From a virus, in IMG/VR virus record IMGVR_UViG_3300025153_000204, positions 1 to 47,549 of that record: a stretch of DNA of 47,549 nucleotides; one strand, written 5' to 3'. Below are positions 1 to 47,549 of the stretch, in pieces. The position numbers and the translations under genes are program-made. Positions within the stretch are counted from its first letter, which is position 1, and every line of letters starts with the position of its first letter. Below the pieces are notes generated by a model, which made no database searches, was not told the origin of the DNA, and saw nothing but the letters and a program-made list of their open reading frames with translations.

Positions 1-27
1 GAAATGGATAATCCGGTAAAGGCCGGC

Positions 28-51
28 ATAAGGGGTTCAATGCCCCTTTAT
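28..51 (+). terminator. Hairpin near window start, possible terminator
   Basis: An inverted repeat pairs ATAAGGGG with CCCCTTTAT around a 7-base loop. It could end a gene lying to the left of the window. The downstream T-run is short, so termination is an inference. Confidence 0.35.
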
Positions 52-110
52 CTACAACCCTAATCGGCACGGGGATAATACGTCCGAAAACAATCAAATA
101 TCTATTTATT

Positions 111-269
111 ATGGATCGCAAAAGAATCAAAAAACAGCCGCTGTTGGTGTACAGCGTGAAAGTGAATGACACTGAAGGTCGATGCCAGCAGCAAACCAAT
201 GTGTCTCAATCGCAGAAGATACGGGAAAAGCTAGAGGCAATGTTCGTACCAAGACTGGCAATTGCTTAA
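111..269 (+). CDS. Small hypothetical protein (52 aa)
   Basis: An open frame runs from ATG at 111, just after an A/T-rich leader (TATTTATT), to TAA at 267-269. The product would be basic at its N-terminus (MDRKRIKKQP) with a Gln/Asn-rich centre and a charged C-terminal half. A frame on the opposite strand also covers this stretch, but the leader and the tightly packed + strand genes that follow favour this reading. I recognise no family. It could be a small phage or plasmid accessory protein, or spurious. Confidence 0.35.
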   Translation: MDRKRIKKQPLLVYSVKVNDTEGRCQQQTNVSQSQKIREKLEAMFVPRLAIA

Positions 270-280
270 CTGAAACTGCA

Positions 281-481
281 ATGCCCTGTAATGAATTTCT
301 GAAACGCAATGCGGGCAATCGCATAGCCGGAATAAAAAAGAAATACGGGAAACGATTTATCCATCCTTTTTATGGGATATCGTTCAGCTCAAGCAACTAC
401 CAAAAGTTGCCCAATGGCTATTATGCCATATACGACAATCCTGACCAATTGGGGTTTACAATTGGAAAACCAATACAATAA
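281..481 (+). CDS. Small hypothetical protein (66 aa)
   Basis: The frame is open from further upstream, but ATG at 281 is the best start because it lies just after the stop of the preceding small gene at 269. The product is basic at first (FLKRNAGNR, IKKKYGKRF), then aromatic and Tyr-rich, ending NPDQLGFTIGKPIQ. No family is recognised. It sits at the head of a run of co-oriented small genes, typical of phage or plasmid accessory clusters. Confidence 0.4.
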   Translation: MPCNEFLKRNAGNRIAGIKKKYGKRFIHPFYGISFSSSNYQKLPNGYYAIYDNPDQLGFTIGKPIQ

Positions 482-488
482 TTACCAA

Positions 489-815
489 ATGACAGACACA
501 CGGGAAAAACTCCGGCAATACCTTGCTGACGAAGATCTGATTTCAGACACAAAGGTTGAGTTAATATACTCTCTGCTATCAATGAGTGGAATGCCGTCTA
601 AAACGGACATCCTAAAACTCGCAGGATACGACGTTTCAAAAACCTACGACACGGCTTATCCAAGTCCTTATGCCGAAAGAATCCGGGAACTATACCCCGA
701 TTTCAACAATGGGTGTCACATTTATGACTATTCTGAAAATCATTTCGGGCAAATGGTGAACATCAACAATCTGTTTGCCAAACACGTACTGAAAACCCTA
801 TCAATCCACTATTAA
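489..815 (+). CDS. Hypothetical protein (108 aa)
   Basis: The frame is open from 372, but the internal ATG at 489 is preferred: it follows the previous gene by 7 bases and begins with a normal charged N-terminus (MTDTREKLRQYL). The product has an N-terminal helix, a short segment resembling a helix-turn-helix (SGMPSKTDILKLAGYDVSK), then a Tyr/Pro-rich centre. DNA binding is only an inference from that segment. It is followed by the repeated leader hairpin of the ATPase gene. Confidence 0.6.
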   Translation: MTDTREKLRQYLADEDLISDTKVELIYSLLSMSGMPSKTDILKLAGYDVSKTYDTAYPSPYAERIRELYPDFNNGCHIYDYSENHFGQMVNINNLFAKHVLKTLSIHY

Positions 816-826
816 TCATTTAATCA

Positions 827-855
827 ATCCCGACGCCATCCGGAAAATGATGGCC
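827..855 (+). promoter_or_regulatory. Repeated leader hairpin, copy 1 (before MoxR-type ATPase)
   Basis: The sequence CCCGACGCCATCCGG, followed by a matching GATGGC arm, forms a 6-bp hairpin 9 bases before the start codon at 864. The same block recurs before the start codon at 4123. The position suggests a 5' regulatory element or protein-binding leader. Its role is unknown. Confidence 0.5.
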
Positions 856-863
856 AAAGAGTT

Positions 864-2027
864 ATGAGTCTAAAATCCAAGATCATTGCCGCTAAGGAAA
901 GTGGCGTTACCCCCATCACCTACAAACAAGGTGGCCTGATGTTTCAATTAACAAAGTTGAAATGGTGGCAGCCAGAGACAATGCCACCTCCGACGGTAGC
1001 TCAGGCATCTTTATTAATTGAAGCCTGTCTCAATTTTATCAAAACAGGCGAAGGCGGCAATGAGCTGATTGAAGGGATCCAGATATGGTTTCCTGACTTC
1101 GAAAACCTCTCGGATATCCGAATCCGGTATGCACCGAAAGGCAAAAAGAAAGACGATCAAACGCCTGAACCAACGCCGGAACCGCAGCCCGAACCAACAC
1201 CGGAACCTAAGCCAAAGTCAGGTTATACAGGTGGAAGAGGAGGCAAAAAGACAAATATCCCAAAGGATCTGCCAAAGCCGGAACCTGTACCAACGCCAGA
1301 ACCGGAACCAATTCCTGAACCCAAAGCCAAACCAAAAAAAGAGACAAAACCCGTAAAAGGTACGGCTGAACTGGAAGCGCTGATCGGTGCTGGGATTAAG
1401 AATATCTGGATGGTAGGTCCTGCCGGATGCGGCAAGACAACAATCTGTATGGAAGTTGGTGATTTGGCCGGAATACCCGTTACGATTATCCCATGCGGTG
1501 CAGGAACCAGCGCCACTACCTTCCTGGGATACAAATATCCGGAAAGAGAGGGAACGCCCTTTGTTCATGCTTTCGCACAGGAAGGGATCATCGTTTTGGA
1601 TGAGTTTACGAGCCTGGAAGCGCAGGTCGCACAAATCGTGAATGGTGCACTGGCCAATGACGAACTAACCAGCACAATCGGGACATTTCGCAGACATGAA
1701 AAGTGTGTCATTATCGCAACATCCAATACATTCGGCAATGGCGCTGATCGTATGTATGTAAGCAATAATCAACTCGATGCTTCTACCATTGACAGGTTTG
1801 CCGGTGGCATTGTTGAGATTGACTATTCGAAAGAGTACGAAAGGCAATACGATAATGAGGTGGTTCAATACGTGTGGAAGATGCGTGATGCCATAAAGGC
1901 GAATGGCCTTCGAAAAGTAGCCAGTACACGGTCAATCATTTCAGGATGCAAATTAAAATCAGGTGGACTAAACTGGAAATCAGCACTTATACAAAACTGG
2001 ACAAAGGATGAGAAAGCACTATTATAA
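864..2027 (+). CDS. MoxR-type AAA+ ATPase with Pro-Glu linker
   Basis: Residues 1-95 form a small N-terminal domain of unknown fold. Residues 100-165 are a low-complexity linker rich in PEP and PEPKP repeats, with a Gly-rich patch near 119-127. The AAA+ core follows: Walker A GPAGCGKTT (185-193), Walker B IIVLDE (242-247), sensor 1 ATSN (285-288) and a candidate arginine finger in STIDRF (about 311). This is the pattern of MoxR/CbbQ-like ATPases, which usually remodel complexes together with a VWA-domain partner. The next gene overlaps this one by 20 bases and looks like such a partner. I infer a phage- or plasmid-borne MoxR-VWA pair; its substrate is unknown. A repeated leader hairpin precedes the start. 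Confidence 0.8.
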   Translation: MSLKSKIIAAKESGVTPITYKQGGLMFQLTKLKWWQPETMPPPTVAQASLLIEACLNFIKTGEGGNELIEGIQIWFPDFENLSDIRIRYAPKGKKKDDQTPEPTPEPQPEPTPEPKPKSGYTGGRGGKKTNIPKDLPKPEPVPTPEPEPIPEPKAKPKKETKPVKGTAELEALIGAGIKNIWMVGPAGCGKTTICMEVGDLAGIPVTIIPCGAGTSATTFLGYKYPEREGTPFVHAFAQEGIIVLDEFTSLEAQVAQIVNGALANDELTSTIGTFRRHEKCVIIATSNTFGNGADRMYVSNNQLDASTIDRFAGGIVEIDYSKEYERQYDNEVVQYVWKMRDAIKANGLRKVASTRSIISGCKLKSGGLNWKSALIQNWTKDEKALL

Positions 2028-2754
2028 TTCGCTCGGTGAATTCTATGCCGACATCAGCAATTCACTGAACAATCCGATCTACAAGGATACCGAAGATAAA
2101 GACAAACCCGAGTTCAGGGGTTTGTCTTTGGATGAGATTAAGAAAAGTAAATACAGCTATCCGGTAGGCGTCGAAAAGCTATCCCATTTCAAGGATTTCA
2201 CGGTAGAAAAGGATATCACCGTTAAATACTATAATCAATTTGATGGATACGATATCGACATTGACAGAATGATGGATGGCCTCGATTTTCTGGTCGATAC
2301 CCACAAAAAACGATTACTACCCAAAACAGCCGACGTTTACATTAATATCGGTGAAGGCGGCAATGTTGACTACGAAATGCTGCTGTGCAAAACCTATGCA
2401 GCCATTACGGTAATCGACAAACTTGAAACACTTGGAGTCCGGTGTGCGGTATATGCCTGTGCAGCATACGATACAAAAACGTATCGCGACAAATTAAATG
2501 AGAATGGATATCTTGAGATCTGTGTAAAGAAACATGCCGACACGCTCAACCTGGGTGCACTCTGTACGGCCATATCTCCGTGGATTCTTCGCTACTGGAT
2601 ATTCATGTTTATTATCGGGAAATATCCCGGCATCGTGGATGGTATCGCCTATTCCATGAAAATGCCCTCCGATATTACCGGAATCATTATCGAAACCACC
2701 AAATGCCTTACCAAAGAATCATCAAATCAATTTATTGACTCAATTAAACTATAA
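2008..2754 (+). CDS. VWA-like partner of the MoxR-type ATPase
   Basis: The 248-residue product starts inside the last codons of the ATPase gene, so translation is probably coupled. The central segment DVYINIGEGGN (about residue 110) sits where a VWA domain carries its metal-binding DxSxS. Alternating beta and helix segments follow, and the C-terminal part ADTLNLGALCTAISPWILR resembles the conserved end of phage VWA-like proteins (DUF7192-type, from memory). The metal site is degenerate, with N and G where the serines would be, so it may not bind metal in the usual way. Role inferred: client-recruiting partner of the ATPase. Confidence 0.6.
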   Translation: MRKHYYNSLGEFYADISNSLNNPIYKDTEDKDKPEFRGLSLDEIKKSKYSYPVGVEKLSHFKDFTVEKDITVKYYNQFDGYDIDIDRMMDGLDFLVDTHKKRLLPKTADVYINIGEGGNVDYEMLLCKTYAAITVIDKLETLGVRCAVYACAAYDTKTYRDKLNENGYLEICVKKHADTLNLGALCTAISPWILRYWIFMFIIGKYPGIVDGIAYSMKMPSDITGIIIETTKCLTKESSNQFIDSIKL

Positions 2755-2757
2755 ATC

Positions 2758-3186
2758 ATGGAAGAACAAGAATGGCCCATCATCAGCATTTACTCCCGAA
2801 AGGAAGCCGTAGCCGACGGCGTTCAGGTTTTAGCCGATCCAAAAATCACGAAAGAGGCCGGATTTAAGTTTCCCGTTTACATGACACAAAGCGTCTGGAG
2901 TAAGTATGTCGAAGTGCCCAAAGAATTCGAAGGCATTCAGGATCTTGAAGGCCGGTTATGGGATATCCTCACGATGCTCCGTTACTCCGCGAGCCGGTGT
3001 GATTCGAATATCGTGGAATTCAAGGTTAGTGTTACGCTGCCGGATAAAGGTGACTGGACGAAATACGAAAAAATATGTGGCGAAAGTCGTACACAGCGGC
3101 TGGTCATGCTATCAAGTGAAATCGGACCAAACGAATACGATGATCCGTCACCGGTAATAACAATTTCATTACCCAACGAAGATTAA
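2758..3186 (+). CDS. DUF6573-like protein
   Basis: The 142-residue product starts 3 bases after the previous stop. Its N-terminal region (IISIYSRKEAVADGVQV, then EAGFKFPVYMTQSVW) matches my recollection of the DUF6573 family, common on plasmids and phages: a 'YSRxxAxxDGV' opening followed by 'AGFxxPVxxTxxVW'. The function of the family is not established to my knowledge. Acidic, no signal peptide, no membrane segment. A hairpin terminator-like repeat follows the stop. Confidence 0.65.
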   Translation: MEEQEWPIISIYSRKEAVADGVQVLADPKITKEAGFKFPVYMTQSVWSKYVEVPKEFEGIQDLEGRLWDILTMLRYSASRCDSNIVEFKVSVTLPDKGDWTKYEKICGESRTQRLVMLSSEIGPNEYDDPSPVITISLPNED

Positions 3187-3193
3187 TGCTGAC

Positions 3194-3220
3194 AGGGCAG
3201 TCCTTTGTGACTGTCCCTTT
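3194..3220 (+). terminator. CTGTGT-family hairpin, copy 1
   Basis: GGGCAGTC pairs with GACTGTCC (one G-U pair) around the loop CTTTGT, followed by CTTTTC. It lies directly after the DUF6573-like gene and is the first of four related hairpins in the + strand module. Confidence 0.6.
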
Positions 3221-3256
3221 TCATGTTCATAAACAATCAAACAATCAATAAGAATA

Positions 3257-3481
3257 ATGGCAAAACTAAAGGGGTTAACCCAGTTATCCAGTGCGCTTGA
3301 CAAGTTAAAAACAGTGTCAGAGCAGACCCGCGAAAATCTCGATGAAAAGCGCGGGTGGTGGGAAGAGAAAACAGAAAAATGGCAGGAGAGCGACACCGGT
3401 CAGGAGTGGGACGAACACTTGGCAGATGTCGAAAACATCCTGGATGAGATCGACGCACTGGAAATGCCGGAAAGCGAATAA
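3257..3481 (+). CDS. Small acidic helical protein (74 aa)
   Basis: The product is almost all predicted helix and strongly charged: KRGWWEEKTEKWQES, then a DVENILDEIDALEMPESE tail. Trp residues lie in an i,i+1 and i+7 pattern within the middle helix. No signal peptide and no membrane segment. I do not recognise a named family, although short Trp-Glu-Lys-rich proteins of this kind are frequent on Bacteroidota phages and plasmids. The gene is flanked on both sides by hairpins of the CTGTGT family, so it is probably a self-contained transcription unit or cassette. Confidence 0.6.
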   Translation: MAKLKGLTQLSSALDKLKTVSEQTRENLDEKRGWWEEKTEKWQESDTGQEWDEHLADVENILDEIDALEMPESE

Positions 3482-3489
3482 TCATGCAG

Positions 3490-3511
3490 GGGCAGTCCTG
3501 TGTGACTGCCC
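3490..3511 (+). terminator. CTGTGT-family hairpin, copy 2
   Basis: A perfect 8-bp stem GGGCAGTC / GACTGCCC encloses the loop CTGTGT, 8 bases after a stop codon. The following bases TCTATTT give a weak T-tract. Same stem and loop as the copies near 3200, 7685 and 11170. Confidence 0.6.
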
Positions 3512-3541
3512 TCTATTTCAATATCTTAATAACTAAATAAA

Positions 3542-3850
3542 ATGATCAGAAAAAACGGAACCGTTAAAGTATCCCGGATATTCAAAGTCCGGGCATTCAT
3601 CACCCAACGAACCAAAAAAGGCTGGAACCAAACCTATTACATGGAGACAGTTATTATTGCCAATCCCGAACATGCATACCAGGTTTATATGCTCGAACTG
3701 AATAAGATAAAACCCGACCTGTTTTATAACAGCGACACCAAAAAAGCAGATTGTTCGCTTTTCGTACCGCACATTCAGAATGACGGCTCTTTGGCTTACT
3801 GGCCTGAAAACGGCAAATACATACAACGATTTAAACATAACATAGAATAG
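3542..3850 (+). CDS. Hypothetical protein (102 aa)
   Basis: A basic N-terminal half with beta character (KNGTVKVSRIFKVRAFI) is followed by ITQRTKKGWNQTYYMETVIIANPEHAYQ and a C-terminal segment ending GKYIQRFKHNIE (both given only as pieces of the product). It has no membrane segment or signal peptide. No family recognised. The stop is 2 bases before the next start, so the two are co-transcribed. The small basic beta-rich character would fit a nucleic-acid-binding accessory protein, which is speculative. Confidence 0.55.
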   Translation: MIRKNGTVKVSRIFKVRAFITQRTKKGWNQTYYMETVIIANPEHAYQVYMLELNKIKPDLFYNSDTKKADCSLFVPHIQNDGSLAYWPENGKYIQRFKHNIE

Positions 3851-3852
3851 CC

Positions 3853-4077
3853 ATGCCAAACGCCAGTCAATCCGCCATGCGGGAAATAGGGAAAGCGATC
3901 AGGGCAATTGATAGTTTTTCCTTTATGAATTTCGATGCAGTGGGCACAATTGAAAATGTTGAGAGAATAAACATTGCCCGCAAAAACCTGATCAATACGC
4001 TTTTCTCATGTGGTTATGAATTAGAGGAGTTTACATCGCGGGTAAGAAAATCAAAACACAAGAGAGCATTAATTTAA
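3853..4077 (+). CDS. Hypothetical protein (74 aa)
   Basis: The 74-residue product is helical and ends in a strongly basic tail (SRVRKSKHKRALI). It begins MPNASQSAMREIGKAIRAID. It follows the previous gene by 2 bases and is followed by the second copy of the repeated leader hairpin. No family recognised. Confidence 0.5.
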   Translation: MPNASQSAMREIGKAIRAIDSFSFMNFDAVGTIENVERINIARKNLINTLFSCGYELEEFTSRVRKSKHKRALI

Positions 4078-4086
4078 AATTTTACT

Positions 4087-4114
4087 ATCCCGACGCCATC
4101 CGGACAAAGATGGT
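4087..4114 (+). promoter_or_regulatory. Repeated leader hairpin, copy 2 (before methyltransferase 1)
   Basis: ATCCCGACGCCATCCGGA is identical to the block at 827-844, followed by the arm GATGGT that pairs with GCCATC. It ends 9 bases before the ATG at 4123. The loop differs (ACAAA against AAAAT) while the arms are kept, which argues for a structured element. Confidence 0.5.
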
Positions 4115-4122
4115 CATTCATT

Positions 4123-5787
4123 ATGGACAAACAAGAAATACTTCAGTCATGTACGGTCGAAGGTCTAATTGTCAAACTTCCTGACGAACAGTTTGATCGT
4201 AAAGTTTATCAGGAAGTCGCAAAAGCGCTCGAACTTATCGGGGGTAAATGGAAAGGTGGTAAAATCGCAGGCTTCGTATTCAACGAAGATCCCACCGGCC
4301 TGCTCGCTCAAATCGCAGGAGGCGAAAGTCGTAACCTGAACAAAGAATACCAATTCTATGCTACACCGCCAGCGATTGCCGATTGGCTGGTGGAATTGGC
4401 CGGTATTAAACCCGGCCACAAAATCCTTGAACCATCAGCCGGTCAGGGTGCCATTATCAATGCGATTAATCGGGTATTGCCCGAACAAATGGTTTACTGG
4501 TGTGAGTTAATGCCATTGAATCAAACCTTTCTTAAAAAAATATCGCACACTTGTTACGTTGAAGATGACTTCATTAATTCGTGCGGTTTAAGTGATTTCG
4601 ACCGCATCATTGCGAATCCGCCATTTTCGAAAAATCAGGATATCGACCATATTCGCAAGATGTATGATTGTCTTAAACCCGGAGGTCGTTTAGTATCCAT
4701 TGCCTCAAACCATTGGAATACATGCAACAACAGAAAAGAACATGATTTCCAAATGTGGCTGAAAGAAGTCAATGCCAGTGTCTGCTCTGAAACTATTAAA
4801 CCAGGTGACTTCCGCGAATCCGGCACAATGATCGGAATGAATATCATTACAATAAACAAACCTGCCGAATTGCCAAAGCCCAATCGTGCAATAACACGGA
4901 GCATCAATAGCGCAACTGTTAATCATTTATCTTTCAAGGATCGTATGATTGCCGATATCAACACGATCATATCAGAAGCAACCAAAAAACCATTCAAATC
5001 AGGCGATAGAAAGGTTACAATCTCTCAGTTTCTTGAAGAAGTGGGTGCAAAAACACCAAAACAAATAGCTGAAAAAACTGCTGACTTTATTCGGTATGCA
5101 GGAACGCAAAAAACCAGCGTTAATAGTACGGGTTGCATAGAATTCAGGGACTCTCTCACGAATGCCTCTTATAAAGTTCCCGACGCTGCCAGTTTACCGG
5201 GGTTTTTATTAAGTCTTAAACGACAATGGGGTGATGGAGTATCCCACGATCCCAGCACCGGAATTCCTGACAACTACGGACGGGACTTCCGACATAAATT
5301 ACAAGACAACGTTTTGGCAAAACGTCGTCTTGTACAGTCGAAACCCGATGATGCACGTATGAAAAAAGATCGTGAGGAGTTTATTACACGGCTTATTTTA
5401 TGCCAGGACACAAACGATATCTATTATCAATGCCGAAACTTCATTCTTGGATCGTTGGCTCCAAAAGCCGAACCAATACCAGATGCGGCACCCGCAAAGG
5501 TGAAAGCATTACCGACACCGGCACCGATCCCAATTCCGGCAAAAGTGAAAGAGCCGGAGCCAAAGCGACCTGCACCGGTAAAGCAGCAAATCATTGTTGA
5601 ATTTGTCGTTGTTGAGTATTCCGAACGATCCGTTGCACTCTTTGGCAACACCAAAACCATTAAGGATAAATTAATGGAGCTGCACGGCGTATTCAACCGG
5701 CACCTCAAATACAACGATCAACCGGCATCCGGATGGGTATTCTCCAAAAAACGCGAAGCCGCAATCCGGCAATTAATCGCATCGTAA
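4123..5787 (+). CDS. N6-adenine-type DNA methyltransferase with C-terminal accessory domain
   Basis: The product has 554 residues. Residues 1-75 resemble a small N-terminal domain ending at FYATPPAIADWLV, the usual lead-in to gamma-class amino-methyltransferases. Motif I is ILEPSAGQGA (101-110) and catalytic motif IV is NPPF (165-168), so S-adenosylmethionine-dependent amino methylation of DNA is likely. After about residue 340 comes a region of unknown role, then a Pro/Ala/Lys linker (about 450-490), and last a 65-residue C-terminal module (VALFGNTKTIKDKL... GWVFSKKREA) seen repeatedly in Bacteroidota mobile-element proteins. No restriction nuclease is adjacent. I infer an orphan methylase that protects or marks element DNA. 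Target sequence unknown. Confidence 0.75.
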   Translation: MDKQEILQSCTVEGLIVKLPDEQFDRKVYQEVAKALELIGGKWKGGKIAGFVFNEDPTGLLAQIAGGESRNLNKEYQFYATPPAIADWLVELAGIKPGHKILEPSAGQGAIINAINRVLPEQMVYWCELMPLNQTFLKKISHTCYVEDDFINSCGLSDFDRIIANPPFSKNQDIDHIRKMYDCLKPGGRLVSIASNHWNTCNNRKEHDFQMWLKEVNASVCSETIKPGDFRESGTMIGMNIITINKPAELPKPNRAITRSINSATVNHLSFKDRMIADINTIISEATKKPFKSGDRKVTISQFLEEVGAKTPKQIAEKTADFIRYAGTQKTSVNSTGCIEFRDSLTNASYKVPDAASLPGFLLSLKRQWGDGVSHDPSTGIPDNYGRDFRHKLQDNVLAKRRLVQSKPDDARMKKDREEFITRLILCQDTNDIYYQCRNFILGSLAPKAEPIPDAAPAKVKALPTPAPIPIPAKVKEPEPKRPAPVKQQIIVEFVVVEYSERSVALFGNTKTIKDKLMELHGVFNRHLKYNDQPASGWVFSKKREAAIRQLIAS

Positions 5788-5797
5788 TTTCTTCTTG

Positions 5798-5831
5798 CCC
5801 TTCGAGTGGTTGCAAACCCTAGAAGGGGCTT
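5798..5831 (+). terminator. Nested hairpin after methyltransferase 1
   Basis: CCCTTC pairs with GAAGGG, and inside it GGTT pairs with AACC around GCA; GGCTTTAA follows. It lies 10 bases after the stop at 5787, so a terminator or mRNA-end structure is likely. Confidence 0.4.
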
Positions 5832-5873
5832 TAACTTCAATACAATCAATCAAATTATTAAAAACAAATTATC

Positions 5874-6362
5874 ATGCACATAGATGTAAAAGTATCAGTC
5901 TGGAAACGTATCAAATTACCCGAAAGCGCAACCAAAGAAGAAATTATCAAAGTGCTCGAATTTGGCGAATTAGGTATTGACGACCTTTTCGAAACTTATG
6001 CCGATCTTGATTATAACGAAGTCGAAAACAGCGAAGAGACACTTACGCCGGAAGATAATGGTGGTCAGGAAACTATTGAACTCTATTGCATCGACGAAAA
6101 AGGCGATGGTCCTATCTGGACCAATAAGCCTACCGAATCCGAACCCGAATCCACCTATGTCCTATTTGGTGCCGAAGCGGTAAATTCCTATGATGAAGGC
6201 GGTGTCGATGGGCTGAGTCAGGATATTGAAGCTAACGAAGTTTGCACTTATGAACTTACTGTATTTCCAGCCAATACAAGCGTAGCCGAAATTCTTTGTG
6301 CCGGAGACGGTTGGGAAAAATATGCAATTATTACTAAAGACGAATACGATCAACTCAATTAA
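5874..6362 (+). CDS. Hypothetical acidic protein (162 aa)
   Basis: A very acidic product. It starts MHIDVKVSVWKRIKLPESAT, followed by a helix of the 'KEEIIKVLEFGELGIDDLF' type and a variable acidic stretch. The C-terminal half (about 85-162) has alternating strands and ends in a helix. Low cysteine, no signal, no membrane segment. No family recognised; the charge profile resembles phage-encoded DNA-mimic proteins, but that is only a resemblance of composition. The next gene starts 2 bases after the stop and also opens with a short beta strand, so the two are probably co-translated. Confidence 0.6.
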   Translation: MHIDVKVSVWKRIKLPESATKEEIIKVLEFGELGIDDLFETYADLDYNEVENSEETLTPEDNGGQETIELYCIDEKGDGPIWTNKPTESEPESTYVLFGAEAVNSYDEGGVDGLSQDIEANEVCTYELTVFPANTSVAEILCAGDGWEKYAIITKDEYDQLN

Positions 6363-6364
6363 CT

Positions 6365-6568
6365 ATGAAAGCAATTTTAATCACAATTCAAATCGCCACC
6401 CGCGTTATTGTTGCCGATGATGCATCTGAGCAGGATATAATCAATATAGCCTTGCCTCGCCTTTGCCGTAATATGGATTCTGACCCGTGGGGAGATTCCG
6501 AAATCGGCGACGATACCGAATGCCCTTACAAACCCGAATACGACGAGCTAACCAATGAAGAAAATTAA
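6365..6568 (+). CDS. Small acidic protein (67 aa)
   Basis: It starts 2 bases after the preceding stop. It opens with a strand-rich segment MKAILITIQIATRVIVADD, then a helix, and closes with an Asp/Glu/Pro-rich tail containing DTECPYKPEYDELTNEEN. The opening has the same general plan as the previous protein (beta strand, 'a(t/s)eqdIIniAl' helix). The pair may be distant paralogues, which is a weak inference. Function unknown. Confidence 0.5.
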   Translation: MKAILITIQIATRVIVADDASEQDIINIALPRLCRNMDSDPWGDSEIGDDTECPYKPEYDELTNEEN

Positions 6569-6592
6569 TTTATTATTTAAGCCCATTTAATT

Positions 6593-6865
6593 ATGAAACC
6601 TTTTATTTACAATGGAATGAGGTTAACCCCTCTCAGAAAACTGACACAATCAGAAGTCAACCAAGAGTTAAATTTGCCTTTCACTTCAATTGGAGTACGC
6701 AATTATCAAAACGTACCACACCTGAACAGACAAAAGGACATCCCTTACAACTATATTAATTTTTACGTCAAGGCCAAATTGGCCGGAGCTGAAAACATTG
6801 ATGTATTTCTATACAAAGGAATGGAAGTTGTGCCGTGTACAAACGAATTATTTAAAATTAAATAA
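6593..6865 (+). CDS. Hypothetical protein (90 aa)
   Basis: A basic, Asn- and Tyr-rich product beginning MKPFIYNGMRLTPLRKLTQS, with a central NYQNVPHLNRQKDIPYNYIN segment and a C-terminal strand pair. It has no membrane segment and no cysteine cluster. It is preceded by a leader with the A/T-rich TTTATTATTTAAGCCC block. Family not recognised. Confidence 0.5.
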   Translation: MKPFIYNGMRLTPLRKLTQSEVNQELNLPFTSIGVRNYQNVPHLNRQKDIPYNYINFYVKAKLAGAENIDVFLYKGMEVVPCTNELFKIK

Positions 6866-6878
6866 ATAGCCAAAAACA

Positions 6879-7670
6879 ATGAATCCTACAATTTATTCCA
6901 CACACGGAACAATAATTATCAATCCCGAAACCGGGGCCATTATCGCAACCGATATCGACATGTGTAACGATAATTGCATTGACAATATCGACCGCTTCGA
7001 TATTGAACAATACAAACAATTTTACAATGTAGATAAGCTCCCAGGTGCGATAGATATTCTCGACATGGGATATTGGAAAGATGGCATATACGAAGAACCC
7101 GCACATGATTGGCGTGAAGACACAATCAAACTTCGTGCAGGACTAACACCGGACGGTTGGCCCGAAGAGCCTGTTAAAAAACCTGATATCGTTCGTATCT
7201 CCGAACCAAGAGATAATTACCACAGCGCCACAGTTCATATTCCTAACGTAAACCTTCACCTGTTCGAAAAACAACGCAGGGCATTTCTCGAATATATAGC
7301 CGGTATTGATTCTTTTCAGGATGAGCGCGACGGTTTGGAAAACTTTCTAAATGCTATTGGTGATGCATTTTATGATCAAACAAACGGACACAGCTCACTC
7401 CTGCCGGAACTGAACGACGCCGATGATGTGAAACATTGGTTTGAATTTTTGATCGAAGATTTAGATATATCAATACATCCCGACAATCCTTTCGAAGATT
7501 ACATTAACAATGAAGAACCCAGCGAACCCACCTTTGATGCTGAAACAGCTGCGCTGCTCAATCAAAAAATGGAACAGGCATTTTTGATCTGCACATGCTC
7601 CGGAAGGGATATCTACGAAATTGGAATGGACATAACACGCAAAGCATTAAATCTTTCCATCGACGAATAA
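6879..7670 (+). CDS. Hypothetical protein (263 aa)
   Basis: The N-terminal 60 residues are strand-rich and acidic (GTIIINPETGAIIATDIDM). A basic linker around 90-115 carries DIVRISEPRDNYHSA. The C-terminal half is mostly helical, with FEKQRRAFLEYIAG near 130 and an acidic ending. Three cysteines, no obvious metal site, no membrane segment. I recognise no family. It is the last gene before a strong intrinsic terminator, so it closes a transcription unit of small accessory genes that begins after the first methyltransferase. Confidence 0.6.
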   Translation: MNPTIYSTHGTIIINPETGAIIATDIDMCNDNCIDNIDRFDIEQYKQFYNVDKLPGAIDILDMGYWKDGIYEEPAHDWREDTIKLRAGLTPDGWPEEPVKKPDIVRISEPRDNYHSATVHIPNVNLHLFEKQRRAFLEYIAGIDSFQDERDGLENFLNAIGDAFYDQTNGHSSLLPELNDADDVKHWFEFLIEDLDISIHPDNPFEDYINNEEPSEPTFDAETAALLNQKMEQAFLICTCSGRDIYEIGMDITRKALNLSIDE

Positions 7671-7677
7671 TAGTACG

Positions 7678-7703
7678 GGCAGTCCTGTGTGACTGCCTTT
7701 TTT
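7678..7703 (+). terminator. CTGTGT-family hairpin, copy 3 (intrinsic terminator)
   Basis: A 7-bp perfect stem GGCAGTC / GACTGCC encloses the loop CTGTGT and is followed by TTTTTT. This copy has all features of a Rho-independent terminator and lies 7 bases after the stop at 7670. Confidence 0.75.
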
Positions 7704-7731
7704 ATAATCAATCATTAATATTCAAACCAAC

Positions 7732-8280
7732 ATGAACTATTTAGAACAAATTGTGGCACTCGATTGGCCATATAAATGCGACAATTCCGAAGAATCTTTA
7801 AACCTGATCGACTTTCTCGAAGCTGCAAAAGGTAACTTTCAGTATGCAATATCCTTGAGAGAGCGCGTAAACGGTCAACATCCCACAACCATTGTGGAAG
7901 GCGATTTGGTAGAAGACGAAATAATCGAAGTCAATGGGCAATACATTATGACCGGAGGAAATAAAGATTTGCTTAAATCTTCCTGCGATCTTGAAGAGCT
8001 GGCAACAATCGCCGCAATAATGGGAGATCACATTTGTGAAAAACTCTATAAATACATACAAAAGAATTGCAATTCAGGGTATTTTACAACAGTTGAGTTA
8101 ATTGGCAACTTGGCAATCGAATTCTATATGAAATTCGAAGCCGTCACTGAATGGTGTGACGAAGTGTTCCACAACCCAGGCCAATGGGATCTATCACCCG
8201 ACGTGTGTTGCTGGGATGATTGTGTGCTGGAATTTGCCGGTCAGAAATTTGATGAGTATATAAACCTAAATTCTAAATAA
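7732..8280 (+). CDS. Hypothetical protein (182 aa)
   Basis: A helical, acidic product beginning MNYLEQIVALDWPYKCDNSE. It has six or more cysteines, among them KNCNSGYF and DVCCWDDCVLEF in the C-terminal third. The CCxxDC cluster could be a metal site, but its partners are not evident. The stop overlaps the start of the next gene by one base (TAATG). Family not recognised. Confidence 0.6.
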   Translation: MNYLEQIVALDWPYKCDNSEESLNLIDFLEAAKGNFQYAISLRERVNGQHPTTIVEGDLVEDEIIEVNGQYIMTGGNKDLLKSSCDLEELATIAAIMGDHICEKLYKYIQKNCNSGYFTTVELIGNLAIEFYMKFEAVTEWCDEVFHNPGQWDLSPDVCCWDDCVLEFAGQKFDEYINLNSK

Positions 8281-8474
8281 TGGAAAATCCCGATCATCTT
8301 AACATATCCGAAGAAAGAATAATGAAACTTTTTGGCGAAAAATACACACTGCAAATCAAAGCCAGCACAGCTTTGATTTGCAAAATACATCTTAATAGTA
8401 AGCATTACTATATCGGCTACAATGACTACAGAAAGTGTTTCTACACTGCAAGTATTTTACCCGACGAAATATAA
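8280..8474 (+). CDS. Small hypothetical protein (64 aa)
   Basis: Its ATG overlaps the previous stop by one base, so it is probably translationally coupled. It opens MENPDHLNISEERIMKLFGE and continues with two short strands rich in Tyr and Lys (KHYYIGYNDYRKCFYT). The domain looks too small for an enzyme. No family recognised. Confidence 0.5.
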   Translation: MENPDHLNISEERIMKLFGEKYTLQIKASTALICKIHLNSKHYYIGYNDYRKCFYTASILPDEI

Positions 8475-8495
8475 TTATCACATAAAATAAACATC

Positions 8496-9944
8496 ATGTT
8501 CTCACCCGATTTTTACCCCACACCCGATGCCGTTATAGCTCAAATGTGCTACGGTTTAGAGCTCAATGGCCGTATTATTCTCGAACCTTCAGCCGGTAAA
8601 GGAAATATTGTCGATTACCTTCAGCTCTATGGCGCCAACGTTCTGGCCTGCGAAAAAGATCCCGACCTGGCCACAATTGTAGCAAATAAATGTCGGTTGC
8701 TTCATACCGATTTTCTTGAAGTAACACCCGAAGAAATCAGTCATGTTGACTGTATCATTATGAATCCTCCATTTTCAGCCGACGAAAAGCACATTCTTCA
8801 TGCCTGGACCATTGCACCCGAAGGATGCGAAATCATTGCACTGTGTAATTATCAAACACTCGAAAATCGTTGGAACCGGTCCCGCGAACAGCTTTCCGAT
8901 ATAGTCAAGAATTTTGGTAATAGCGAAAATTTGGGTGAAGTGTTCACCACCGCTGAGCGCAAAACTGACGTTACAATTGGTCTTGTTCATCTTTTCAAAC
9001 CGCGTGTTTCTACCGAAACCGAATTTGAAGGATACTTCGATATGTTCGAAGAATACCAACATCAGGACAATGGCCTAATGCCCTACAACGACATCGTTGA
9101 TATTGTCAATAGGTATATTGGAGCCATTAAGATGTTCAACGAAGTTATTGCGGCTTCCGATAAGATGAACAAAGTTATTGCGCCGATCAGCTCGGGTTTA
9201 GATATTGTTTTCGGTGCCCATCGTACCGGGCGTAACAATAGTTATAATGCGATCGACCGCGATACGTTTAAAAAAGAACTTCAAAAATCATCGTGGCAAT
9301 GTGTCTTCAATAAAATGAAGATGGCAAAATTTATCACCCAAAAACTAATTGGTGAGCTGAATGCATTTGTCGAAAAACAATCCAACGTTCCGTTTTCTGT
9401 ACCAAACGTTTATAAGATGTTGCAAATGATTCAGGGTACGCACAAAGAGCGAATGAATCGGGTATTAGTTGAGGCCTTTGACGAGATATGTAGCTTTTCA
9501 AGCGAAAACAGTACAGCAGGCGAAAAGTGGAAAACCAATAGCGATTATAAAATCAATCGCCGGTTTATCAAACCACATATTTGCAGGTATGATACCAAAT
9601 GGCCCAAAGATCACGTCGATATTGGCTACGGATCAAATTATTCTGTTGACGATATAATTAAAGCGCTATGTTATCTGACGGGAACCGATTACGCTGCAAC
9701 CACGAATCTTGGTTCTTTTATTGATAAAATGAAGTGTCAATGGGGCCAATGGTATGAATGGGGATTCTTTCGAATTCGCGGATATAAGAAAGGCACCATG
9801 CACTTTGAGTTTACCAACGATAAGGTTTGGGAACGGTTCAATTACCGTGTAGCCGAAATCAAAGGATGGGCGCTTCCACGCAAAACGGATGCGAAACGAA
9901 AAGGTACCGAACGGGTTAAGGAAACGGGCTTAATGATGTTCTAA
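8496..9944 (+). CDS. N6-adenine-type methyltransferase with DUF4942-like C-terminal domain
   Basis: The product has 482 residues. It opens FSPDFYPTPDAVIAQM, followed by motif I EPSAGKGN (30-37), motif II region ACEKDPDLA (51-59) and motif IV NPPF (90-93). It lacks the extra 75-residue N-terminal domain of the other methyltransferase in the window, but the cores are clearly related. From about residue 190 to the end is a helical domain with the pattern I associate with DUF4942 (VNRYIGAIKMFNEVI..., later WGFFRIRGYKKGTMHFEFT and VWERFNYRVAEIKGW). DUF4942 methyltransferases are common on phages and plasmids. Inferred role: orphan methylation of element DNA for protection against host restriction. 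Confidence 0.8.
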   Translation: MFSPDFYPTPDAVIAQMCYGLELNGRIILEPSAGKGNIVDYLQLYGANVLACEKDPDLATIVANKCRLLHTDFLEVTPEEISHVDCIIMNPPFSADEKHILHAWTIAPEGCEIIALCNYQTLENRWNRSREQLSDIVKNFGNSENLGEVFTTAERKTDVTIGLVHLFKPRVSTETEFEGYFDMFEEYQHQDNGLMPYNDIVDIVNRYIGAIKMFNEVIAASDKMNKVIAPISSGLDIVFGAHRTGRNNSYNAIDRDTFKKELQKSSWQCVFNKMKMAKFITQKLIGELNAFVEKQSNVPFSVPNVYKMLQMIQGTHKERMNRVLVEAFDEICSFSSENSTAGEKWKTNSDYKINRRFIKPHICRYDTKWPKDHVDIGYGSNYSVDDIIKALCYLTGTDYAATTNLGSFIDKMKCQWGQWYEWGFFRIRGYKKGTMHFEFTNDKVWERFNYRVAEIKGWALPRKTDAKRKGTERVKETGLMMF

Positions 9945-9954
9945 AGCAAATTTA

Positions 9955-9984
9955 TTGCAATGCAATAAAAAAGCATTATACTTG
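9955..9984 (+). promoter_or_regulatory. Candidate Bacteroidota-type promoter
   Basis: TTG at 9955-9957 and TATACTTG at 9977-9984 are separated by 19 bases, close to the Bacteroidota -33 TTTG / -7 TAnnTTTG arrangement. An 11-base odd palindrome (TTGCAATGCAA) overlaps the -33 element and could be an operator. It lies about 30 bases before the start at 10015. Confidence 0.45.
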
Positions 9985-10014
9985 CATTTTGCATTTAATC
10001 TAATATGTCAAATA

Positions 10015-10422
10015 ATGAAACAGATCACAATCAGAGTGGAGAATGATTCAGCGGATATGCTAGCCGAATTAAACGACAAGATTACCACTGCTGCACAAAC
10101 AGTTATAGAAATTTTCACCTATCTGCGTCGTGGAACAATTAATGAACTTCGCGGACGATTCAGCAAAATAGAAATAAAGGCGATGTCTGAAGTTTATAAG
10201 TGGTTTAAACCCTCTTGGCAAATTATGAATAGTCCAGGAGCAATCGTTATAACTGTTACCAATGCAGAAAAACACAACCAGGCATTATCTGCCAACGGTG
10301 CCAGCCTTGATCTGCTTATTCCCAAATTGGAAGCTCTAACCTCTGCTCAGGCAATAGTACTTCAGCTCGAACTTATTAACGTATCACCAGATATCAATAA
10401 GTTAATCAAAACACTATTATAA
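10015..10422 (+). CDS. Hypothetical protein (135 aa)
   Basis: The frame is open from 9955, but ATG at 10015 is preferred because the upstream part would run through the candidate promoter and gives an unlikely Cys/His-rich extension. The chosen start gives MKQITIRVENDSADMLAELN, a beta strand then helices. The C-terminal half is Leu/Ala-rich helical, with no membrane-length segment. Family unknown. The gene forms its own unit: candidate promoter in front, strong terminator behind. Confidence 0.6.
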   Translation: MKQITIRVENDSADMLAELNDKITTAAQTVIEIFTYLRRGTINELRGRFSKIEIKAMSEVYKWFKPSWQIMNSPGAIVITVTNAEKHNQALSANGASLDLLIPKLEALTSAQAIVLQLELINVSPDINKLIKTLL

Positions 10423-10445
10423 ATAAATCTTTCACCTTACCTTGA

Positions 10446-10476
10446 AAACAGCCGTGATTTATTGCGGCTGTTTTTT
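10446..10476 (+). terminator. Intrinsic terminator
   Basis: AAAACAGCCG pairs perfectly with CGGCTGTTTT around a 10-base loop, giving a G/C stem followed by six Ts. It lies 23 bases after the stop at 10422. Its sequence differs from the CTGTGT-loop hairpin family. Confidence 0.8.
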
Positions 10477-10508
10477 CAGCCAATCATTTAGTATTAAATT
10501 CAATCAAT

Positions 10509-11150
10509 ATGCTTAAATTATCTTATCTTCTTGCACCATTGCAGAAACATCACCCCGAAATTGTATCCGACTTCATTGTCGATTATTGCCGACTGGCTGA
10601 TGTACCTGGTGACGAAACCTACCATTATGGCTACGGCTCGCTCAAATGGGCACTATCCTTTATCGCAGAGAACGACCCAAAATATGCAGGTCTTATCTTT
10701 TTCAATATTCTTTGCGAAGGGGTGGCCAAAAAAATTGAACCAAACACTTATGAGTACGGCATCTTAAAGTTTCACTCTATCACCCGATACCGGACGGAAC
10801 TTAAAGCAATGGATCCTATTGATATTGGAGCATTGCCGGTTGAAATAATTGGCACTACAAAAATTGTAATCAACACCACCAGTCGCCAGTTGTCTTCAAT
10901 GATCTTCCGAAATATTCCCGATGTGGGAATGATCATATCCGTTTGCACAGGAACACATCCATCCATCAAAATGCGCATGAACAAGCAATTAATCGCTTCC
11001 ATTCCAAACCAGATTCTCGACCTGTTAGGATCAATCGACGGTGGCTGGGTTATGTTGTCAAACGGATCAGGAGTCACGATCATTAACCATGGGTGCATCA
11101 CGATATCAGTGGATCAAATACTCGAAACGATTACCCCCGCATTAATCTGA
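10509..11150 (+). CDS. Hypothetical protein (213 aa)
   Basis: The N-terminal half is helical (LLAPLQKHHPEIVSDFIVDY, then SLKWALSFIAENDPKYAGLI). The C-terminal half is strand-rich, with repeated Ile-Thr/Ile-Ser segments. No signal peptide, no membrane segment, few cysteines. No family recognised. It follows a terminator and precedes the decayed CTGTGT hairpin that separates it from the ligase. Confidence 0.6.
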   Translation: MLKLSYLLAPLQKHHPEIVSDFIVDYCRLADVPGDETYHYGYGSLKWALSFIAENDPKYAGLIFFNILCEGVAKKIEPNTYEYGILKFHSITRYRTELKAMDPIDIGALPVEIIGTTKIVINTTSRQLSSMIFRNIPDVGMIISVCTGTHPSIKMRMNKQLIASIPNQILDLLGSIDGGWVMLSNGSGVTIINHGCITISVDQILETITPALI

Positions 11151-11163
11151 TCTCCATCAGTAT

Positions 11164-11184
11164 GGGCAATCCTGTGTGATTATC
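11164..11184 (+). terminator. CTGTGT-family hairpin, copy 4 (decayed)
   Basis: GGGCAATC and GATTATC flank the exact loop CTGTGT. The stem keeps the AATC/GATT inner pairs and carries matched changes (G to A, C to T) relative to the other copies, with outer mismatches. There is no T-run, so termination here is doubtful. Confidence 0.45.
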
Positions 11185-11208
11185 TCTTCATTCATTAATC
11201 CCTTTATT

Positions 11209-12630
11209 ATGAAAGATCGTATAAATAATCTCCGTGACGCCATCGACCATCACAATCGCCAATATTATGCACTGGCTAATCCTGAAATATCCGATGCAGT
11301 GTTCGATAAGATGTTCCAGAAGCTGATCGAGCTGGAAAACGAATATCCCGAAAACTACAATCCAGACTCACCAACTTCACGGGTTGGATCCGATCTTGCC
11401 AATTCTTTTGGAACGACCAACCACCTCTCACCAATGCTTTCTGTCAATTCAGTACAAACATTAACCCAAATCGAAGAATTCATAACAGGCTTTGATACAA
11501 TTGCACAGCTCAAATACGATGGGGTAGGAGTGAACCTGATTTATAAAGACGGGAAGCTATTCAAAGCTGTCACCAGGGGAGATGGATACAAGGGCATTGA
11601 CATTACTTCCAACATCCGTACATTCAGTACAATTCCCTACACAGTCAATACGATCGAAACAATTGAGATTCGTGGTGAAGTATATTGTCCCTATTCTGAA
11701 TTGAAACGCTTGCAGTCAATGGGTGAAAATGTGAAGTCACCGGTGGCTGTAGCCATCAATACGATTAAGATCAAGCAAAGTGGCCGATGTTCAAAGCGTA
11801 ACCTCTCGTTTGTAGCCTACCATCTCACCGAAGGCATTGCCGGTTCCACCCATTCTGATAATATTGAATGGCTAAAAAATAATCACTTCGCAACACCTGT
11901 TACCTTCGGTGTTGCAGCCATTAAAAAGATCATCGCAGCAGAGCCTAACTGGTCATCCGACAAAGTATACTCAATGAAAGACATCCCCGCTGACGGGATT
12001 ATTTTCAAACACAACGATCTCCTAACTTGTCATGCAGAAGGGCACACGTCGAGGAATGTTAATTGGGCTATATCGTGGAAATTTGACAAAGAAATATACC
12101 AGGGCACGATTGCCGGTATTGGCGGTCACATTGCTGCAGATGGATGTGTTGAACATACCCTGTTCATTAATCCAATCGTGATAAACAACGAAGTGATCAG
12201 TAAAATTCCATTCCCTGCATTTTTCCCCAACATGGATATCGCAGTCGGGCAAACAGTCGACATTCGTCGCGTAGGAACCCGTGTTGCCCGAATTGTAGGT
12301 TTTATCGATGGTGAAACAAGAAGTGAGCTTCTTACTTATTGTCCACAATGCTCTGCTCCATTGGTCAGGCGCGGTAATCAGTTTTATTGTTCGTCAAACT
12401 GCCAGAATACCGACACTCCACCCGAAAACGAAGAACTCACTCAATCGATTAATATCAGTGTTGCCAGTTTCTCGATCGACCCGGCCATGTTCCGATACAT
12501 CGTTAACAAAAACAACTGCAGAATATTCCGTGTTACGCCAAAATCGGACAGTTACATGCTTTACTACAACAATACAAAACAACTCGCCGACATCGGCCAC
12601 CAGGTTGGCGCTTACGTTAAACAATTCTAA
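11209..12630 (+). CDS. Short NAD-dependent DNA ligase
   Basis: The frame is open from 11176, but ATG at 11209 gives the normal LigA opening. Domain Ia is recognisable by DHHNRQYYALANPEISDAV, binding NMN/NAD. The nucleotidyltransferase motif is LKYDG with lysine near 102, followed by TRGDGYKG and EIRGEVYCPYSELK. The OB-fold region has VDIRRVGTRVARIVGF, then a four-cysteine zinc finger (CPQC, CSSNC). The helix-hairpin-helix and BRCT domains of cellular LigA (about 670 residues) are absent. In their place is a 60-residue tail unlike LigA. I infer a phage or plasmid ligase that seals nicks in element DNA. No polymerase or primase is visible nearby. Confidence 0.85.
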   Translation: MKDRINNLRDAIDHHNRQYYALANPEISDAVFDKMFQKLIELENEYPENYNPDSPTSRVGSDLANSFGTTNHLSPMLSVNSVQTLTQIEEFITGFDTIAQLKYDGVGVNLIYKDGKLFKAVTRGDGYKGIDITSNIRTFSTIPYTVNTIETIEIRGEVYCPYSELKRLQSMGENVKSPVAVAINTIKIKQSGRCSKRNLSFVAYHLTEGIAGSTHSDNIEWLKNNHFATPVTFGVAAIKKIIAAEPNWSSDKVYSMKDIPADGIIFKHNDLLTCHAEGHTSRNVNWAISWKFDKEIYQGTIAGIGGHIAADGCVEHTLFINPIVINNEVISKIPFPAFFPNMDIAVGQTVDIRRVGTRVARIVGFIDGETRSELLTYCPQCSAPLVRRGNQFYCSSNCQNTDTPPENEELTQSINISVASFSIDPAMFRYIVNKNNCRIFRVTPKSDSYMLYYNNTKQLADIGHQVGAYVKQF

Positions 12631-12642
12631 TACTATCAGGAT

Positions 12643-12951
12643 ATGTCAGATACACCAAAAGTTTTCCAATTCAACATGGCAGACTACAACGCCAGTCTGC
12701 CCAGAATTCAGCAACACCATGCCTATTTCACCGGAAATGTAATGCGGATGGGTGGAGATAAAACAGCAATTGAGTACGATAATGATCAGCAAATAATCAA
12801 CCTGTTTTTTATGATGCAGATCAACAAATTGCAGCCGGAAATTATTCTGCCCATGCCTCCTTCGACCAACAAACAAAAGGCTACTGACATTATACTGGCA
12901 GTGATTGTTTTAATTGCTGCAATATGGGGAGCAATCTATTTGTTAAATTAA
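12643..12951 (+). CDS. Small tail-anchored membrane protein (102 aa)
   Basis: Residues 1-75 are soluble and polar. Residues about 80-100 (IILAVIVLIAAIWGAIYLL) form a single C-terminal membrane helix, with a lysine just before it, so the N-terminal part probably faces the cytoplasm. It starts 12 bases after the ligase stop and is the last + strand gene. A holin-like or host-membrane accessory role is possible but unsupported by any motif. Confidence 0.6.
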   Translation: MSDTPKVFQFNMADYNASLPRIQQHHAYFTGNVMRMGGDKTAIEYDNDQQIINLFFMMQINKLQPEIILPMPPSTNKQKATDIILAVIVLIAAIWGAIYLLN

Positions 12952-12990
12952 TCGAGAAAATTGCTCCACATCCTAATAAACCGATATACA

Positions 12991-13061
12991 CGAGAACCGC
13001 ACTAAAGTAGTGTGAGAGCCTCTCCCTGCCTGTGTTTACTGGTGGGGCGGGTTACTCAATT
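12991..13061 (+). mobile_element. Possible 3'-end remnant of a group II intron
   Basis: The stretch reads like the end of a bacterial group II intron: a GAACCGC segment, then GTGTGAGAG (the join after domain V), a hairpin CCCTGCC / GGTGGGG (domain VI-like) and the terminal TTACTCAATTG. Domain V itself is not intact, because only a short CACTA/TAGTG hairpin is left in its place, and there is no reverse transcriptase gene nearby. It lies just after the last + strand gene, between convergent units. This is a resemblance recalled from memory, not a database hit. Confidence 0.25.
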
Positions 13062-13100
13062 GCCTGCTGGTGTTTCTTTATCAGGTTTCAAATCATTAAT

Positions 13101-15194
13101 CTATTTATATTTTTCTGTTAGTTCGTTTTTGATTGATATTTGTTTCTCTAGTCGTTTATCAGACATTGTGAACCTATTCCACGCAAAAACGAAAATTAAC
13201 CAAAGTCCTATTAGTGGAGAAAACATTAATGCAGTCAACGTGTTTTTTTGAACTGTATTCGCAATTGTATCAATCCACATAATCAATTGATATGAATAAT
13301 TATACGGTGAAGTTTTACAGTAAAATTGCAATAAGGTAAAAAGAATTATCAAAACACCAAGCCCCATAAGCCAGTAGGCTGGGCGTTGCCACTTTCTTAA
13401 TTCTTCTTTTTGTTCTTTTTCAATGAGTTTGGCTTTTAATCGCAAGTTTTCATTCTCTGTTTCAGTTAATTTTTTACCTATTCCGCTTTTTGCGTTTTTT
13501 AGTTGTTGAATTTCTGACGACACAGTTTCTTTATGAGCCTCAATATCAGTTGAAAGTTTCTCCTGTTTTGCACATAATGCCACATTTTGATTTTTTAATG
13601 TTTCAACTTCACTTTCAAGTTTCGTTTTCGCATAAGTTTTAGCGTTTTCAAAAATCTGGTTATTCGATAAGCCTCTTGAAATAACACCGTAAAATTTGTT
13701 TTCAACTAAGTTATTCAGTATATTGCGTTGTTGCTCAAGATTTGAGGTCATTTCGCCGATACCACACAAAACTACATGAAGCCTTTCGCTATTTATTAAA
13801 ATTTCATTGTTTTTCAGATTTAAAAAGCTGACAAAGCTTTTAAAATCGTCATCGGTACGGTTTAAATATCGAAGTAAAATACTCATCCATTGGCTTGGCA
13901 ATAGCACAATTGGAGTCTTATTGGCTCTTTGATAATCCCAACGCCTAAGACCTTGGTCAGTTGAGATAAAAAAATACTTAGTATCGAAAATGTTTTGATC
14001 TTTATTCTCCCGTTTTCTTTCAATCCAGTGAATGTTCTCGGCATCAATGGTTGCGCTACCAATAATTTCATTGCCTTCTCTCGACTTAAAGGTAGTAATG
14101 CTAGAAATATAGTCTCTTAACAGCTCATCCGTTGTTTTTTCTTTACTATCAAAAGGAACTTTTGTATCAATGTCGATTTTAAATTCTCTTTTGAAATTAT
14201 CATAAACACTAAAAACATTGGCAACAAACAGATCAATACTAGTATTGGCTTTGCCAATACGCCACTTGTGATAAAAGTTGTAAATATCTCGTTGAACTTC
14301 AACTTCTTGAAAAAGTCGGGAATTTACTCTTGGAGAATCATACTTTCTAATCCTGTCGGCATGCGATTTAATACCTGCTTTAAATTCGTTATCTGTCGAT
14401 TTTGAAATGATAATTTTCTCGCCAGAATCGCTGAACTTTTTTAGGAATGTTTGAGAACGGTTTTGCCTATTTTCTCCATTGATGCCCAATGCCCTATAAA
14501 TGATATTTGTATCAAGATAGAAATTCTTGTTCTTCAAATTATCCAAATGAATTGAAGAACCTCCGTTTTTGTTAGTAAGCATACAATATTCAAGAGCATA
14601 ACTCGCAATATCAAATATCGCCTTGTTTTTATAGGAGTTATCCCATTGCAGAAAGTTATTTATAACCTCCTTTTCTTTTTCGGAATAGTTTGTCGATTCA
14701 AGATTGATAAGCCCAGAAAGGTCTTTTTTATTGTCGATTAGTTTTTGGAAACTTGATGTATTGGTGCTGAAAATCTCGTAAAGAAAACGATAAATAATTG
14801 CTTTTGAATCAACTTTTGCAACCAATTGAGCAAATTCCTTTTGAAATGCAGTGATAAAGAAATCAATGGTTTTGTTGCTTATTTTTGACTGAAGTGTTTG
14901 CTTCCGTTTTTCTGAAAGACAAACAAATATATCCCCATTTCGCTGATTAGTTAAAAACCCCTCTTCTTTTTTGCTTGTGACAATTTTTTTTACAGCTTCT
15001 TCTTCAAAGGTTATGCTGTATCTTTCCTGTATAAAATCAATTATTTGATGAACCGAATATTCAATAACACCGCATTCAAGTAAAACCGACTCTATTATTT
15101 TCTTGTGAATAGTTTTTGGAGCAACTTCATAGTTGTTGTCAGCATACAACACTGCTGCTAAACGGAATAATTTATTTTGGGCATCTTGGTTCAT
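13101..15194 (-). CDS. PIN-like nuclease with coiled coil and two membrane helices
   Basis: A protein of 697 residues. Residues 1-100 look like winged-helix segments. A PIN-like nuclease region runs from about 222 to 432: NFYLDTNIIYRALG with D228, E270 in DNEF, D385 in IDAENIHW and D413 in STDQGLR, matching the spaced acidic residues of PIN nucleases. Residues about 515-600 are a charged coiled coil, followed by two membrane helices at about 607-626 and 653-675 and a short basic tail. It would be anchored in the membrane with the nuclease in the cytoplasm. It stands alone, between the ligase module and the terminase. A stand-alone RNase-type defence or abortive-infection effector is my inference. 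Confidence 0.6.
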   Translation of the reverse strand: MNQDAQNKLFRLAAVLYADNNYEVAPKTIHKKIIESVLLECGVIEYSVHQIIDFIQERYSITFEEEAVKKIVTSKKEEGFLTNQRNGDIFVCLSEKRKQTLQSKISNKTIDFFITAFQKEFAQLVAKVDSKAIIYRFLYEIFSTNTSSFQKLIDNKKDLSGLINLESTNYSEKEKEVINNFLQWDNSYKNKAIFDIASYALEYCMLTNKNGGSSIHLDNLKNKNFYLDTNIIYRALGINGENRQNRSQTFLKKFSDSGEKIIISKSTDNEFKAGIKSHADRIRKYDSPRVNSRLFQEVEVQRDIYNFYHKWRIGKANTSIDLFVANVFSVYDNFKREFKIDIDTKVPFDSKEKTTDELLRDYISSITTFKSREGNEIIGSATIDAENIHWIERKRENKDQNIFDTKYFFISTDQGLRRWDYQRANKTPIVLLPSQWMSILLRYLNRTDDDFKSFVSFLNLKNNEILINSERLHVVLCGIGEMTSNLEQQRNILNNLVENKFYGVISRGLSNNQIFENAKTYAKTKLESEVETLKNQNVALCAKQEKLSTDIEAHKETVSSEIQQLKNAKSGIGKKLTETENENLRLKAKLIEKEQKEELRKWQRPAYWLMGLGVLIILFTLLQFYCKTSPYNYSYQLIMWIDTIANTVQKNTLTALMFSPLIGLWLIFVFAWNRFTMSDKRLEKQISIKNELTEKYK

Positions 15195-15330
15195 ATAGTT
15201 AAGTTTAATACTAGCTGTTAGTCTTTTACACTTGCAGGCAACTTAGATATTGGCTAATTGCGTAAATATTTATAATATCCACCATAGCGCTGCGAATGTA
15301 CATTTTTATTTAACACAAACAATTTTAGTT

Positions 15331-17013
15331 TTATCCAAAGACCTTAGCCTCATAGCTGGAGATGGAAGATTTAATGCCGCGAACAACAGCAAGCCACTCC
15401 CTGCGGCAAAGGAGGTATTTCACCGCATCGCTCATGTTCGTACTCTCCATGGGTAGTCTCAGAACCGCAATTTTCTCAGACGTTTTCTTTTTCTTGAGTC
15501 TTCCTGTCACATAAGTAACCTGGGCCAGTTCCATGGAGCTCTTTGTCTCCCGGCAATTATATTGGTCGATCATTAATCGCGGCAGCTTAGGATTGTTTCC
15601 GCTCATTAGCTGAATCATAAAATCATATTCAGTAGCGTGTTCGATATTCCCCTGACCAACATTCATCAACTCCACCTTCCACCCGGTTTTATTTCCCCCC
15701 TTATCAAATTCGATTGCTTTTTTAAGTGCTGAAGCCTGATCCTTTTTTACTTTGCTATACTGATTCGTAGCCCTGTCGTGATAGAGGTAAAGAACTTTCT
15801 TTTTGTGCGGACCAAAGAAATCCACGAACGCAGCGCCCAGCTCGTCAATATGCTCAGGAGGCAAGGTGTAAAGGTTCTTTAATATCCTGTAATCCTTGCC
15901 CTTCAATTGTCCGACTGCCAGCGAACACATATTCCCCGCGTCAAATCCGGCATCAAGCGTTTCCTCCGGATTGATGTGCCGCAATAACTTACTAATATTG
16001 TGTATTCCACCCAGAAGGCCATGTTTATCCACTTCCTCAAAATCGGTTCCGTCACTATAAAAATGGCGGTCTTTAATTGCAGGATAAAATAGCTTCCCGC
16101 GCTCCATAAACGTTGGGATCCCGAGCACAGCCGTGTTGAATTCCTCCTTTGTAAGTGTTGCTGCCATATTGATAAAATATTCCATGGTCAGGATATCCAC
16201 ATTGCAAAACGACGATGCCGAATAGTAAAAAGTTGATCCTGAACGCATTTTTGAATGTCGTTCTTTCCACCTTTTTAGCTTGCTCTGAATATTTTCAATC
16301 TCCTTCACATTGTGTGCTAATTGTGCCTCAATAAGTTGTGTAAGTATCTCATTAACGACAATCCCCGCCTGCAGTGCTTTTAGGATTTGATCTTTGTCCA
16401 TATTGCTGGCCATGCCGCTCATCCACGGATCTTCGCCAATCATCGGGTTGGCCATATCCGATGTAAATGTTTTTCCCAGGAAATAGGGCGAGTGTCCGAA
16501 TACTTTCGGGTCTCCCCGGAGCGTTGGAAAAAGTTTATTCAGCTTTACTATTTTAAGGTATTTGGCCTCATCCCCGAATACATGCACCACGCTTAGCCCT
16601 GCATTTGAGCTTGGCCGGTCAAGTGAAGTCAGGTAAAAGAAACATCCGTTGCTGGTTGTGATGGTATGTTTGTAGTCGAACACCCTGGGATAAAACGGAG
16701 GAATCCATCCTTTCTTTCCTGGCTGATCAACCACAAAGTGACTATCCTCATAAAATCCGTATCGGTCATTTAATCCCTTCACGATTCCGGGTACAATATT
16801 GGTCATCAGGTCCATGTAGGTATTAGAGGTCAATACCATTGGCGCCCTGGGCATTTCGTAAATACAGTCATACACACGGCTGGCCAATATATCTGTAGTC
16901 TTACTGATTCCACGGCCACCGTAAAAATAGAGATCCCTTGGTTTCATCAGGTCGATGGCAGCCTTTATCCAGCTGGCTTTTTCTACTTTGTGTACGTTGG
17001 TATCAATTCTCAT
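15331..17013 (-). CDS. Phage large terminase (packaging ATPase-nuclease)
   Basis: The product has 560 residues, the usual size for TerL. The ATPase half has Walker A GGRGISKT near residue 33-40 and Walker B VVHVFGDEAK near 145. The C-terminal nuclease half carries LDAGFDAGN near 355, LYHDRATNQYSK near 420 and a final acidic SDAVKYLL near 530, fitting the three-acid RNase H-like site. It would cut and pump DNA into the prohead through the portal. It is the last gene of the leftward structural run; a 213-residue gene starts just upstream with a 5-base gap and may be its small-subunit partner. Confidence 0.88.
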   Translation of the reverse strand: MRIDTNVHKVEKASWIKAAIDLMKPRDLYFYGGRGISKTTDILASRVYDCIYEMPRAPMVLTSNTYMDLMTNIVPGIVKGLNDRYGFYEDSHFVVDQPGKKGWIPPFYPRVFDYKHTITTSNGCFFYLTSLDRPSSNAGLSVVHVFGDEAKYLKIVKLNKLFPTLRGDPKVFGHSPYFLGKTFTSDMANPMIGEDPWMSGMASNMDKDQILKALQAGIVVNEILTQLIEAQLAHNVKEIENIQSKLKRWKERHSKMRSGSTFYYSASSFCNVDILTMEYFINMAATLTKEEFNTAVLGIPTFMERGKLFYPAIKDRHFYSDGTDFEEVDKHGLLGGIHNISKLLRHINPEETLDAGFDAGNMCSLAVGQLKGKDYRILKNLYTLPPEHIDELGAAFVDFFGPHKKKVLYLYHDRATNQYSKVKKDQASALKKAIEFDKGGNKTGWKVELMNVGQGNIEHATEYDFMIQLMSGNNPKLPRLMIDQYNCRETKSSMELAQVTYVTGRLKKKKTSEKIAVLRLPMESTNMSDAVKYLLCRREWLAVVRGIKSSISSYEAKVFG

Positions 17014-17018
17014 TTCGA

Positions 17019-17660
17019 TCAGTTAACCGGTTCAATATCTTCAATCTCTGCATTTTCAAACAATCGCCGGGGCAAACTTCCGGCCTCTCTTTTCACCTTC
17101 ACCTTCATCGACTCTTTGATATCATACGTGTCAATCAGTTTCGCCAGTTCATTCCGGTCAACTTCCGGGACTCCCAAATCCTTACCCGAAACGACATACA
17201 CAAAAGTTCTGCGATCGAGTAACTTTGGATCTACCCCTTCATCATCTTTCTCGTTCAATCGCATTACCCGTTCAACCGCCTCCAGGCATTTCCGGTTTCC
17301 TTCATAATCACTACTATCAAAACACAATTGGGCAGCAACTAAATACTTTTCGGCGAGCATATTTCTCCAGCTGTCTTTTCGGATGGTACGGTCCGCGTAA
17401 TAATAATTCATCGCATTGTCGTAAATCTGTCGCGCGAGGTAATCACTCAGCTCCTCCTCATTTTTCGCATAATACTCCGTTTGCAGGTGACGAACAACAT
17501 ACAGGCGACTTTTCATCTTGTAATGCCAGTCCCTTGCTTTCTCCATATATCCCAGGTATTCAACCATTTCGGTTGGCAACGACTTACAATCCATCGTTGT
17601 CACCATCTCCTTAATCTGGTCTGCCGTAATATTCATCACCTCCATCTTCAACCGTGCCAT
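17019..17660 (-). CDS. Hypothetical protein next to terminase (213 aa)
   Basis: An almost fully helical, charged product beginning MARLKMEVMNITADQIKEMV, with Tyr-rich helices (QIYDNAMNYYYADRTIRK). The stop lies 5 bases before the terminase start, so the two are translated together. Position and helical character fit a small terminase subunit or a head-completion protein, but no helix-turn-helix is evident, so I leave the function open. Confidence 0.6.
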   Translation of the reverse strand: MARLKMEVMNITADQIKEMVTTMDCKSLPTEMVEYLGYMEKARDWHYKMKSRLYVVRHLQTEYYAKNEEELSDYLARQIYDNAMNYYYADRTIRKDSWRNMLAEKYLVAAQLCFDSSDYEGNRKCLEAVERVMRLNEKDDEGVDPKLLDRRTFVYVVSGKDLGVPEVDRNELAKLIDTYDIKESMKVKVKREAGSLPRRLFENAEIEDIEPVN

Positions 17661-17674
17661 CGCCTGTAATTATT

Positions 17675-17872
17675 TTATTCTTCGCCATTTAATACCCGCT
17701 CCTTATACACCTCAGCACGGATCTTATTTTCGAGCTCCCCAATCTTATCCAGTAGCTTTATCTTGTCTGTGTCCTCAATTTCGGCAGAATCATACAGACC
17801 ATTGGTTTTTATCAGTAATGCCCGAAGCTCAACCAGACTTTTACTTTCCATTCTATCAAAACCACTTTTCAT
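17675..17872 (-). CDS. Small helical protein (65 aa)
   Basis: A charged helical product: MKSGFDRMESKSLVELRALL, then two more helices ending YKERVLNGEE. It precedes the terminase-linked gene with a 14-base gap. No family recognised. A coiled-coil scaffold or small DNA-binding subunit are both possible. Confidence 0.5.
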   Translation of the reverse strand: MKSGFDRMESKSLVELRALLIKTNGLYDSAEIEDTDKIKLLDKIGELENKIRAEVYKERVLNGEE

Positions 17873-17946
17873 ATCCTGACTTTTTAAAATTGTAATGTCG
17901 GTGTGCTGATTATCACGTCAACACACCGAAACATCAACAAATTAGC

Positions 17947-19965
17947 TTATTGGCCTTTTAACCCGGCTTTCTCCTTTTGAAGAAATTCTGCATATCCGTA
18001 AGGGTATCGCCATTCTTTTTGGTAACACCGGTAATTCAGTAACACATCCGCAAGATTGGCAATCATGCCACCGGATTTTAGTATTTCACACCAAAGGTGG
18101 TAATCCTCAGCAAACCCGGTTTTTGTTTTTCCGTACCCGCCAACATTGAGTAAGGCAGACTTTCTGATCGCCACTCCGGGATGATTGATAAACCAGGTGC
18201 CGGGCATTTCAAATGCACTTTGCCTGGTTACAACCGGTGGGTGAGTGGTCACCATCTCTTTCGCCCCGAAAAACTGAACCTGCACTCCACATACGTCAAA
18301 ATCTTCATTGGCCTCCAAAAATTCAACCAGCTTACTTATCAGATTTGGTTCAGCAATATCGTCACAGTCCATCCGAACTATAATATCACCATTACAGTAT
18401 CCTAAACCAAAATCAAGCACTTCCGAAAACTGAAGCTTTACATCTTTAACAACGAGACATGCAATTGGAATTTTCGGTGATGATTGTTCCATAACAAACC
18501 TCTCAATGATTACAGTTTGACTCAGCCTGCAATCATGGTTAATTACCAACAACTCAATCTCTCCCTCGTAATCCTGATTTGCAATACTCTCAATTGCTTT
18601 TTCAATCCACATTTCGTTACCATCCCGGATTGGCATCAATACGCTCACTTTTGGTAATTCCGGTATAGGTGCGATTAATTGCGTCAGAACCGGCACGGAC
18701 GCAATTAATTGCGTCTCTACTGTTGATCCTTTAATTGTATTATCAATCAGTTCAATTGCCTCATCTGAAGCGCCACTTTTCGCTTTTACCTTCTCTTCGG
18801 TCTTCCGACTCCCGACTTCTGTCTTTTTCCCCATATCTAAAAAATTTATAAAAAGTTTTTCCTGAAATTTCAAACTCCTGAATTCGCTCACATATTGTGC
18901 AGCATCATTTCCCATCCGTTCCCTTTCCACAGGATGTTGGTGTAAATGGTTAATTGCCTGTACAAACAACTCAATCTCTGCTGGTGAATAACACGGTTCA
19001 GCTAATATCTCTTTGATCTCCAATCGCTGCTTTATCGGAACAACGATTCCTCTGCCGGTCATAACATTCGGGATATCTCCAATACCTGGCATAACGCAAG
19101 GGATTCCGGCACCCATCATTTCCAAAAGTGCAATGGGAAGACCTTCGGATGGTGAGCAGTTTAATCCAATGTCAAAAGCCTGCATAGTTTTATACACGTC
19201 TTTCGTCGCAAGATTTCCGGTTATGGTAACCCGGTTTTGAAACTTTCCGGCTCCAATGGTTTGAATTAATCGTTTTACCCGGCCATGATAACTCTCGCTT
19301 GCAGCTGACGCGCAAACGCCTCCAACAATAAGCAACCGGGCATTGATCGATGCAGGAAGCTTTGATAATATTTTCACGGCATCAAGGATATTCTTGTCTG
19401 CAGCTAAACGCGTAATCATTCCGATCACAAAATCCCTATCTTTAAATCCGAACTCATTCCGTACGGTAGTATGGTAGTGAGACTCTGCTGAAATAAGGTC
19501 AAAATCCACGCAATTAGGTATAACTACAAATTTTCGTTTGTCCATAACTCCATAACTGATAAACGAATCCATAATTTTTTTATGAATCGCATAGTATCCG
19601 TCGGTACCCTTTTCAAACTTCACTACCTGATTATACACCCAATTAATATCGCTGTGCAGAATCGTTAAATACCTGAAACCGATTTTCTGCTTTAATTGAA
19701 TCACCAATTGCGTAATGACAAAGAAATTGCAATTGAAAACCACATCGCAACCCTGAATTAATCGCGAAACCATATCCAGGGTTGGATTCATAGTTACAAC
19801 CTCAATCCTTATTCCGGTAGCTTTGATGAGTTCATAAAACCTTCCCGTTGTACCACTCAGCACAATTACATCAAATCCATTAAGATAAGCCATCAAGACA
19901 TGGTGATACGAAACAAATTCAGCCCCACCCACATCATTTACGCCGATCAAAAAAGCTATTTTCAT
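17947..19965 (-). CDS. Fused glycosyltransferase (GT4-type plus GT2-type)
   Basis: Two enzyme domains in 672 residues. Residues 1 to about 375 have a GT-B fold of the GT4 family: IGVNDVGGAEFVSYH at the N-terminus, VIGMITRLAADKNIL in the middle, and the donor-binding SPSEGLPIALLEMMGAGIP near 265-285. A linker follows (about 375-430), partly formed by inserted palindromic repeats. Residues about 430-672 are a GT-A domain of the GT2 family: KVSVLMPIRDGNEMWIEKAI opening, and the metal-binding MDCDD near 535. Both would transfer sugars from activated donors; acceptors are unknown. The gene overlaps its upstream neighbour by 4 bases inside a phage structural run. Glycosylation of virion proteins or host surface glycans is inferred. 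Confidence 0.85.
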   Translation of the reverse strand: MKIAFLIGVNDVGGAEFVSYHHVLMAYLNGFDVIVLSGTTGRFYELIKATGIRIEVVTMNPTLDMVSRLIQGCDVVFNCNFFVITQLVIQLKQKIGFRYLTILHSDINWVYNQVVKFEKGTDGYYAIHKKIMDSFISYGVMDKRKFVVIPNCVDFDLISAESHYHTTVRNEFGFKDRDFVIGMITRLAADKNILDAVKILSKLPASINARLLIVGGVCASAASESYHGRVKRLIQTIGAGKFQNRVTITGNLATKDVYKTMQAFDIGLNCSPSEGLPIALLEMMGAGIPCVMPGIGDIPNVMTGRGIVVPIKQRLEIKEILAEPCYSPAEIELFVQAINHLHQHPVERERMGNDAAQYVSEFRSLKFQEKLFINFLDMGKKTEVGSRKTEEKVKAKSGASDEAIELIDNTIKGSTVETQLIASVPVLTQLIAPIPELPKVSVLMPIRDGNEMWIEKAIESIANQDYEGEIELLVINHDCRLSQTVIIERFVMEQSSPKIPIACLVVKDVKLQFSEVLDFGLGYCNGDIIVRMDCDDIAEPNLISKLVEFLEANEDFDVCGVQVQFFGAKEMVTTHPPVVTRQSAFEMPGTWFINHPGVAIRKSALLNVGGYGKTKTGFAEDYHLWCEILKSGGMIANLADVLLNYRCYQKEWRYPYGYAEFLQKEKAGLKGQ
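18669..18715. repeat. Two in-frame palindromic repeats within the glycosyltransferase linker
   Basis: A perfect 18-base palindrome GACGCAATTAATTGCGTC lies at 18698-18715, and a partly matching copy (GCGATTAATTGCGTC) at 18671-18685. They encode the repeated peptides TQLIA-SVPVL-TQLIAP in the linker between the two domains. Related palindromes occur at 20809 and 20942. Confidence 0.7.
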
Positions 19966-20747
19966 ATTTCTCCTCTTTCAATCAGTATTTTTTTAATCAC
20001 AGATAATTCATCCTCAGCATCTGCCATTTTTGCCCGGATCTCATCTTTGTTTTTTGTAGCCTTGTCGTTAAGCTGTTTTTTATAGTATGACATTTTACGT
20101 GGTATATTATTGCCGGTGATTTTACCCAGGCTAACAGTACTCATTGATAAGTATTTCTCTCTTATTTCCCGGGATTTAAATTCTGGTAGCTTCCCCAAAA
20201 TTGTCCCGTGAATCTTAAAGTAGTTTAGCTCCTCCCAGATTTCCCGGTTAAGAATGTAGGCATCCAAAACGCCTCGTGCTTCCTGGTAACACGCATCCAA
20301 ATTATTTTTATCCAGATCGTACAGTTTATCCCGGCCACTTCGGTAATCATCATAGACCGTTAGCATTTTATTGACCAGTATTGCAAACTCCTCAGGGCAA
20401 TCTTTTCTCCCCAAAAACGGGAATTCATCCCTGAGCTTTATTGTTTTTTTCTGCTGGACAATCTCTTTTTCTCTCGCTTTCAGCTGTGGAGAATCATCGG
20501 GTGTAATTACAAGATCGTTACCCAACTGTCCGGCTTCGATCAGCGTAAATATCTCTTTTGATGATACTTTAACCTTATTCGCAAACTCGCAGACCAGTGT
20601 TGCCAAACCTTTTTCAACTCCCTTTGCTTCAATGTTTCTGACATAAAAGGAATTTCTATTAAATGTGAGAAACAACGATAACCCGGTATTAAAATCACCG
20701 CCAGATCGTGCCCACTGTTCCACTTTTTCTTTTATCCCAATTTCCAT
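19962..20747 (-). CDS. Hypothetical helical protein (261 aa)
   Basis: A helical, Lys/Glu-rich product starting MEIGIKEKVEQWARSGGDFN. It has a hydrophobic patch FANKVKVSSKEIFTLIEAG near 75, a helical charged middle, and a C-terminal coiled coil (MSYYKKQLNDKATKNKDEI). It overlaps the fused glycosyltransferase by 4 bases, so they share an mRNA. No family recognised. It lies between two glycosyltransferase genes, which suggests a role in the same modification or surface function. Confidence 0.6.
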   Translation of the reverse strand: MEIGIKEKVEQWARSGGDFNTGLSLFLTFNRNSFYVRNIEAKGVEKGLATLVCEFANKVKVSSKEIFTLIEAGQLGNDLVITPDDSPQLKAREKEIVQQKKTIKLRDEFPFLGRKDCPEEFAILVNKMLTVYDDYRSGRDKLYDLDKNNLDACYQEARGVLDAYILNREIWEELNYFKIHGTILGKLPEFKSREIREKYLSMSTVSLGKITGNNIPRKMSYYKKQLNDKATKNKDEIRAKMADAEDELSVIKKILIERGEI

Positions 20748-20808
20748 ATTACAAAAATGTAATTACAAAATATAAGGATAAAGGACAGCAATCCCCCGCG
20801 TTTGGTAC

Positions 20809-20828
20809 AGACGCGATTAATCGCGTCT
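20809..20828. repeat. Palindromic repeat (20 bp, perfect)
   Basis: AGACGCGATTAATCGCGTCT is a perfect palindrome just after the stop region of the Stealth-like glycosyltransferase. The same family lies inside coding sequence at 18669-18715 and 20942-20966. Such GAGACGCGATTAATCGCGTCTC-type elements are recalled as dispersed repeats in some bacterial genomes. Confidence 0.65.
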
Positions 20829-20830
20829 CT

Positions 20831-21616
20831 TCATTTCTCAAACCTGCATTTTTCGGGATACATTCCCTGTATAAAATTCTTCAGGCAATCATCCAAACCA
20901 TCATCATTGTGATTCAAATAATATTTCCCTGTGCAGATGTGAGAGACGCGATTCAATCGCGTCTCTATAAGCTGACACTCTCCAGGTCCGTACGAAAAAT
21001 CGTTTTCATATCCGTAAAACAGGGCCCGCTCCACCTTCCGGTCCTTGAACATCCTTTCATAAGGGAAAACATTGAAATAAAGAGTAGAAGTCAATAACCG
21101 GTTTTCTAACGGATCAAACATTTCAAAAATCTCCCGCATTTTATCTTTCTCAAAAACCTCAGGGCAATGCGTTTCTGTCATATATCCGTGATACCCCAAT
21201 CTAACCACCGCGTCAGTGCTTCTAAATACCTGGTCGCGCCAAACAATTCCTCCGGAAACAAATTCTCCGCTGTTTAATTCATCGTTGGTGAATAAGTATC
21301 GCGTGATCTGCATTTGCTTCAAAGTCCTGGCGCCGGTAATATAAACATCGTCATACATCCTTAAAAACTTATCCGGGCTGTCATTGTGGTCGATATATAA
21401 CTTCAGCTTTGACACTGCATCATAAGTAGTTCCGGCATTTGTCATTGCTGTTTTTTGATGGGGGATATGCTTTACATTTCGGACCCACTCTGGCAGATCC
21501 CCTACAATCCAAACTTCATAATCTTCGTTTAAAAACTTTTCCAGGCTACGAAGCGAATAACGCAACTCTTCCCACCTGCTTGCACTTGCCAAATAGGGAT
21601 AATATACTCCAATCAT
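20831..21616 (-). CDS. Stealth-like glycosyltransferase / sugar-phosphate transferase
   Basis: 261 residues. The N-terminal part (LASASRWEELRYSLRSLEKF, EVWIVGDLPEW) is typical of the opening of Stealth-type proteins. The acidic motif FLRMYDDVYI near 85-94 corresponds to the NDD-type catalytic motif, and TETHCPEVFEKDKMREI near 145-160 matches the conserved HxP region. In Stealth proteins these motifs belong to sugar-phosphate transfer in capsule synthesis. A GT-A-like enzyme acting on a surface glycan or virion protein is inferred. Residues near 225 are encoded by an inserted palindrome. It lies downstream of the decoration protein, separated by a strong terminator, so it may be expressed separately from the capsid genes. 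Confidence 0.65.
   Translation of the reverse strand: MIGVYYPYLASASRWEELRYSLRSLEKFLNEDYEVWIVGDLPEWVRNVKHIPHQKTAMTNAGTTYDAVSKLKLYIDHNDSPDKFLRMYDDVYITGARTLKQMQITRYLFTNDELNSGEFVSGGIVWRDQVFRSTDAVVRLGYHGYMTETHCPEVFEKDKMREIFEMFDPLENRLLTSTLYFNVFPYERMFKDRKVERALFYGYENDFSYGPGECQLIETRLNRVSHICTGKYYLNHNDDGLDDCLKNFIQGMYPEKCRFEK
20942..20966. repeat. Palindromic repeat inside the Stealth-like gene
   Basis: AGAGACGCGATT and AATCGCGTCTCT form a perfect inverted repeat with one central base. In frame it encodes IETRLNRVS near the C-terminus of the product, so the element has entered a coding region without breaking it. Confidence 0.7.
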
Positions 21617-21641
21617 AATCTCCGATTTAAGGGTAGTCGTT

Positions 21642-21677
21642 GGGGCAGTCCTATGTGACTACCATAGATGACTGCCC
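21642..21677. terminator. CTGTGT-family related hairpin, structured loop
   Basis: The outer arms GGGCAGTC and GACTGCCC are the same as those of the + strand hairpin family. The loop is longer and contains an inner hairpin (CTATG / CATAG). It lies between the decoration protein and the Stealth-like gene, next to a separate strong terminator. Confidence 0.5.
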
Positions 21678-21683
21678 TATATT

Positions 21684-21720
21684 TAAAAAACAAGGGCACA
21701 ATGATATCACTGTGCCCTTG
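21684..21720 (-). terminator. Intrinsic terminator of capsid/decoration genes
   Basis: On the - strand, CAAGGGCACA pairs perfectly with TGTGCCCTTG around a 10-base loop and is followed by TTTTTTAAA. It lies 23 bases after the stop at 21744 and closes the capsid-decoration transcript. Confidence 0.85.
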
Positions 21721-21743
21721 CGCATTTTTAGTAAAAACTAAGA

Positions 21744-22274
21744 CTAAGCGCCACTTCCTTCAACCGATGGAAGAGCACCCGTGTAGTGAATGATTTTGTC
21801 GCCTGCAAAAAGAGATTCGAGTTTTACGGAATTCGAATCTTCCTTCTCGTCATCTTTCTGCTCGTGGTTTAGTTGCAAAGGATTGCCCGGCCAGCCAAGC
21901 AGCTTATTGAACGCAAGGTCGGGATATACAACAATCGCCATCAGATTCTCATTAACATTGTCGTTGATAAACTGCGAATATTGCAGACTCGATCCCGGAT
22001 GATCAAACTCAACAGTATGGATAAATCCTTTTTTGTCGGCCTCACCACTTGTTTTATCTCCTACCTTGATGGTGTTTGGAGTTGCATAGATCTCGATGGC
22101 TTTTGCCCCTGCTTTTAAAACCAGAGGACCGATAACAGATACGCCATCGACTCCTTTGACCGGCTTGCTCAACAAATCGTCAGTCCTGATCAATATGATG
22201 TAGGAGCTTTTAGGATTCGGGCGACCGGGATTTCCGTTTTTTGATATTGATTTCTTTACACTAATAAATGCCAT
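21744..22274 (-). CDS. Probable virion decoration protein (176 aa)
   Basis: The product starts with a polar, Asn/Pro/Lys-rich arm (SKNGNPGRPNPKSSY) followed by a strand-rich core and a charged loop, ending PSVEGSGA. The last six residues before the stop (EGSGA plus small residues) match the end of the capsid protein just upstream. It lies directly downstream of the capsid gene and upstream of a strong terminator. Gene position and the beta-rich composition fit a capsid decoration or head-completion protein; this is inference, because I do not recognise a named family. Confidence 0.55.
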   Translation of the reverse strand: MAFISVKKSISKNGNPGRPNPKSSYIILIRTDDLLSKPVKGVDGVSVIGPLVLKAGAKAIEIYATPNTIKVGDKTSGEADKKGFIHTVEFDHPGSSLQYSQFINDNVNENLMAIVVYPDLAFNKLLGWPGNPLQLNHEQKDDEKEDSNSVKLESLFAGDKIIHYTGALPSVEGSGA

Positions 22275-22348
22275 AGCATCAAATATTTAAAAAATGAATT
22301 ACCACAACGGAGCCACCACATTATAGGGTAGCGCCGTTGATCTTAATA

Positions 22349-23971
22349 CTAAGCCCCGCTTCCTTCAGCAGATGCAATCGCTGCAAAAACCCACTCAGCA
22401 ACAGCAAATCCGACTGCCAACCAGAACTCTCCGAAAACCCTCACTTCGTAATTTTGAAGTTGCAGGAACAGCTTGGTAGCTCCACTTGCTTCGTTGATAT
22501 GATGAAGCTCGATAAAGTTCTCCTTCGGTGTCGAAAACAAAACTCCCGATCCCCTCATATTTTCCAGCGGAACAATCGTGAGATTACTGAAGTCAATCTT
22601 CACTTTGTTCATATCCGAATCTTTGGTCATCGGGAACATCTCCCTGTATTTCTTTCTTCGGACTTCATCCATGTCAGGATCACAGAAGACGTTCAATCCA
22701 ACCTTTGCAAGCGTCGGGTTTTGCTTTTTAATCCATTTCGCATACTCCTCAAAGTAATTGACCGAATTATCTTCACTCCAGGCAATCGTCGGAGTCCAAA
22801 AATTCATTGCTGAATCTACCGAAGCATATTCTTCTTTCAGTATAGTCAGAAAGCCGTCCATACTCTTTTCAGGAACCTGACCTGCACCACCTTCAGTAAC
22901 AGTTGAAGGATCTATTTCCACGAATTTCCCCGTGGCAATCATTTTATACTCAATATCATCCGAGACACGCGGACGAAGGAGTTCGTCGACAACATATTTC
23001 GTAACAGGCATCTGATCCGGGGTCAGCTCTTCATTGTACAGGTAAGTCAGGTATCCGCCCGTAATATCATCAGGAACAATCGGCAAGTTGATCTTATGCC
23101 TTCTGTTCACAATTTTAAGCGGGGTCACTTTAACCTTGCCAAGCGGTGTCCACTTCGCAATAAACTGCTGAACAACAGAATCAATACGCGCTTTTGCATC
23201 CCGCCACTCATTAATAGCAAGCACCTTGGTCATATACACCCTGCTCTCAGTTGGCTTCAAAATCTCTTTGTAGATCTTCATCCTGCGGGCCGGGTCACTC
23301 AGATAAGTGCCAAACTCTTCGTTAATCTCCGACACATCGATTGTATCGGCTGGTCCTCCACCCATGGTCTTGTTTCCAAAGGTGCCATTAGTCATTGCAA
23401 CAATGGCCGCACTCGAATTGCCGTTGATGTAATCCGTGGCCATCTTATTGTGAAAATGTTTCTGATTCACTTTAAATGCTATACCAACTACCTTTTCAAC
23501 AGCGCTATTGGCATGTGCTTCGGGCTGATCAGCCTCACTCCTGGCTGCCAGAATTACATTTTCTTTCTCAAGCTTAACCTTTTCAGCTTCCAAATCAGCA
23601 AATTTCAGATCAGCAGCAGCTTTCTCTTTTAAAACCCCATCAAGCTTCACTTTAAACTCTTTTTCAAGCTCACCCTTAATCGCCTCTTTGTTGGCATTCA
23701 GCTCAGCAAAAACATCCTGCCGAATGGCACCAACCAGGGCATTGGCGATCAGATCCTGCTGTGCCATCTCTCCACCGGCATTTGCATCAGCCAATTCGTC
23801 AAACGACTGTTTGAACCGGTCGGCAAACTCACCACCGGCATACTTCATTTTTGCATTCAGATTTTCGCACTCTTCGGTACTTAAAGTCAAATGCCCTTCC
23901 TTGTCTGTGCTGAACTCTTTTTTCCCAAGAATCCCCAGCACAATTAATCCCAACGTTTTAAATGGATCCAT
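22349..23971 (-). CDS. Major capsid-like protein with N-terminal scaffold region
   Basis: 540 residues. Residues about 1-80 are polar. About 85-150 is a charged coiled coil (KEKAAADLKFADLEAEKVKL), which resembles the scaffolding delta domain of HK97-type capsids that is removed by the prohead protease. The rest, about 165-540, is a mixed alpha-beta region with features of a capsid fold, such as EWRDAKARIDSVVQQFIAKW and later strand-rich segments with LENMRGSGVLFSTPKENFIE near 485. An S49 protease gene lies immediately upstream, and a probable decoration gene downstream. The C-terminus ends EGSGA. No direct sequence hit can be run here; the assignment rests on composition, size and gene order. 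Confidence 0.65.
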   Translation of the reverse strand: MDPFKTLGLIVLGILGKKEFSTDKEGHLTLSTEECENLNAKMKYAGGEFADRFKQSFDELADANAGGEMAQQDLIANALVGAIRQDVFAELNANKEAIKGELEKEFKVKLDGVLKEKAAADLKFADLEAEKVKLEKENVILAARSEADQPEAHANSAVEKVVGIAFKVNQKHFHNKMATDYINGNSSAAIVAMTNGTFGNKTMGGGPADTIDVSEINEEFGTYLSDPARRMKIYKEILKPTESRVYMTKVLAINEWRDAKARIDSVVQQFIAKWTPLGKVKVTPLKIVNRRHKINLPIVPDDITGGYLTYLYNEELTPDQMPVTKYVVDELLRPRVSDDIEYKMIATGKFVEIDPSTVTEGGAGQVPEKSMDGFLTILKEEYASVDSAMNFWTPTIAWSEDNSVNYFEEYAKWIKKQNPTLAKVGLNVFCDPDMDEVRRKKYREMFPMTKDSDMNKVKIDFSNLTIVPLENMRGSGVLFSTPKENFIELHHINEASGATKLFLQLQNYEVRVFGEFWLAVGFAVAEWVFAAIASAEGSGA

Positions 23972-24038
23972 TTTTCTATAAATTAATTAGTAAAACAATT
24001 TTTGATTTTCCCTTGCTTTAGAGCGAGCAGGAGAGGTT

Positions 24039-24953
24039 TTATCCCCTTCGCATCATCGCCATCCCGGAAGCCACCTCAAGTGCGTCATACAACGTCCCAA
24101 AACCATCAGCCAATCCCTCTTTCACAATATCCTCACCTTCATATAGCTTTCCACGATAAACATCCGAATCTTCACTGATTTTCCCTTTTCGGTTCTGCTT
24201 TACGGTATTGATAAACCTGGTAGCAGATGGAATCAGAATATTATTAATCAGCGGCTCCGGGTTATCGTTATCCACCAACTCACGGTATTCGTGATTCTTC
24301 AAATCACTCTGGGGAGCATAGATCGTCTTGTGCTTAATCCCTTTCTTCTCAAGCTGCTCCTTGTAATCCATATAGGAAACGTATACTCCAATACTGCCAA
24401 AAGCAGAACTTATCAGATTATCGGCCATGAGGTAGTCACAAAACGAGCCAATATAATAGGCAGCACTGGCAACCATATCACCATGCAACACTACGGGTTT
24501 TCCTTTTGACTGCACGTACTTTATCGCTTCGATAAAGGGTGGCACAGCACCCTCTGATCCACCTCCTGAATCGACATCCAGAACCAGGGCTACAATATTT
24601 TTCAGTTCACCGGCCTTGTAAATAGCAGGTACAATCTCATTCGCGCCATAAGTACATTGTGAACCATATTTCAGAAACTCTCCGATAATCGGAATAACAG
24701 CCACGGATCCAGCCGTGGCTCCATCCATTGCCATAGCCGCTGACCGGCCACCAATAGCAAAAGCTTCCTTCGTGAAAGAGTAAGCAGTGAGAGAGAGGTC
24801 CTTCTTTTGATTCAGTAAGGCACCAGGTTTCATATTCCCATTCATAACCGACATCAGCCAGGGGAGATAAACATTCTCCACCAATCCCCGGTCAACCATC
24901 ATCCGATCCCGCATTACCTCTAATAATAGATTCGCCATTTGATTTGAATTCAT
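24039..24953 (-). CDS. S49-type (SppA/ClpP-like) prohead protease
   Basis: 304 residues. Motifs of the phage S49 family are clear: IIGEFLKYG, then VLDVDSGGGSEG near 120-130, GDMVASAAYYIGSFCDYLMA near 158-177 (nucleophilic serine in the SAAYYI segment) and FGSIGVYVSYMDYKEQLEKK near 187-206 with the lysine that completes a Ser-Lys site further on. In phage heads this protease trims the scaffold region of the capsid protein. It lies 67 bases upstream of the capsid gene, as expected. No signal peptide, so it is cytoplasmic and not a cellular SppA. Confidence 0.85.
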   Translation of the reverse strand: MNSNQMANLLLEVMRDRMMVDRGLVENVYLPWLMSVMNGNMKPGALLNQKKDLSLTAYSFTKEAFAIGGRSAAMAMDGATAGSVAVIPIIGEFLKYGSQCTYGANEIVPAIYKAGELKNIVALVLDVDSGGGSEGAVPPFIEAIKYVQSKGKPVVLHGDMVASAAYYIGSFCDYLMADNLISSAFGSIGVYVSYMDYKEQLEKKGIKHKTIYAPQSDLKNHEYRELVDNDNPEPLINNILIPSATRFINTVKQNRKGKISEDSDVYRGKLYEGEDIVKEGLADGFGTLYDALEVASGMAMMRRG

Positions 24954-25043
24954 TTTAACGGTACAATTTTAATCACGCAATTTCGGATGGCATAGGACGA
25001 TATCAATTGATTTGTAGGTGTAACCCTCCGTGATTGCCCCAAA

Positions 25044-25055
25044 ATCATGCATGAT
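25044..25055. promoter_or_regulatory. 12-base perfect palindrome
   Basis: ATCATGCATGAT reads the same on both strands and lies in the gap upstream of the S49 protease gene. It could be an operator of a dimeric regulator. No second copy seen nearby. Confidence 0.3.
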
Positions 25056-25120
25056 TACCCTCCTATATTTTGTAATCGCTAAAATCCTTCTGGATTGCGC
25101 CACATCCCCAAAAACACCAA

Positions 25121-25147
25121 GAGCAGGAAATCTTTCGATCCCTGCTC
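25121..25147 (-). terminator. Hairpin terminator candidate
   Basis: On the - strand, GAGCAGG and CCTGCTC form a 7-bp stem with a 13-base loop, followed by TTGGTGTTTTT. It lies about 140 bases after the stop of the 176-residue gene, so it may end that transcript. Confidence 0.45.
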
Positions 25148-25287
25148 CCGATTAAATATCAGTCAGATATTATCAACACATTACACGCAAATTCAAATTG
25201 TCTTGTTGGTCTTAATGATCCTTCATATTCTGCTAAATCTCTAATTCTCAATTTAAACTACCTATCCTGATTTTGTATTAACATATT

Positions 25288-25818
25288 TTAACAATTAATA
25301 TTCTCATTCTTCTTCTTCACGACAAACCTCCGGTTGATCTCCTTCTTTTTATACCGGGTAAATAACTTGTACAACCGGTCAAACGAATCCCGGTCATCCG
25401 AATCAAATCCAAACTCATCAATCAACACAATCGTGCATTGCTGCCGGTCTAATGTAATCATGTTACCATCCTCCCGTTTCTCGGCACGTTTCATTAATTT
25501 CCCGATGCGCTCCTGGATGATCCAATCGTAATACTCTTTGATTTTTGCTTTGAATACCATCTCTTTTACTTTTGAGAGATACCTGAAATGAGCAGGATTC
25601 TTATATTCAAAATTCGGTAACGCTATTTTAAACAAATAACCATCAACCTCCAGATCGACATACCCGTGAGGCTTGGTACTAACAAAGTGCTCAAGCATGG
25701 TGTTAAACCGATGTCTGGCCGGAAACTCAAAAATTTCCGACTCACATGAAAAATGACTCCTCAAAAACCTTTGGTAATGAGGATCAAGTTTAATAACGAT
25801 ATAATATTGTGATGCCAT
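25288..25818 (-). CDS. Hypothetical phage-type protein (176 aa)
   Basis: It starts MASQYYIVIKLDPHYQRFLR. The C-terminal third has a helix-turn-helix-like stretch (DDRDSFDRLYKLFTRYKKKE, followed by INRRFVVKKK), preceded by an acidic FGFDSDD loop. A basic C-terminus and helix pair suggest nucleic-acid binding, in the manner of Mu-type C or transcription activator-like proteins; this is a weak inference. It follows the 149-residue gene by 12 bases and precedes the intergenic gap before the protease. Confidence 0.6.
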   Translation of the reverse strand: MASQYYIVIKLDPHYQRFLRSHFSCESEIFEFPARHRFNTMLEHFVSTKPHGYVDLEVDGYLFKIALPNFEYKNPAHFRYLSKVKEMVFKAKIKEYYDWIIQERIGKLMKRAEKREDGNMITLDRQQCTIVLIDEFGFDSDDRDSFDRLYKLFTRYKKKEINRRFVVKKKNENINC

Positions 25819-25830
25819 CTTGTGTCTTTT

Positions 25831-26280
25831 TTATTGATTCAACCACATAAAATCCTTTGTGCTTTTATACTCAAACCCAAGCACATTACCTTTTTGTGTA
25901 TTGAGTATAACTGAAGCAAACAACCTTAGTTTGCGATTTTTTCCGCCGCAAATAATAGCGCTCCCGCTCTCAAAAGTCAGTTTCAGTGCAATCGACCGGC
26001 CACAAAAGCGATTCAGCTCAGCGGTCATGTCAGCTGAACCTCCTGGAATTTTCATTTCGTATTTGCTTTCGATTAGCCTTCCGGAAGGAGGCATACTTTC
26101 CTGGGTAGTCAATAGGGCACTTCCAGGCGTAAAATAAACAGGATGCCACACTTTACCGGAAACGAGCGTAACCGATATTTTATTTGAACCAATCCGCATC
26201 TCCGAATCAATATCGCCCGGAAACACATACTCACACCCAACAATAGGATCGTTGGGATGTTGCTTTTCATTAATAATCAT
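25831..26280 (-). CDS. Hypothetical phage-type structural protein (149 aa)
   Basis: A strand-rich product starting MIINEKQHPNDPIVGCEYVF, with segments GSNKISVTLVSGKVWHP and GKNRKLRLFASVILNTQKG. The beta-rich pattern, absence of a signal peptide and position at the head of the leftward phage gene run suggest a small head-tail or virion protein. I recognise no named family. A hairpin with 9-bp arms lies 9 bases upstream of its start. Confidence 0.5.
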   Translation of the reverse strand: MIINEKQHPNDPIVGCEYVFPGDIDSEMRIGSNKISVTLVSGKVWHPVYFTPGSALLTTQESMPPSGRLIESKYEMKIPGGSADMTAELNRFCGRSIALKLTFESGSAIICGGKNRKLRLFASVILNTQKGNVLGFEYKSTKDFMWLNQ

Positions 26281-26288
26281 GAATTAAA

Positions 26289-26320
26289 GGTTTTAGATAT
26301 TACTAAAAATGTCTAAAACC
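26289..26320 (-). promoter_or_regulatory. Perfect 9-bp inverted repeat at the phage/defence boundary
   Basis: GGTTTTAGA and TCTAAAACC enclose 14 bases. It lies between the stop of the TatD-like gene and the start of the 149-residue phage-type gene, followed on the - strand by CTTTAATT. It could be a weak terminator for the defence operon, an operator, or part of an attachment site. Not resolvable here. Confidence 0.4.
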
Positions 26321-26422
26321 CCACTGGCGGTAGGAATGTTCAAAGATAAGAATTCATGATAGAAGAAGAAATTTTTGAAGACAAATAATGAGCAGAATTG
26401 CATTCCCCCCGGATTATCCAAA

Positions 26423-27130
26423 CTAAACTATTTTTGAGACCAATCCTTTAAAATTTTTATCAATCAACTCTTCTACTTCTATTTCAGAGACTTCCCACAG
26501 AATAGAAATATGATTGTAAATCAATGAGATATTACTTTGCCCAATAAATGGAAAATCTGTTTCTGTTAACATCAATTCTTTGGGAATCTTTTTAATAATT
26601 TCTCGCCCATGTTCAGATTCAAGCATTGCTGAATTGATTGAAAAAAAGAAGCCTGAATCTATTATCCGTTTTAAAACACTAAGAGAACCAGAATACCAAT
26701 GAAAAATAGCATTTTCAATCTTCTTTTCTAGCAACATTTCTAAAGTTTCCTTTTCTGCTCTTCTGGAATGTAAACTCAAAATCTTTCGTTGCCCTTTAAT
26801 GCAGTTAAGTACATAGTCAAAACTTTCAATCTGAGTTTTTTTTGTGGAAAATCCTTCTCGTGAGAAGTCTAAGCCAACTTCTCCAATGTATGACGTTTGA
26901 TTAAGATACTCAGCAAATTTCGAATATTCTTTAGGATGTTCACTCGCTTTTAAAGGATGTAGCCCTAAGGCAAGCCTAATATGTCTGAAATTTTTCAAGT
27001 GATTTGCACCCATCTGGAAATGACTTGGCAGGTTTGTCATTCCGATTGTTACTATTTTCTTTTTCTCATTATCTGAGATATATTTTTCTGGATTTTGTGC
27101 CATATCAAAATGGCAATGAACATCTATCAT
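26423..27130 (-). CDS. qatD: QatD: TatD-family DNase
   Basis: 235 residues. The metal-dependent hydrolase motifs of TatD are visible: DVHCHFD at the N-terminus (H5, H7), YIGEVGLDFS near 82-91, SLHSRRAEKE near 117-127, FHWYSGS near 141-147 and the final TETDFPF near 190. TatD proteins are 3'-5' DNases. The start overlaps the QatC stop by 4 bases (ATGA), and the order matches the published QatABCD anti-phage system of Gao and co-workers (2020). It is the last gene of that operon. Role inferred from the family: DNA processing in the Qat response. Confidence 0.9.
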   Translation of the reverse strand: MIDVHCHFDMAQNPEKYISDNEKKKIVTIGMTNLPSHFQMGANHLKNFRHIRLALGLHPLKASEHPKEYSKFAEYLNQTSYIGEVGLDFSREGFSTKKTQIESFDYVLNCIKGQRKILSLHSRRAEKETLEMLLEKKIENAIFHWYSGSLSVLKRIIDSGFFFSINSAMLESEHGREIIKKIPKELMLTETDFPFIGQSNISLIYNHISILWEVSEIEVEELIDKNFKGLVSKIV

Positions 27131-28497
27131 TTTATTCCTAAGATATTTTTAATTTCAACACTTCCTTTTTCTTGAATCCATTTATTGATTTCAATCCGAG
27201 TTCTTTTCACAACATGTGCGTACTCACTAACTTTTTCTAATGGTAAAGTTCCATTTACCAAGAGGTTTTTTTCAATATCCTCAATTGTTAATGGTTTTTT
27301 CATATAATCAATAAAAGCCGGAATATCTGGTAATTTTTCCAAAGGATATTTTATTGGATTAAAAAGATTCGTTCCTATAATTTCCTTATCTAGTCCAATC
27401 TTATGTAAGGCAACTCTGCGGTAAATACACGGCATACATATTCCACAATGATTTGTACCTTCCTCAATATCTCTTATATCTTTTCGAGTTCCCCTTTTTC
27501 CACAAGAACATGAGCTGCTATACGTTGCTAATATAAAATTTCTATCTCTACATTCTTCTACCATTTCACCTTTTGTTTTCATTTCATAATCATTCTTTAT
27601 AGGATGATTCAAACCTAATTTGGAAATAAAACTTTCAACTTTTTTCAGATAATATGGATGAGCTGTCCTTGTACTACAACTACTCCGTCTTGAAGGTGTC
27701 AACGGATGATTTAATGAAATTGTTCCATTTTCCGGAATTAAAATCTCCATTCCATCTCTGATTGAATGAGTCACAAAAATTGCTTGACAAAGAAACAGAA
27801 AAGACCTACTTCTAAGGGTTGTTTCTTTATTTACGGAATTCCCATTTATATCAAGTTTAGATAAGTCTACTCTTGTTTGTATTATATGATATTGATTCTT
27901 ATATTTTGGAAGTAATTTTACATTAAGCTTGTCCTGGTCTGATTTAGGTCCTTTAAAAATAGAATCATAGTGTGAAACAAGAGCTAATCTATCGTTTGAT
28001 TTTGACAACTGGTCAATTACTCCAATTAAAGAATCTAAACCTCCAGAGAAAAGACTTACTTTTTTAAATGCATTACGAAATTCATCTTTATAAACTTTTC
28101 CCTTTGTTTTGAGTAAATATAGAATTGATTTTTCTCTTTTTACGAATGAGATGCTCCAGTTGTCCCCTGTTAGAAATGAAAGTAATTGTTCCAAATCAAT
28201 TTTACCAGCATTGAAAATCTCAGGAGATTCAACCGGAAATACAACCTCGATATCACGAGACCAATGATTAATTGAAAAATCTTTTCTTGGCAATAAAATA
28301 TCTATGCCATAAACATAACAACCTAATAAAAAAACATCGAATGCCACTCCACTTTTTTGTTTAGTGAACTTATATAAGTTTTCGTATTCAATATTCAATG
28401 GAACGGATATCTCATTACCTTTTGAATCCTCAAATCCTAGTTTGATTCGAGAAAATTCACCTTTATGCGCGTTAGGAATATCAATATTAATTTTCAT
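27127..28497 (-). CDS. qatC: QatC: QueC-like ATP-dependent enzyme
   Basis: I take ATG at 28497 as start: it gives MKINIDIPNA and an 11-base overlap with QatB, while the longer frame from 28527 overlaps by 41 bases. The product has 456 residues. The PP-loop SLFSGGLDSL (SGGLDS at 151-156) marks an adenylating enzyme of the QueC family. A cysteine cluster CSCGKRG...HCGICMPC near 338-370 fits the QueC zinc site. An N-terminal region of about 140 residues, unlike cellular QueC (about 230 residues), is specific to defence versions. QueC makes a 7-deazaguanine precursor; what QatC modifies is not settled. An ATGA overlap connects it to QatD. Confidence 0.9.
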   Translation of the reverse strand: MKINIDIPNAHKGEFSRIKLGFEDSKGNEISVPLNIEYENLYKFTKQKSGVAFDVFLLGCYVYGIDILLPRKDFSINHWSRDIEVVFPVESPEIFNAGKIDLEQLLSFLTGDNWSISFVKREKSILYLLKTKGKVYKDEFRNAFKKVSLFSGGLDSLIGVIDQLSKSNDRLALVSHYDSIFKGPKSDQDKLNVKLLPKYKNQYHIIQTRVDLSKLDINGNSVNKETTLRSRSFLFLCQAIFVTHSIRDGMEILIPENGTISLNHPLTPSRRSSCSTRTAHPYYLKKVESFISKLGLNHPIKNDYEMKTKGEMVEECRDRNFILATYSSSCSCGKRGTRKDIRDIEEGTNHCGICMPCIYRRVALHKIGLDKEIIGTNLFNPIKYPLEKLPDIPAFIDYMKKPLTIEDIEKNLLVNGTLPLEKVSEYAHVVKRTRIEINKWIQEKGSVEIKNILGIK

Positions 28498-29227
28498 GAT
28501 TTTCGAATGCTTTAAGTGTGTCTTCAAAAATATTCTTAACTAAACTATCTCCTTCTTTTCCTGGCCAATCAATTTTACTTAAGTCTCTCTTTAGTGCTAT
28601 ATTCTTTAATTTTTCAACTAGAAAATTTTTTAGTTGAGTATAAAAATTAGCAGTAGCCTGTCCTCCTTTCTCTTCTATCAATTTTTCATAAAAATCGATA
28701 GACAAATGCTCATAAATATAGTAGGCATAATACTTTATTAAGAGTTCTTCAGTTCCATATTCGTTAATCTTTGCTTCAAAATTCTTTTCTAAATCTTGAA
28801 ATGTCTTTGCATCACTACCTATTTCTTCCAGTAATTGTCTTTCAGCTTCTTTTGCTGCAGTTTCATCTAATGTAGATGCAACGCCGGAACAATATTCGAG
28901 TAAGTAATTTATTGCATCACTTGCTTTTGTGTTATCGGAAAATTCAAAGCCAATATTGGATAATGCAGGCCTAAGACCCTGTGACCTTACATTATTTAAA
29001 AATCCGCCTAATTTTCTTGCAGTTTTTAATCCTGCCTTTCCTGCAATTCCAGATCTTCCTCTTCCTCCATAACTTGAACCTCCTAGTAATGCTGTAAAAT
29101 TGGATGTTATGTTATTGAAATTAGTAGAAGATATTTTTCCGGTGTCACAAGCATGAGTGACGCTGCTACTTAACTTTGACCAGTTTGGGTTGCCATTAAT
29201 CCCACCATAAGACTTTGAAGTTCCCAT
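28487..29227 (-). CDS. qatB: QatB
   Basis: 246 residues starting MGTSKSYGGINGNPNW, the Gly/Ser-rich opening I associate with QatB proteins. Then a Gly-rich stretch (LLGGSSYGGRGRSGIAGK) and a long helical C-terminal half (about 85-246) with Tyr-rich helices and acidic ends. No catalytic motif and no membrane segment. The start codon overlaps the QatA stop by one base (TAATG). QatB is a required component of the Qat system, and its molecular role is unknown to me. Confidence 0.85.
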   Translation of the reverse strand: MGTSKSYGGINGNPNWSKLSSSVTHACDTGKISSTNFNNITSNFTALLGGSSYGGRGRSGIAGKAGLKTARKLGGFLNNVRSQGLRPALSNIGFEFSDNTKASDAINYLLEYCSGVASTLDETAAKEAERQLLEEIGSDAKTFQDLEKNFEAKINEYGTEELLIKYYAYYIYEHLSIDFYEKLIEEKGGQATANFYTQLKNFLVEKLKNIALKRDLSKIDWPGKEGDSLVKNIFEDTLKAFENHEN

Positions 29228-31065
29228 TATAATTTACGTTTTTGTGTCTTTTCTAGGAATTGGTTAAATTCAATATGTTTTACATTGAACCTTTTCATAG
29301 ATTCAGTTACTGCTGGTGGAATTTTCTTTCCAACGCTTAATAACGTTTCAACATAGATTGATTTACAATCTATACCTTCTTCCAATGAGCAATTAAATAT
29401 GTCATAATATCTCTGTTTTTCAGGTTCTGTGATAATTCGCTGTTTAAGTAAATTGTAAAATGCTATTTGATCATTATTACTAAGTGCTTTTAAATCTTCA
29501 TTTAAGAATTTTTTAGTAAGTTTAATCGGCATTCCATCTGGTTCGAGTTTTAACATTAAAGATTTAACTATAGGTGGTACCAATAGATTGCTTTGCATAG
29601 ATGATAGCTTATCTCTTGAAATCCAATAATAATCTCTTAAGTCAACTTTAGAAAGGTGAGGCTTAACACTTAGCCAATTTATTATTTTGGCTTTATTCCA
29701 TCCCTTTAATTCATCTGGAAAATTCAAGTTTTTATTTCCTTTAGTGCAGCATATTTCTTCCAATATACCCAATTCAGTTGCAAGACCTTTATTGGATATT
29801 TGCCAATTATACAACGTTTCAAAAAGTTTTGGTTCCGCATATTCAAGAATCATCAGCTTTGCTAAGAAGTCATCTTTGAAATCTTTGATATTTGCTATGG
29901 CTGCCAATTTCTTCCTTAGCATAAATGTATTTAAAAAGCGCTTAATCTGTCGTGGATTACCATATAGGCTTTCCGAAATAATTGGCGACAGTTTGGCAAT
30001 TAAGGAAACATTTTGTTCTAATTTAGCAGCTTTGTCAGCACCTACTGCTTGTTTGACTTTTGTAAAATCAAAAACAGAATATCTATCTTTTTCTCGAAAT
30101 TTTTTAAATGCTTCAAGTACCGTTATAAAATCAGATGAGTCGTCTAAGTCATTCTCACAGAAAAGCAAAGTTATATATGTTTCTACTTCATAATCAGATA
30201 ATTTTGGTAAATTATAGGGTATTTGGATTAGTTTTTCAAGATAGTCATTCACAATTCTATCATTAGTGTTTTCGGCACTACCATCAATAATTTTATTCTT
30301 GTATCTATATTCTATGGCGTGCCTAACGATACGAGGGTCTGCACCAATGACAAAGGCAGTATTTTTCACATTTAAAAATAATTTGATTGCTTCTAGATTA
30401 TCAATAATTCTGTCTGGCAAGCATCTGTCAAGGTCATCAATAATAATCACAAGTTTTTTTATTTTGGACTTTTCCAGTAATTTTTCGAAGTCATCTCGAA
30501 ACTTACGAACTAAATCAAACTTATTTGAATCATCAGTATCAGTTATGAATTGTTTAAGAAAATTTTCAGTATCATGTCCTTGCAATTGAGCTACCAAATC
30601 TTTTGGATTTTTTACGGCATCCTTTAACCCATTTACTATTTGAGGAATAGCACTTAATCCGCTTGACATAAGAGCAGCTGTTGCAGGTAAAGCAATATTT
30701 TTCATGCTAAACCCAATAACCCGCATCCAATTAACCGACTTGAATAACTTTTTTATATCTTCTTTTAATCCCTCTCCAAATTTTTTCTCATCCTCAAATG
30801 CTTTTATAATTGTTTCGAGCAATGCCGCCTTTGCGTCATCGTATCCTTCAAATACCCATCCATTAAAAAAAAGGCATGCTGTATTATCCTCTTTTTCAAA
30901 TTCACTTTTGAGTACTTCTAAAATACTTGATTTGCCACTTCCCCAGTCTCCAAATAGTCCAATTGTAAGAGGCAGCATTTTATCATCGTTGATGAGTTCC
31001 TTTATTAAGTTTGCATGTACATCAAATCCTAAAAAATCTTTATCGGTTATGTTGTCTGTCCACAT
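29227..31065 (-). CDS. qatA: QatA: KAP-family P-loop NTPase
   Basis: 612 residues. Walker A is GDWGSGKSS (39-47) and Walker B is LVIIIDDLDRC (205-215), the KAP signature with the DDLDRC motif. A hydrophobic insertion (about 115-145, FSMKNIALPATAALMSSG) between the two resembles the membrane-associated insertion of KAP NTPases. The C-terminal 300 residues are helical. It is the first gene of the QatABCD operon, and likely the sensor or energy module. The A/T-rich leader region upstream also holds a small 44-residue frame. Confidence 0.9.
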   Translation of the reverse strand: MWTDNITDKDFLGFDVHANLIKELINDDKMLPLTIGLFGDWGSGKSSILEVLKSEFEKEDNTACLFFNGWVFEGYDDAKAALLETIIKAFEDEKKFGEGLKEDIKKLFKSVNWMRVIGFSMKNIALPATAALMSSGLSAIPQIVNGLKDAVKNPKDLVAQLQGHDTENFLKQFITDTDDSNKFDLVRKFRDDFEKLLEKSKIKKLVIIIDDLDRCLPDRIIDNLEAIKLFLNVKNTAFVIGADPRIVRHAIEYRYKNKIIDGSAENTNDRIVNDYLEKLIQIPYNLPKLSDYEVETYITLLFCENDLDDSSDFITVLEAFKKFREKDRYSVFDFTKVKQAVGADKAAKLEQNVSLIAKLSPIISESLYGNPRQIKRFLNTFMLRKKLAAIANIKDFKDDFLAKLMILEYAEPKLFETLYNWQISNKGLATELGILEEICCTKGNKNLNFPDELKGWNKAKIINWLSVKPHLSKVDLRDYYWISRDKLSSMQSNLLVPPIVKSLMLKLEPDGMPIKLTKKFLNEDLKALSNNDQIAFYNLLKQRIITEPEKQRYYDIFNCSLEEGIDCKSIYVETLLSVGKKIPPAVTESMKRFNVKHIEFNQFLEKTQKRKL

Positions 31066-31102
31066 TTTTTTTGTTTTTACATTTTTTTAATACGATATAA
31101 TT

Positions 31103-31237
31103 TCAGTGCATTTGTTTCATTAACCTCATAAGCAACTTATGTTGTTTTATGATTAGCTTGTTAAGCTTGTTATACTCTGTGATGATGTAATTGCCATTTT
31201 TATTATTTAAGTGCCTGTCGATTGAAATAATCTTCAT
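31103..31237 (-). CDS. Small basic protein (44 aa) coupled to the 111-residue gene
   Basis: The frame starts at ATG 31237, whose last bases form the TGA stop of the upstream 111-residue gene (ATGA overlap). It ends at TGA 31103-31105, 37 bases before qatA. The product is basic and helical, opening MKIISIDRHLNNK and ending LMKQMH. A perfect tandem 9-base repeat (AGCTTGTTA x2, 31155-31172) encodes YNKLNKL. The stop-start coupling argues for real translation. No family recognised. It is too short for most gene callers. Confidence 0.5.
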   Translation of the reverse strand: MKIISIDRHLNNKNGNYIITEYNKLNKLIIKQHKLLMRLMKQMH

Positions 31238-31569
31238 TTTTCTAATAAGCTGAATATATCATAGTGAATTTGTCTAATTGCATTATCCAAATCTTTTTTG
31301 TACTCATGTTGTCTTACTTTTGCAGCATTTTTTTTAATACTCATTTTGTAAGAGTAATCTGCATAATAAACTTCTTTGCCTAAAGTATGGTATAAAGCGG
31401 AATGAATCATTGAATAATGCTCACCATCATCTATTTCATTCAATTGATTAATTAGGTCAAGAATCTGCTTTACCAAATATTCCAAGCTATAAGGTTTTTG
31501 ATGTAAAGATTGCATATTACTTATTTCGTTATACAACTCATTGATTTTCCTTAAGTATTCTTCTTTCAT
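31234..31569 (-). CDS. Small helical protein between BREX and Qat (111 aa)
   Basis: A helical product opening MKEEYLRKINELYNEISNMQ. It is moderately basic at the C-terminal half (MSIKKNAAKVRQHEYKKDL) and ends in a hydrophobic helix FSLLEK. No signal peptide or membrane helix. It lies 127 bases downstream of brxL and 168 bases upstream of qatA, coupled by ATGA to a 44-residue frame. The pair could be an accessory regulator or an antitoxin-toxin-like unit; nothing in the sequence fixes this. Confidence 0.6.
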   Translation of the reverse strand: MKEEYLRKINELYNEISNMQSLHQKPYSLEYLVKQILDLINQLNEIDDGEHYSMIHSALYHTLGKEVYYADYSYKMSIKKNAAKVRQHEYKKDLDNAIRQIHYDIFSLLEK

Positions 31570-31695
31570 TGTAACTTTGTTTTTGAATATTTTAAATATT
31601 TTTGAGTTTATTTCGTCTATCTATGAGTGTATCTGTAGAATTCGATTGCCTGAATTTATTTTCCCCTTATGCTCCATAATAACTATATTTTAAAT

Positions 31696-33741
31696 TCAAT
31701 CCAGTAACGCCTTAATCAAGCAATCTTTCAAATCAGTGTAATACTGAATATTGATCTTCGTGATCATATCATCTGATAATTCATTCAATTGCTTCCTTGC
31801 ATTTAAAGGAATAAGTATGGTAGTTGCTCCTTTTTCAACCGATAGTTCAGCAAGATTTACAGCATTGTACACTATATCAAGCGAGCCACCCAGATTGAGT
31901 TGACCAACAATGACCAGACCGCCTTTTGTCCCTTTTTCGAGGATAGCACTGCACAGTGCAATTAATACGGCCATTCCCATACCATTGCCACTTTTGGATG
32001 CATCGAATACGCGTAACTGAACCGTAAATTCGCGTGAACGAGGATCTCTGTCGCCAACTAACTCCTTTGTTTTGCTGTATAAATTTTGTTCTGCATACTT
32101 TACGCATTCCTGGAATTGCGGTGGTGCTGGCTTATTTAATATTTTGACTCCGGAACCCGGACCAATATTAACTTCTATTTTGTATAAACCGGTAGCTTCT
32201 TCTTGTCCGCCAGCATTTAGTGCCCATATTTGGCCAGGAGGAAGCGGATCTTCTCCAATTGTATTTTCGCTATGGATTTCAGGAGTTGTCACAAATGTCT
32301 CAACACCATTTTCTCCAATACGGTAGCTAAAATGGGTATTCCGAAACTCTGCTGAACCAATTCGTTTCTGTTGTTCTTTTACCCTTCTTCTGTATTCCAA
32401 TGAAACCTTTATTGCCCATTCCAATAATTCATCGGAAATCGGTACTTCCGGATTAGGTTGCATTAATTTCAACAAACCATTGAGGGTTTTATTGACTGCC
32501 GATGTGTCGCGGCCACTTAGAGCGCCACCATAATCAATACGTGATGAAACGGATGTAATTCTGCTGATATCACGTAATCTTGTCCAACATTCAGCAAGGA
32601 AATCACTTACTAAACCAAAATGATTTGTGAAGAATACCTTGTTTAGTTTTGGAAAATCCCAGCCTGGCACAAAAGCATGAATACGGTCCATAAAAGCCGT
32701 ATCATCCCTCATTTCCTGTGGAAGCGGACCAAATAGGTGTCCTATTCTTTGTTGATGCTCGACATCGACTTCAAAATTCCCCACCATAACGATGCCACCA
32801 TCTGCACGGATAGGTTCCTTGCCGCGACTGAATTCCCCACTTTCCATGTAACCTTTCATGATGTTCACGCCATCTTTCTGATCAAACGAAACACCTGAAA
32901 CTTCGTCAAAGCAGACCACATCATACTTACAAACGAGTCCTCGTTCTCCGCTTCCCATATTAACAAACATCTTTGCAACAGTGGCTTTACCACCGGAAAC
33001 CAAATGCGAATAAGGTGAAATCTGTTGATATAGATGCGATTTTCCGGTACCTCTCGGTCCCAGTTCTATCATATTGTAGTTGCGTTCCAGGAATGGGATC
33101 ATCCGGACAAAAAGCACATTCCTGGCTTTTTCCGTTAATTCGGCTGGCTCCATTCCAACACTGCGGATTAAGAACTCTTTCCATTCTTCCAATGTAAAAA
33201 ACTCCCGCCCTTTATATAGAATATCTAGCACATTTCTTTGTGACAATTGAATAGGGCGAATATTTGCCACACCAAACGGACGTCCACCATTTTCCTGGGC
33301 GATAGCTGCATCATATACCAATTCAATCTCGGCATAAAACCCTCCTGTCAGCATCCGGTCGTTGGCATTAACAGCCTCGGCAGAAATACGAACCTTGTTC
33401 AATTGTAAACTTGGTAAAGTTGCCACGTAACTATCAGTAACCGTGTCCAGTTTGGCCGTGATGATATCAATAATTTTAATTGATCCTTTTTCCCTGGCTT
33501 TCGATTTGAAATATTCTTCCTCTCCAGGTCGAACTGTTCTATCCTGGAGTTGCCTTTTCACAATCTCCAAACCTTCCTGAATTTCTCCTTCATCCGTGGT
33601 TGCACAATACCGACCTAAAAGAAATTCGATGACATAGGTGGGTATAGGGTATGTTTTGCGGAATTGTTCCAGCAAATCTTTGCGTACAACAAATCCTTCA
33701 AATGCCTTGGTTCCTAATTGGTCAATTTTATCTAATTCCAT
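31696..33741 (-). CDS. brxL: BrxL: AAA+/Lon-related BREX protein
   Basis: 681 residues, the usual length. Walker A is GPRGTGKSH (228-236) and Walker B VVCFDE (275-280). The C-terminal domain has the Lon-like fold (SKSGNGMGMAVLIALCSAIL, then LNLGGSLDIVYNAVNLAELS). The serine of the Lon DGPSAG box aligns with glycine in SGNGMG, and no lysine is seen at the usual place, so proteolysis is doubtful. BrxL has been described as a ring-forming, MCM-like DNA-binding motor. It is the last BREX gene, 11 bases after pglZ. Confidence 0.92.
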   Translation of the reverse strand: MELDKIDQLGTKAFEGFVVRKDLLEQFRKTYPIPTYVIEFLLGRYCATTDEGEIQEGLEIVKRQLQDRTVRPGEEEYFKSKAREKGSIKIIDIITAKLDTVTDSYVATLPSLQLNKVRISAEAVNANDRMLTGGFYAEIELVYDAAIAQENGGRPFGVANIRPIQLSQRNVLDILYKGREFFTLEEWKEFLIRSVGMEPAELTEKARNVLFVRMIPFLERNYNMIELGPRGTGKSHLYQQISPYSHLVSGGKATVAKMFVNMGSGERGLVCKYDVVCFDEVSGVSFDQKDGVNIMKGYMESGEFSRGKEPIRADGGIVMVGNFEVDVEHQQRIGHLFGPLPQEMRDDTAFMDRIHAFVPGWDFPKLNKVFFTNHFGLVSDFLAECWTRLRDISRITSVSSRIDYGGALSGRDTSAVNKTLNGLLKLMQPNPEVPISDELLEWAIKVSLEYRRRVKEQQKRIGSAEFRNTHFSYRIGENGVETFVTTPEIHSENTIGEDPLPPGQIWALNAGGQEEATGLYKIEVNIGPGSGVKILNKPAPPQFQECVKYAEQNLYSKTKELVGDRDPRSREFTVQLRVFDASKSGNGMGMAVLIALCSAILEKGTKGGLVIVGQLNLGGSLDIVYNAVNLAELSVEKGATTILIPLNARKQLNELSDDMITKINIQYYTDLKDCLIKALLD

Positions 33742-33752
33742 AATAATCTGTA

Positions 33753-36068
33753 TTATCCACCAACGGTGGTTAGTTTTTTATCAAGGATTCTTCCGGTTTC
33801 ATCTAAAAGTACGATAATTACTGCCTGCGATTCATGATCATCATTGACCATTACAGAACCTTTATTTCCGCTTACCGATTTGTTTTTCGATTCTACAATC
33901 GATGTGCTTTCATCGTTGTATTTAGTGCGTATATCAATTGTGAAACTTTCATGTGCACCTTCGGTTAGTACGGCACATTTTAGGTTGACCCATTTTACAT
34001 CCTTTATTTTAGCATTTACTTTTGAGCCAGCCGAATTTTCAATAAATATGGTGGGTACGAGACATTCATGCAATGAAATACCCCCATGTGCAAATTCTTC
34101 ATTGGCTCTAAAAAATGAGATGCCTGGCGCATACGCAATAAATATTGAAGGGTTCCAACGCCAGGGGAGATGCAACAAATCTGTTTTCACACCTTCTTTG
34201 ATGAGTGCGCAACGACCCCAACGTGTCTCTGTTAATCCTTCATACAATTGCGTTTTGGGTAATCCTCCTGGTAGCAAAAGCCAACCGTGATCTGTTACAA
34301 TCTTTATTCTTTTTATTCCCTGATTAAATGCATGATCGATAACCTCCTGAACCTGTTCAAAAAGTTCTTCGATACGTTTTACCATGTTTGACTGTTCTTC
34401 GTGCCCTTTTGTATCGATATCTCCAATCTCCTGCCAGGATTGCTCTTCAGAATTAAGATCGATGCCGGTTGCAATATATTTAAAACTATAGGTAACCAAA
34501 GATTCTCTGAACGCAAGTGTTTGTAAATCTTTGCCTAATTTGAGCTGCGGACGGAAATCTTTTATATCACTCGTTTCACAAACTGCCGTTGCCATAGGCG
34601 AAACGTTAGGCTTAGCCGTTGGCGTTACGGTTGGAATAGCAGACCAGTTTGTTCCCAAAGTTGCCTGGTATTTGAATTTTAATAATCGTGTACAAAATTC
34701 CTGGGCTAATTCAAATCGGAATGCATCTACAAATAGAACAAAAGATTCGGTTTCAATAGATGCAGTCTGGCTGGTAAAAATCGAGGCATCTTTCGCCACC
34801 AATTCCTGAAATTTCTTTGTGACTAATTCAAGCCAGGGTTGGTAAATACATTTAATCAATGACTTGATTAATATTTTGTCTTTTTCTGTTTTTACAGTAG
34901 CAAGTGCTTTCCGCATGGTCTGATCGGCTAAATAGCCATCCGATATATAATAACCCCTTAACTCATCGATGGAGGAAGATGGGAAAGATGCAGTGGCTTG
35001 TACTGCCATTACGATTAAATACTGCAGGGCATTCGCCAATGGAGCCTGACCTAATTCAAACCAAACCCAATTTCTGCGAACCTGGTGGTTTTGTTCCAAC
35101 ACGTTCAACAAGGCAAGTGCCTCTTTAGGCTGGAGTTTCGATGCTTTGAGAAATGCTTTGCGCAGTTCCTCTTCTTTTGCCTCGTTTACTTGTGGCCAGC
35201 TTTCTTCCGGAAATGCAAACATGCCGCTGCCTAAATCATCGGGTTTGGCTAATCGAAGCAATGCTTCGATTTCAGGATATCTTTTAGGAGCGGTGGAATA
35301 CATCTGCCAAACGTATTTCCAGGCATTTCGTTGTGAACCTAATTTTTCGGCGATGGCTTTAATATTGCGATAATCCGGTGCAAAATCATATTGAGATTGG
35401 CAAAGACAGGCAAAAACCTCCCTTTTACCCAGATCCATACTTTGTAAAAACGAATCGCCTTTGCACATCCATTTCAAAATATTGGGGATAATATCGGGGA
35501 ATAACTGGTTGTTAAGGTATTCTGCATCAATGATCGTCTTGCCCTGTAATATTTCATCGTCCTGAAATATCGTTGGTAATGCTTTTTTTAATGCTCCTTT
35601 GGTTGCCGTATCTTTTAAAACCTTTAATCCAAGCCCATTGTTTGGATTTTCAACAAAGGCAAGTATCGACCATTCTTTCCCGTTATCCTGTGTAAAAAGG
35701 GTGCCCGTATATTGGTATTCAAGCAGAGGCTGAAACTCAAGCCCGGCGTTTTCCACATTTCTTAAATCATTTTTTGCAACACCCGGCAGGTAAATAATCG
35801 GTGTGGCATCTTCATCCCAGTTGGCTTCGGGAAGCGTTTTGGCAACCATACATTTCAGCCAAATAGATGGCCCTTGCTTTTTTGACGGATCATAAGGACC
35901 ATAAATCAGCAGCTGCGGAAAATCAGCCTGCAAAACGGGCATTACTTCTGTCCATTGCAGTTCAGGATCGGGCCAAAGGATTACCTCTGGTTTCACCATG
36001 ATATTACTATTGTGCTGCTCTGCTTGCTTTAAAGCCTGAATTACCTTATCGTATATGCTTTGACTCAT
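33753..36068 (-). CDS. pglZ: PglZ: BREX alkaline-phosphatase-superfamily protein
   Basis: 771 residues, the length of type 1 BREX PglZ. The metal-dependent phosphatase-superfamily core lies at about 440-620: FVLFVDAFRFELAQEF (D448), SAIPTVTPTAKP near 476-488 with a candidate nucleophilic threonine, and IVTDHGWLLLPGG near 595-608. Residues 1-430 form the N-terminal helical domain used in BREX complex contacts. It starts 3 bases after the stop of the AlbA_2-type gene and is followed by brxL. In E. coli BREX, PglZ is needed both for methylation and defence. Confidence 0.92.
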   Translation of the reverse strand: MSQSIYDKVIQALKQAEQHNSNIMVKPEVILWPDPELQWTEVMPVLQADFPQLLIYGPYDPSKKQGPSIWLKCMVAKTLPEANWDEDATPIIYLPGVAKNDLRNVENAGLEFQPLLEYQYTGTLFTQDNGKEWSILAFVENPNNGLGLKVLKDTATKGALKKALPTIFQDDEILQGKTIIDAEYLNNQLFPDIIPNILKWMCKGDSFLQSMDLGKREVFACLCQSQYDFAPDYRNIKAIAEKLGSQRNAWKYVWQMYSTAPKRYPEIEALLRLAKPDDLGSGMFAFPEESWPQVNEAKEEELRKAFLKASKLQPKEALALLNVLEQNHQVRRNWVWFELGQAPLANALQYLIVMAVQATASFPSSSIDELRGYYISDGYLADQTMRKALATVKTEKDKILIKSLIKCIYQPWLELVTKKFQELVAKDASIFTSQTASIETESFVLFVDAFRFELAQEFCTRLLKFKYQATLGTNWSAIPTVTPTAKPNVSPMATAVCETSDIKDFRPQLKLGKDLQTLAFRESLVTYSFKYIATGIDLNSEEQSWQEIGDIDTKGHEEQSNMVKRIEELFEQVQEVIDHAFNQGIKRIKIVTDHGWLLLPGGLPKTQLYEGLTETRWGRCALIKEGVKTDLLHLPWRWNPSIFIAYAPGISFFRANEEFAHGGISLHECLVPTIFIENSAGSKVNAKIKDVKWVNLKCAVLTEGAHESFTIDIRTKYNDESTSIVESKNKSVSGNKGSVMVNDDHESQAVIIVLLDETGRILDKKLTTVGG

Positions 36069-36071
36069 ATT

Positions 36072-37718
36072 TTACTTTAATAGTTTTTTCCCTTTTTCGG
36101 TTAGTCGGTATTTTTGCAGTCGGCTATTAGGTTTATCAGGCAAGGTCATCTCAATAATATCATATTCCAATAGTGGTTTAATATAGTAATTAAAGTGTTT
36201 AGAGTGGTTGATAAGCCCCAAATGGGCTAAAATATCAATTCTTGATTTCTCTTCGATTAGAAAATCGATTATCTCTAATGACTTAGACACCGACTTAGAC
36301 ACCGACTTAGACACCGACTTAGTTACTATTTGATCTCTGACGATGTCTCTGACATCACTGAGATCGTTGTCCAAAAGCATGCTTAATAGTTGAAAATCAA
36401 ATTTTTCGGCCATTAAAACATCAACATCTGCAGGGGTTAATTTATTTCCTGACTTAGTTACTAACTTAGTTACTAACCAATCAGCATGGCAAGGCAAAGT
36501 GACCAAAAACAATATACTTTCTTCGTCGGTATAAAAGATCGGTGCCGGATTACCATTTTTCGTCATTTCGTCACGAATTACAGGAATACCTGTGGCTTTT
36601 CCCTCTGTGAGGTTTAATTCCTTCAAAAAATCACCAATTCTCCGGTTCCGATAATCCCTTGCAATTACTCTTCGTTGTTGTAAATCGGCATTTTTGATTG
36701 GGGGCAAAGGACCAGGATAACTTAAGATTTCGATCCGGTCAGGAAGCACCTGTATTTCAATGGGTTTTTCATCAGCATAACTTTTATGATAAACCGCATT
36801 GCAGATTGCTTCTTCCAAAGCATTGTAAGGATAATTGCTGATGTTCAAACTTTCTGCCTGACCGGTAATTTTCCTGGTCTCGGTTTTTAGTACTTTGTCT
36901 TTCAAGTAGGCCAGACAATTACGTATTTGCTTGTGCAAAGGACCTTTAAAAGTTTCTGAAATATAATTCCGACCTGCTTCGTCCTTATGAATGGCCAATT
37001 CAATCCATGCCCGATTAAAAAAACGGTGCGGGTTACTATTGAAAAACAAGAGCCCTGCGTTTACAGGCCTTAGGAATTCAACCGGGCCACGGGCAATTTG
37101 CATCGCTTTGCACAAATCGGCAAAGGGCATCGAGGTACTTTCTTCGAATAAATCGCTCCCAACTTCCTGCAAGAACTCACGAATCAAGCCCAGCTCCAGG
37201 TTGTTAAGCTTAGCTTCCTGATTGATACGGTCATCGAAAGGTATTTTTGCAGTCAACTCAATCAAGTGTGTTTGATTATCTCCTTGTGCTACAATACTCC
37301 GGCTACCCGACCTGATATAATATTGCCTCCTTGCATCATTTCCAAGGGTCGATGGGCAAGAATAGGGACGCATATCGCCGGCTGGACACCAAACAACTAA
37401 AATATGCTTACCGTCAATTTCATACGGTTGTGTAATGGGAAGATAATTGGGTTGAATTTTATAGCATATGCCAATTAATTCACCTTGTATCCGGTCTAAA
37501 CTATCCAATAGCAATCCTTTCAATGGAAATTGAGGAATCCCTTCGATTGCATTGATGCCAATGATGATATAACCACCTCCCCAATTATTGATATCATTGG
37601 CAAATGCGCACACTGAATGCAAAACGTCTTCAGGGTTCCAGCCTTCCTTAAATTCAAGTCGTTCCCATTCAACTACTTTGCCGTGTACTAATTCTAATAT
37701 GTTTACTGGTAGTGCCAT
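36072..37718 (-). CDS. Schlafen/AlbA_2-type ATP-binding regulator inside the BREX operon
   Basis: 548 residues. The N-terminal AlbA_2 domain opens VVEWERLEFKEGWNPEDV and continues CAFANDINNWGGGYIIIGI (about 15-55). A middle region LEEAICNAVYHKSYADEKPI near 285-305 and GDFLKELNLTEGKATGIPVI near 355-375 fit the HATPase_c_4 domain of COG2865-type regulators. C-terminal segments resemble winged helices. Two low-complexity stretches, VTKLVTKS (about 414-422) and KSVSKSVSKSVSKS (about 465-479), link the domains; the latter comes from 12-base tandem repeats. The gene lies between pglX (152-base gap) and pglZ (3-base gap), not a core BREX position. A role in regulating BREX or a linked effector is inferred. 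Confidence 0.8.
   Translation of the reverse strand: MALPVNILELVHGKVVEWERLEFKEGWNPEDVLHSVCAFANDINNWGGGYIIIGINAIEGIPQFPLKGLLLDSLDRIQGELIGICYKIQPNYLPITQPYEIDGKHILVVWCPAGDMRPYSCPSTLGNDARRQYYIRSGSRSIVAQGDNQTHLIELTAKIPFDDRINQEAKLNNLELGLIREFLQEVGSDLFEESTSMPFADLCKAMQIARGPVEFLRPVNAGLLFFNSNPHRFFNRAWIELAIHKDEAGRNYISETFKGPLHKQIRNCLAYLKDKVLKTETRKITGQAESLNISNYPYNALEEAICNAVYHKSYADEKPIEIQVLPDRIEILSYPGPLPPIKNADLQQRRVIARDYRNRRIGDFLKELNLTEGKATGIPVIRDEMTKNGNPAPIFYTDEESILFLVTLPCHADWLVTKLVTKSGNKLTPADVDVLMAEKFDFQLLSMLLDNDLSDVRDIVRDQIVTKSVSKSVSKSVSKSLEIIDFLIEEKSRIDILAHLGLINHSKHFNYYIKPLLEYDIIEMTLPDKPNSRLQKYRLTEKGKKLLK
36280..36322 (-). repeat. 12-base tandem repeat array within the AlbA_2-type gene
   Basis: GACTTAGACACC occurs three times in a row plus seven more bases, giving the in-frame KSVS repeat. 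Two copies of a related 12-base unit (ACTTAGTTACTA) lie at 36452-36475. Unit length is a multiple of three, so copy-number change alters linker length, not frame. Confidence 0.9.
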
Positions 37719-37870
37719 TTTCTTTGTTTATTTCATCTTTGATTGAATTTCTATTTGAAAGCTTTTTAACCCTTGTAAAAGTAGTACTGTTATTCTTCCC
37801 GTCGGCGCCGGCAGTTGTTTCCAAAATGGAAATAACTGAATTATATGATTTTCCATATACGGAATGCTGT

Positions 37871-40800
37871 TTACTTTTTATTTGCTCTTGCTTCCCTCTT
37901 CTCTTCCAAACTCTTATGCAAATCATTATCCCTCACCTCACCCCAATGACTGTCTGGAGGATTCTTACCGCGATCAACACCCCATTTGAGATTGAATTTT
38001 GAACGCAAAACACCTGCTTCGATAAACGGACGGATATTCAGTCGCACACCATCATTCAGGTCGGGTTCCCAACCGATGGGTTGTTGCTCGAGTGATTTCC
38101 AGCGAACAAAAATATCATAAGGTGCTTCCCCTTCGAGGATCGCTTCCAGTTTTTCTTTGAGATTGATGGCAGCACTATACAATCCATCTGCTCCACTCTC
38201 ACCCGACTTTTTCTTCGCATCGCACATGCGAATCCAATCGCCCAGGTAAGTGTAAGTCAATTTGACCAGATTTTCTTTGGTGAGCATATGGTAGTTGACC
38301 AATGCCGAAAAACCATCGTTGCGACCATCCCATATATTCCAGATAAAAGGACGGTTTTGAAATAATCGGCAATGTTGCGCAAAAAATTCTTTACGCAGCC
38401 ACTCTTCCAGATTTGACGATGAAGCGCCTTCTTTTGCCAACAATTGGCTGATGGCCTGATTATTCCATTCGTTGCCAAATGCCTCTTTTAAATAGGAACG
38501 CAACCGGTCGGCACCGGCTTCTTCGGCATTGACCGATGGAATACAAAAAATACCATCTTCGTCCGATAAGTAATCAAATGCTTTAACGGCTTTAATTAAT
38601 TCCCTAGCTTCGTCTGCCAATTCCATTTTTGCATCACTTTCGGCAGGCCATCGATAACCCAACAGCCGGGCAACCACTACCTGTAATGGGTTTTCTGCTT
38701 TTGTGGGGTGACCATGAAACAGCCATTGCGTAAGATCATCACTATATGGTTTTGGTAGGCCGTTAGGGTATTTTTCTTCAGCTACTTTTTGCCAATATTC
38801 TAAGTCAAATGGTACTTTGGCGAGTGTTGAATTTGTAACCTTGAGTGCCTGATCAATTTTTCTTACTTCATTAACGTATTCATTTGTTTGGCAGTAAGTC
38901 CAAATTGGAAGTAATAATTTAGGATTTGATGGAACGATAACTGCAATATTTGAATCAAAGGTTTCACCCGTAAACAAGCTTGCAGGCAAGTTACTCATAG
39001 AACTTATTCCAATCCCCAATTTTCCCCAAGCTTTGTTCCCGCGTTGATCGCTATCGTGCAATTTCTCTCTTCTAATCCATTTTTCTTCTCTTAAATGACC
39101 GTTTTTTTTATCGTATAAAATAATTTGATCTAATCCACCGAAATAAGTAGTCTTATTTACGGTAATTTGTTGATAAGTCCACAGTTCCGAGATATTGTTT
39201 ATTTCCCAAATCTTTCTTTGAAATCTAGGACTATCTCCATTTAAGACACCTGCATAACAAGAAGCATATTTTTCTAATAATTCTGTGTTATGACTTTCTT
39301 CTAAAATTAATCTCGCGTCAGGATTTTTTAACTGCACTATTTGTTTTACGTTTTTAAGTTCAACGTTTTTGAGAGCGACTTCTTTTGCGGCTGCGTCAAT
39401 TGCTTCCGAAACATCTATTCCTGCGAGAATATGAGATTGAATAGGATTTTTATGCTGAATAACAATTAGCATCACATTAAAATCCCACATCGGCGTTTGG
39501 AAACTTTTGGTACCTAATCTGGCAACTAAATTCCATGTTTCGTTTCTTAGTAGTTTTTCTCTATACTTTTTATATGTAGAAAAAAACAACCAGTTTTGAG
39601 GTATTACACTACAAGAAATTCCGCCCAAAGTATTTGATTTCAGCATTTTCTCAAGGAAAACATTTGCCAAATCTCCTTTTGCTTCAGGATAATGTTTAAA
39701 GCAATAATTTGCGAGAATTCCATCTTCAACTTGTCTAGACCGTCCCAAATATGGTACATTGGTAATTTGTAGTGTGTATTTCAGTGCCAATATTTCACCG
39801 GCTTTGGCAATGCCTGCAGCAATTACCCCGCGTTCTACGAGGTCTTTGTCTGCTTCTCCTTCCAATGCTTTTATTAGAATGGGTTGTAGCTGTTCAAAAC
39901 TGGCGGTGTATAAATCAGATTTTATTGTAGAGGGGTCTAATAAACTGCCCAATTCTGGGGCAAGCTGAAAATGGTCGTAAAGCACTCTCATGCCATTTTC
40001 CATTCTCATTTTTTCATTTTCATCTGATTCTTTGGAAACTAATTTTACCCATTCTTCCACCTTCCCTTTAGGTGCAATACCGCTGCAAGCCAGGTTCATT
40101 TCGGGCAGTTGTTTGTAATGACCACAAAACTTCCAGGCAGTTAAAGCCAGGTTAAAAGCGGCGATTTGTGTGCAGCGGGCGTCCAGCTCCAACCCATGCA
40201 GGTTTTCGGTAATTACTTTGTCTGTAGCTTCTTCCTTGGTCAATCCGTCTTCGTACATTCGAAAGGAAGCAAACACGGGAAACAACGAGGCCACAAAATG
40301 GCCGGAGCCCATGCAGGGGTCTAAGGAAGTAACATCAGCTGTTTTATTAGGCCATCCATCAAACTTACCTGCTGCAGGCGTACCATCTTCCAGCAAGCGT
40401 AAGTATTCAAATCTTACAGGAGGTGTTACTCCGGGATTCCGGCTTACCCACCATGCACCAAGCGTGTTATCAATTAAAAAGTGAACCATATAAGGCTCAG
40501 TAAATAATTGCGTTACTGCAGGCAGTTTCGCCCCGTCAATTTTATCGCCGCTTTTGTTAATTGCTTCCTTCGCATCACTTTGCCAAAACTGATAGACCCA
40601 ACCCAGCGCATCATCGGCAGTAAAAATGTAACTATCCAAGGCGTCTATAATCGCTTCGAGTTTTATCCGGTCATCAGCAGCAAATTGGATTTGCATCAAA
40701 GGATCATCTGTTCTGAAAATAGCTGGCAGCATTTTTGAAGCATATGCAGCGGCAGCATCCCATTTATCGGTAAATCCTTCCTCGCCGGCGAGCTCTTCGC

Positions 40801-41143
40801 ATTCTTCCATGGTCACCGCCACACCGGATGAGTGCATCAGTAAATTGTTGCTTTCCAAAAATTTGGCAAACAACATCTTATGCCAGTTTTCGTACGCAAG
40901 CTCGTATCCCAAATGTTCTATTTGCTGATTTCCGGTTGAAGGCAAATCATCTCCCAACAATCGTGCCTTGTGGCGAAGCCGGTTGCGTAAAGCCCTTTGA
41001 TCGGGATTCATATGTGCATAAGGTTCCGGGTGGTCAACTGCGAGGCTGTGCAAAGCATTACGGGCACCAATTTCTGCGAGTTTACGGGCTTGTTTTACAG
41101 CAGTTTCTAAGGTGCCGCGTTGTTGAGAAGTTAATACTGGCAT
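37871..41143 (-). CDS. pglX: PglX: BREX site-specific adenine methyltransferase
   Basis: 1090 residues. Methyltransferase motif I is LDPCMGSGHF (274-283), followed by NLHGLELDARC near 314-324. The position of motif IV reads ITNVPYLGR (460-468), so the usual NPPY is NVPY here. Residues about 500-800 carry the specificity region, and the C-terminal third is helical. Its ATG overlaps the brxC stop by one base (TAATG). PglX marks host DNA by N6-adenine methylation and also takes part in restriction. The recognition sequence cannot be told from the protein. Confidence 0.9.
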   Translation of the reverse strand: MPVLTSQQRGTLETAVKQARKLAEIGARNALHSLAVDHPEPYAHMNPDQRALRNRLRHKARLLGDDLPSTGNQQIEHLGYELAYENWHKMLFAKFLESNNLLMHSSGVAVTMEECEELAGEEGFTDKWDAAAAYASKMLPAIFRTDDPLMQIQFAADDRIKLEAIIDALDSYIFTADDALGWVYQFWQSDAKEAINKSGDKIDGAKLPAVTQLFTEPYMVHFLIDNTLGAWWVSRNPGVTPPVRFEYLRLLEDGTPAAGKFDGWPNKTADVTSLDPCMGSGHFVASLFPVFASFRMYEDGLTKEEATDKVITENLHGLELDARCTQIAAFNLALTAWKFCGHYKQLPEMNLACSGIAPKGKVEEWVKLVSKESDENEKMRMENGMRVLYDHFQLAPELGSLLDPSTIKSDLYTASFEQLQPILIKALEGEADKDLVERGVIAAGIAKAGEILALKYTLQITNVPYLGRSRQVEDGILANYCFKHYPEAKGDLANVFLEKMLKSNTLGGISCSVIPQNWLFFSTYKKYREKLLRNETWNLVARLGTKSFQTPMWDFNVMLIVIQHKNPIQSHILAGIDVSEAIDAAAKEVALKNVELKNVKQIVQLKNPDARLILEESHNTELLEKYASCYAGVLNGDSPRFQRKIWEINNISELWTYQQITVNKTTYFGGLDQIILYDKKNGHLREEKWIRREKLHDSDQRGNKAWGKLGIGISSMSNLPASLFTGETFDSNIAVIVPSNPKLLLPIWTYCQTNEYVNEVRKIDQALKVTNSTLAKVPFDLEYWQKVAEEKYPNGLPKPYSDDLTQWLFHGHPTKAENPLQVVVARLLGYRWPAESDAKMELADEARELIKAVKAFDYLSDEDGIFCIPSVNAEEAGADRLRSYLKEAFGNEWNNQAISQLLAKEGASSSNLEEWLRKEFFAQHCRLFQNRPFIWNIWDGRNDGFSALVNYHMLTKENLVKLTYTYLGDWIRMCDAKKKSGESGADGLYSAAINLKEKLEAILEGEAPYDIFVRWKSLEQQPIGWEPDLNDGVRLNIRPFIEAGVLRSKFNLKWGVDRGKNPPDSHWGEVRDNDLHKSLEEKREARANKK

Positions 41144-44100
41144 TATTTCAAAATTATAGAGATTGAATCTTTCAACAGATTTTCCAACTCAGTTTTTAAT
41201 TCCGCGATATAGACTTCAATATCAGCCTGATTATTAATCGTCGTTCGGGGCAAACTAAATGTTGTAGCCTTAGGAGCCGTTATTACAATGGCTTCGTCCA
41301 CTGCTGACTGAAACTGACCAGGCAATGCGGCTATTTTTGTATCCCACGAATAGAGCGATGCCTTTTGTAATTGGTTGAGAAGAGCATTGGAATCAAGCGG
41401 TTTTATTTCGGGTTTTGCCAGCAATTGGTGTTTAAATAAGATGCTGTGCTTTTGATCGGGCGTTAGTTTACCGAAATACATATTGGCTTGCAGTTCTGCC
41501 ATTTTCAGATCGTACAAACTGATATAACTCTCTTTCAACTTGTTTAAGGCACCTTTCAGCTTTTCGGTAAGGTCAGTTAACTTAGGTTGAATCGGATCGG
41601 GTTCCTGTAACAACAGCCTGTTATCACGAATCGCCTCAATTTCTGATTTCAATTGTTCCATTCCTGTATCGCCATTTGAATGATTGGCCAGCTCTGACAA
41701 TAATCTCCATTGTGGTTCCCGCTTGCGCACTAAATCGGCCTTTTTACTCCACTCGGTATTCTTCGATTTCAGATCCTCCTGTTCCTCCAGCAGACGAACC
41801 AGACGTTCATTCCCATCCAGATTTTCAATATCTTTTAAAAATTGAATGTTGATCGGCTCTGGTTTGGGAGCATCACCACCTATAATGCCGGCCAGCTCTT
41901 TTAACTTATTCAGGAAGGTATTCGAATGTAAAAACTCTTCACCTGGTTTGCACGAAATACCTGCATCCAGGTAGATTTTCCGAAGTTTTATTTTATCGGA
42001 AGCTGCCAAAGTATGCACTTCTTTCTTGAAAACCGCAATACCGATTTTGGCCTGATTGATATTAGGTTCAGGTGTCGAAATATTCTCCATATTTCGAAGC
42101 ATCACAATCATCGTGTCAATTGCATCCTGGCTCCAGCCATAGTGCGCCTTCATAAATTGGTTGCGGATTTCTTTGCCCTGCTTGGTATTGTTTCCAATGA
42201 ACCGTAATATTTCAATCGCAACAGGATGATCTTTAGGTTCCTTTTCCCAACCAATTTTCTTTAGGGCATCCGGATCTCCGGATAGCGCTTTGGCTAATGC
42301 TTTATCCCAATCTTTAAAGTCACCTTTGCTTTTAAATTCAGTAAATTGTCTATCTGCCAGACTGTTTAAGGCACTTTCAATATTGTCTCTTATGGTGCCT
42401 GTTTCCACTTTATTTCCACCTGCCAAATAAACGACACCCTCCATGCAAATTTTAATGATCAGTTCTTCTATGGCAATCCGTGCGAGCCCCTGACGGGTCT
42501 CCATGCTTTTCCTGGCTTGTTCACCTTCAGGATTAGAGGGTAAACCTTTTGCATTAATCGTTAACCCGGCAGCGAGATATTTGATGATCTCACTTCGAAG
42601 TTCAGAATCACGGAATTTTTTCACAAAAGCATAAGCCAATGGAGCATCGGCACCTTCAGCCCGGATTTCGTTGATTACGACAGATTCATTTTCAAACCAA
42701 CCATCACGAATCCAGACATTTAGTTTGTAATCGGTATTCGGTCTTGTCTCTTTATCCCAAATATCAAAATCTCTCTTTTGTTTTGAAATACCATGCAAAA
42801 TATTGATGGTCTTTGTTTTATCATTGAAAAAAGCTATGATCTTCTCCTTTCGAAGGCTTTGAATTTTGTCATCTCCCGAGCTGTTTATTTTTACGGCCTG
42901 TGCGGTATATTCCTGTTCCCATTCTGCACCTACTTTGGTTTGCAGTTTGAACTCATCATTTACAGGCATTAATACTTTTTCTTCTACCAGTTTTTTAATG
43001 AGCTCTTTGATCTTCGTACGGAATTTATCAGAGGATTCGTTAAGGTTGTCGATCAATAATTCAGCGATCGTATTTTCATTCGACTTTAAACGGCTAACTG
43101 TTGTATCCTTCGGCAACTGATCGATCAGAAATACAACGCTTAGAATTCGGCCTTCCAGTTCACAATCACCACCCTGTACTTTTCTCCCTTCAATCAGATT
43201 ATTGGTTTCATTTAAAAGCAACGCATTTTGCAACAGCTGCGATTGCTTTTGCTCAAAGATTAAATCTGCGGGAATTATAAAACCTAATTCTTTGTCCGCT
43301 ACCTTTTTGATACTTTCATCCACAATCCTTAACTGGCTTCTTAATTGCCCCGAGGTACCAGCTGTGTCAATAGCCTGGAGAATTTTCTTCCAGAATTTAC
43401 GCGTAGAGGGCATAATCGGATAATCAGCGATTAAGTTAGCTCGGTCGCTTGTAACATAGCCAAAATCAGTACCGGAAAGATTTCGGGAAATTTCACCTAA
43501 AGCTGCTTCGAGCTTTTTGTCAATCGCACTGATCGTTGAAGGTTTTTTCTCCAATACCGTTTTTCGGGTTACTGTTTCGACATCAGTATCTGATAACGAA
43601 ACATTGATCGTAAAACGATCTTTTAAACGCTGTAACAAGCTTGTCTCTGAGAGTGCATTCTGTCCAGTACCAACCAGTAAAAATTTACCATCAAAATTAC
43701 TGCATATATCCTGCGCCAGATTTTGAAGGTCAATACTCTTATCGCTATCCGAACCTATGAATTGCTGAACCTCATCCAAAACCACAATCGTTAAAGGAAT
43801 TTTAGTACCAAAGAACATGGGCAATATTTCGGTTTTGATGGTGTCAATCAATTGCTCCCGATTAATGCTTTCAATTCTCTTGAAGTTAGCCTTGAAATTT
43901 TCCTTCACCTTGGCCTCATTTTCAGCAAATTCCGGCTTCAGTTCCAATATCGCTTTTGCGATTGCTGTCGACACAAATAAGTTTTCATATTCCTTCTTGA
44001 AATCCTTCCCCTGTGCTTCTATCAACGATTTTAAACCATCATAAATTCCTTCCTGTTTGGCCCAATAAACAAATTTAAAATGATGGTATTGCTGAGGCAA

Positions 44101-44574
44101 CCCCAATTCATTCAAAAACAATTGAAGGAATGAATAACGAATATCCGCCGAAGGGAAATCTTTCAATGTGCCTGAAACAGATAGCTTTCCATTTAATTTT
44201 TGCTTTCTTTCCAGTTCGAAAAATAAATCATTGATATCCTGAGGTAAAGGTTTTATTGTTCTTGCTGTATCGCCATTCGGAAACTGAAAGTCTTCCCATA
44301 GGTAACCTAACATTTTAACGAGGTGTGATTTACCACTCCCAAAAAATCCACTTACCCACGCTGCAGGTTGTTTGGGCTGGTCGATATGTTTTAAGTAAGT
44401 ATCTAAAATCCGGTAGATACCACGTTGGTATTCACCTTCGCATACAAACGTTTTCAATTCGTGACGAATAATCTTGAGCCCCTGCTCATCCTTTGCAGTA
44501 TTTATTTCAACAACGCCATCGTTGATCAGGTTGTTTTCATCAGGATTCAGTGTAAATAATTCCTTATTCTTCAT
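41143..44574 (-). CDS. brxC: BrxC: large BREX P-loop ATPase
   Basis: 1143 residues, close to the family norm of about 1,200. Walker A is GFFGSGKSH (76-84) and Walker B LTIVVLDEVQQF near 257-268. The rest is helical with many charged segments, including a long coiled coil in the last 250 residues. BrxC is the ORC/Cdc6-like ATPase of BREX. It starts 12 bases after brxB and ends in a one-base overlap with pglX. Confidence 0.93.
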   Translation of the reverse strand: MKNKELFTLNPDENNLINDGVVEINTAKDEQGLKIIRHELKTFVCEGEYQRGIYRILDTYLKHIDQPKQPAAWVSGFFGSGKSHLVKMLGYLWEDFQFPNGDTARTIKPLPQDINDLFFELERKQKLNGKLSVSGTLKDFPSADIRYSFLQLFLNELGLPQQYHHFKFVYWAKQEGIYDGLKSLIEAQGKDFKKEYENLFVSTAIAKAILELKPEFAENEAKVKENFKANFKRIESINREQLIDTIKTEILPMFFGTKIPLTIVVLDEVQQFIGSDSDKSIDLQNLAQDICSNFDGKFLLVGTGQNALSETSLLQRLKDRFTINVSLSDTDVETVTRKTVLEKKPSTISAIDKKLEAALGEISRNLSGTDFGYVTSDRANLIADYPIMPSTRKFWKKILQAIDTAGTSGQLRSQLRIVDESIKKVADKELGFIIPADLIFEQKQSQLLQNALLLNETNNLIEGRKVQGGDCELEGRILSVVFLIDQLPKDTTVSRLKSNENTIAELLIDNLNESSDKFRTKIKELIKKLVEEKVLMPVNDEFKLQTKVGAEWEQEYTAQAVKINSSGDDKIQSLRKEKIIAFFNDKTKTINILHGISKQKRDFDIWDKETRPNTDYKLNVWIRDGWFENESVVINEIRAEGADAPLAYAFVKKFRDSELRSEIIKYLAAGLTINAKGLPSNPEGEQARKSMETRQGLARIAIEELIIKICMEGVVYLAGGNKVETGTIRDNIESALNSLADRQFTEFKSKGDFKDWDKALAKALSGDPDALKKIGWEKEPKDHPVAIEILRFIGNNTKQGKEIRNQFMKAHYGWSQDAIDTMIVMLRNMENISTPEPNINQAKIGIAVFKKEVHTLAASDKIKLRKIYLDAGISCKPGEEFLHSNTFLNKLKELAGIIGGDAPKPEPINIQFLKDIENLDGNERLVRLLEEQEDLKSKNTEWSKKADLVRKREPQWRLLSELANHSNGDTGMEQLKSEIEAIRDNRLLLQEPDPIQPKLTDLTEKLKGALNKLKESYISLYDLKMAELQANMYFGKLTPDQKHSILFKHQLLAKPEIKPLDSNALLNQLQKASLYSWDTKIAALPGQFQSAVDEAIVITAPKATTFSLPRTTINNQADIEVYIAELKTELENLLKDSISIILK

Positions 44575-44586
44575 AGTGGTTATAAA

Positions 44587-45132
44587 TTAAGCAGTTATAG
44601 GCCGTGCAAGATAGCTCCAACCATCCCTGGCATCTAAAAGGCGGTAATGATTTTTATCGAATTCCCCGGGAAAGAGGATCAACATTCTTCCTTTGAAAGC
44701 ATTGGAGCAACCGTTGAGTACATCCGACATTCGGTTAAATCCGAAAAGCGAAGAAATATCCCGGATCGCAATCAGGGTTGTATCATCCGAACCTTGATTC
44801 TCTATTTCCTTGATCAAAAAATCAATGGCAAATTGCTTGAATTCAGCTTCCAGTTGATCAACCAAAGTTTCCGGATCATTAAAGTATTCCTCTTTGTATT
44901 CATGGTTTGTCATCCAAATGGGAAAGCATTTCTTCAACGAAATATTCACCCATTTTTTACCCGCTTTAATGGTGGCTGTTTCAAAGTCACCCAAACGCAG
45001 TTCAACTTTGCGTTGTTCTGCCGGATCGTAAACCAAAAACCAGACTCGTTCCTGTCCGGATAAAGAAGTTGACCACGGTTCATTGACCACTAGTTCAAAG
45101 GCAGATAGTAATTGATCAGTTTTAGATACCAT
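44587..45132 (-). CDS. brxB: BrxB (DUF1788 family)
   Basis: 181 residues, in the normal range for BrxB. The segments FELVVNEPWSTSLSGQERVW, then VWFLVYDPAEQRKVELRLG and the final RMLILFPGEFDKNHYRLLDA fit the DUF1788 pattern (RVWFxVYDP; ILIPG..E...YR..DxxDGW). The start overlaps the end of brxA by 11 bases. Its role is a small structural component of the BREX assembly; no catalytic motif is visible. Confidence 0.9.
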   Translation of the reverse strand: MVSKTDQLLSAFELVVNEPWSTSLSGQERVWFLVYDPAEQRKVELRLGDFETATIKAGKKWVNISLKKCFPIWMTNHEYKEEYFNDPETLVDQLEAEFKQFAIDFLIKEIENQGSDDTTLIAIRDISSLFGFNRMSDVLNGCSNAFKGRMLILFPGEFDKNHYRLLDARDGWSYLARPITA

Positions 45133-45850
45133 TAATTTCCAGTTTGTTGGTTAGGTTATTGAAAGATATTGCAGTCACGCTTCCTGCAAATTGGTATTGC
45201 ATGAAATCTCTTTTAGCCGCTTCAATGGCAAGCTCACGGACAATCGAATCGCTTAAAGAAAGCGCTTTTACCCATTTACTTGTTAAAATAAAATCGCCTC
45301 TCAATCCATCTAAGTAAGCCATGAAAAAAGCAAAAGCAACTACAATAAAGCTGATATCTGGTTGAGTCCGGATGTTTTTTACTTTTCCGGTTATGAAACC
45401 TGCTTGTTTCCAGGAACTGGCAATACGATTCGCTATTGCTCTTCTTGTGATTTCTGAATACCTGCCTGAATATCTGGATTCAAGATCTTCCTCTAACTTT
45501 TCGACAGTTATTCTGTCACCAAGCTTTGTATCAACAACCGCTGAAATGCTTTCGGCCAATAAATAATCATGACCAATCGAATACAAAAGGGCCAAAATCG
45601 GTTTATTCTTCTCATCCGAAATTTGCCAGAAGTATTTTAGTGCTTTAAATGACGGATTGTTTAAGTCAAAACTGTATAGTGTTATTAGAAAACCCGTTGT
45701 TCTTTTGACACCTGATTTTGTCTTCTTATTAATGACATTTTGACTCAGTGAATCAAGGTAATTGTCATCCTCAATTGCATGATCCATCACCTTTGCAAGT
45801 TCAGCAAACATGATGGTACGGCTGGTATGTATGGTTTTAGTTGGGTTCAC
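45122..45850 (-). CDS. brxA: BrxA (DUF1819 family)
   Basis: 242 residues. A helical winged-helix-like product that opens MNPTKTIHTSRTIMFAELAK and contains SRYSEITRRAIANRIASSWK, then GFITGKVKNIRT, typical of the DUF1819 fold. BrxA proteins bind DNA. It is the first gene of the type 1 BREX operon and overlaps brxB by 11 bases. The next gene upstream is 235 bases away, so the operon promoter should be in that gap. Confidence 0.9.
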   Translation of the reverse strand: MNPTKTIHTSRTIMFAELAKVMDHAIEDDNYLDSLSQNVINKKTKSGVKRTTGFLITLYSFDLNNPSFKALKYFWQISDEKNKPILALLYSIGHDYLLAESISAVVDTKLGDRITVEKLEEDLESRYSGRYSEITRRAIANRIASSWKQAGFITGKVKNIRTQPDISFIVVAFAFFMAYLDGLRGDFILTSKWVKALSLSDSIVRELAIEAAKRDFMQYQFAGSVTAISFNNLTNKLEINGI

Positions 45851-45920
45851 AGTTTAAAATCAATCAAAAATTATTATCATAAAAACTTACTCATTTTCAC
45901 AGCTTGCAAGTTACAAAATC

Positions 45921-45942
45921 ACAATAAACAATTCATTATTGT
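45921..45942. promoter_or_regulatory. Dyad upstream of brxA
   Basis: ACAATAA and TTATTGT form a 7-base inverted repeat with an 8-base spacer, 71-92 bases before the brxA start, in a 234-base A/T-rich gap (45851-46084) with no gene. It is a candidate operator for BREX control. No clear -33/-7 promoter pair was found. Confidence 0.35.
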
Positions 45943-46084
45943 TAAAAATGTTTTTTCACTGAGATTTCAACAAAATAAAGGGTGGAACATGTTGAAAAGA
46001 TATTTTTGATCAATTAAGAGCTTTTAATATTGAAAAGATGAAAGGTTGAAAAATGGTTTAGATTTGTAAAAAATATTTTTGTGA

Positions 46085-47077
46085 TTAAATATTTGATTTA
46101 CATTCCTTTATTGAAGTCGTCATTTCAGTAATGATGTTTTTCGTTTCTTTGAAGTATATGTAATGAAGATGAATGCTGTCATTTTCAATTTTAATCTCCT
46201 TATCAGCAAAAGTGGTATCACATTTATCAGGCAAAGAAGGCATTACACACGCGACATATAAATTGATATGCTTTGGTGGAAGGCTCACATGATAACCAAA
46301 TAATTTCCACCAATCTTCACCACTTTTGCTACGTAAAAGTTTTAAAACAAAGGTTGCATATGCCAATCCTTGAAGTATTGCTTTAGAGGGAGGTTCTTTG
46401 GAAACATTTTCATCTTTTACTTCCATAATACAAAGTCTTCTCCTACCTCCTCTACTAACACGAGCTAAAATATCAATGCCGCCACCTTTTATTACATATT
46501 CCAGGCTATCAATTTTACTGGCGCTTAAAGGAGTAGGCATTTGAAACCGAGCAATGTTTGCAAGCAACACCGGTTGAACATTGCATAAACTTTTAATTTG
46601 ACTTTTCGATTTTGAAAATTCAGTTAAAAGGAGACTTTCTATTCTGTGCTCATTATTCATACCTAAAGTGTCATCTCTTTTAGGATTTGCCTTGAAATAT
46701 TTTCTAAATTCTTTTGATTTCTCCGACCTCCATGCATTGTCCTTCAGCTGAATTTTACATCCAAAATACGTCTCATTATTTTTGTCACATCGTAAAGTTG
46801 AAATTGCAACATTATCTCCCTTAATTTTAAGATCGGCGACATCCTGACCAAGATAACGCAAGGAATAGACCATGCTCCCTTTAGCTTCTTTTACATTCAT
46901 GTATAGATATAGAGGCATCCATTTATGAAATTTCTTTTTATTCTTTATGATTGTGTCAAGGTTCAAATGAATTTTTTTTGCATAATCTTCAAATCTTGAA
47001 ATCCACTCATTATTATCATGTAACTTCTCTTGAACTTTCAAAATTGTATACCTACATTCTTCATCAAAATCGCGCAT
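46085..47077 (-). CDS. PD-(D/E)XK nuclease-like protein
   Basis: A longer frame starts at TTG 47092, but ATG at 47077 is preferred because a GGGAGG ribosome-binding site lies 7 bases before it. The product has 330 residues. The nuclease signature is seen in order: NEHRIESLL near 142-150 (helix glutamate), GGGIDIL with D202, CIMEVKDEN with E219 and K221, and AILQGLAYA with Q236. The N-terminal 130 residues carry no known motif. The stop of the upstream metallo-beta-lactamase gene lies 2 bases before the start, so the two are translated together. A nuclease in a defence island suggests a DNA-cleaving effector. Gene family not recognised. Confidence 0.65.
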   Translation of the reverse strand: MRDFDEECRYTILKVQEKLHDNNEWISRFEDYAKKIHLNLDTIIKNKKKFHKWMPLYLYMNVKEAKGSMVYSLRYLGQDVADLKIKGDNVAISTLRCDKNNETYFGCKIQLKDNAWRSEKSKEFRKYFKANPKRDDTLGMNNEHRIESLLLTEFSKSKSQIKSLCNVQPVLLANIARFQMPTPLSASKIDSLEYVIKGGGIDILARVSRGGRRRLCIMEVKDENVSKEPPSKAILQGLAYATFVLKLLRSKSGEDWWKLFGYHVSLPPKHINLYVACVMPSLPDKCDTTFADKEIKIENDSIHLHYIYFKETKNIITEMTTSIKECKSNI

Positions 47078-47079
47078 AG

Positions 47080-47549
47080 TTAAACCTCCCAATATTCGCC
47101 ATCGGCGTTTAATTCAACATTATTAAATAGTTCACTGTATTTCTCCGGCATAAAAGTATGGATAGGAACGATTCTGGAAGGAGCCAGAGCATCTGCAAAC
47201 CGTTTTAAATCCGAAGGGCTTGCATGACCGGATGTATGTATGCTTTGCTTAGGAATTTTATGCTTGGCCAGCCATTCCCTTAAATAAGCATTTGAATCCT
47301 GTTCCCAATAACCTTCCCATTGTGAATAAATATATACCGCATCATTGAGCAAATCTGCCTTTTCAAGATCTCGTATATGAATTGGGCGAAAAAGAAGAAC
47401 GCTCTGATCTGAAATTGCCTGCAGGTTTTCAATAAAGATACGATTCTTGGAATGGCTTTTTAAAAGATCAATCCAATTGTTGCTTTTTATTTGAATTCGT
47501 TGTTTATGAGGAATAAATAGGGCAATATTTGGCCAGCCAGACTGCGGAA
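47080..47549 (-). CDS. Beta-CASP metallo-beta-lactamase family protein, 3' part (gene cut by window edge)
   Basis: The frame stays open to the right end of the window, so only the last 156 residues or so are seen; the N-terminal HxHxDH site lies outside. The C-terminal motifs are those of the beta-CASP/RNase J group: IHTSGHASPSDLKRF (the SGHA box), then SRIVPIHTFMPEKY (the PIHT box). RNase J-like enzymes are metal-dependent nucleases acting on RNA or DNA. It is directly followed by the PD-(D/E)XK gene, so the pair may be a two-nuclease unit. A housekeeping RNase J is less likely because of this coupling and the defence neighbourhood. Confidence 0.7.
   Translation of the reverse strand, partial: PQSGWPNIALFIPHKQRIQIKSNNWIDLLKSHSKNRIFIENLQAISDQSVLLFRPIHIRDLEKADLLNDAVYIYSQWEGYWEQDSNAYLREWLAKHKIPKQSIHTSGHASPSDLKRFADALAPSRIVPIHTFMPEKYSELFNNVELNADGEYWEV

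What the first reader, a model, noticed from the sequence alone, without database searches (positions are those of the whole stretch)
3194..11184. Family of hairpins with conserved stem GGGCAGTC/GACTGCCC and loop CTGTGT
Four copies lie near 3200, 3500, 7685 and 11170, always just after a stop codon. A fifth with the same arms lies near 21650, and a possible relic near 25020. Loop conservation goes beyond what a terminator needs, so a shared protein or RNA target, or a packaging or recombination role, is possible.
Basis: partly seen in the sequence, partly recalled or inferred. Interest (0 to 1): 0.6.

Follow-up and report, generated by a model that had tools for sequence, protein, structure and literature searches.

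The report
Bacterial REP hairpins in a phage
The repeated hairpins are copies of a known kind of small bacterial mobile repeat, a REP sequence spread by a RAYT-type transposase; here they sit in a Bacteroidota phage that carries no such enzyme, four of the five stand just after stop codons, and none of the five keeps the intact recognition tag.

Summary
The hairpins are real. Five copies stand out far above chance, at 3195, 3490, 7677, 11164 and 21643, all on the + strand. The 25020 relic is only suggestive.

They are not a phage-specific terminator, packaging or recombination signal. A hairpin-only search of 84,980 prokaryotic genomes returned 118 loci. 93 of 121 copies there carry GTAG directly in front of the stem, although the search did not ask for it. 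That is the signature of GTAG REP sequences, the substrates of REP-associated tyrosine transposases (RAYT/TnpAREP). The wider family keeps the loop CTNTGT and the base GGGC/GCCC while the stem covaries. In several genomes copies lie inside or beside a RAYT gene.

The window encodes no Y1 transposase. None of its five copies keeps GTAG (0/5 against 93/121, p=0.001). A second Bacteroidota REP family also occurs in the window, including a pair inside a gene.

Most likely these are host-derived REPs, mobilised in trans and now decaying, with a possible secondary effect on mRNA or translation. The kind is known. REPs in phages are little described, though other phage contigs carry them too.

The parts
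3191..3216 (+). REP copy 1: tag GACA (3191-3194), hairpin GGGCAGTC-CTTTGT-GACTGTCC (3195-3216), 8 nt after the TAA of gene 2758-3186
3486..3511 (+). REP copy 2: tag GCAG, perfect hairpin GGGCAGTC-CTGTGT-GACTGCCC (3490-3511), 8 nt after the TAA of gene 3257-3481
   Evidence: RNA fold z=-3.2
7673..7698 (+). REP copy 3: tag GTAC, hairpin GGGCAGTC-CTGTGT-GACTGCCT (7677-7698), 6 nt after the TAA of gene 6879-7670, followed by a T run (terminator-like)
   Evidence: RNA fold z=-3.3
11160..11185 (+). REP copy 4 (decayed right arm, AATC subtype): tag GTAT, GGGCAATC-CTGTGT-GATTATCT (11164-11185), 13 nt after the TGA of gene 10509-11150
   Evidence: does not fold as this hairpin in RNA
21632..21682 (+). 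REP copy 5, core 21639-21664 with tag GTTG and GGGCAGTC-CTATGT-GACTACCA, embedded in interleaved arms GGGTAGTC / GGGCAGTC / GACTACC / GACTGCCC, between minus-strand genes 20831-21616 and 21744-22274
   Evidence: fold z=-4.9
25014..25066 (+). Possible relic: GTAG-GTGTAACC-CTCCGT-GATTGCCC, followed by a GTAATCATGCATGATTAC-type palindrome
   Evidence: model E=0.36, not significant
20805..20828 (+). Second REP family: GTAC-AGACGCGATTAATCGCGTCT (GTAG-tagged form in sampled Bacteroidota genomes)
18663..18720 (.). Inverted pair of the second REP family inside gene 17947-19965(-); the copy read from 18720 down to 18697 on the minus strand keeps an intact GTAG (GTAG-AGACGCAATTAATTGCGTCC)

Best explanation
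The hairpins are REP sequences (repetitive extragenic palindromes) of a widespread GTAG-tagged family, GTAG-GGGC(NNN)C-CTNTGT-G(N'N'N')GCCC, acquired by a Bacteroidota phage from its hosts. Shown here: family membership by sequence, tag position, stem covariation with a fixed loop, dispersal in many bacterial genomes, and physical association with RAYT genes. Inferred: a host RAYT (TnpAREP, a Y1 HUH transposase) recognised the tag plus the loop and stem as single-stranded DNA and deposited copies in the phage in trans, since the phage contig encodes no such enzyme. Copies landed, or were tolerated, just 3' of stop codons and have since lost their tags. Any present role is secondary: modest effects on mRNA 3' ends, on translation of the upstream gene, or on termination at the copy followed by a T run.
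For: (1) 93/121 genomic copies found with a hairpin-only pattern have GTAG exactly 4 nt before the stem. In viral contigs it is 88/122 of copies whose stem pairs, against 6/32 of copies whose stem does not. (2) The stem covaries (AGT/ACT, AAT/ATT, AGA/TCT, AAA/TTT, GGA/TCC and others) while the loop stays CTNTGT (the loop was part of the pattern, but it came from the model search). (3) Copy number reaches 67, 118 and at least 150 per genome. (4) Copies flank or interrupt RAYT genes in Flammeovirga, Aminicenantes, Saprospiraceae, a cyanobacterium and others: 34 model hits of at least 29 bits in 92 kb of RAYT loci. (5) TnpAREP read loop bases and the GTAG tag (PMC8266576). (6) A second, unrelated Bacteroidota REP family is also in the window. 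(7) Genomic GTAG copies also sit just after sense stop codons: 13 of 26 within 15 nt, against 1 of 31 in the antisense direction, as reported for REPs (PMC3733652).
Against: No empty site was found in a related phage, so insertion into this phage is inferred, not shown. No window copy of this family has an intact GTAG, except the doubtful relic at 25014. The phage's own host is unknown, so its RAYT could not be examined. The AGTC subtype has no full match in the phage record collection.
Confidence: 0.86

Rival explanations
1. REP-derived but domesticated: the phage keeps the hairpins as RNA elements in its early operon (mRNA stabilisation, translation stalling within 15 nt of the stop codon, or partial termination), so stem and loop stay while the transposition tag is lost.
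For: Tag lost in 5/5 window copies against 28/121 genomic copies found by the same hairpin search (Fisher p=0.001). Four copies stand 6-13 nt after stop codons and in transcription sense. In E. coli, REPs within 15 nt of the stop codon stall ribosomes (PMC12306157). Two copies keep pairing through G-U (3195, 7677).
Against: Copy 4 no longer folds as the hairpin. Some TnpAREP tolerate changed tags, including GTAC (PMC8266576), so tag loss need not mean a new function. Copy 5 is not in a 3' UTR in sense orientation. The p value treats copies as independent.
Confidence: 0.2
2. Ordinary intrinsic terminators that resemble each other by chance or duplication.
For: Copies at 3195 and 7677 score as terminator-like with T-rich tails.
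Against: 3490 and 11164 do not pass the terminator scan. The same loop occurs in unrelated bacteria with varying stems and with GTAG. Co-directional genes start only 23-40 nt after the four hairpins.
Confidence: 0.06
3. A phage-specific protein or RNA target (packaging site, recombination site, operator).
For: Several near-identical palindromes with a fixed loop in one phage.
Against: No significant copies in the parts held of phage relatives L126 (shares a run of head and terminase genes; terminase 41% identical), L127, L128 and L129. The family is bacterial and dispersed.
Confidence: 0.03

Closest known systems
GTAG-tagged REP sequences of RAYT/TnpAREP (PMC3733652, PMC2817692)
   Same: Short palindrome directly after a GTAG tetranucleotide, many dispersed copies, extragenic and often just 3' of genes, inverted pairs, occasional copies inside genes.
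   Different: The window copies are in a phage contig without a RAYT, and their tags read GACA, GCAG, GTAC, GTAT and GTTG.
REPtrons of subclass 2.4 TnpAREP (PMC6006769), common in Cyanobacteria and Bacteroidetes, with REP insertions inside the tnpAREP gene
   Same: The Flammeovirga RAYT found with this REP has MPNHFH and YIIDNP motifs close to the subclass signature (NHxH, YIxNNP), and REP copies lie in and around it.
   Different: Subclass was judged only by motif, not by a tree. The window has the REPs but no tnpAREP.
Intrinsic (Rho-independent) terminators
   Same: Short GC-rich hairpin after a stop codon; T run after the 7677 copy.
   Different: The fixed loop, the GTAG-tagged relatives and the missing T runs at other copies are not terminator features.

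Membership tests
GTAG REP sequences | Palindrome with a fully paired stem of about 7-20 bp and a short loop | tested here: met
   8-bp stem and 6-nt loop in the family; window copies 1-3 pair fully (with G-U), copy 4 and copy 5 have broken or weak pairs.
GTAG REP sequences | GTAG or GTGG immediately 5' of the stem | tested here: inconclusive
   Met by the family (93/121 genomic and 88/122 viral paired copies). Not met by the five window copies: all keep the first G, four differ from GTAG at one position and one (GACA) at three.
GTAG REP sequences | High copy number, dispersed in bacterial genomes | tested here: met
   Model hits in all 32 chosen genomes, up to at least 150 per genome; 49/396 sampled Bacteroidota genomes.
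GTAG REP sequences | Association with a RAYT/TnpAREP gene | tested here: met
   Met for the family in other genomes; no Y1_Tnp in the window itself.
GTAG REP sequences | Mobility (cleavage or insertion by a TnpAREP) | not testable with these tools
   No empty site in relatives; needs biochemistry or closer relatives.
Intrinsic terminators | Stem directly followed by a T tract at all copies | tested here: not met
   Only 3195 and 7677 pass the terminator scan.

The most novel reading that the evidence does not exclude
A phage has collected host REPs of at least two families and kept one family, stripped of its transposition tag, as a set of post-stop RNA hairpins that tune expression of its early operon.
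Probability: 0.15. Interest if true: 0.5.

Novelty: new member of a known kind. Interest (0 to 1): 0.3.

Why it matters
It explains an apparent phage 'signal' as host repeat DNA and shows that REPs are not confined to bacterial chromosomes. Several other phage contigs with a terminase carry two or more copies. Phages could therefore carry REPs between hosts, which bears on the open question of how REP families spread. The papers searched here do not report REPs in phage genomes, but most subscription journals were not covered.

Tried and rejected
Rfam: no match. tRNA/tmRNA: none. Phage relatives carrying the hairpins or an empty site: none. The closest proteins are 41-56% identical, only L126 shares a run of genes, and the genes flanking the hairpins that were searched have no relatives in the collections. 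Selection on the hairpin: supported by the tag/hairpin contrast but weakened by the decayed copy 4. Strand bias: all five copies are on +, although transcription flips near 13 kb; that would fit lagging-strand targeting, but 5/5 is not significant. The Prevotella MAG copy near an IS200-like fragment (L146) was set aside as a possible chance neighbour; the RAYT relative L169 in the same genome has a REP at the gene and was kept.

Full report
Observation. Five copies of the hairpin are present on the + strand at 3195, 3490, 7677, 11164 and 21643. With up to three mismatches the pattern is expected 0.06 times and seen four times; the 11164 copy has diverged further. The loop is CTNTGT rather than strictly CTGTGT. 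Four copies stand 6-13 nt after a stop codon in the + strand gene cluster. The fifth lies between minus-strand genes, next to a separate terminator-like hairpin. The site near 25020 starts with GTAG and retains CTCCGTGATTGCCC, but the model gives it only E=0.36.

What carries it. The window is a virus record with terminase, head maturation protease, DNA ligase and methyltransferase-like genes. Its terminase relatives among phage records are mostly Cellulophaga, Flavobacterium and Porphyromonas phages at up to 45% identity, so the host is probably a member of Bacteroidota (inferred).

The key result. One scan of 84,980 species genomes with a hairpin-only pattern gave 118 loci, against roughly 30 expected by chance from base counts alone (my estimate). 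In 93 of 121 copies the four bases before the stem are exactly GTAG, which the search did not request. Copies are numerous within single genomes: 67 in a Prevotella MAG, 118 in a Desulfamplus MAG and at least 150 in a Thiotrichaceae MAG. In a sample of 396 Bacteroidota genomes, 49 have model hits. Looser matches show stems AGA/TCT, AAA/TTT, GGA/TCC and more, with the same loop and the same tag. A tag, a covarying stem and a fixed loop are the anatomy of GTAG REPs (PMC3733652).

The enzyme. Eight of eight REP-bearing genomes tested encode a Y1 transposase. In Flammeovirga aprica a RAYT-like gene is bracketed by inverted pairs of GTAG-GGGCAGAC-CTATGT-GTCTGCCC. Relatives of that protein in other genomes also have copies within or beside the gene; loci from Aminicenantes, Saprospiraceae, a cyanobacterium and three more Flammeovirga show this directly. 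[quoted passage not shown] PMC8266576 shows that certain TnpAREP tolerate no change at some loop positions and use the tag to choose the cleavage site. This offers a direct reason for the conserved loop.

The phage copies. The window has no Y1_Tnp match even at E=1. Its five tags are GACA, GCAG, GTAC, GTAT and GTTG. 0/5 against 93/121 gives p=0.001, and 0/5 against 88/122 viral copies gives p=0.002. These tests treat copies as independent, which copies from one genome are not. The pattern fits either decay of immobile copies or retention of only the hairpin for another use. Copy 4, whose right arm no longer pairs well, favours decay. A changed tag does not prove immobility, because one characterised enzyme accepted GTAC with a matching cleavage site (PMC8266576).

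A second family. GTAC-AGACGCGATTAATCGCGTCT at 20805 and an inverted pair at 18663-18720, inside gene 17947-19965, belong to another GTAG REP family. That family was found in 17 of 297 sampled Bacteroidota genomes, with zero hits of the reversed control. One of the window copies keeps GTAG. Two host REP families in one phage support acquisition from hosts rather than invention by the phage.

REPs in other viruses. IMG/VR holds at least 119 stretches with the looser pattern (the scan stopped at its limit). Of 14 contigs tested that carry two or more copies, six also encode a large terminase; the others may be fragments or not phage. Phage database records are almost free of them: three subtypes were searched and only one unannotated 8-kb record matched. 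The second family has no match there. The window is therefore one instance of a more general but little described occurrence.

Position and possible effect. Genomic GTAG copies also prefer the first 15 nt after a sense stop codon (13 of 26, against 1 of 31 antisense). Four of the 13 are cases where the tag itself supplies the TAG stop, as noted in PMC3733652. In E. coli, REPs within 15 nt of the stop can stall ribosomes (PMC12306157). Such an effect on phage genes is possible but untested.

Noticed in passing
827-856 and 4087-4116: Two 30-nt repeats, 90% identical (ATCCCGACGCCATCCGGAAAATGATGGCCA), each containing a GCCATC/GATGGC-type hairpin and ending 6-7 nt before an ATG start (864, 4123). 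Possibly a shared 5' leader element of the phage.
   Followed up: no
21632-21682: Arms of two palindromes are interleaved (GGGTAGTC, GGGCAGTC, GACTACC, GACTGCCC), as if two REP variants were fused. The whole folds strongly on both strands.
   Followed up: partly
18663-18720: An inverted REP pair lies inside the coding sequence of gene 17947-19965(-) and encodes TVETQLIASVPVLTQLIAPIPE in frame.
   Followed up: partly
36280-36475: Short 12-nt tandem repeats (GACTTAGACACC / GACTTAGTTACT) within gene 36072-37718(-).
   Followed up: no
L268, L286 and L340 (IMG/VR contigs): Three viral loci share TGCAAA-GGGCTGTC-CTGTGT-GACAGCCC-TTTGCA: same loop, no GTAG, stem extended through the tag. A possible phage-owned hairpin of similar shape.
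   Followed up: no
L234 (IMG/VR 3300017991_000452): A 20-kb phage contig with a terminase holds at least seven REP copies of this superfamily, some in tandem with GTTG tags: a better case than the window for studying REPs in phages.
   Followed up: partly

Follow-up and report, generated by a model that had tools for sequence, protein, structure and literature searches.

The question raised by this locus is why two neighbouring, otherwise unlike phage genes should end in the same short peptide, and what such a shared tail might do. The window, i.e., the whole stretch of DNA analysed here, comprises 47,549 bases and corresponds to positions 1 to 47,549 of IMG/VR virus record IMGVR_UViG_3300025153_000204; all features given with coordinates below lie on its minus strand. 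The capsid-like protein of 540 aa (22349-23971) ends in ...AIASAEGSGA and the tail-tube-like protein of 176 aa (21744-22274) in ...LPSVEGSGA. The first-pass annotation had reported an xEGSGA end with near-identical last codons on both proteins, and this was confirmed (SAEGSGA in the capsid-like and SVEGSGA in the tube-like protein). The tail codons E-G-S-G-A-stop read GAAGGAAGCGGGGCTTAG in the capsid-like gene (22349-22366) and GAAGGAAGTGGCGCTTAG in the tail-tube-like gene (21744-21761). A degenerate 18-base pattern of the tail gave 2 matches in the window, these two sites, with 0 mismatches each; the mean of 1.59 matches in shuffled sequences is the wrong yardstick for this pattern, because the shuffles tolerated 2 mismatches. 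The two gene ends are 89% identical over the last 18 bases, 46% identical in the 24 bases preceding the tail, and 30% identical in the 30 bases past the stop.

The 540-aa product is a probable major capsid protein. This assignment is based on the position of the gene, directly behind that of an S49 head-maturation protease (24039-24953; phrog_53, 6.1e-37), and on homology of the product (26% identity) to the gene 42 product of Polaribacter phage Leef_1. In the Leef_1 record gene 42 is labelled 'YceI family protein' and gene 41 protease/major capsid protein, which weakens a simple transfer of the capsid name. According to PMC9855967, Flavobacterium phage 1H and Leef_1 have capsid proteins that group together by structure. 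A PDB sequence search with the capsid-like protein gave no meaningful match, and of 40 homologues compared with PHROGs one matched phrog_264 major head protein (0.0018) and two matched phrog_771 virion structural protein, all of them weakly.

For the 176-aa protein the AlphaFold model (pLDDT 83) was of low confidence at both ends, including the last residues that form the tail. The VIA-align rows shown for this model were, by title, proteins of phage tails, baseplates, necks and injection systems as well as Hcp proteins, at Z 6.6-8.7; the 80alpha baseplate stood at 8.7, and the SPP1 tube and lambda gpV at about 8. Scores of this size are moderate. As Z near 8 in VIA-align can reflect a common arrangement, the agreement among the rows is the stronger point. 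A Foldseek search of the model against the PDB returned no match below 0.01. Against viral models it returned 30 matches at <= 0.001 (best 5e-10), most of them unnamed and one named major tail protein. Judged by the fold of the model, the protein is probably, with moderate certainty, a tail-tube protein. The label 'decoration-like' given earlier is probably wrong: the fold matches are phage tail-tube-type proteins, and no decoration protein was named among the listed fold-search rows.

Homologues were drawn from annotated phages, IMG/VR and genome contigs. When viral contigs were scanned with one protein at a time, no relatives came up; searches with alignments did find them. Sixteen loci came from genome contigs, and it is these whose records are all titled as Bacteroidota members. 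L112 and L118 are possible prophage relatives in Sphingobacterium. The gene pair exists in two forms. The short form, found at 71 loci, has a short tail at the end of both proteins. The long form, found at 36 loci, is that of Flavobacterium phages 6H and laban6-1 and Bacteroides phage BT-TP2, among others. Its second protein has an extra C-terminal domain, predicted as beta from the look of its sequence, and capsid-like neighbours of this protein bear domains homologous to it: hhalign on 29 pairs gave probabilities of 92.7 (E 6e-8) and 73.4 (E 4e-6), as compared with 0.1 and 0.2 for the control comparisons. With a single profile, 7 of 34 capsid-like proteins reached E 0.01. The split between the forms partly tracks phylogeny.

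Near copies, and contigs retrieved more than once, are counted among the 71 short-form and 36 long-form loci; dereplication of the second protein at 90% identity leaves 48 and 23 loci, respectively. For the tail counts, the 75 loci with both proteins were reduced to 53 by 90% dereplication by the capsid-like protein and then to 51 by leaving out L019 and L110, in which the neighbour protein is of the long form and the transferase-like enzyme described below is absent (for L110, within 1,532 bases of downstream flank). The closest relative is L108 (86%).

Across the 51 loci, a C-terminal glycine followed by V, I, L, A or M (G-[VILAM], the Gly-aliphatic end) was present in 47 capsid-like proteins and in 47 second proteins, and in 13 of 523 control ORFs in related loci. 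All 51 capsid-like and all 51 second proteins had one of these five aliphatic residues in last place; L011, L087, L108 (where the tube-like protein ends in GGGFYNA), L116 and L121 depart from the full Gly-aliphatic end in at least one of the two proteins. The letters of the tail vary widely among phages, e.g., GGGL, SGSGV, SSQGGGV, EDPGV and ETM. Within a phage, the two proteins share the last residue in 37 of the 51 loci, against a permutation mean of 13.5 (p <= 5e-5, kinship ignored), the last two residues in 36, the last three in 23, and the last five in 4. What is conserved in these sequences is an aliphatic, mostly Gly-aliphatic, end together with the within-phage likeness, not the tail letters. 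Variable tails in homologues had been named beforehand as an argument against the significance of the tail; taken literally the letters do vary, but the Gly-aliphatic end and the within-phage match persist.

The 89% identity at the two gene ends of the window would also suit gene conversion at both stop codons or a short duplication of the DNA around them, the latter being the second origin that had been suggested for the tails. Over the 51 loci, the two genes used the same codon for 60 of 149 identical tail residues, near the 48.4 that pooled codon use predicts. Identity of the bases past the stops was no higher within phages than between them (0.284 vs. 0.274, with 421 of 2000 shuffles as high). 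As there is no codon sharing beyond chance, selection is apparently at the protein level. On these two tests we reject duplication at the DNA level, which we regard as an extremely improbable source of the shared ends.

On the other side of the tailed genes, a terminator-like stem of 14 pairs with a T-run (21690-21721), identified as a consensus match only, marks the boundary between the structural genes and a transferase-like gene. The latter (20831-21616; phrog_7999) encodes a 261-aa homologue of Stealth/GNPT-type sugar-1-phosphate transferases with the DD motif at residues 89-90, H150 and P152. It is followed by a conserved neighbour of unknown function (19962-20747), whose family was found in 50 of the 53 loci, and by the gene for a 672-aa two-domain glycosyltransferase with GT4-like and GT2-like domains (17947-19965), a possible glycan-extending enzyme.

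Results showed that, in the flanks examined, the enzyme gene accompanies 71/71 short-form and 0/36 long-form loci (48 and 23 after dereplication). The enzyme family was delimited by single-linkage BLAST, and its members match the family profile by construction, because the profile was built from those same members. Whole records were searched for 22 of the 36 long-form loci (some records being fragments, and 18 remaining once dereplicated), and the enzyme was found in none of the 22 with the single model phrog_7999, which may miss forms lacking the DD motif. Four loci that combine a capsid protein of the short-form family with a long neighbour (L019, L057, L058 and L110) are without the Gly-aliphatic end and, in the flanks examined, without the enzyme. 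A further 16 loci, most of them Leef-like, have no recognised second protein, and of these only L049 was found to have the enzyme; there the Leef-like capsid protein ends in IDSE, the next protein in TDSE and the third in VESE, and the enzyme gene comes next.

The relationship of the enzyme to known transferases was seen at the level of both sequence and fold. Pfam Stealth_CR2 matched the window enzyme at 2.2e-6 and 28.3 bits, under the curated cut-off of 39.4. A 40-row profile of the enzyme family matched GNPT (9bgg, 8e-8, and 7s6n, 3e-7; human and zebrafish) and CpsY (8j2n, 5e-5). The NDD and H.P motifs of the family, which we take to be the catalytic motifs of Stealth-type enzymes, align with those of GNPT and CpsY, the window enzyme having YDD in place of NDD, and a C-terminal FPxxSxFE stretch gives a weak match between the family and Stealth proteins. 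The model of the window enzyme (pLDDT 90.5) matched CpsY in Foldseek at 2.1e-10, and its comparison with GNPT (GlcNAc-1-phosphotransferase) gave a Z of 20.6 and an rmsd of 3.1 over 235 residues for 7s6n, and a Z of 20.5 for the human enzyme, the next fold group standing at 11.9. As modelled, the window enzyme has a GNPT-like fold, and it is predicted to be a sugar-1-phosphate transferase, a chemistry that we infer.

We determined by eye from the alignment, in agreement with a text pattern, that the DD motif is intact in 36 of the 51 enzymes and lost in 15, L062 and L086 being examples of the DD-less type. Both tails have serine among their last 10 residues at 36/36 loci with an intact motif and at 1/15 loci in which it is lost (Fisher 1.2e-11, kinship ignored); both ends of neighbouring control gene pairs contain serine in 121 of 460 cases. 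The H.P motif is kept by all 36 DD-intact enzymes and by 8 of the 15 DD-less ones, and a profile of DD-intact members recovers 14 of the 15 DD-less members, L121 being missed. The Gly-aliphatic end is still present in 13/15 DD-less loci for each protein, i.e., it is retained without catalysis. This pattern of residues suggests two roles, with the serine linked to catalysis and the terminal residues linked to the presence of the enzyme protein.

Retention of the end in DD-less lineages would also be expected if the transferase-like protein were a virion component that docks non-covalently on Gly-aliphatic ends, its catalysis being secondary or lost. Docking does not need the serine that both tails keep in every one of the intact cases, and in the window, where this point was seen, the position of the gene behind the terminator-like stem fits an enzyme made in small amounts. 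We consider such a structural role unlikely. A role of the tails as signals by which the upstream S49 head-maturation protease recognises or processes the two proteins is very unlikely. A protease of this family is found near the capsid-like gene in 48/53 loci; however, three annotated beta-domain phages, which are tail-less and transferase-less, also have it beside the capsid-like gene, so the protease does not explain the switch between the forms, and the link between DD and serine implicates the transferase.

As the loci share ancestry, the association was also followed on trees. The DD-less state requires 7 changes on the capsid tree, at least 5 of them forced by well-supported branches, and 6 changes on a tree built without the tail residues. 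In 5 independent pairs, serine in both tails tracks DD in 4 or 5 and runs opposite in 0; for single tails, serine tracks DD in 2 pairs for the capsid-like protein (3 show no difference) and in 3 to 5 for the tube-like protein. The sign test on these pairs gave p 0.06-0.125 and, with just 5 pairs, was unable to reach 0.05. This non-significant result, and the fact that enzyme and tail were gained or lost together mostly on a few deep branches, so that the loci are non-independent, would agree with short flexible Gly/Ser ends that are inherited and serve for solubility or spacing, their association with the enzyme being a phylogenetic coincidence. Yet the tail letters vary and still tend to match within a phage, serine in both tails tracks the catalytic motif across several separate losses, and such ends are rare in control ORFs. 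We find coincidence of this kind quite improbable.

The explanation that we hold to be probable is that the tails are acceptor-and-docking tags for a phage enzyme that adds sugar-phosphate to serine of head and tail. It is consistent with four features of the sequences: the matched tails, the co-occurrence of the enzyme, the loss of serine with loss of the motif, and the homology to GNPT. Of the two origins proposed for the shared end at the outset, a functional tag thus gains support from the pattern over 51 diverse loci, the within-phage match and the adjoining enzyme gene, and the duplication does not. According to this tag model, the capsid-like and tube-like proteins would each display a flexible, serine-containing C-terminal peptide with a mostly Gly-aliphatic end. 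The Stealth-type enzyme (20831-21616) would grip this C-terminal end and move a sugar-1-phosphate from a nucleotide sugar onto the tail serine. Head and tail would thereby be phosphoglycosylated, presumably with the modification exposed on the virion surface.

The acceptors of known Stealth enzymes are hydroxyl groups of sugars, so that serine, if it receives the group directly, would be a new acceptor; serine-linked sugar-phosphate occurs in some protists. An alternative is that the tail serines get a host sugar first. The more specific proposal that in many Bacteroidota phages a GNPT-class enzyme reads the mostly Gly-aliphatic tag common to capsid and tail tube and puts sugar-1-phosphate directly on tail serines, and that in several lineages the enzyme has become a dead binder still holding the tag and the serines have been lost, is put forward tentatively, and we lean somewhat against it in this full form. 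The glycan may be lengthened, in the clade to which the window belongs, by the two-domain glycosyltransferase (17947-19965). L108 and L109 encode relatives of this protein close to the transferase-like gene, and the same glycosyltransferase family was found near the enzyme in 5 of 8 further loci with close enzyme homologues (L126, L127, L130, L133 and L134). In the flanks examined, a GT2/GT4-like gene related to that of the window or of L049 is present in 4/51 short-form loci (the window, L108, L109 and L087), so the enzyme would mostly act alone or with host enzymes.

Beyond the short form, there is a deeper capsid/tube sub-family with the enzyme, and in its members L128, L133, L134 and L135 both proteins bear tails of the SAS type. 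L127 is similar and L131 only half so; the enzyme of L131 bears DD, and its capsid-like tail, PAPPAH, is without serine. SAS-type tails finish in A, H, F, N or I on one of the two proteins and in Y or W on its partner, and since these ends are not aliphatic as a rule, the rule of docking on an aliphatic end is confined to the short form. In more distant phages with the enzyme (the best 80 of 213 relatives, 71 of them with the gene called), a Ser/Thr-rich end was seen for the gene just upstream in 11/34 cases vs. 62/351, a weak enrichment (p 0.06).

The analysis offers a testable function for phrog_7999, annotated as 'unknown function', and for a motif, both of which recur in many uncultured Bacteroidota phages. 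If the tag model is true, sugar coating of head and tail would be more widespread, and could be carried out by another class of enzyme that uses a short peptide as its tag. A sugar coat could affect phage persistence, immune recognition and host attachment, and the pair of tag and enzyme could serve for labelling protein C-termini. In the open-access literature searched we found no paper on Stealth/GNPT-type enzymes in phages or on glycosylated capsids of Bacteroidetes phages, nor was the pairing of tail tag and enzyme found there.

The closest known parallel is in mycobacteriophages. As described in PMC12363180, PMC11256854, PMC11600133 and PMC12691614, enzymes of phages Che8, Corndog and Myrna glycosylate the capsid and the tail tube; Che8 gp110 and Corndog gp38 are given as virion glycosylation enzymes, from the work of Freeman et al. 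2023, in PMC12363180, PMC11256854 and PMC11600133. The likeness lies in a phage-encoded transferase paired with capsid and tail-tube proteins, the modification of which is a prediction in our case. Phage records with a homologue of the window enzyme number 31 for Mycobacterium, 7 for Gordonia and 1 for Microbacterium; identities are 25-37%, and most of the matches cover part of the protein. One mycobacteriophage with such a homologue, Fionnbharth, has a capsid protein ending in DAGSGS and a major tail protein ending in QLVGSV, a suggestive single case. The window enzyme is of the Stealth/GNPT class, a possible point of difference from Che8 gp110. The host group is also another one, and the conserved, matched C-terminal end is a feature of the Bacteroidota phages.

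The Duneviridae-like phages 6H, laban6-1 and BT-TP2 have the same neighbouring gene pair, and homologous modules lengthen the C-termini of both products; in contrast to the short tag, this module is the size of a domain, and no transferase gene was found with it. With GNPTAB and CpsY, the window protein has in common the fold and the aligned NDD and H.P motifs. It is smaller than these enzymes, and its predicted acceptor is a peptide of the virion, not a lysosomal glycan or a capsule.

Besides the capsid-like and tube-like proteins, a third protein, encoded by the gene that precedes the S49 head-maturation protease gene, carries a Gly/Ser-rich tail in 4 of the 14 members of its family and may be an additional substrate. 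The tail ends in GI in locus L060 (3341-3763), in GL in L066 (4571-4993) and L090 (1447-1866), and in SV in L068 (4034-4450). For the tube-like protein of L108 (9653-10228), the closest relative of the window, we found the end SSGAGGGFYNA, which reads as if the tail had been lengthened beyond its usual end.

In L049 (1575-5715), the ends IDSE, TDSE and VESE were observed on three successive proteins, followed by a Stealth-type gene and two further proteins that, labelled by eye, look like family 2 glycosyltransferases. The phage locus L160 encodes a 944-aa protein (4160-6994) immediately upstream of a homologue of the Stealth/GNPT-type enzyme; this protein ends in DPGSGSGSGSGSGDVS, and no capsid or tube protein of the window's family was recognised in this phage.

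The window itself encodes two anti-phage defence systems, Qat (QatD, QatC, QatB and QatA, the QatB match being weak; 26423-31065) and BREX (BrxL, PglZ, PglX, BrxC, BrxB and BrxA; 31696-45850). As the two are adjacent to each other and adjoin the head genes (26423-45850), this record resembles a phage, or a prophage, that carries a defence island.

Homologous C-terminal domains are common to the capsid-like and tube-like proteins of the enzyme-less, long-form relatives (L002, L006, L010, L020-L023 and other loci), and the capsid-like protein contains this domain in duplicate. These relatives have a larger module at the C-terminal place where the short-form proteins, encoded together with the enzyme, have the tag.

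What the first reader, a model, noticed from the sequence alone, without database searches (positions are those of the whole stretch)
46085..47549. Coupled beta-CASP MBL and PD-(D/E)XK nuclease pair upstream of BREX
Two nuclease-type genes are joined by a 2-base gap with a clear GGGAGG ribosome-binding site for the second. They sit at the head of a dense defence island and belong to no named system I know. The pairing of an RNase J-like hydrolase with a PD-(D/E)XK enzyme could be a self-contained defence unit.
Basis: partly seen in the sequence, partly recalled or inferred. Interest (0 to 1): 0.75.

Follow-up and report, generated by a model that had tools for sequence, protein, structure and literature searches.

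The report
Recurrent MBL and PD-(D/E)XK nuclease pair
Two neighbouring genes for different kinds of nucleic-acid-cutting enzyme turn out to be a partnership that recurs, and is sometimes fused into one protein, across distant bacteria, plasmids and phages, so they are probably one unnamed, still untested immunity device.

Summary
[quoted passage not shown] BREX begins 234 bases on and qatABCD follows.

The pairing is not local. I collected 32 MBL loci of this subfamily (window, plasmids, one phylum's genomes, IMG/VR phage contigs). An adjacent gene with a D...ExK nuclease motif lies beside 23, and a variant beside 1. The nuclease is fused to the MBL in 4. One is cut by a contig end and only 3 lack a partner. 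Homologues of the 330-aa protein sit next to an MBL in 5 of 6 cases. Gene order flips and partner subfamilies do not follow the MBL tree, yet adjacency persists. A motif-free comparison of all neighbours also ranks these partners as the commonest.

All MBL catalytic motifs, including the RNase-type motif C histidine, are intact. No Pfam, NCBIfam, PADLOC or PHROG family covers the partner; the held literature does not describe the pair. The PD-(D/E)XK fold rests on motifs, profile links and sub-threshold hits; AlphaFold models were poor. Defence function is inferred from context only.

The parts
47080..47547 (-). C-terminal 155 residues of a beta-CASP MBL gene, 5' part missing at the record end
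   Evidence: RMMBL Pfam E 2.7e-5; 2az4; 47% identity to the MBL part of a fusion protein in L034
47224..47226 (-). beta-CASP motif B histidine (HTSGHA)
   Evidence: invariant in all 32 aligned MBLs
47158..47160 (-). beta-CASP motif C histidine (PIHT), the residue type of RNA-cutting members
   Evidence: invariant in all 32 aligned MBLs; His for RNA, Val for DNA nucleases (PMC4770246)
47085..47090 (-). ribosome-binding site GGGAGG for the nuclease gene, inside the last codons of the MBL gene
   Evidence: read from sequence
46085..47077 (-). 330-aa predicted PD-(D/E)XK nuclease (family A of the partners)
46415..46474 (-). nuclease core motif IDIL...CIMEVK (D202, E219, K221)
   Evidence: D202, E219 and K221 invariant among the family-A members and among partners of other families
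45851..46084 (-). AT-rich gap between the pair and BrxA, no terminator-like or convincing promoter-like site found

Best explanation
The two genes are one functional module: a beta-CASP MBL nuclease working with a PD-(D/E)XK nuclease, encoded side by side or as one polypeptide. Shown here: recurrence, conserved catalytic residues of the MBL, conserved D...ExK motif of the partner, fusions, order flips and partner exchange. Inferred: the proteins form a complex; the PD-(D/E)XK subunit, the faster-evolving and more variable half, recognises or cuts invading DNA; the MBL subunit, which has the motif C histidine of RNA-cutting members, degrades RNA (or single-stranded nucleic acid) as effector; the result is anti-phage or anti-plasmid immunity, possibly by stopping the infected cell. 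WYL regulators near several loci would control it. The confidence given is for one functional module with an immune role; the particular division of labour between the two subunits is nearer 0.35.
For: Adjacent or fused in 28 of 31 assessable loci. C-terminal fusions in L032, L034, L038 and, interrupted by a transposase gene, L033. Both gene orders occur within partner families A, B and C, mostly with overlaps of 3-27 nt or short gaps. MBLs that carry family-A partners are not one clade (AU p 6.6e-11; window with L002 and L055 p 3e-4), while the window nuclease is 53-55% identical to that of L002, so partners have been exchanged without losing the pairing. MBL motifs I-IV, A, B, C intact in all full-length members. 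Partner families link to one another over the core, and sub-threshold hits of three partners are mostly PD-(D/E)XK families: HSDR_N_2, PDDEXK_9, NucS_C, SduA_C, DUF234. Context: BREX and Qat, WYL regulators as the commonest flanking family (7 of 97 flanking genes), GmrSD, R-M, integrases, phage and plasmid cargo.
Against: No experiment. AlphaFold models of the 330-aa protein have pLDDT 38-44 and no significant PDB match. No recognisable sensor domain. The survey covers one phylum, plasmids and IMG/VR only. Three MBL loci have no partner and one nuclease (G386) has no MBL. The defence-island statement has no matched control set. RNA preference is read from one residue.
Confidence: 0.66

Rival explanations
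1. The pair is a real two-nuclease module but for nucleic-acid repair or turnover of mobile elements (processing of DNA ends or RNA during plasmid or phage replication), not for immunity.
For: beta-CASP enzymes serve RNA decay and DNA end processing (PMC10910872); pairs ride on phages and plasmids; L003 has a PD-(D/E)XK/UvrD-helicase gene pair next door.
Against: Sporadic distribution (14 of 395 genomes), WYL regulators, R-M, GmrSD and BREX/Qat neighbours, rapid divergence of the partner; on phages it lies as cargo among structural genes.
Confidence: 0.2
2. The PD-(D/E)XK protein cuts DNA and the MBL acts on the same DNA as an exonuclease, so the pair is a restriction-like degradation machine rather than an RNA-degrading effector (a variant of the best explanation, not exclusive with an immune role).
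For: beta-CASP ribonucleases of the RNase J and CPSF73 type can also degrade ssDNA (PMC4770246); the MBL of AVAST, Hachiman and Canu is a DNase (PMC12799240).
Against: Motif C is histidine in all members, not the valine of the SNM1/Artemis DNases; no methyltransferase is consistently linked.
Confidence: 0.3
3. The pair in the window is an accessory of the BREX locus.
For: Same strand, 234 bases upstream of BrxA, no terminator found in the gap.
Against: Neighbour clustering of the other loci shows no recurrent BREX gene and the most frequent flanking families are not BREX; a 2026 BREX survey does not contain the words MBL or lactamase (PMC12839542).
Confidence: 0.05

Closest known systems
RNase J / EF2904-type beta-CASP MBL hydrolases
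   Same: All MBL motifs I-IV and beta-CASP motifs A-C, histidine at motif C; weak profile matches to TIGR00649 and RNase J1
   Different: MBL part about 410-440 aa; scores of 35-90 bits against a cut-off of 400; separate clade from two outgroup MBLs; regular nuclease partner
Cas14 of type VII CRISPR (PMC10910872)
   Same: beta-CASP nuclease used as an RNA-cutting immune effector; weak N-terminal profile match (NF045584)
   Different: No Cas5/Cas7 neighbours seen; partner is a PD-(D/E)XK-type protein; score 22-39 bits against cut-off 800
MBL nuclease-protease pairs of AVAST, Hachiman, Lamassu and Canu (PMC12799240)
   Same: MBL-fold nuclease paired with a second enzyme, pair acquired repeatedly
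   Different: There the MBL is a DNase like those of DNA-uptake pathways and the partner a protease; here beta-CASP type and the partner nuclease-like
Shedu SduA and other stand-alone PD-(D/E)XK defence nucleases
   Same: D...ExK core; sub-threshold SduA_C match of one partner
   Different: Window protein has no PADLOC or Pfam match and comes with an MBL gene

Membership tests
beta-CASP MBL superfamily | MBL motifs I-IV (D, HxHxDH, H, D) | tested here: inconclusive
   Intact in all 31 full-length relatives and outgroups; this part of the window gene lies beyond the record end
beta-CASP MBL superfamily | motif B His and motif C His/Val, RMMBL segment | tested here: met
   window copy has both histidines and passes Pfam RMMBL cut-off
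RNase J | score above NCBIfam cut-off (TIGR00649, 400 bits) | tested here: not met
   35-90 bits for full-length relatives; window fragment 15 bits
Cas14 (type VII CRISPR) | score above NF045584 cut-off and Cas5/Cas7 neighbours | tested here: not met
   22-39 bits vs 800; no such recurrent neighbours
PD-(D/E)XK superfamily (330-aa protein) | D...(E/D)xK core motif in beta-strands with following helix | tested here: met
   D202, E219, K221 invariant in family and across other partner families; predicted order helix-strand-strand-helix fits, low confidence
PD-(D/E)XK superfamily (330-aa protein) | significant structural or profile match to a known member | tested here: inconclusive
   None for the 330-aa protein; McrC best but E 0.059; related partners give sub-threshold HSDR_N_2, PDDEXK_9, NucS_C, SduA_C hits
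BREX accessory | recurs with BREX genes | tested here: not met
   no BREX gene among recurrent neighbours of other loci
MBL nuclease-protease pairs (AVAST/Hachiman/Canu) | adjacent trypsin-like or caspase-like protease | tested here: not met
   no recurrent protease neighbour
anti-phage defence system | protects cells against phage | not testable with these tools
   needs experiment

The most novel reading that the evidence does not exclude
A previously unnamed, widespread immune system made of only two nucleases of different folds, a beta-CASP RNase-type MBL and a PD-(D/E)XK partner that is swapped and sometimes fused, in which nucleic-acid recognition by one nuclease licenses the other.
Probability: 0.45. 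Interest if true: 0.82.

Novelty: new variant of a known kind. Interest (0 to 1): 0.7.

Why it matters
Both enzyme folds are known in immunity, but I found no record of a beta-CASP MBL coupled with a PD-(D/E)XK nuclease. A module this compact, mobile on phages and plasmids, and repeatedly re-paired offers a directly testable case of how two nucleases gate one another. It also gives a likely role to 'MBL fold metallo-hydrolase' genes with 'hypothetical' neighbours in annotated plasmids.

Tried and rejected
Plasmid, phage and E. coli collections hold no match to the 330-aa gene, and viral scans with it alone found nothing; the MBL and a MAG relative gave the way in. The window cannot be extended. 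AlphaFold with 2 and 6 sequences gave pLDDT 38 and 44; several top Foldseek matches were PD-(D/E)XK nucleases (McrC, FokI, Shedu, HamA) but none significant, so not used as proof. Profile search of the PDB with the nuclease family gave only chance hits. Search for Bacteroidota-type promoter boxes before BrxA was at chance level. Considered and rejected: chance adjacency, BREX accessory, restriction-modification (no recurrent methyltransferase), protease-activated MBL, CRISPR type VII. The Thermus and E. coli plasmid MBLs are outgroup-like, and the gene downstream of the Thermus MBL matched no Pfam family.

Full report
Observation. The minus strand carries a 155-codon MBL fragment (47080-47547) and, 2 bases on, a 330-codon ORF (46085-47077) with GGGAGG seven bases before its ATG. 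The MBL is truncated only because the IMG/VR record ends there. The fragment contains the RMMBL segment, resembles EF2904, and has the beta-CASP motif B and C histidines. Downstream are a BREX set (BrxA, BrxB, BrxC, PglX, PglZ, BrxL) and qatABCD. The 330-aa protein has no match in Pfam, NCBIfam, PADLOC or PHROGs.

Relatives of the 330-aa protein. A genome scan gave one close relative in a deltaproteobacterial MAG contig (54-55%), with an MBL gene directly upstream, as in the window. Phylum- and order-level searches gave four more. G225 and G420 have the MBL directly downstream, overlapping; G456 has it directly upstream; G386 has none on the sequence read, although its nuclease is 90% identical to that of G456. 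Counting the window, five of six are paired, in both orders.

The MBL side. Starting from the MBL, I found homologues on plasmids, in 14 of 395 genomes of one phylum, and on IMG/VR contigs. In 29 loci, 20 have an adjacent same-strand ORF with a D...ExK motif and 3 carry the motif in a C-terminal extension of the MBL. Reading the remainder adds one adjacent partner cut by a contig start (L029) and one fusion interrupted by a transposase gene (L033), leaves one locus at a contig end (L036) and three unpaired (L005, L039, L043). Two further non-redundant viral loci add a convergent family-C partner (L061) and an adjacent protein with a D...ExE variant behind a WYL-like regulator (L060). With the window that is 32 loci: 23 adjacent, 1 adjacent variant, 4 fused, 1 not assessable, 3 unpaired. 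In the same loci 3 of 147 other ORFs of 200-460 aa carry the motif, leaving out the orphan G386 nuclease itself. The motif was written from these proteins, so I also clustered all neighbours within 6 kb by BLAST without any motif: the partner families (9, 5 and 4 loci) and WYL regulators and a ~135-aa protein (5 loci each) head the list, with site-specific recombinases (4 loci).

The partners. BLAST links most partners, though the links between families are weak. Pairwise profile comparison connects A with C (E 5e-5) and B (9e-4), C with D (1e-8), and B with L047 (5e-8), mostly around the motif; these E-values are for single comparisons, not database searches. Sub-threshold Pfam/NCBIfam hits of individual partners are mostly PD-(D/E)XK families: HSDR_N_2 and PDDEXK_9 (L028), DUF234, SduA_C and NucS (L046), NucS_C and HSDR_N (L029). 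The fold of the window protein itself remains a strong inference, since AlphaFold models were poor and Foldseek gave no significant match.

Evolution. The 30 MBLs of the subfamily, window included, separate from two outgroup MBLs (96% SH-aLRT), but that tree flags long branches and the window row fills only 36% of the columns. Grouping the MBLs by family-A partner is rejected (AU p 6.6e-11; window plus L002 plus L055 p 3e-4), and the window MBL is closest to a fusion-type MBL (47%, L034). Together with order flips and fusions this says that the pairing is maintained while individual partners are exchanged, the signature of a functional requirement.

Catalysis. All MBL motifs and motif A-C residues are invariant in the full-length proteins. 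Motif C is histidine, which correlates with RNA substrates, whereas valine marks DNA nucleases such as SNM1 and Artemis (PMC4770246; PMC7458816), although some RNase-type members also cut ssDNA.

Context. Flanking genes most often match WYL regulators (7 of 97), then MADS and IetA-type models, GmrSD, type IIG enzymes and integrases. Pairs sit on conjugative or mobilisable plasmids and among phage structural and packaging genes. This is the usual company of defence genes, but I had no matched control set, so defence is a context inference.

Mechanism. I commit to a complex in which the variable PD-(D/E)XK protein senses or cuts invading DNA and the MBL degrades RNA or single strands as effector. 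Recurrence, fusion, partner exchange and intact motifs are shown; complex formation, substrates, trigger and protection are inferred. Close alternatives are a DNA-degrading pair and a nucleic-acid maintenance role on mobile elements.

Known or new. RNase J and Cas14 models are matched far below their cut-offs. MBL-protease immune pairs (PMC12799240) are an analogue with a different partner. Ten literature searches did not find this pair, but subscription papers and preprints are mostly missing and the PADLOC copy is of 2023, so a recent naming cannot be excluded.

Noticed in passing
window 15331-47549: An IMG/VR record carries a BREX locus, qatABCD and this pair next to phage terminase and head-protease genes (PHROGs hits); no tRNA found. 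It may be a prophage or phage-plasmid with a large defence cargo, or a chromosomal island beside a prophage.
   Followed up: partly
window 26000-32000: G+C falls to 0.32-0.33 across the Qat genes against about 0.41 on both sides, suggesting a separate acquisition.
   Followed up: no
window 36072-37718: A 548-aa protein lies between PglX and PglZ and matches PADLOC pAgo-type models (E 2e-22, profile positions 55-434); not a standard BREX core protein.
   Followed up: no
window 13101-15194: 697-aa protein with a DTN motif that looks like the start of a PIN-type nuclease domain and C-terminal hydrophobic segments; no PADLOC match.
   Followed up: no
L061 6917-9283 (L062 is a near-copy): MBL and a family-C nuclease lie convergently between large phage tail-type genes, the only opposite-strand arrangement seen.
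   Followed up: partly
L033 7205-10149: MBL-nuclease fusion gene interrupted in the nuclease domain by what looks like a REP-type transposase gene.
   Followed up: yes
L003, L004, L005, L006, L039: A ~125-190 aa protein recurs near the MBL in these loci, a possible accessory.
   Followed up: no
L004 and L043: A 68-aa small protein is shared near the MBLs of R. phaseoli and Prevotella; the unpaired Prevotella MBL and the paired Cereibacter one (L041) are each followed by a metallophosphoesterase gene.
   Followed up: no
L012 and L054: Both loci carry a tandem AAA protein (IetA/TRIP13-like PADLOC hits for L054), a WYL regulator and a conserved 178-237 aa protein next to the pair.
   Followed up: partly
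L056 15635-16606 (G386): Orphan family-A nuclease beside a DNA methylase-like gene, although its 90% identical relative in G456 is paired with an MBL.
   Followed up: partly
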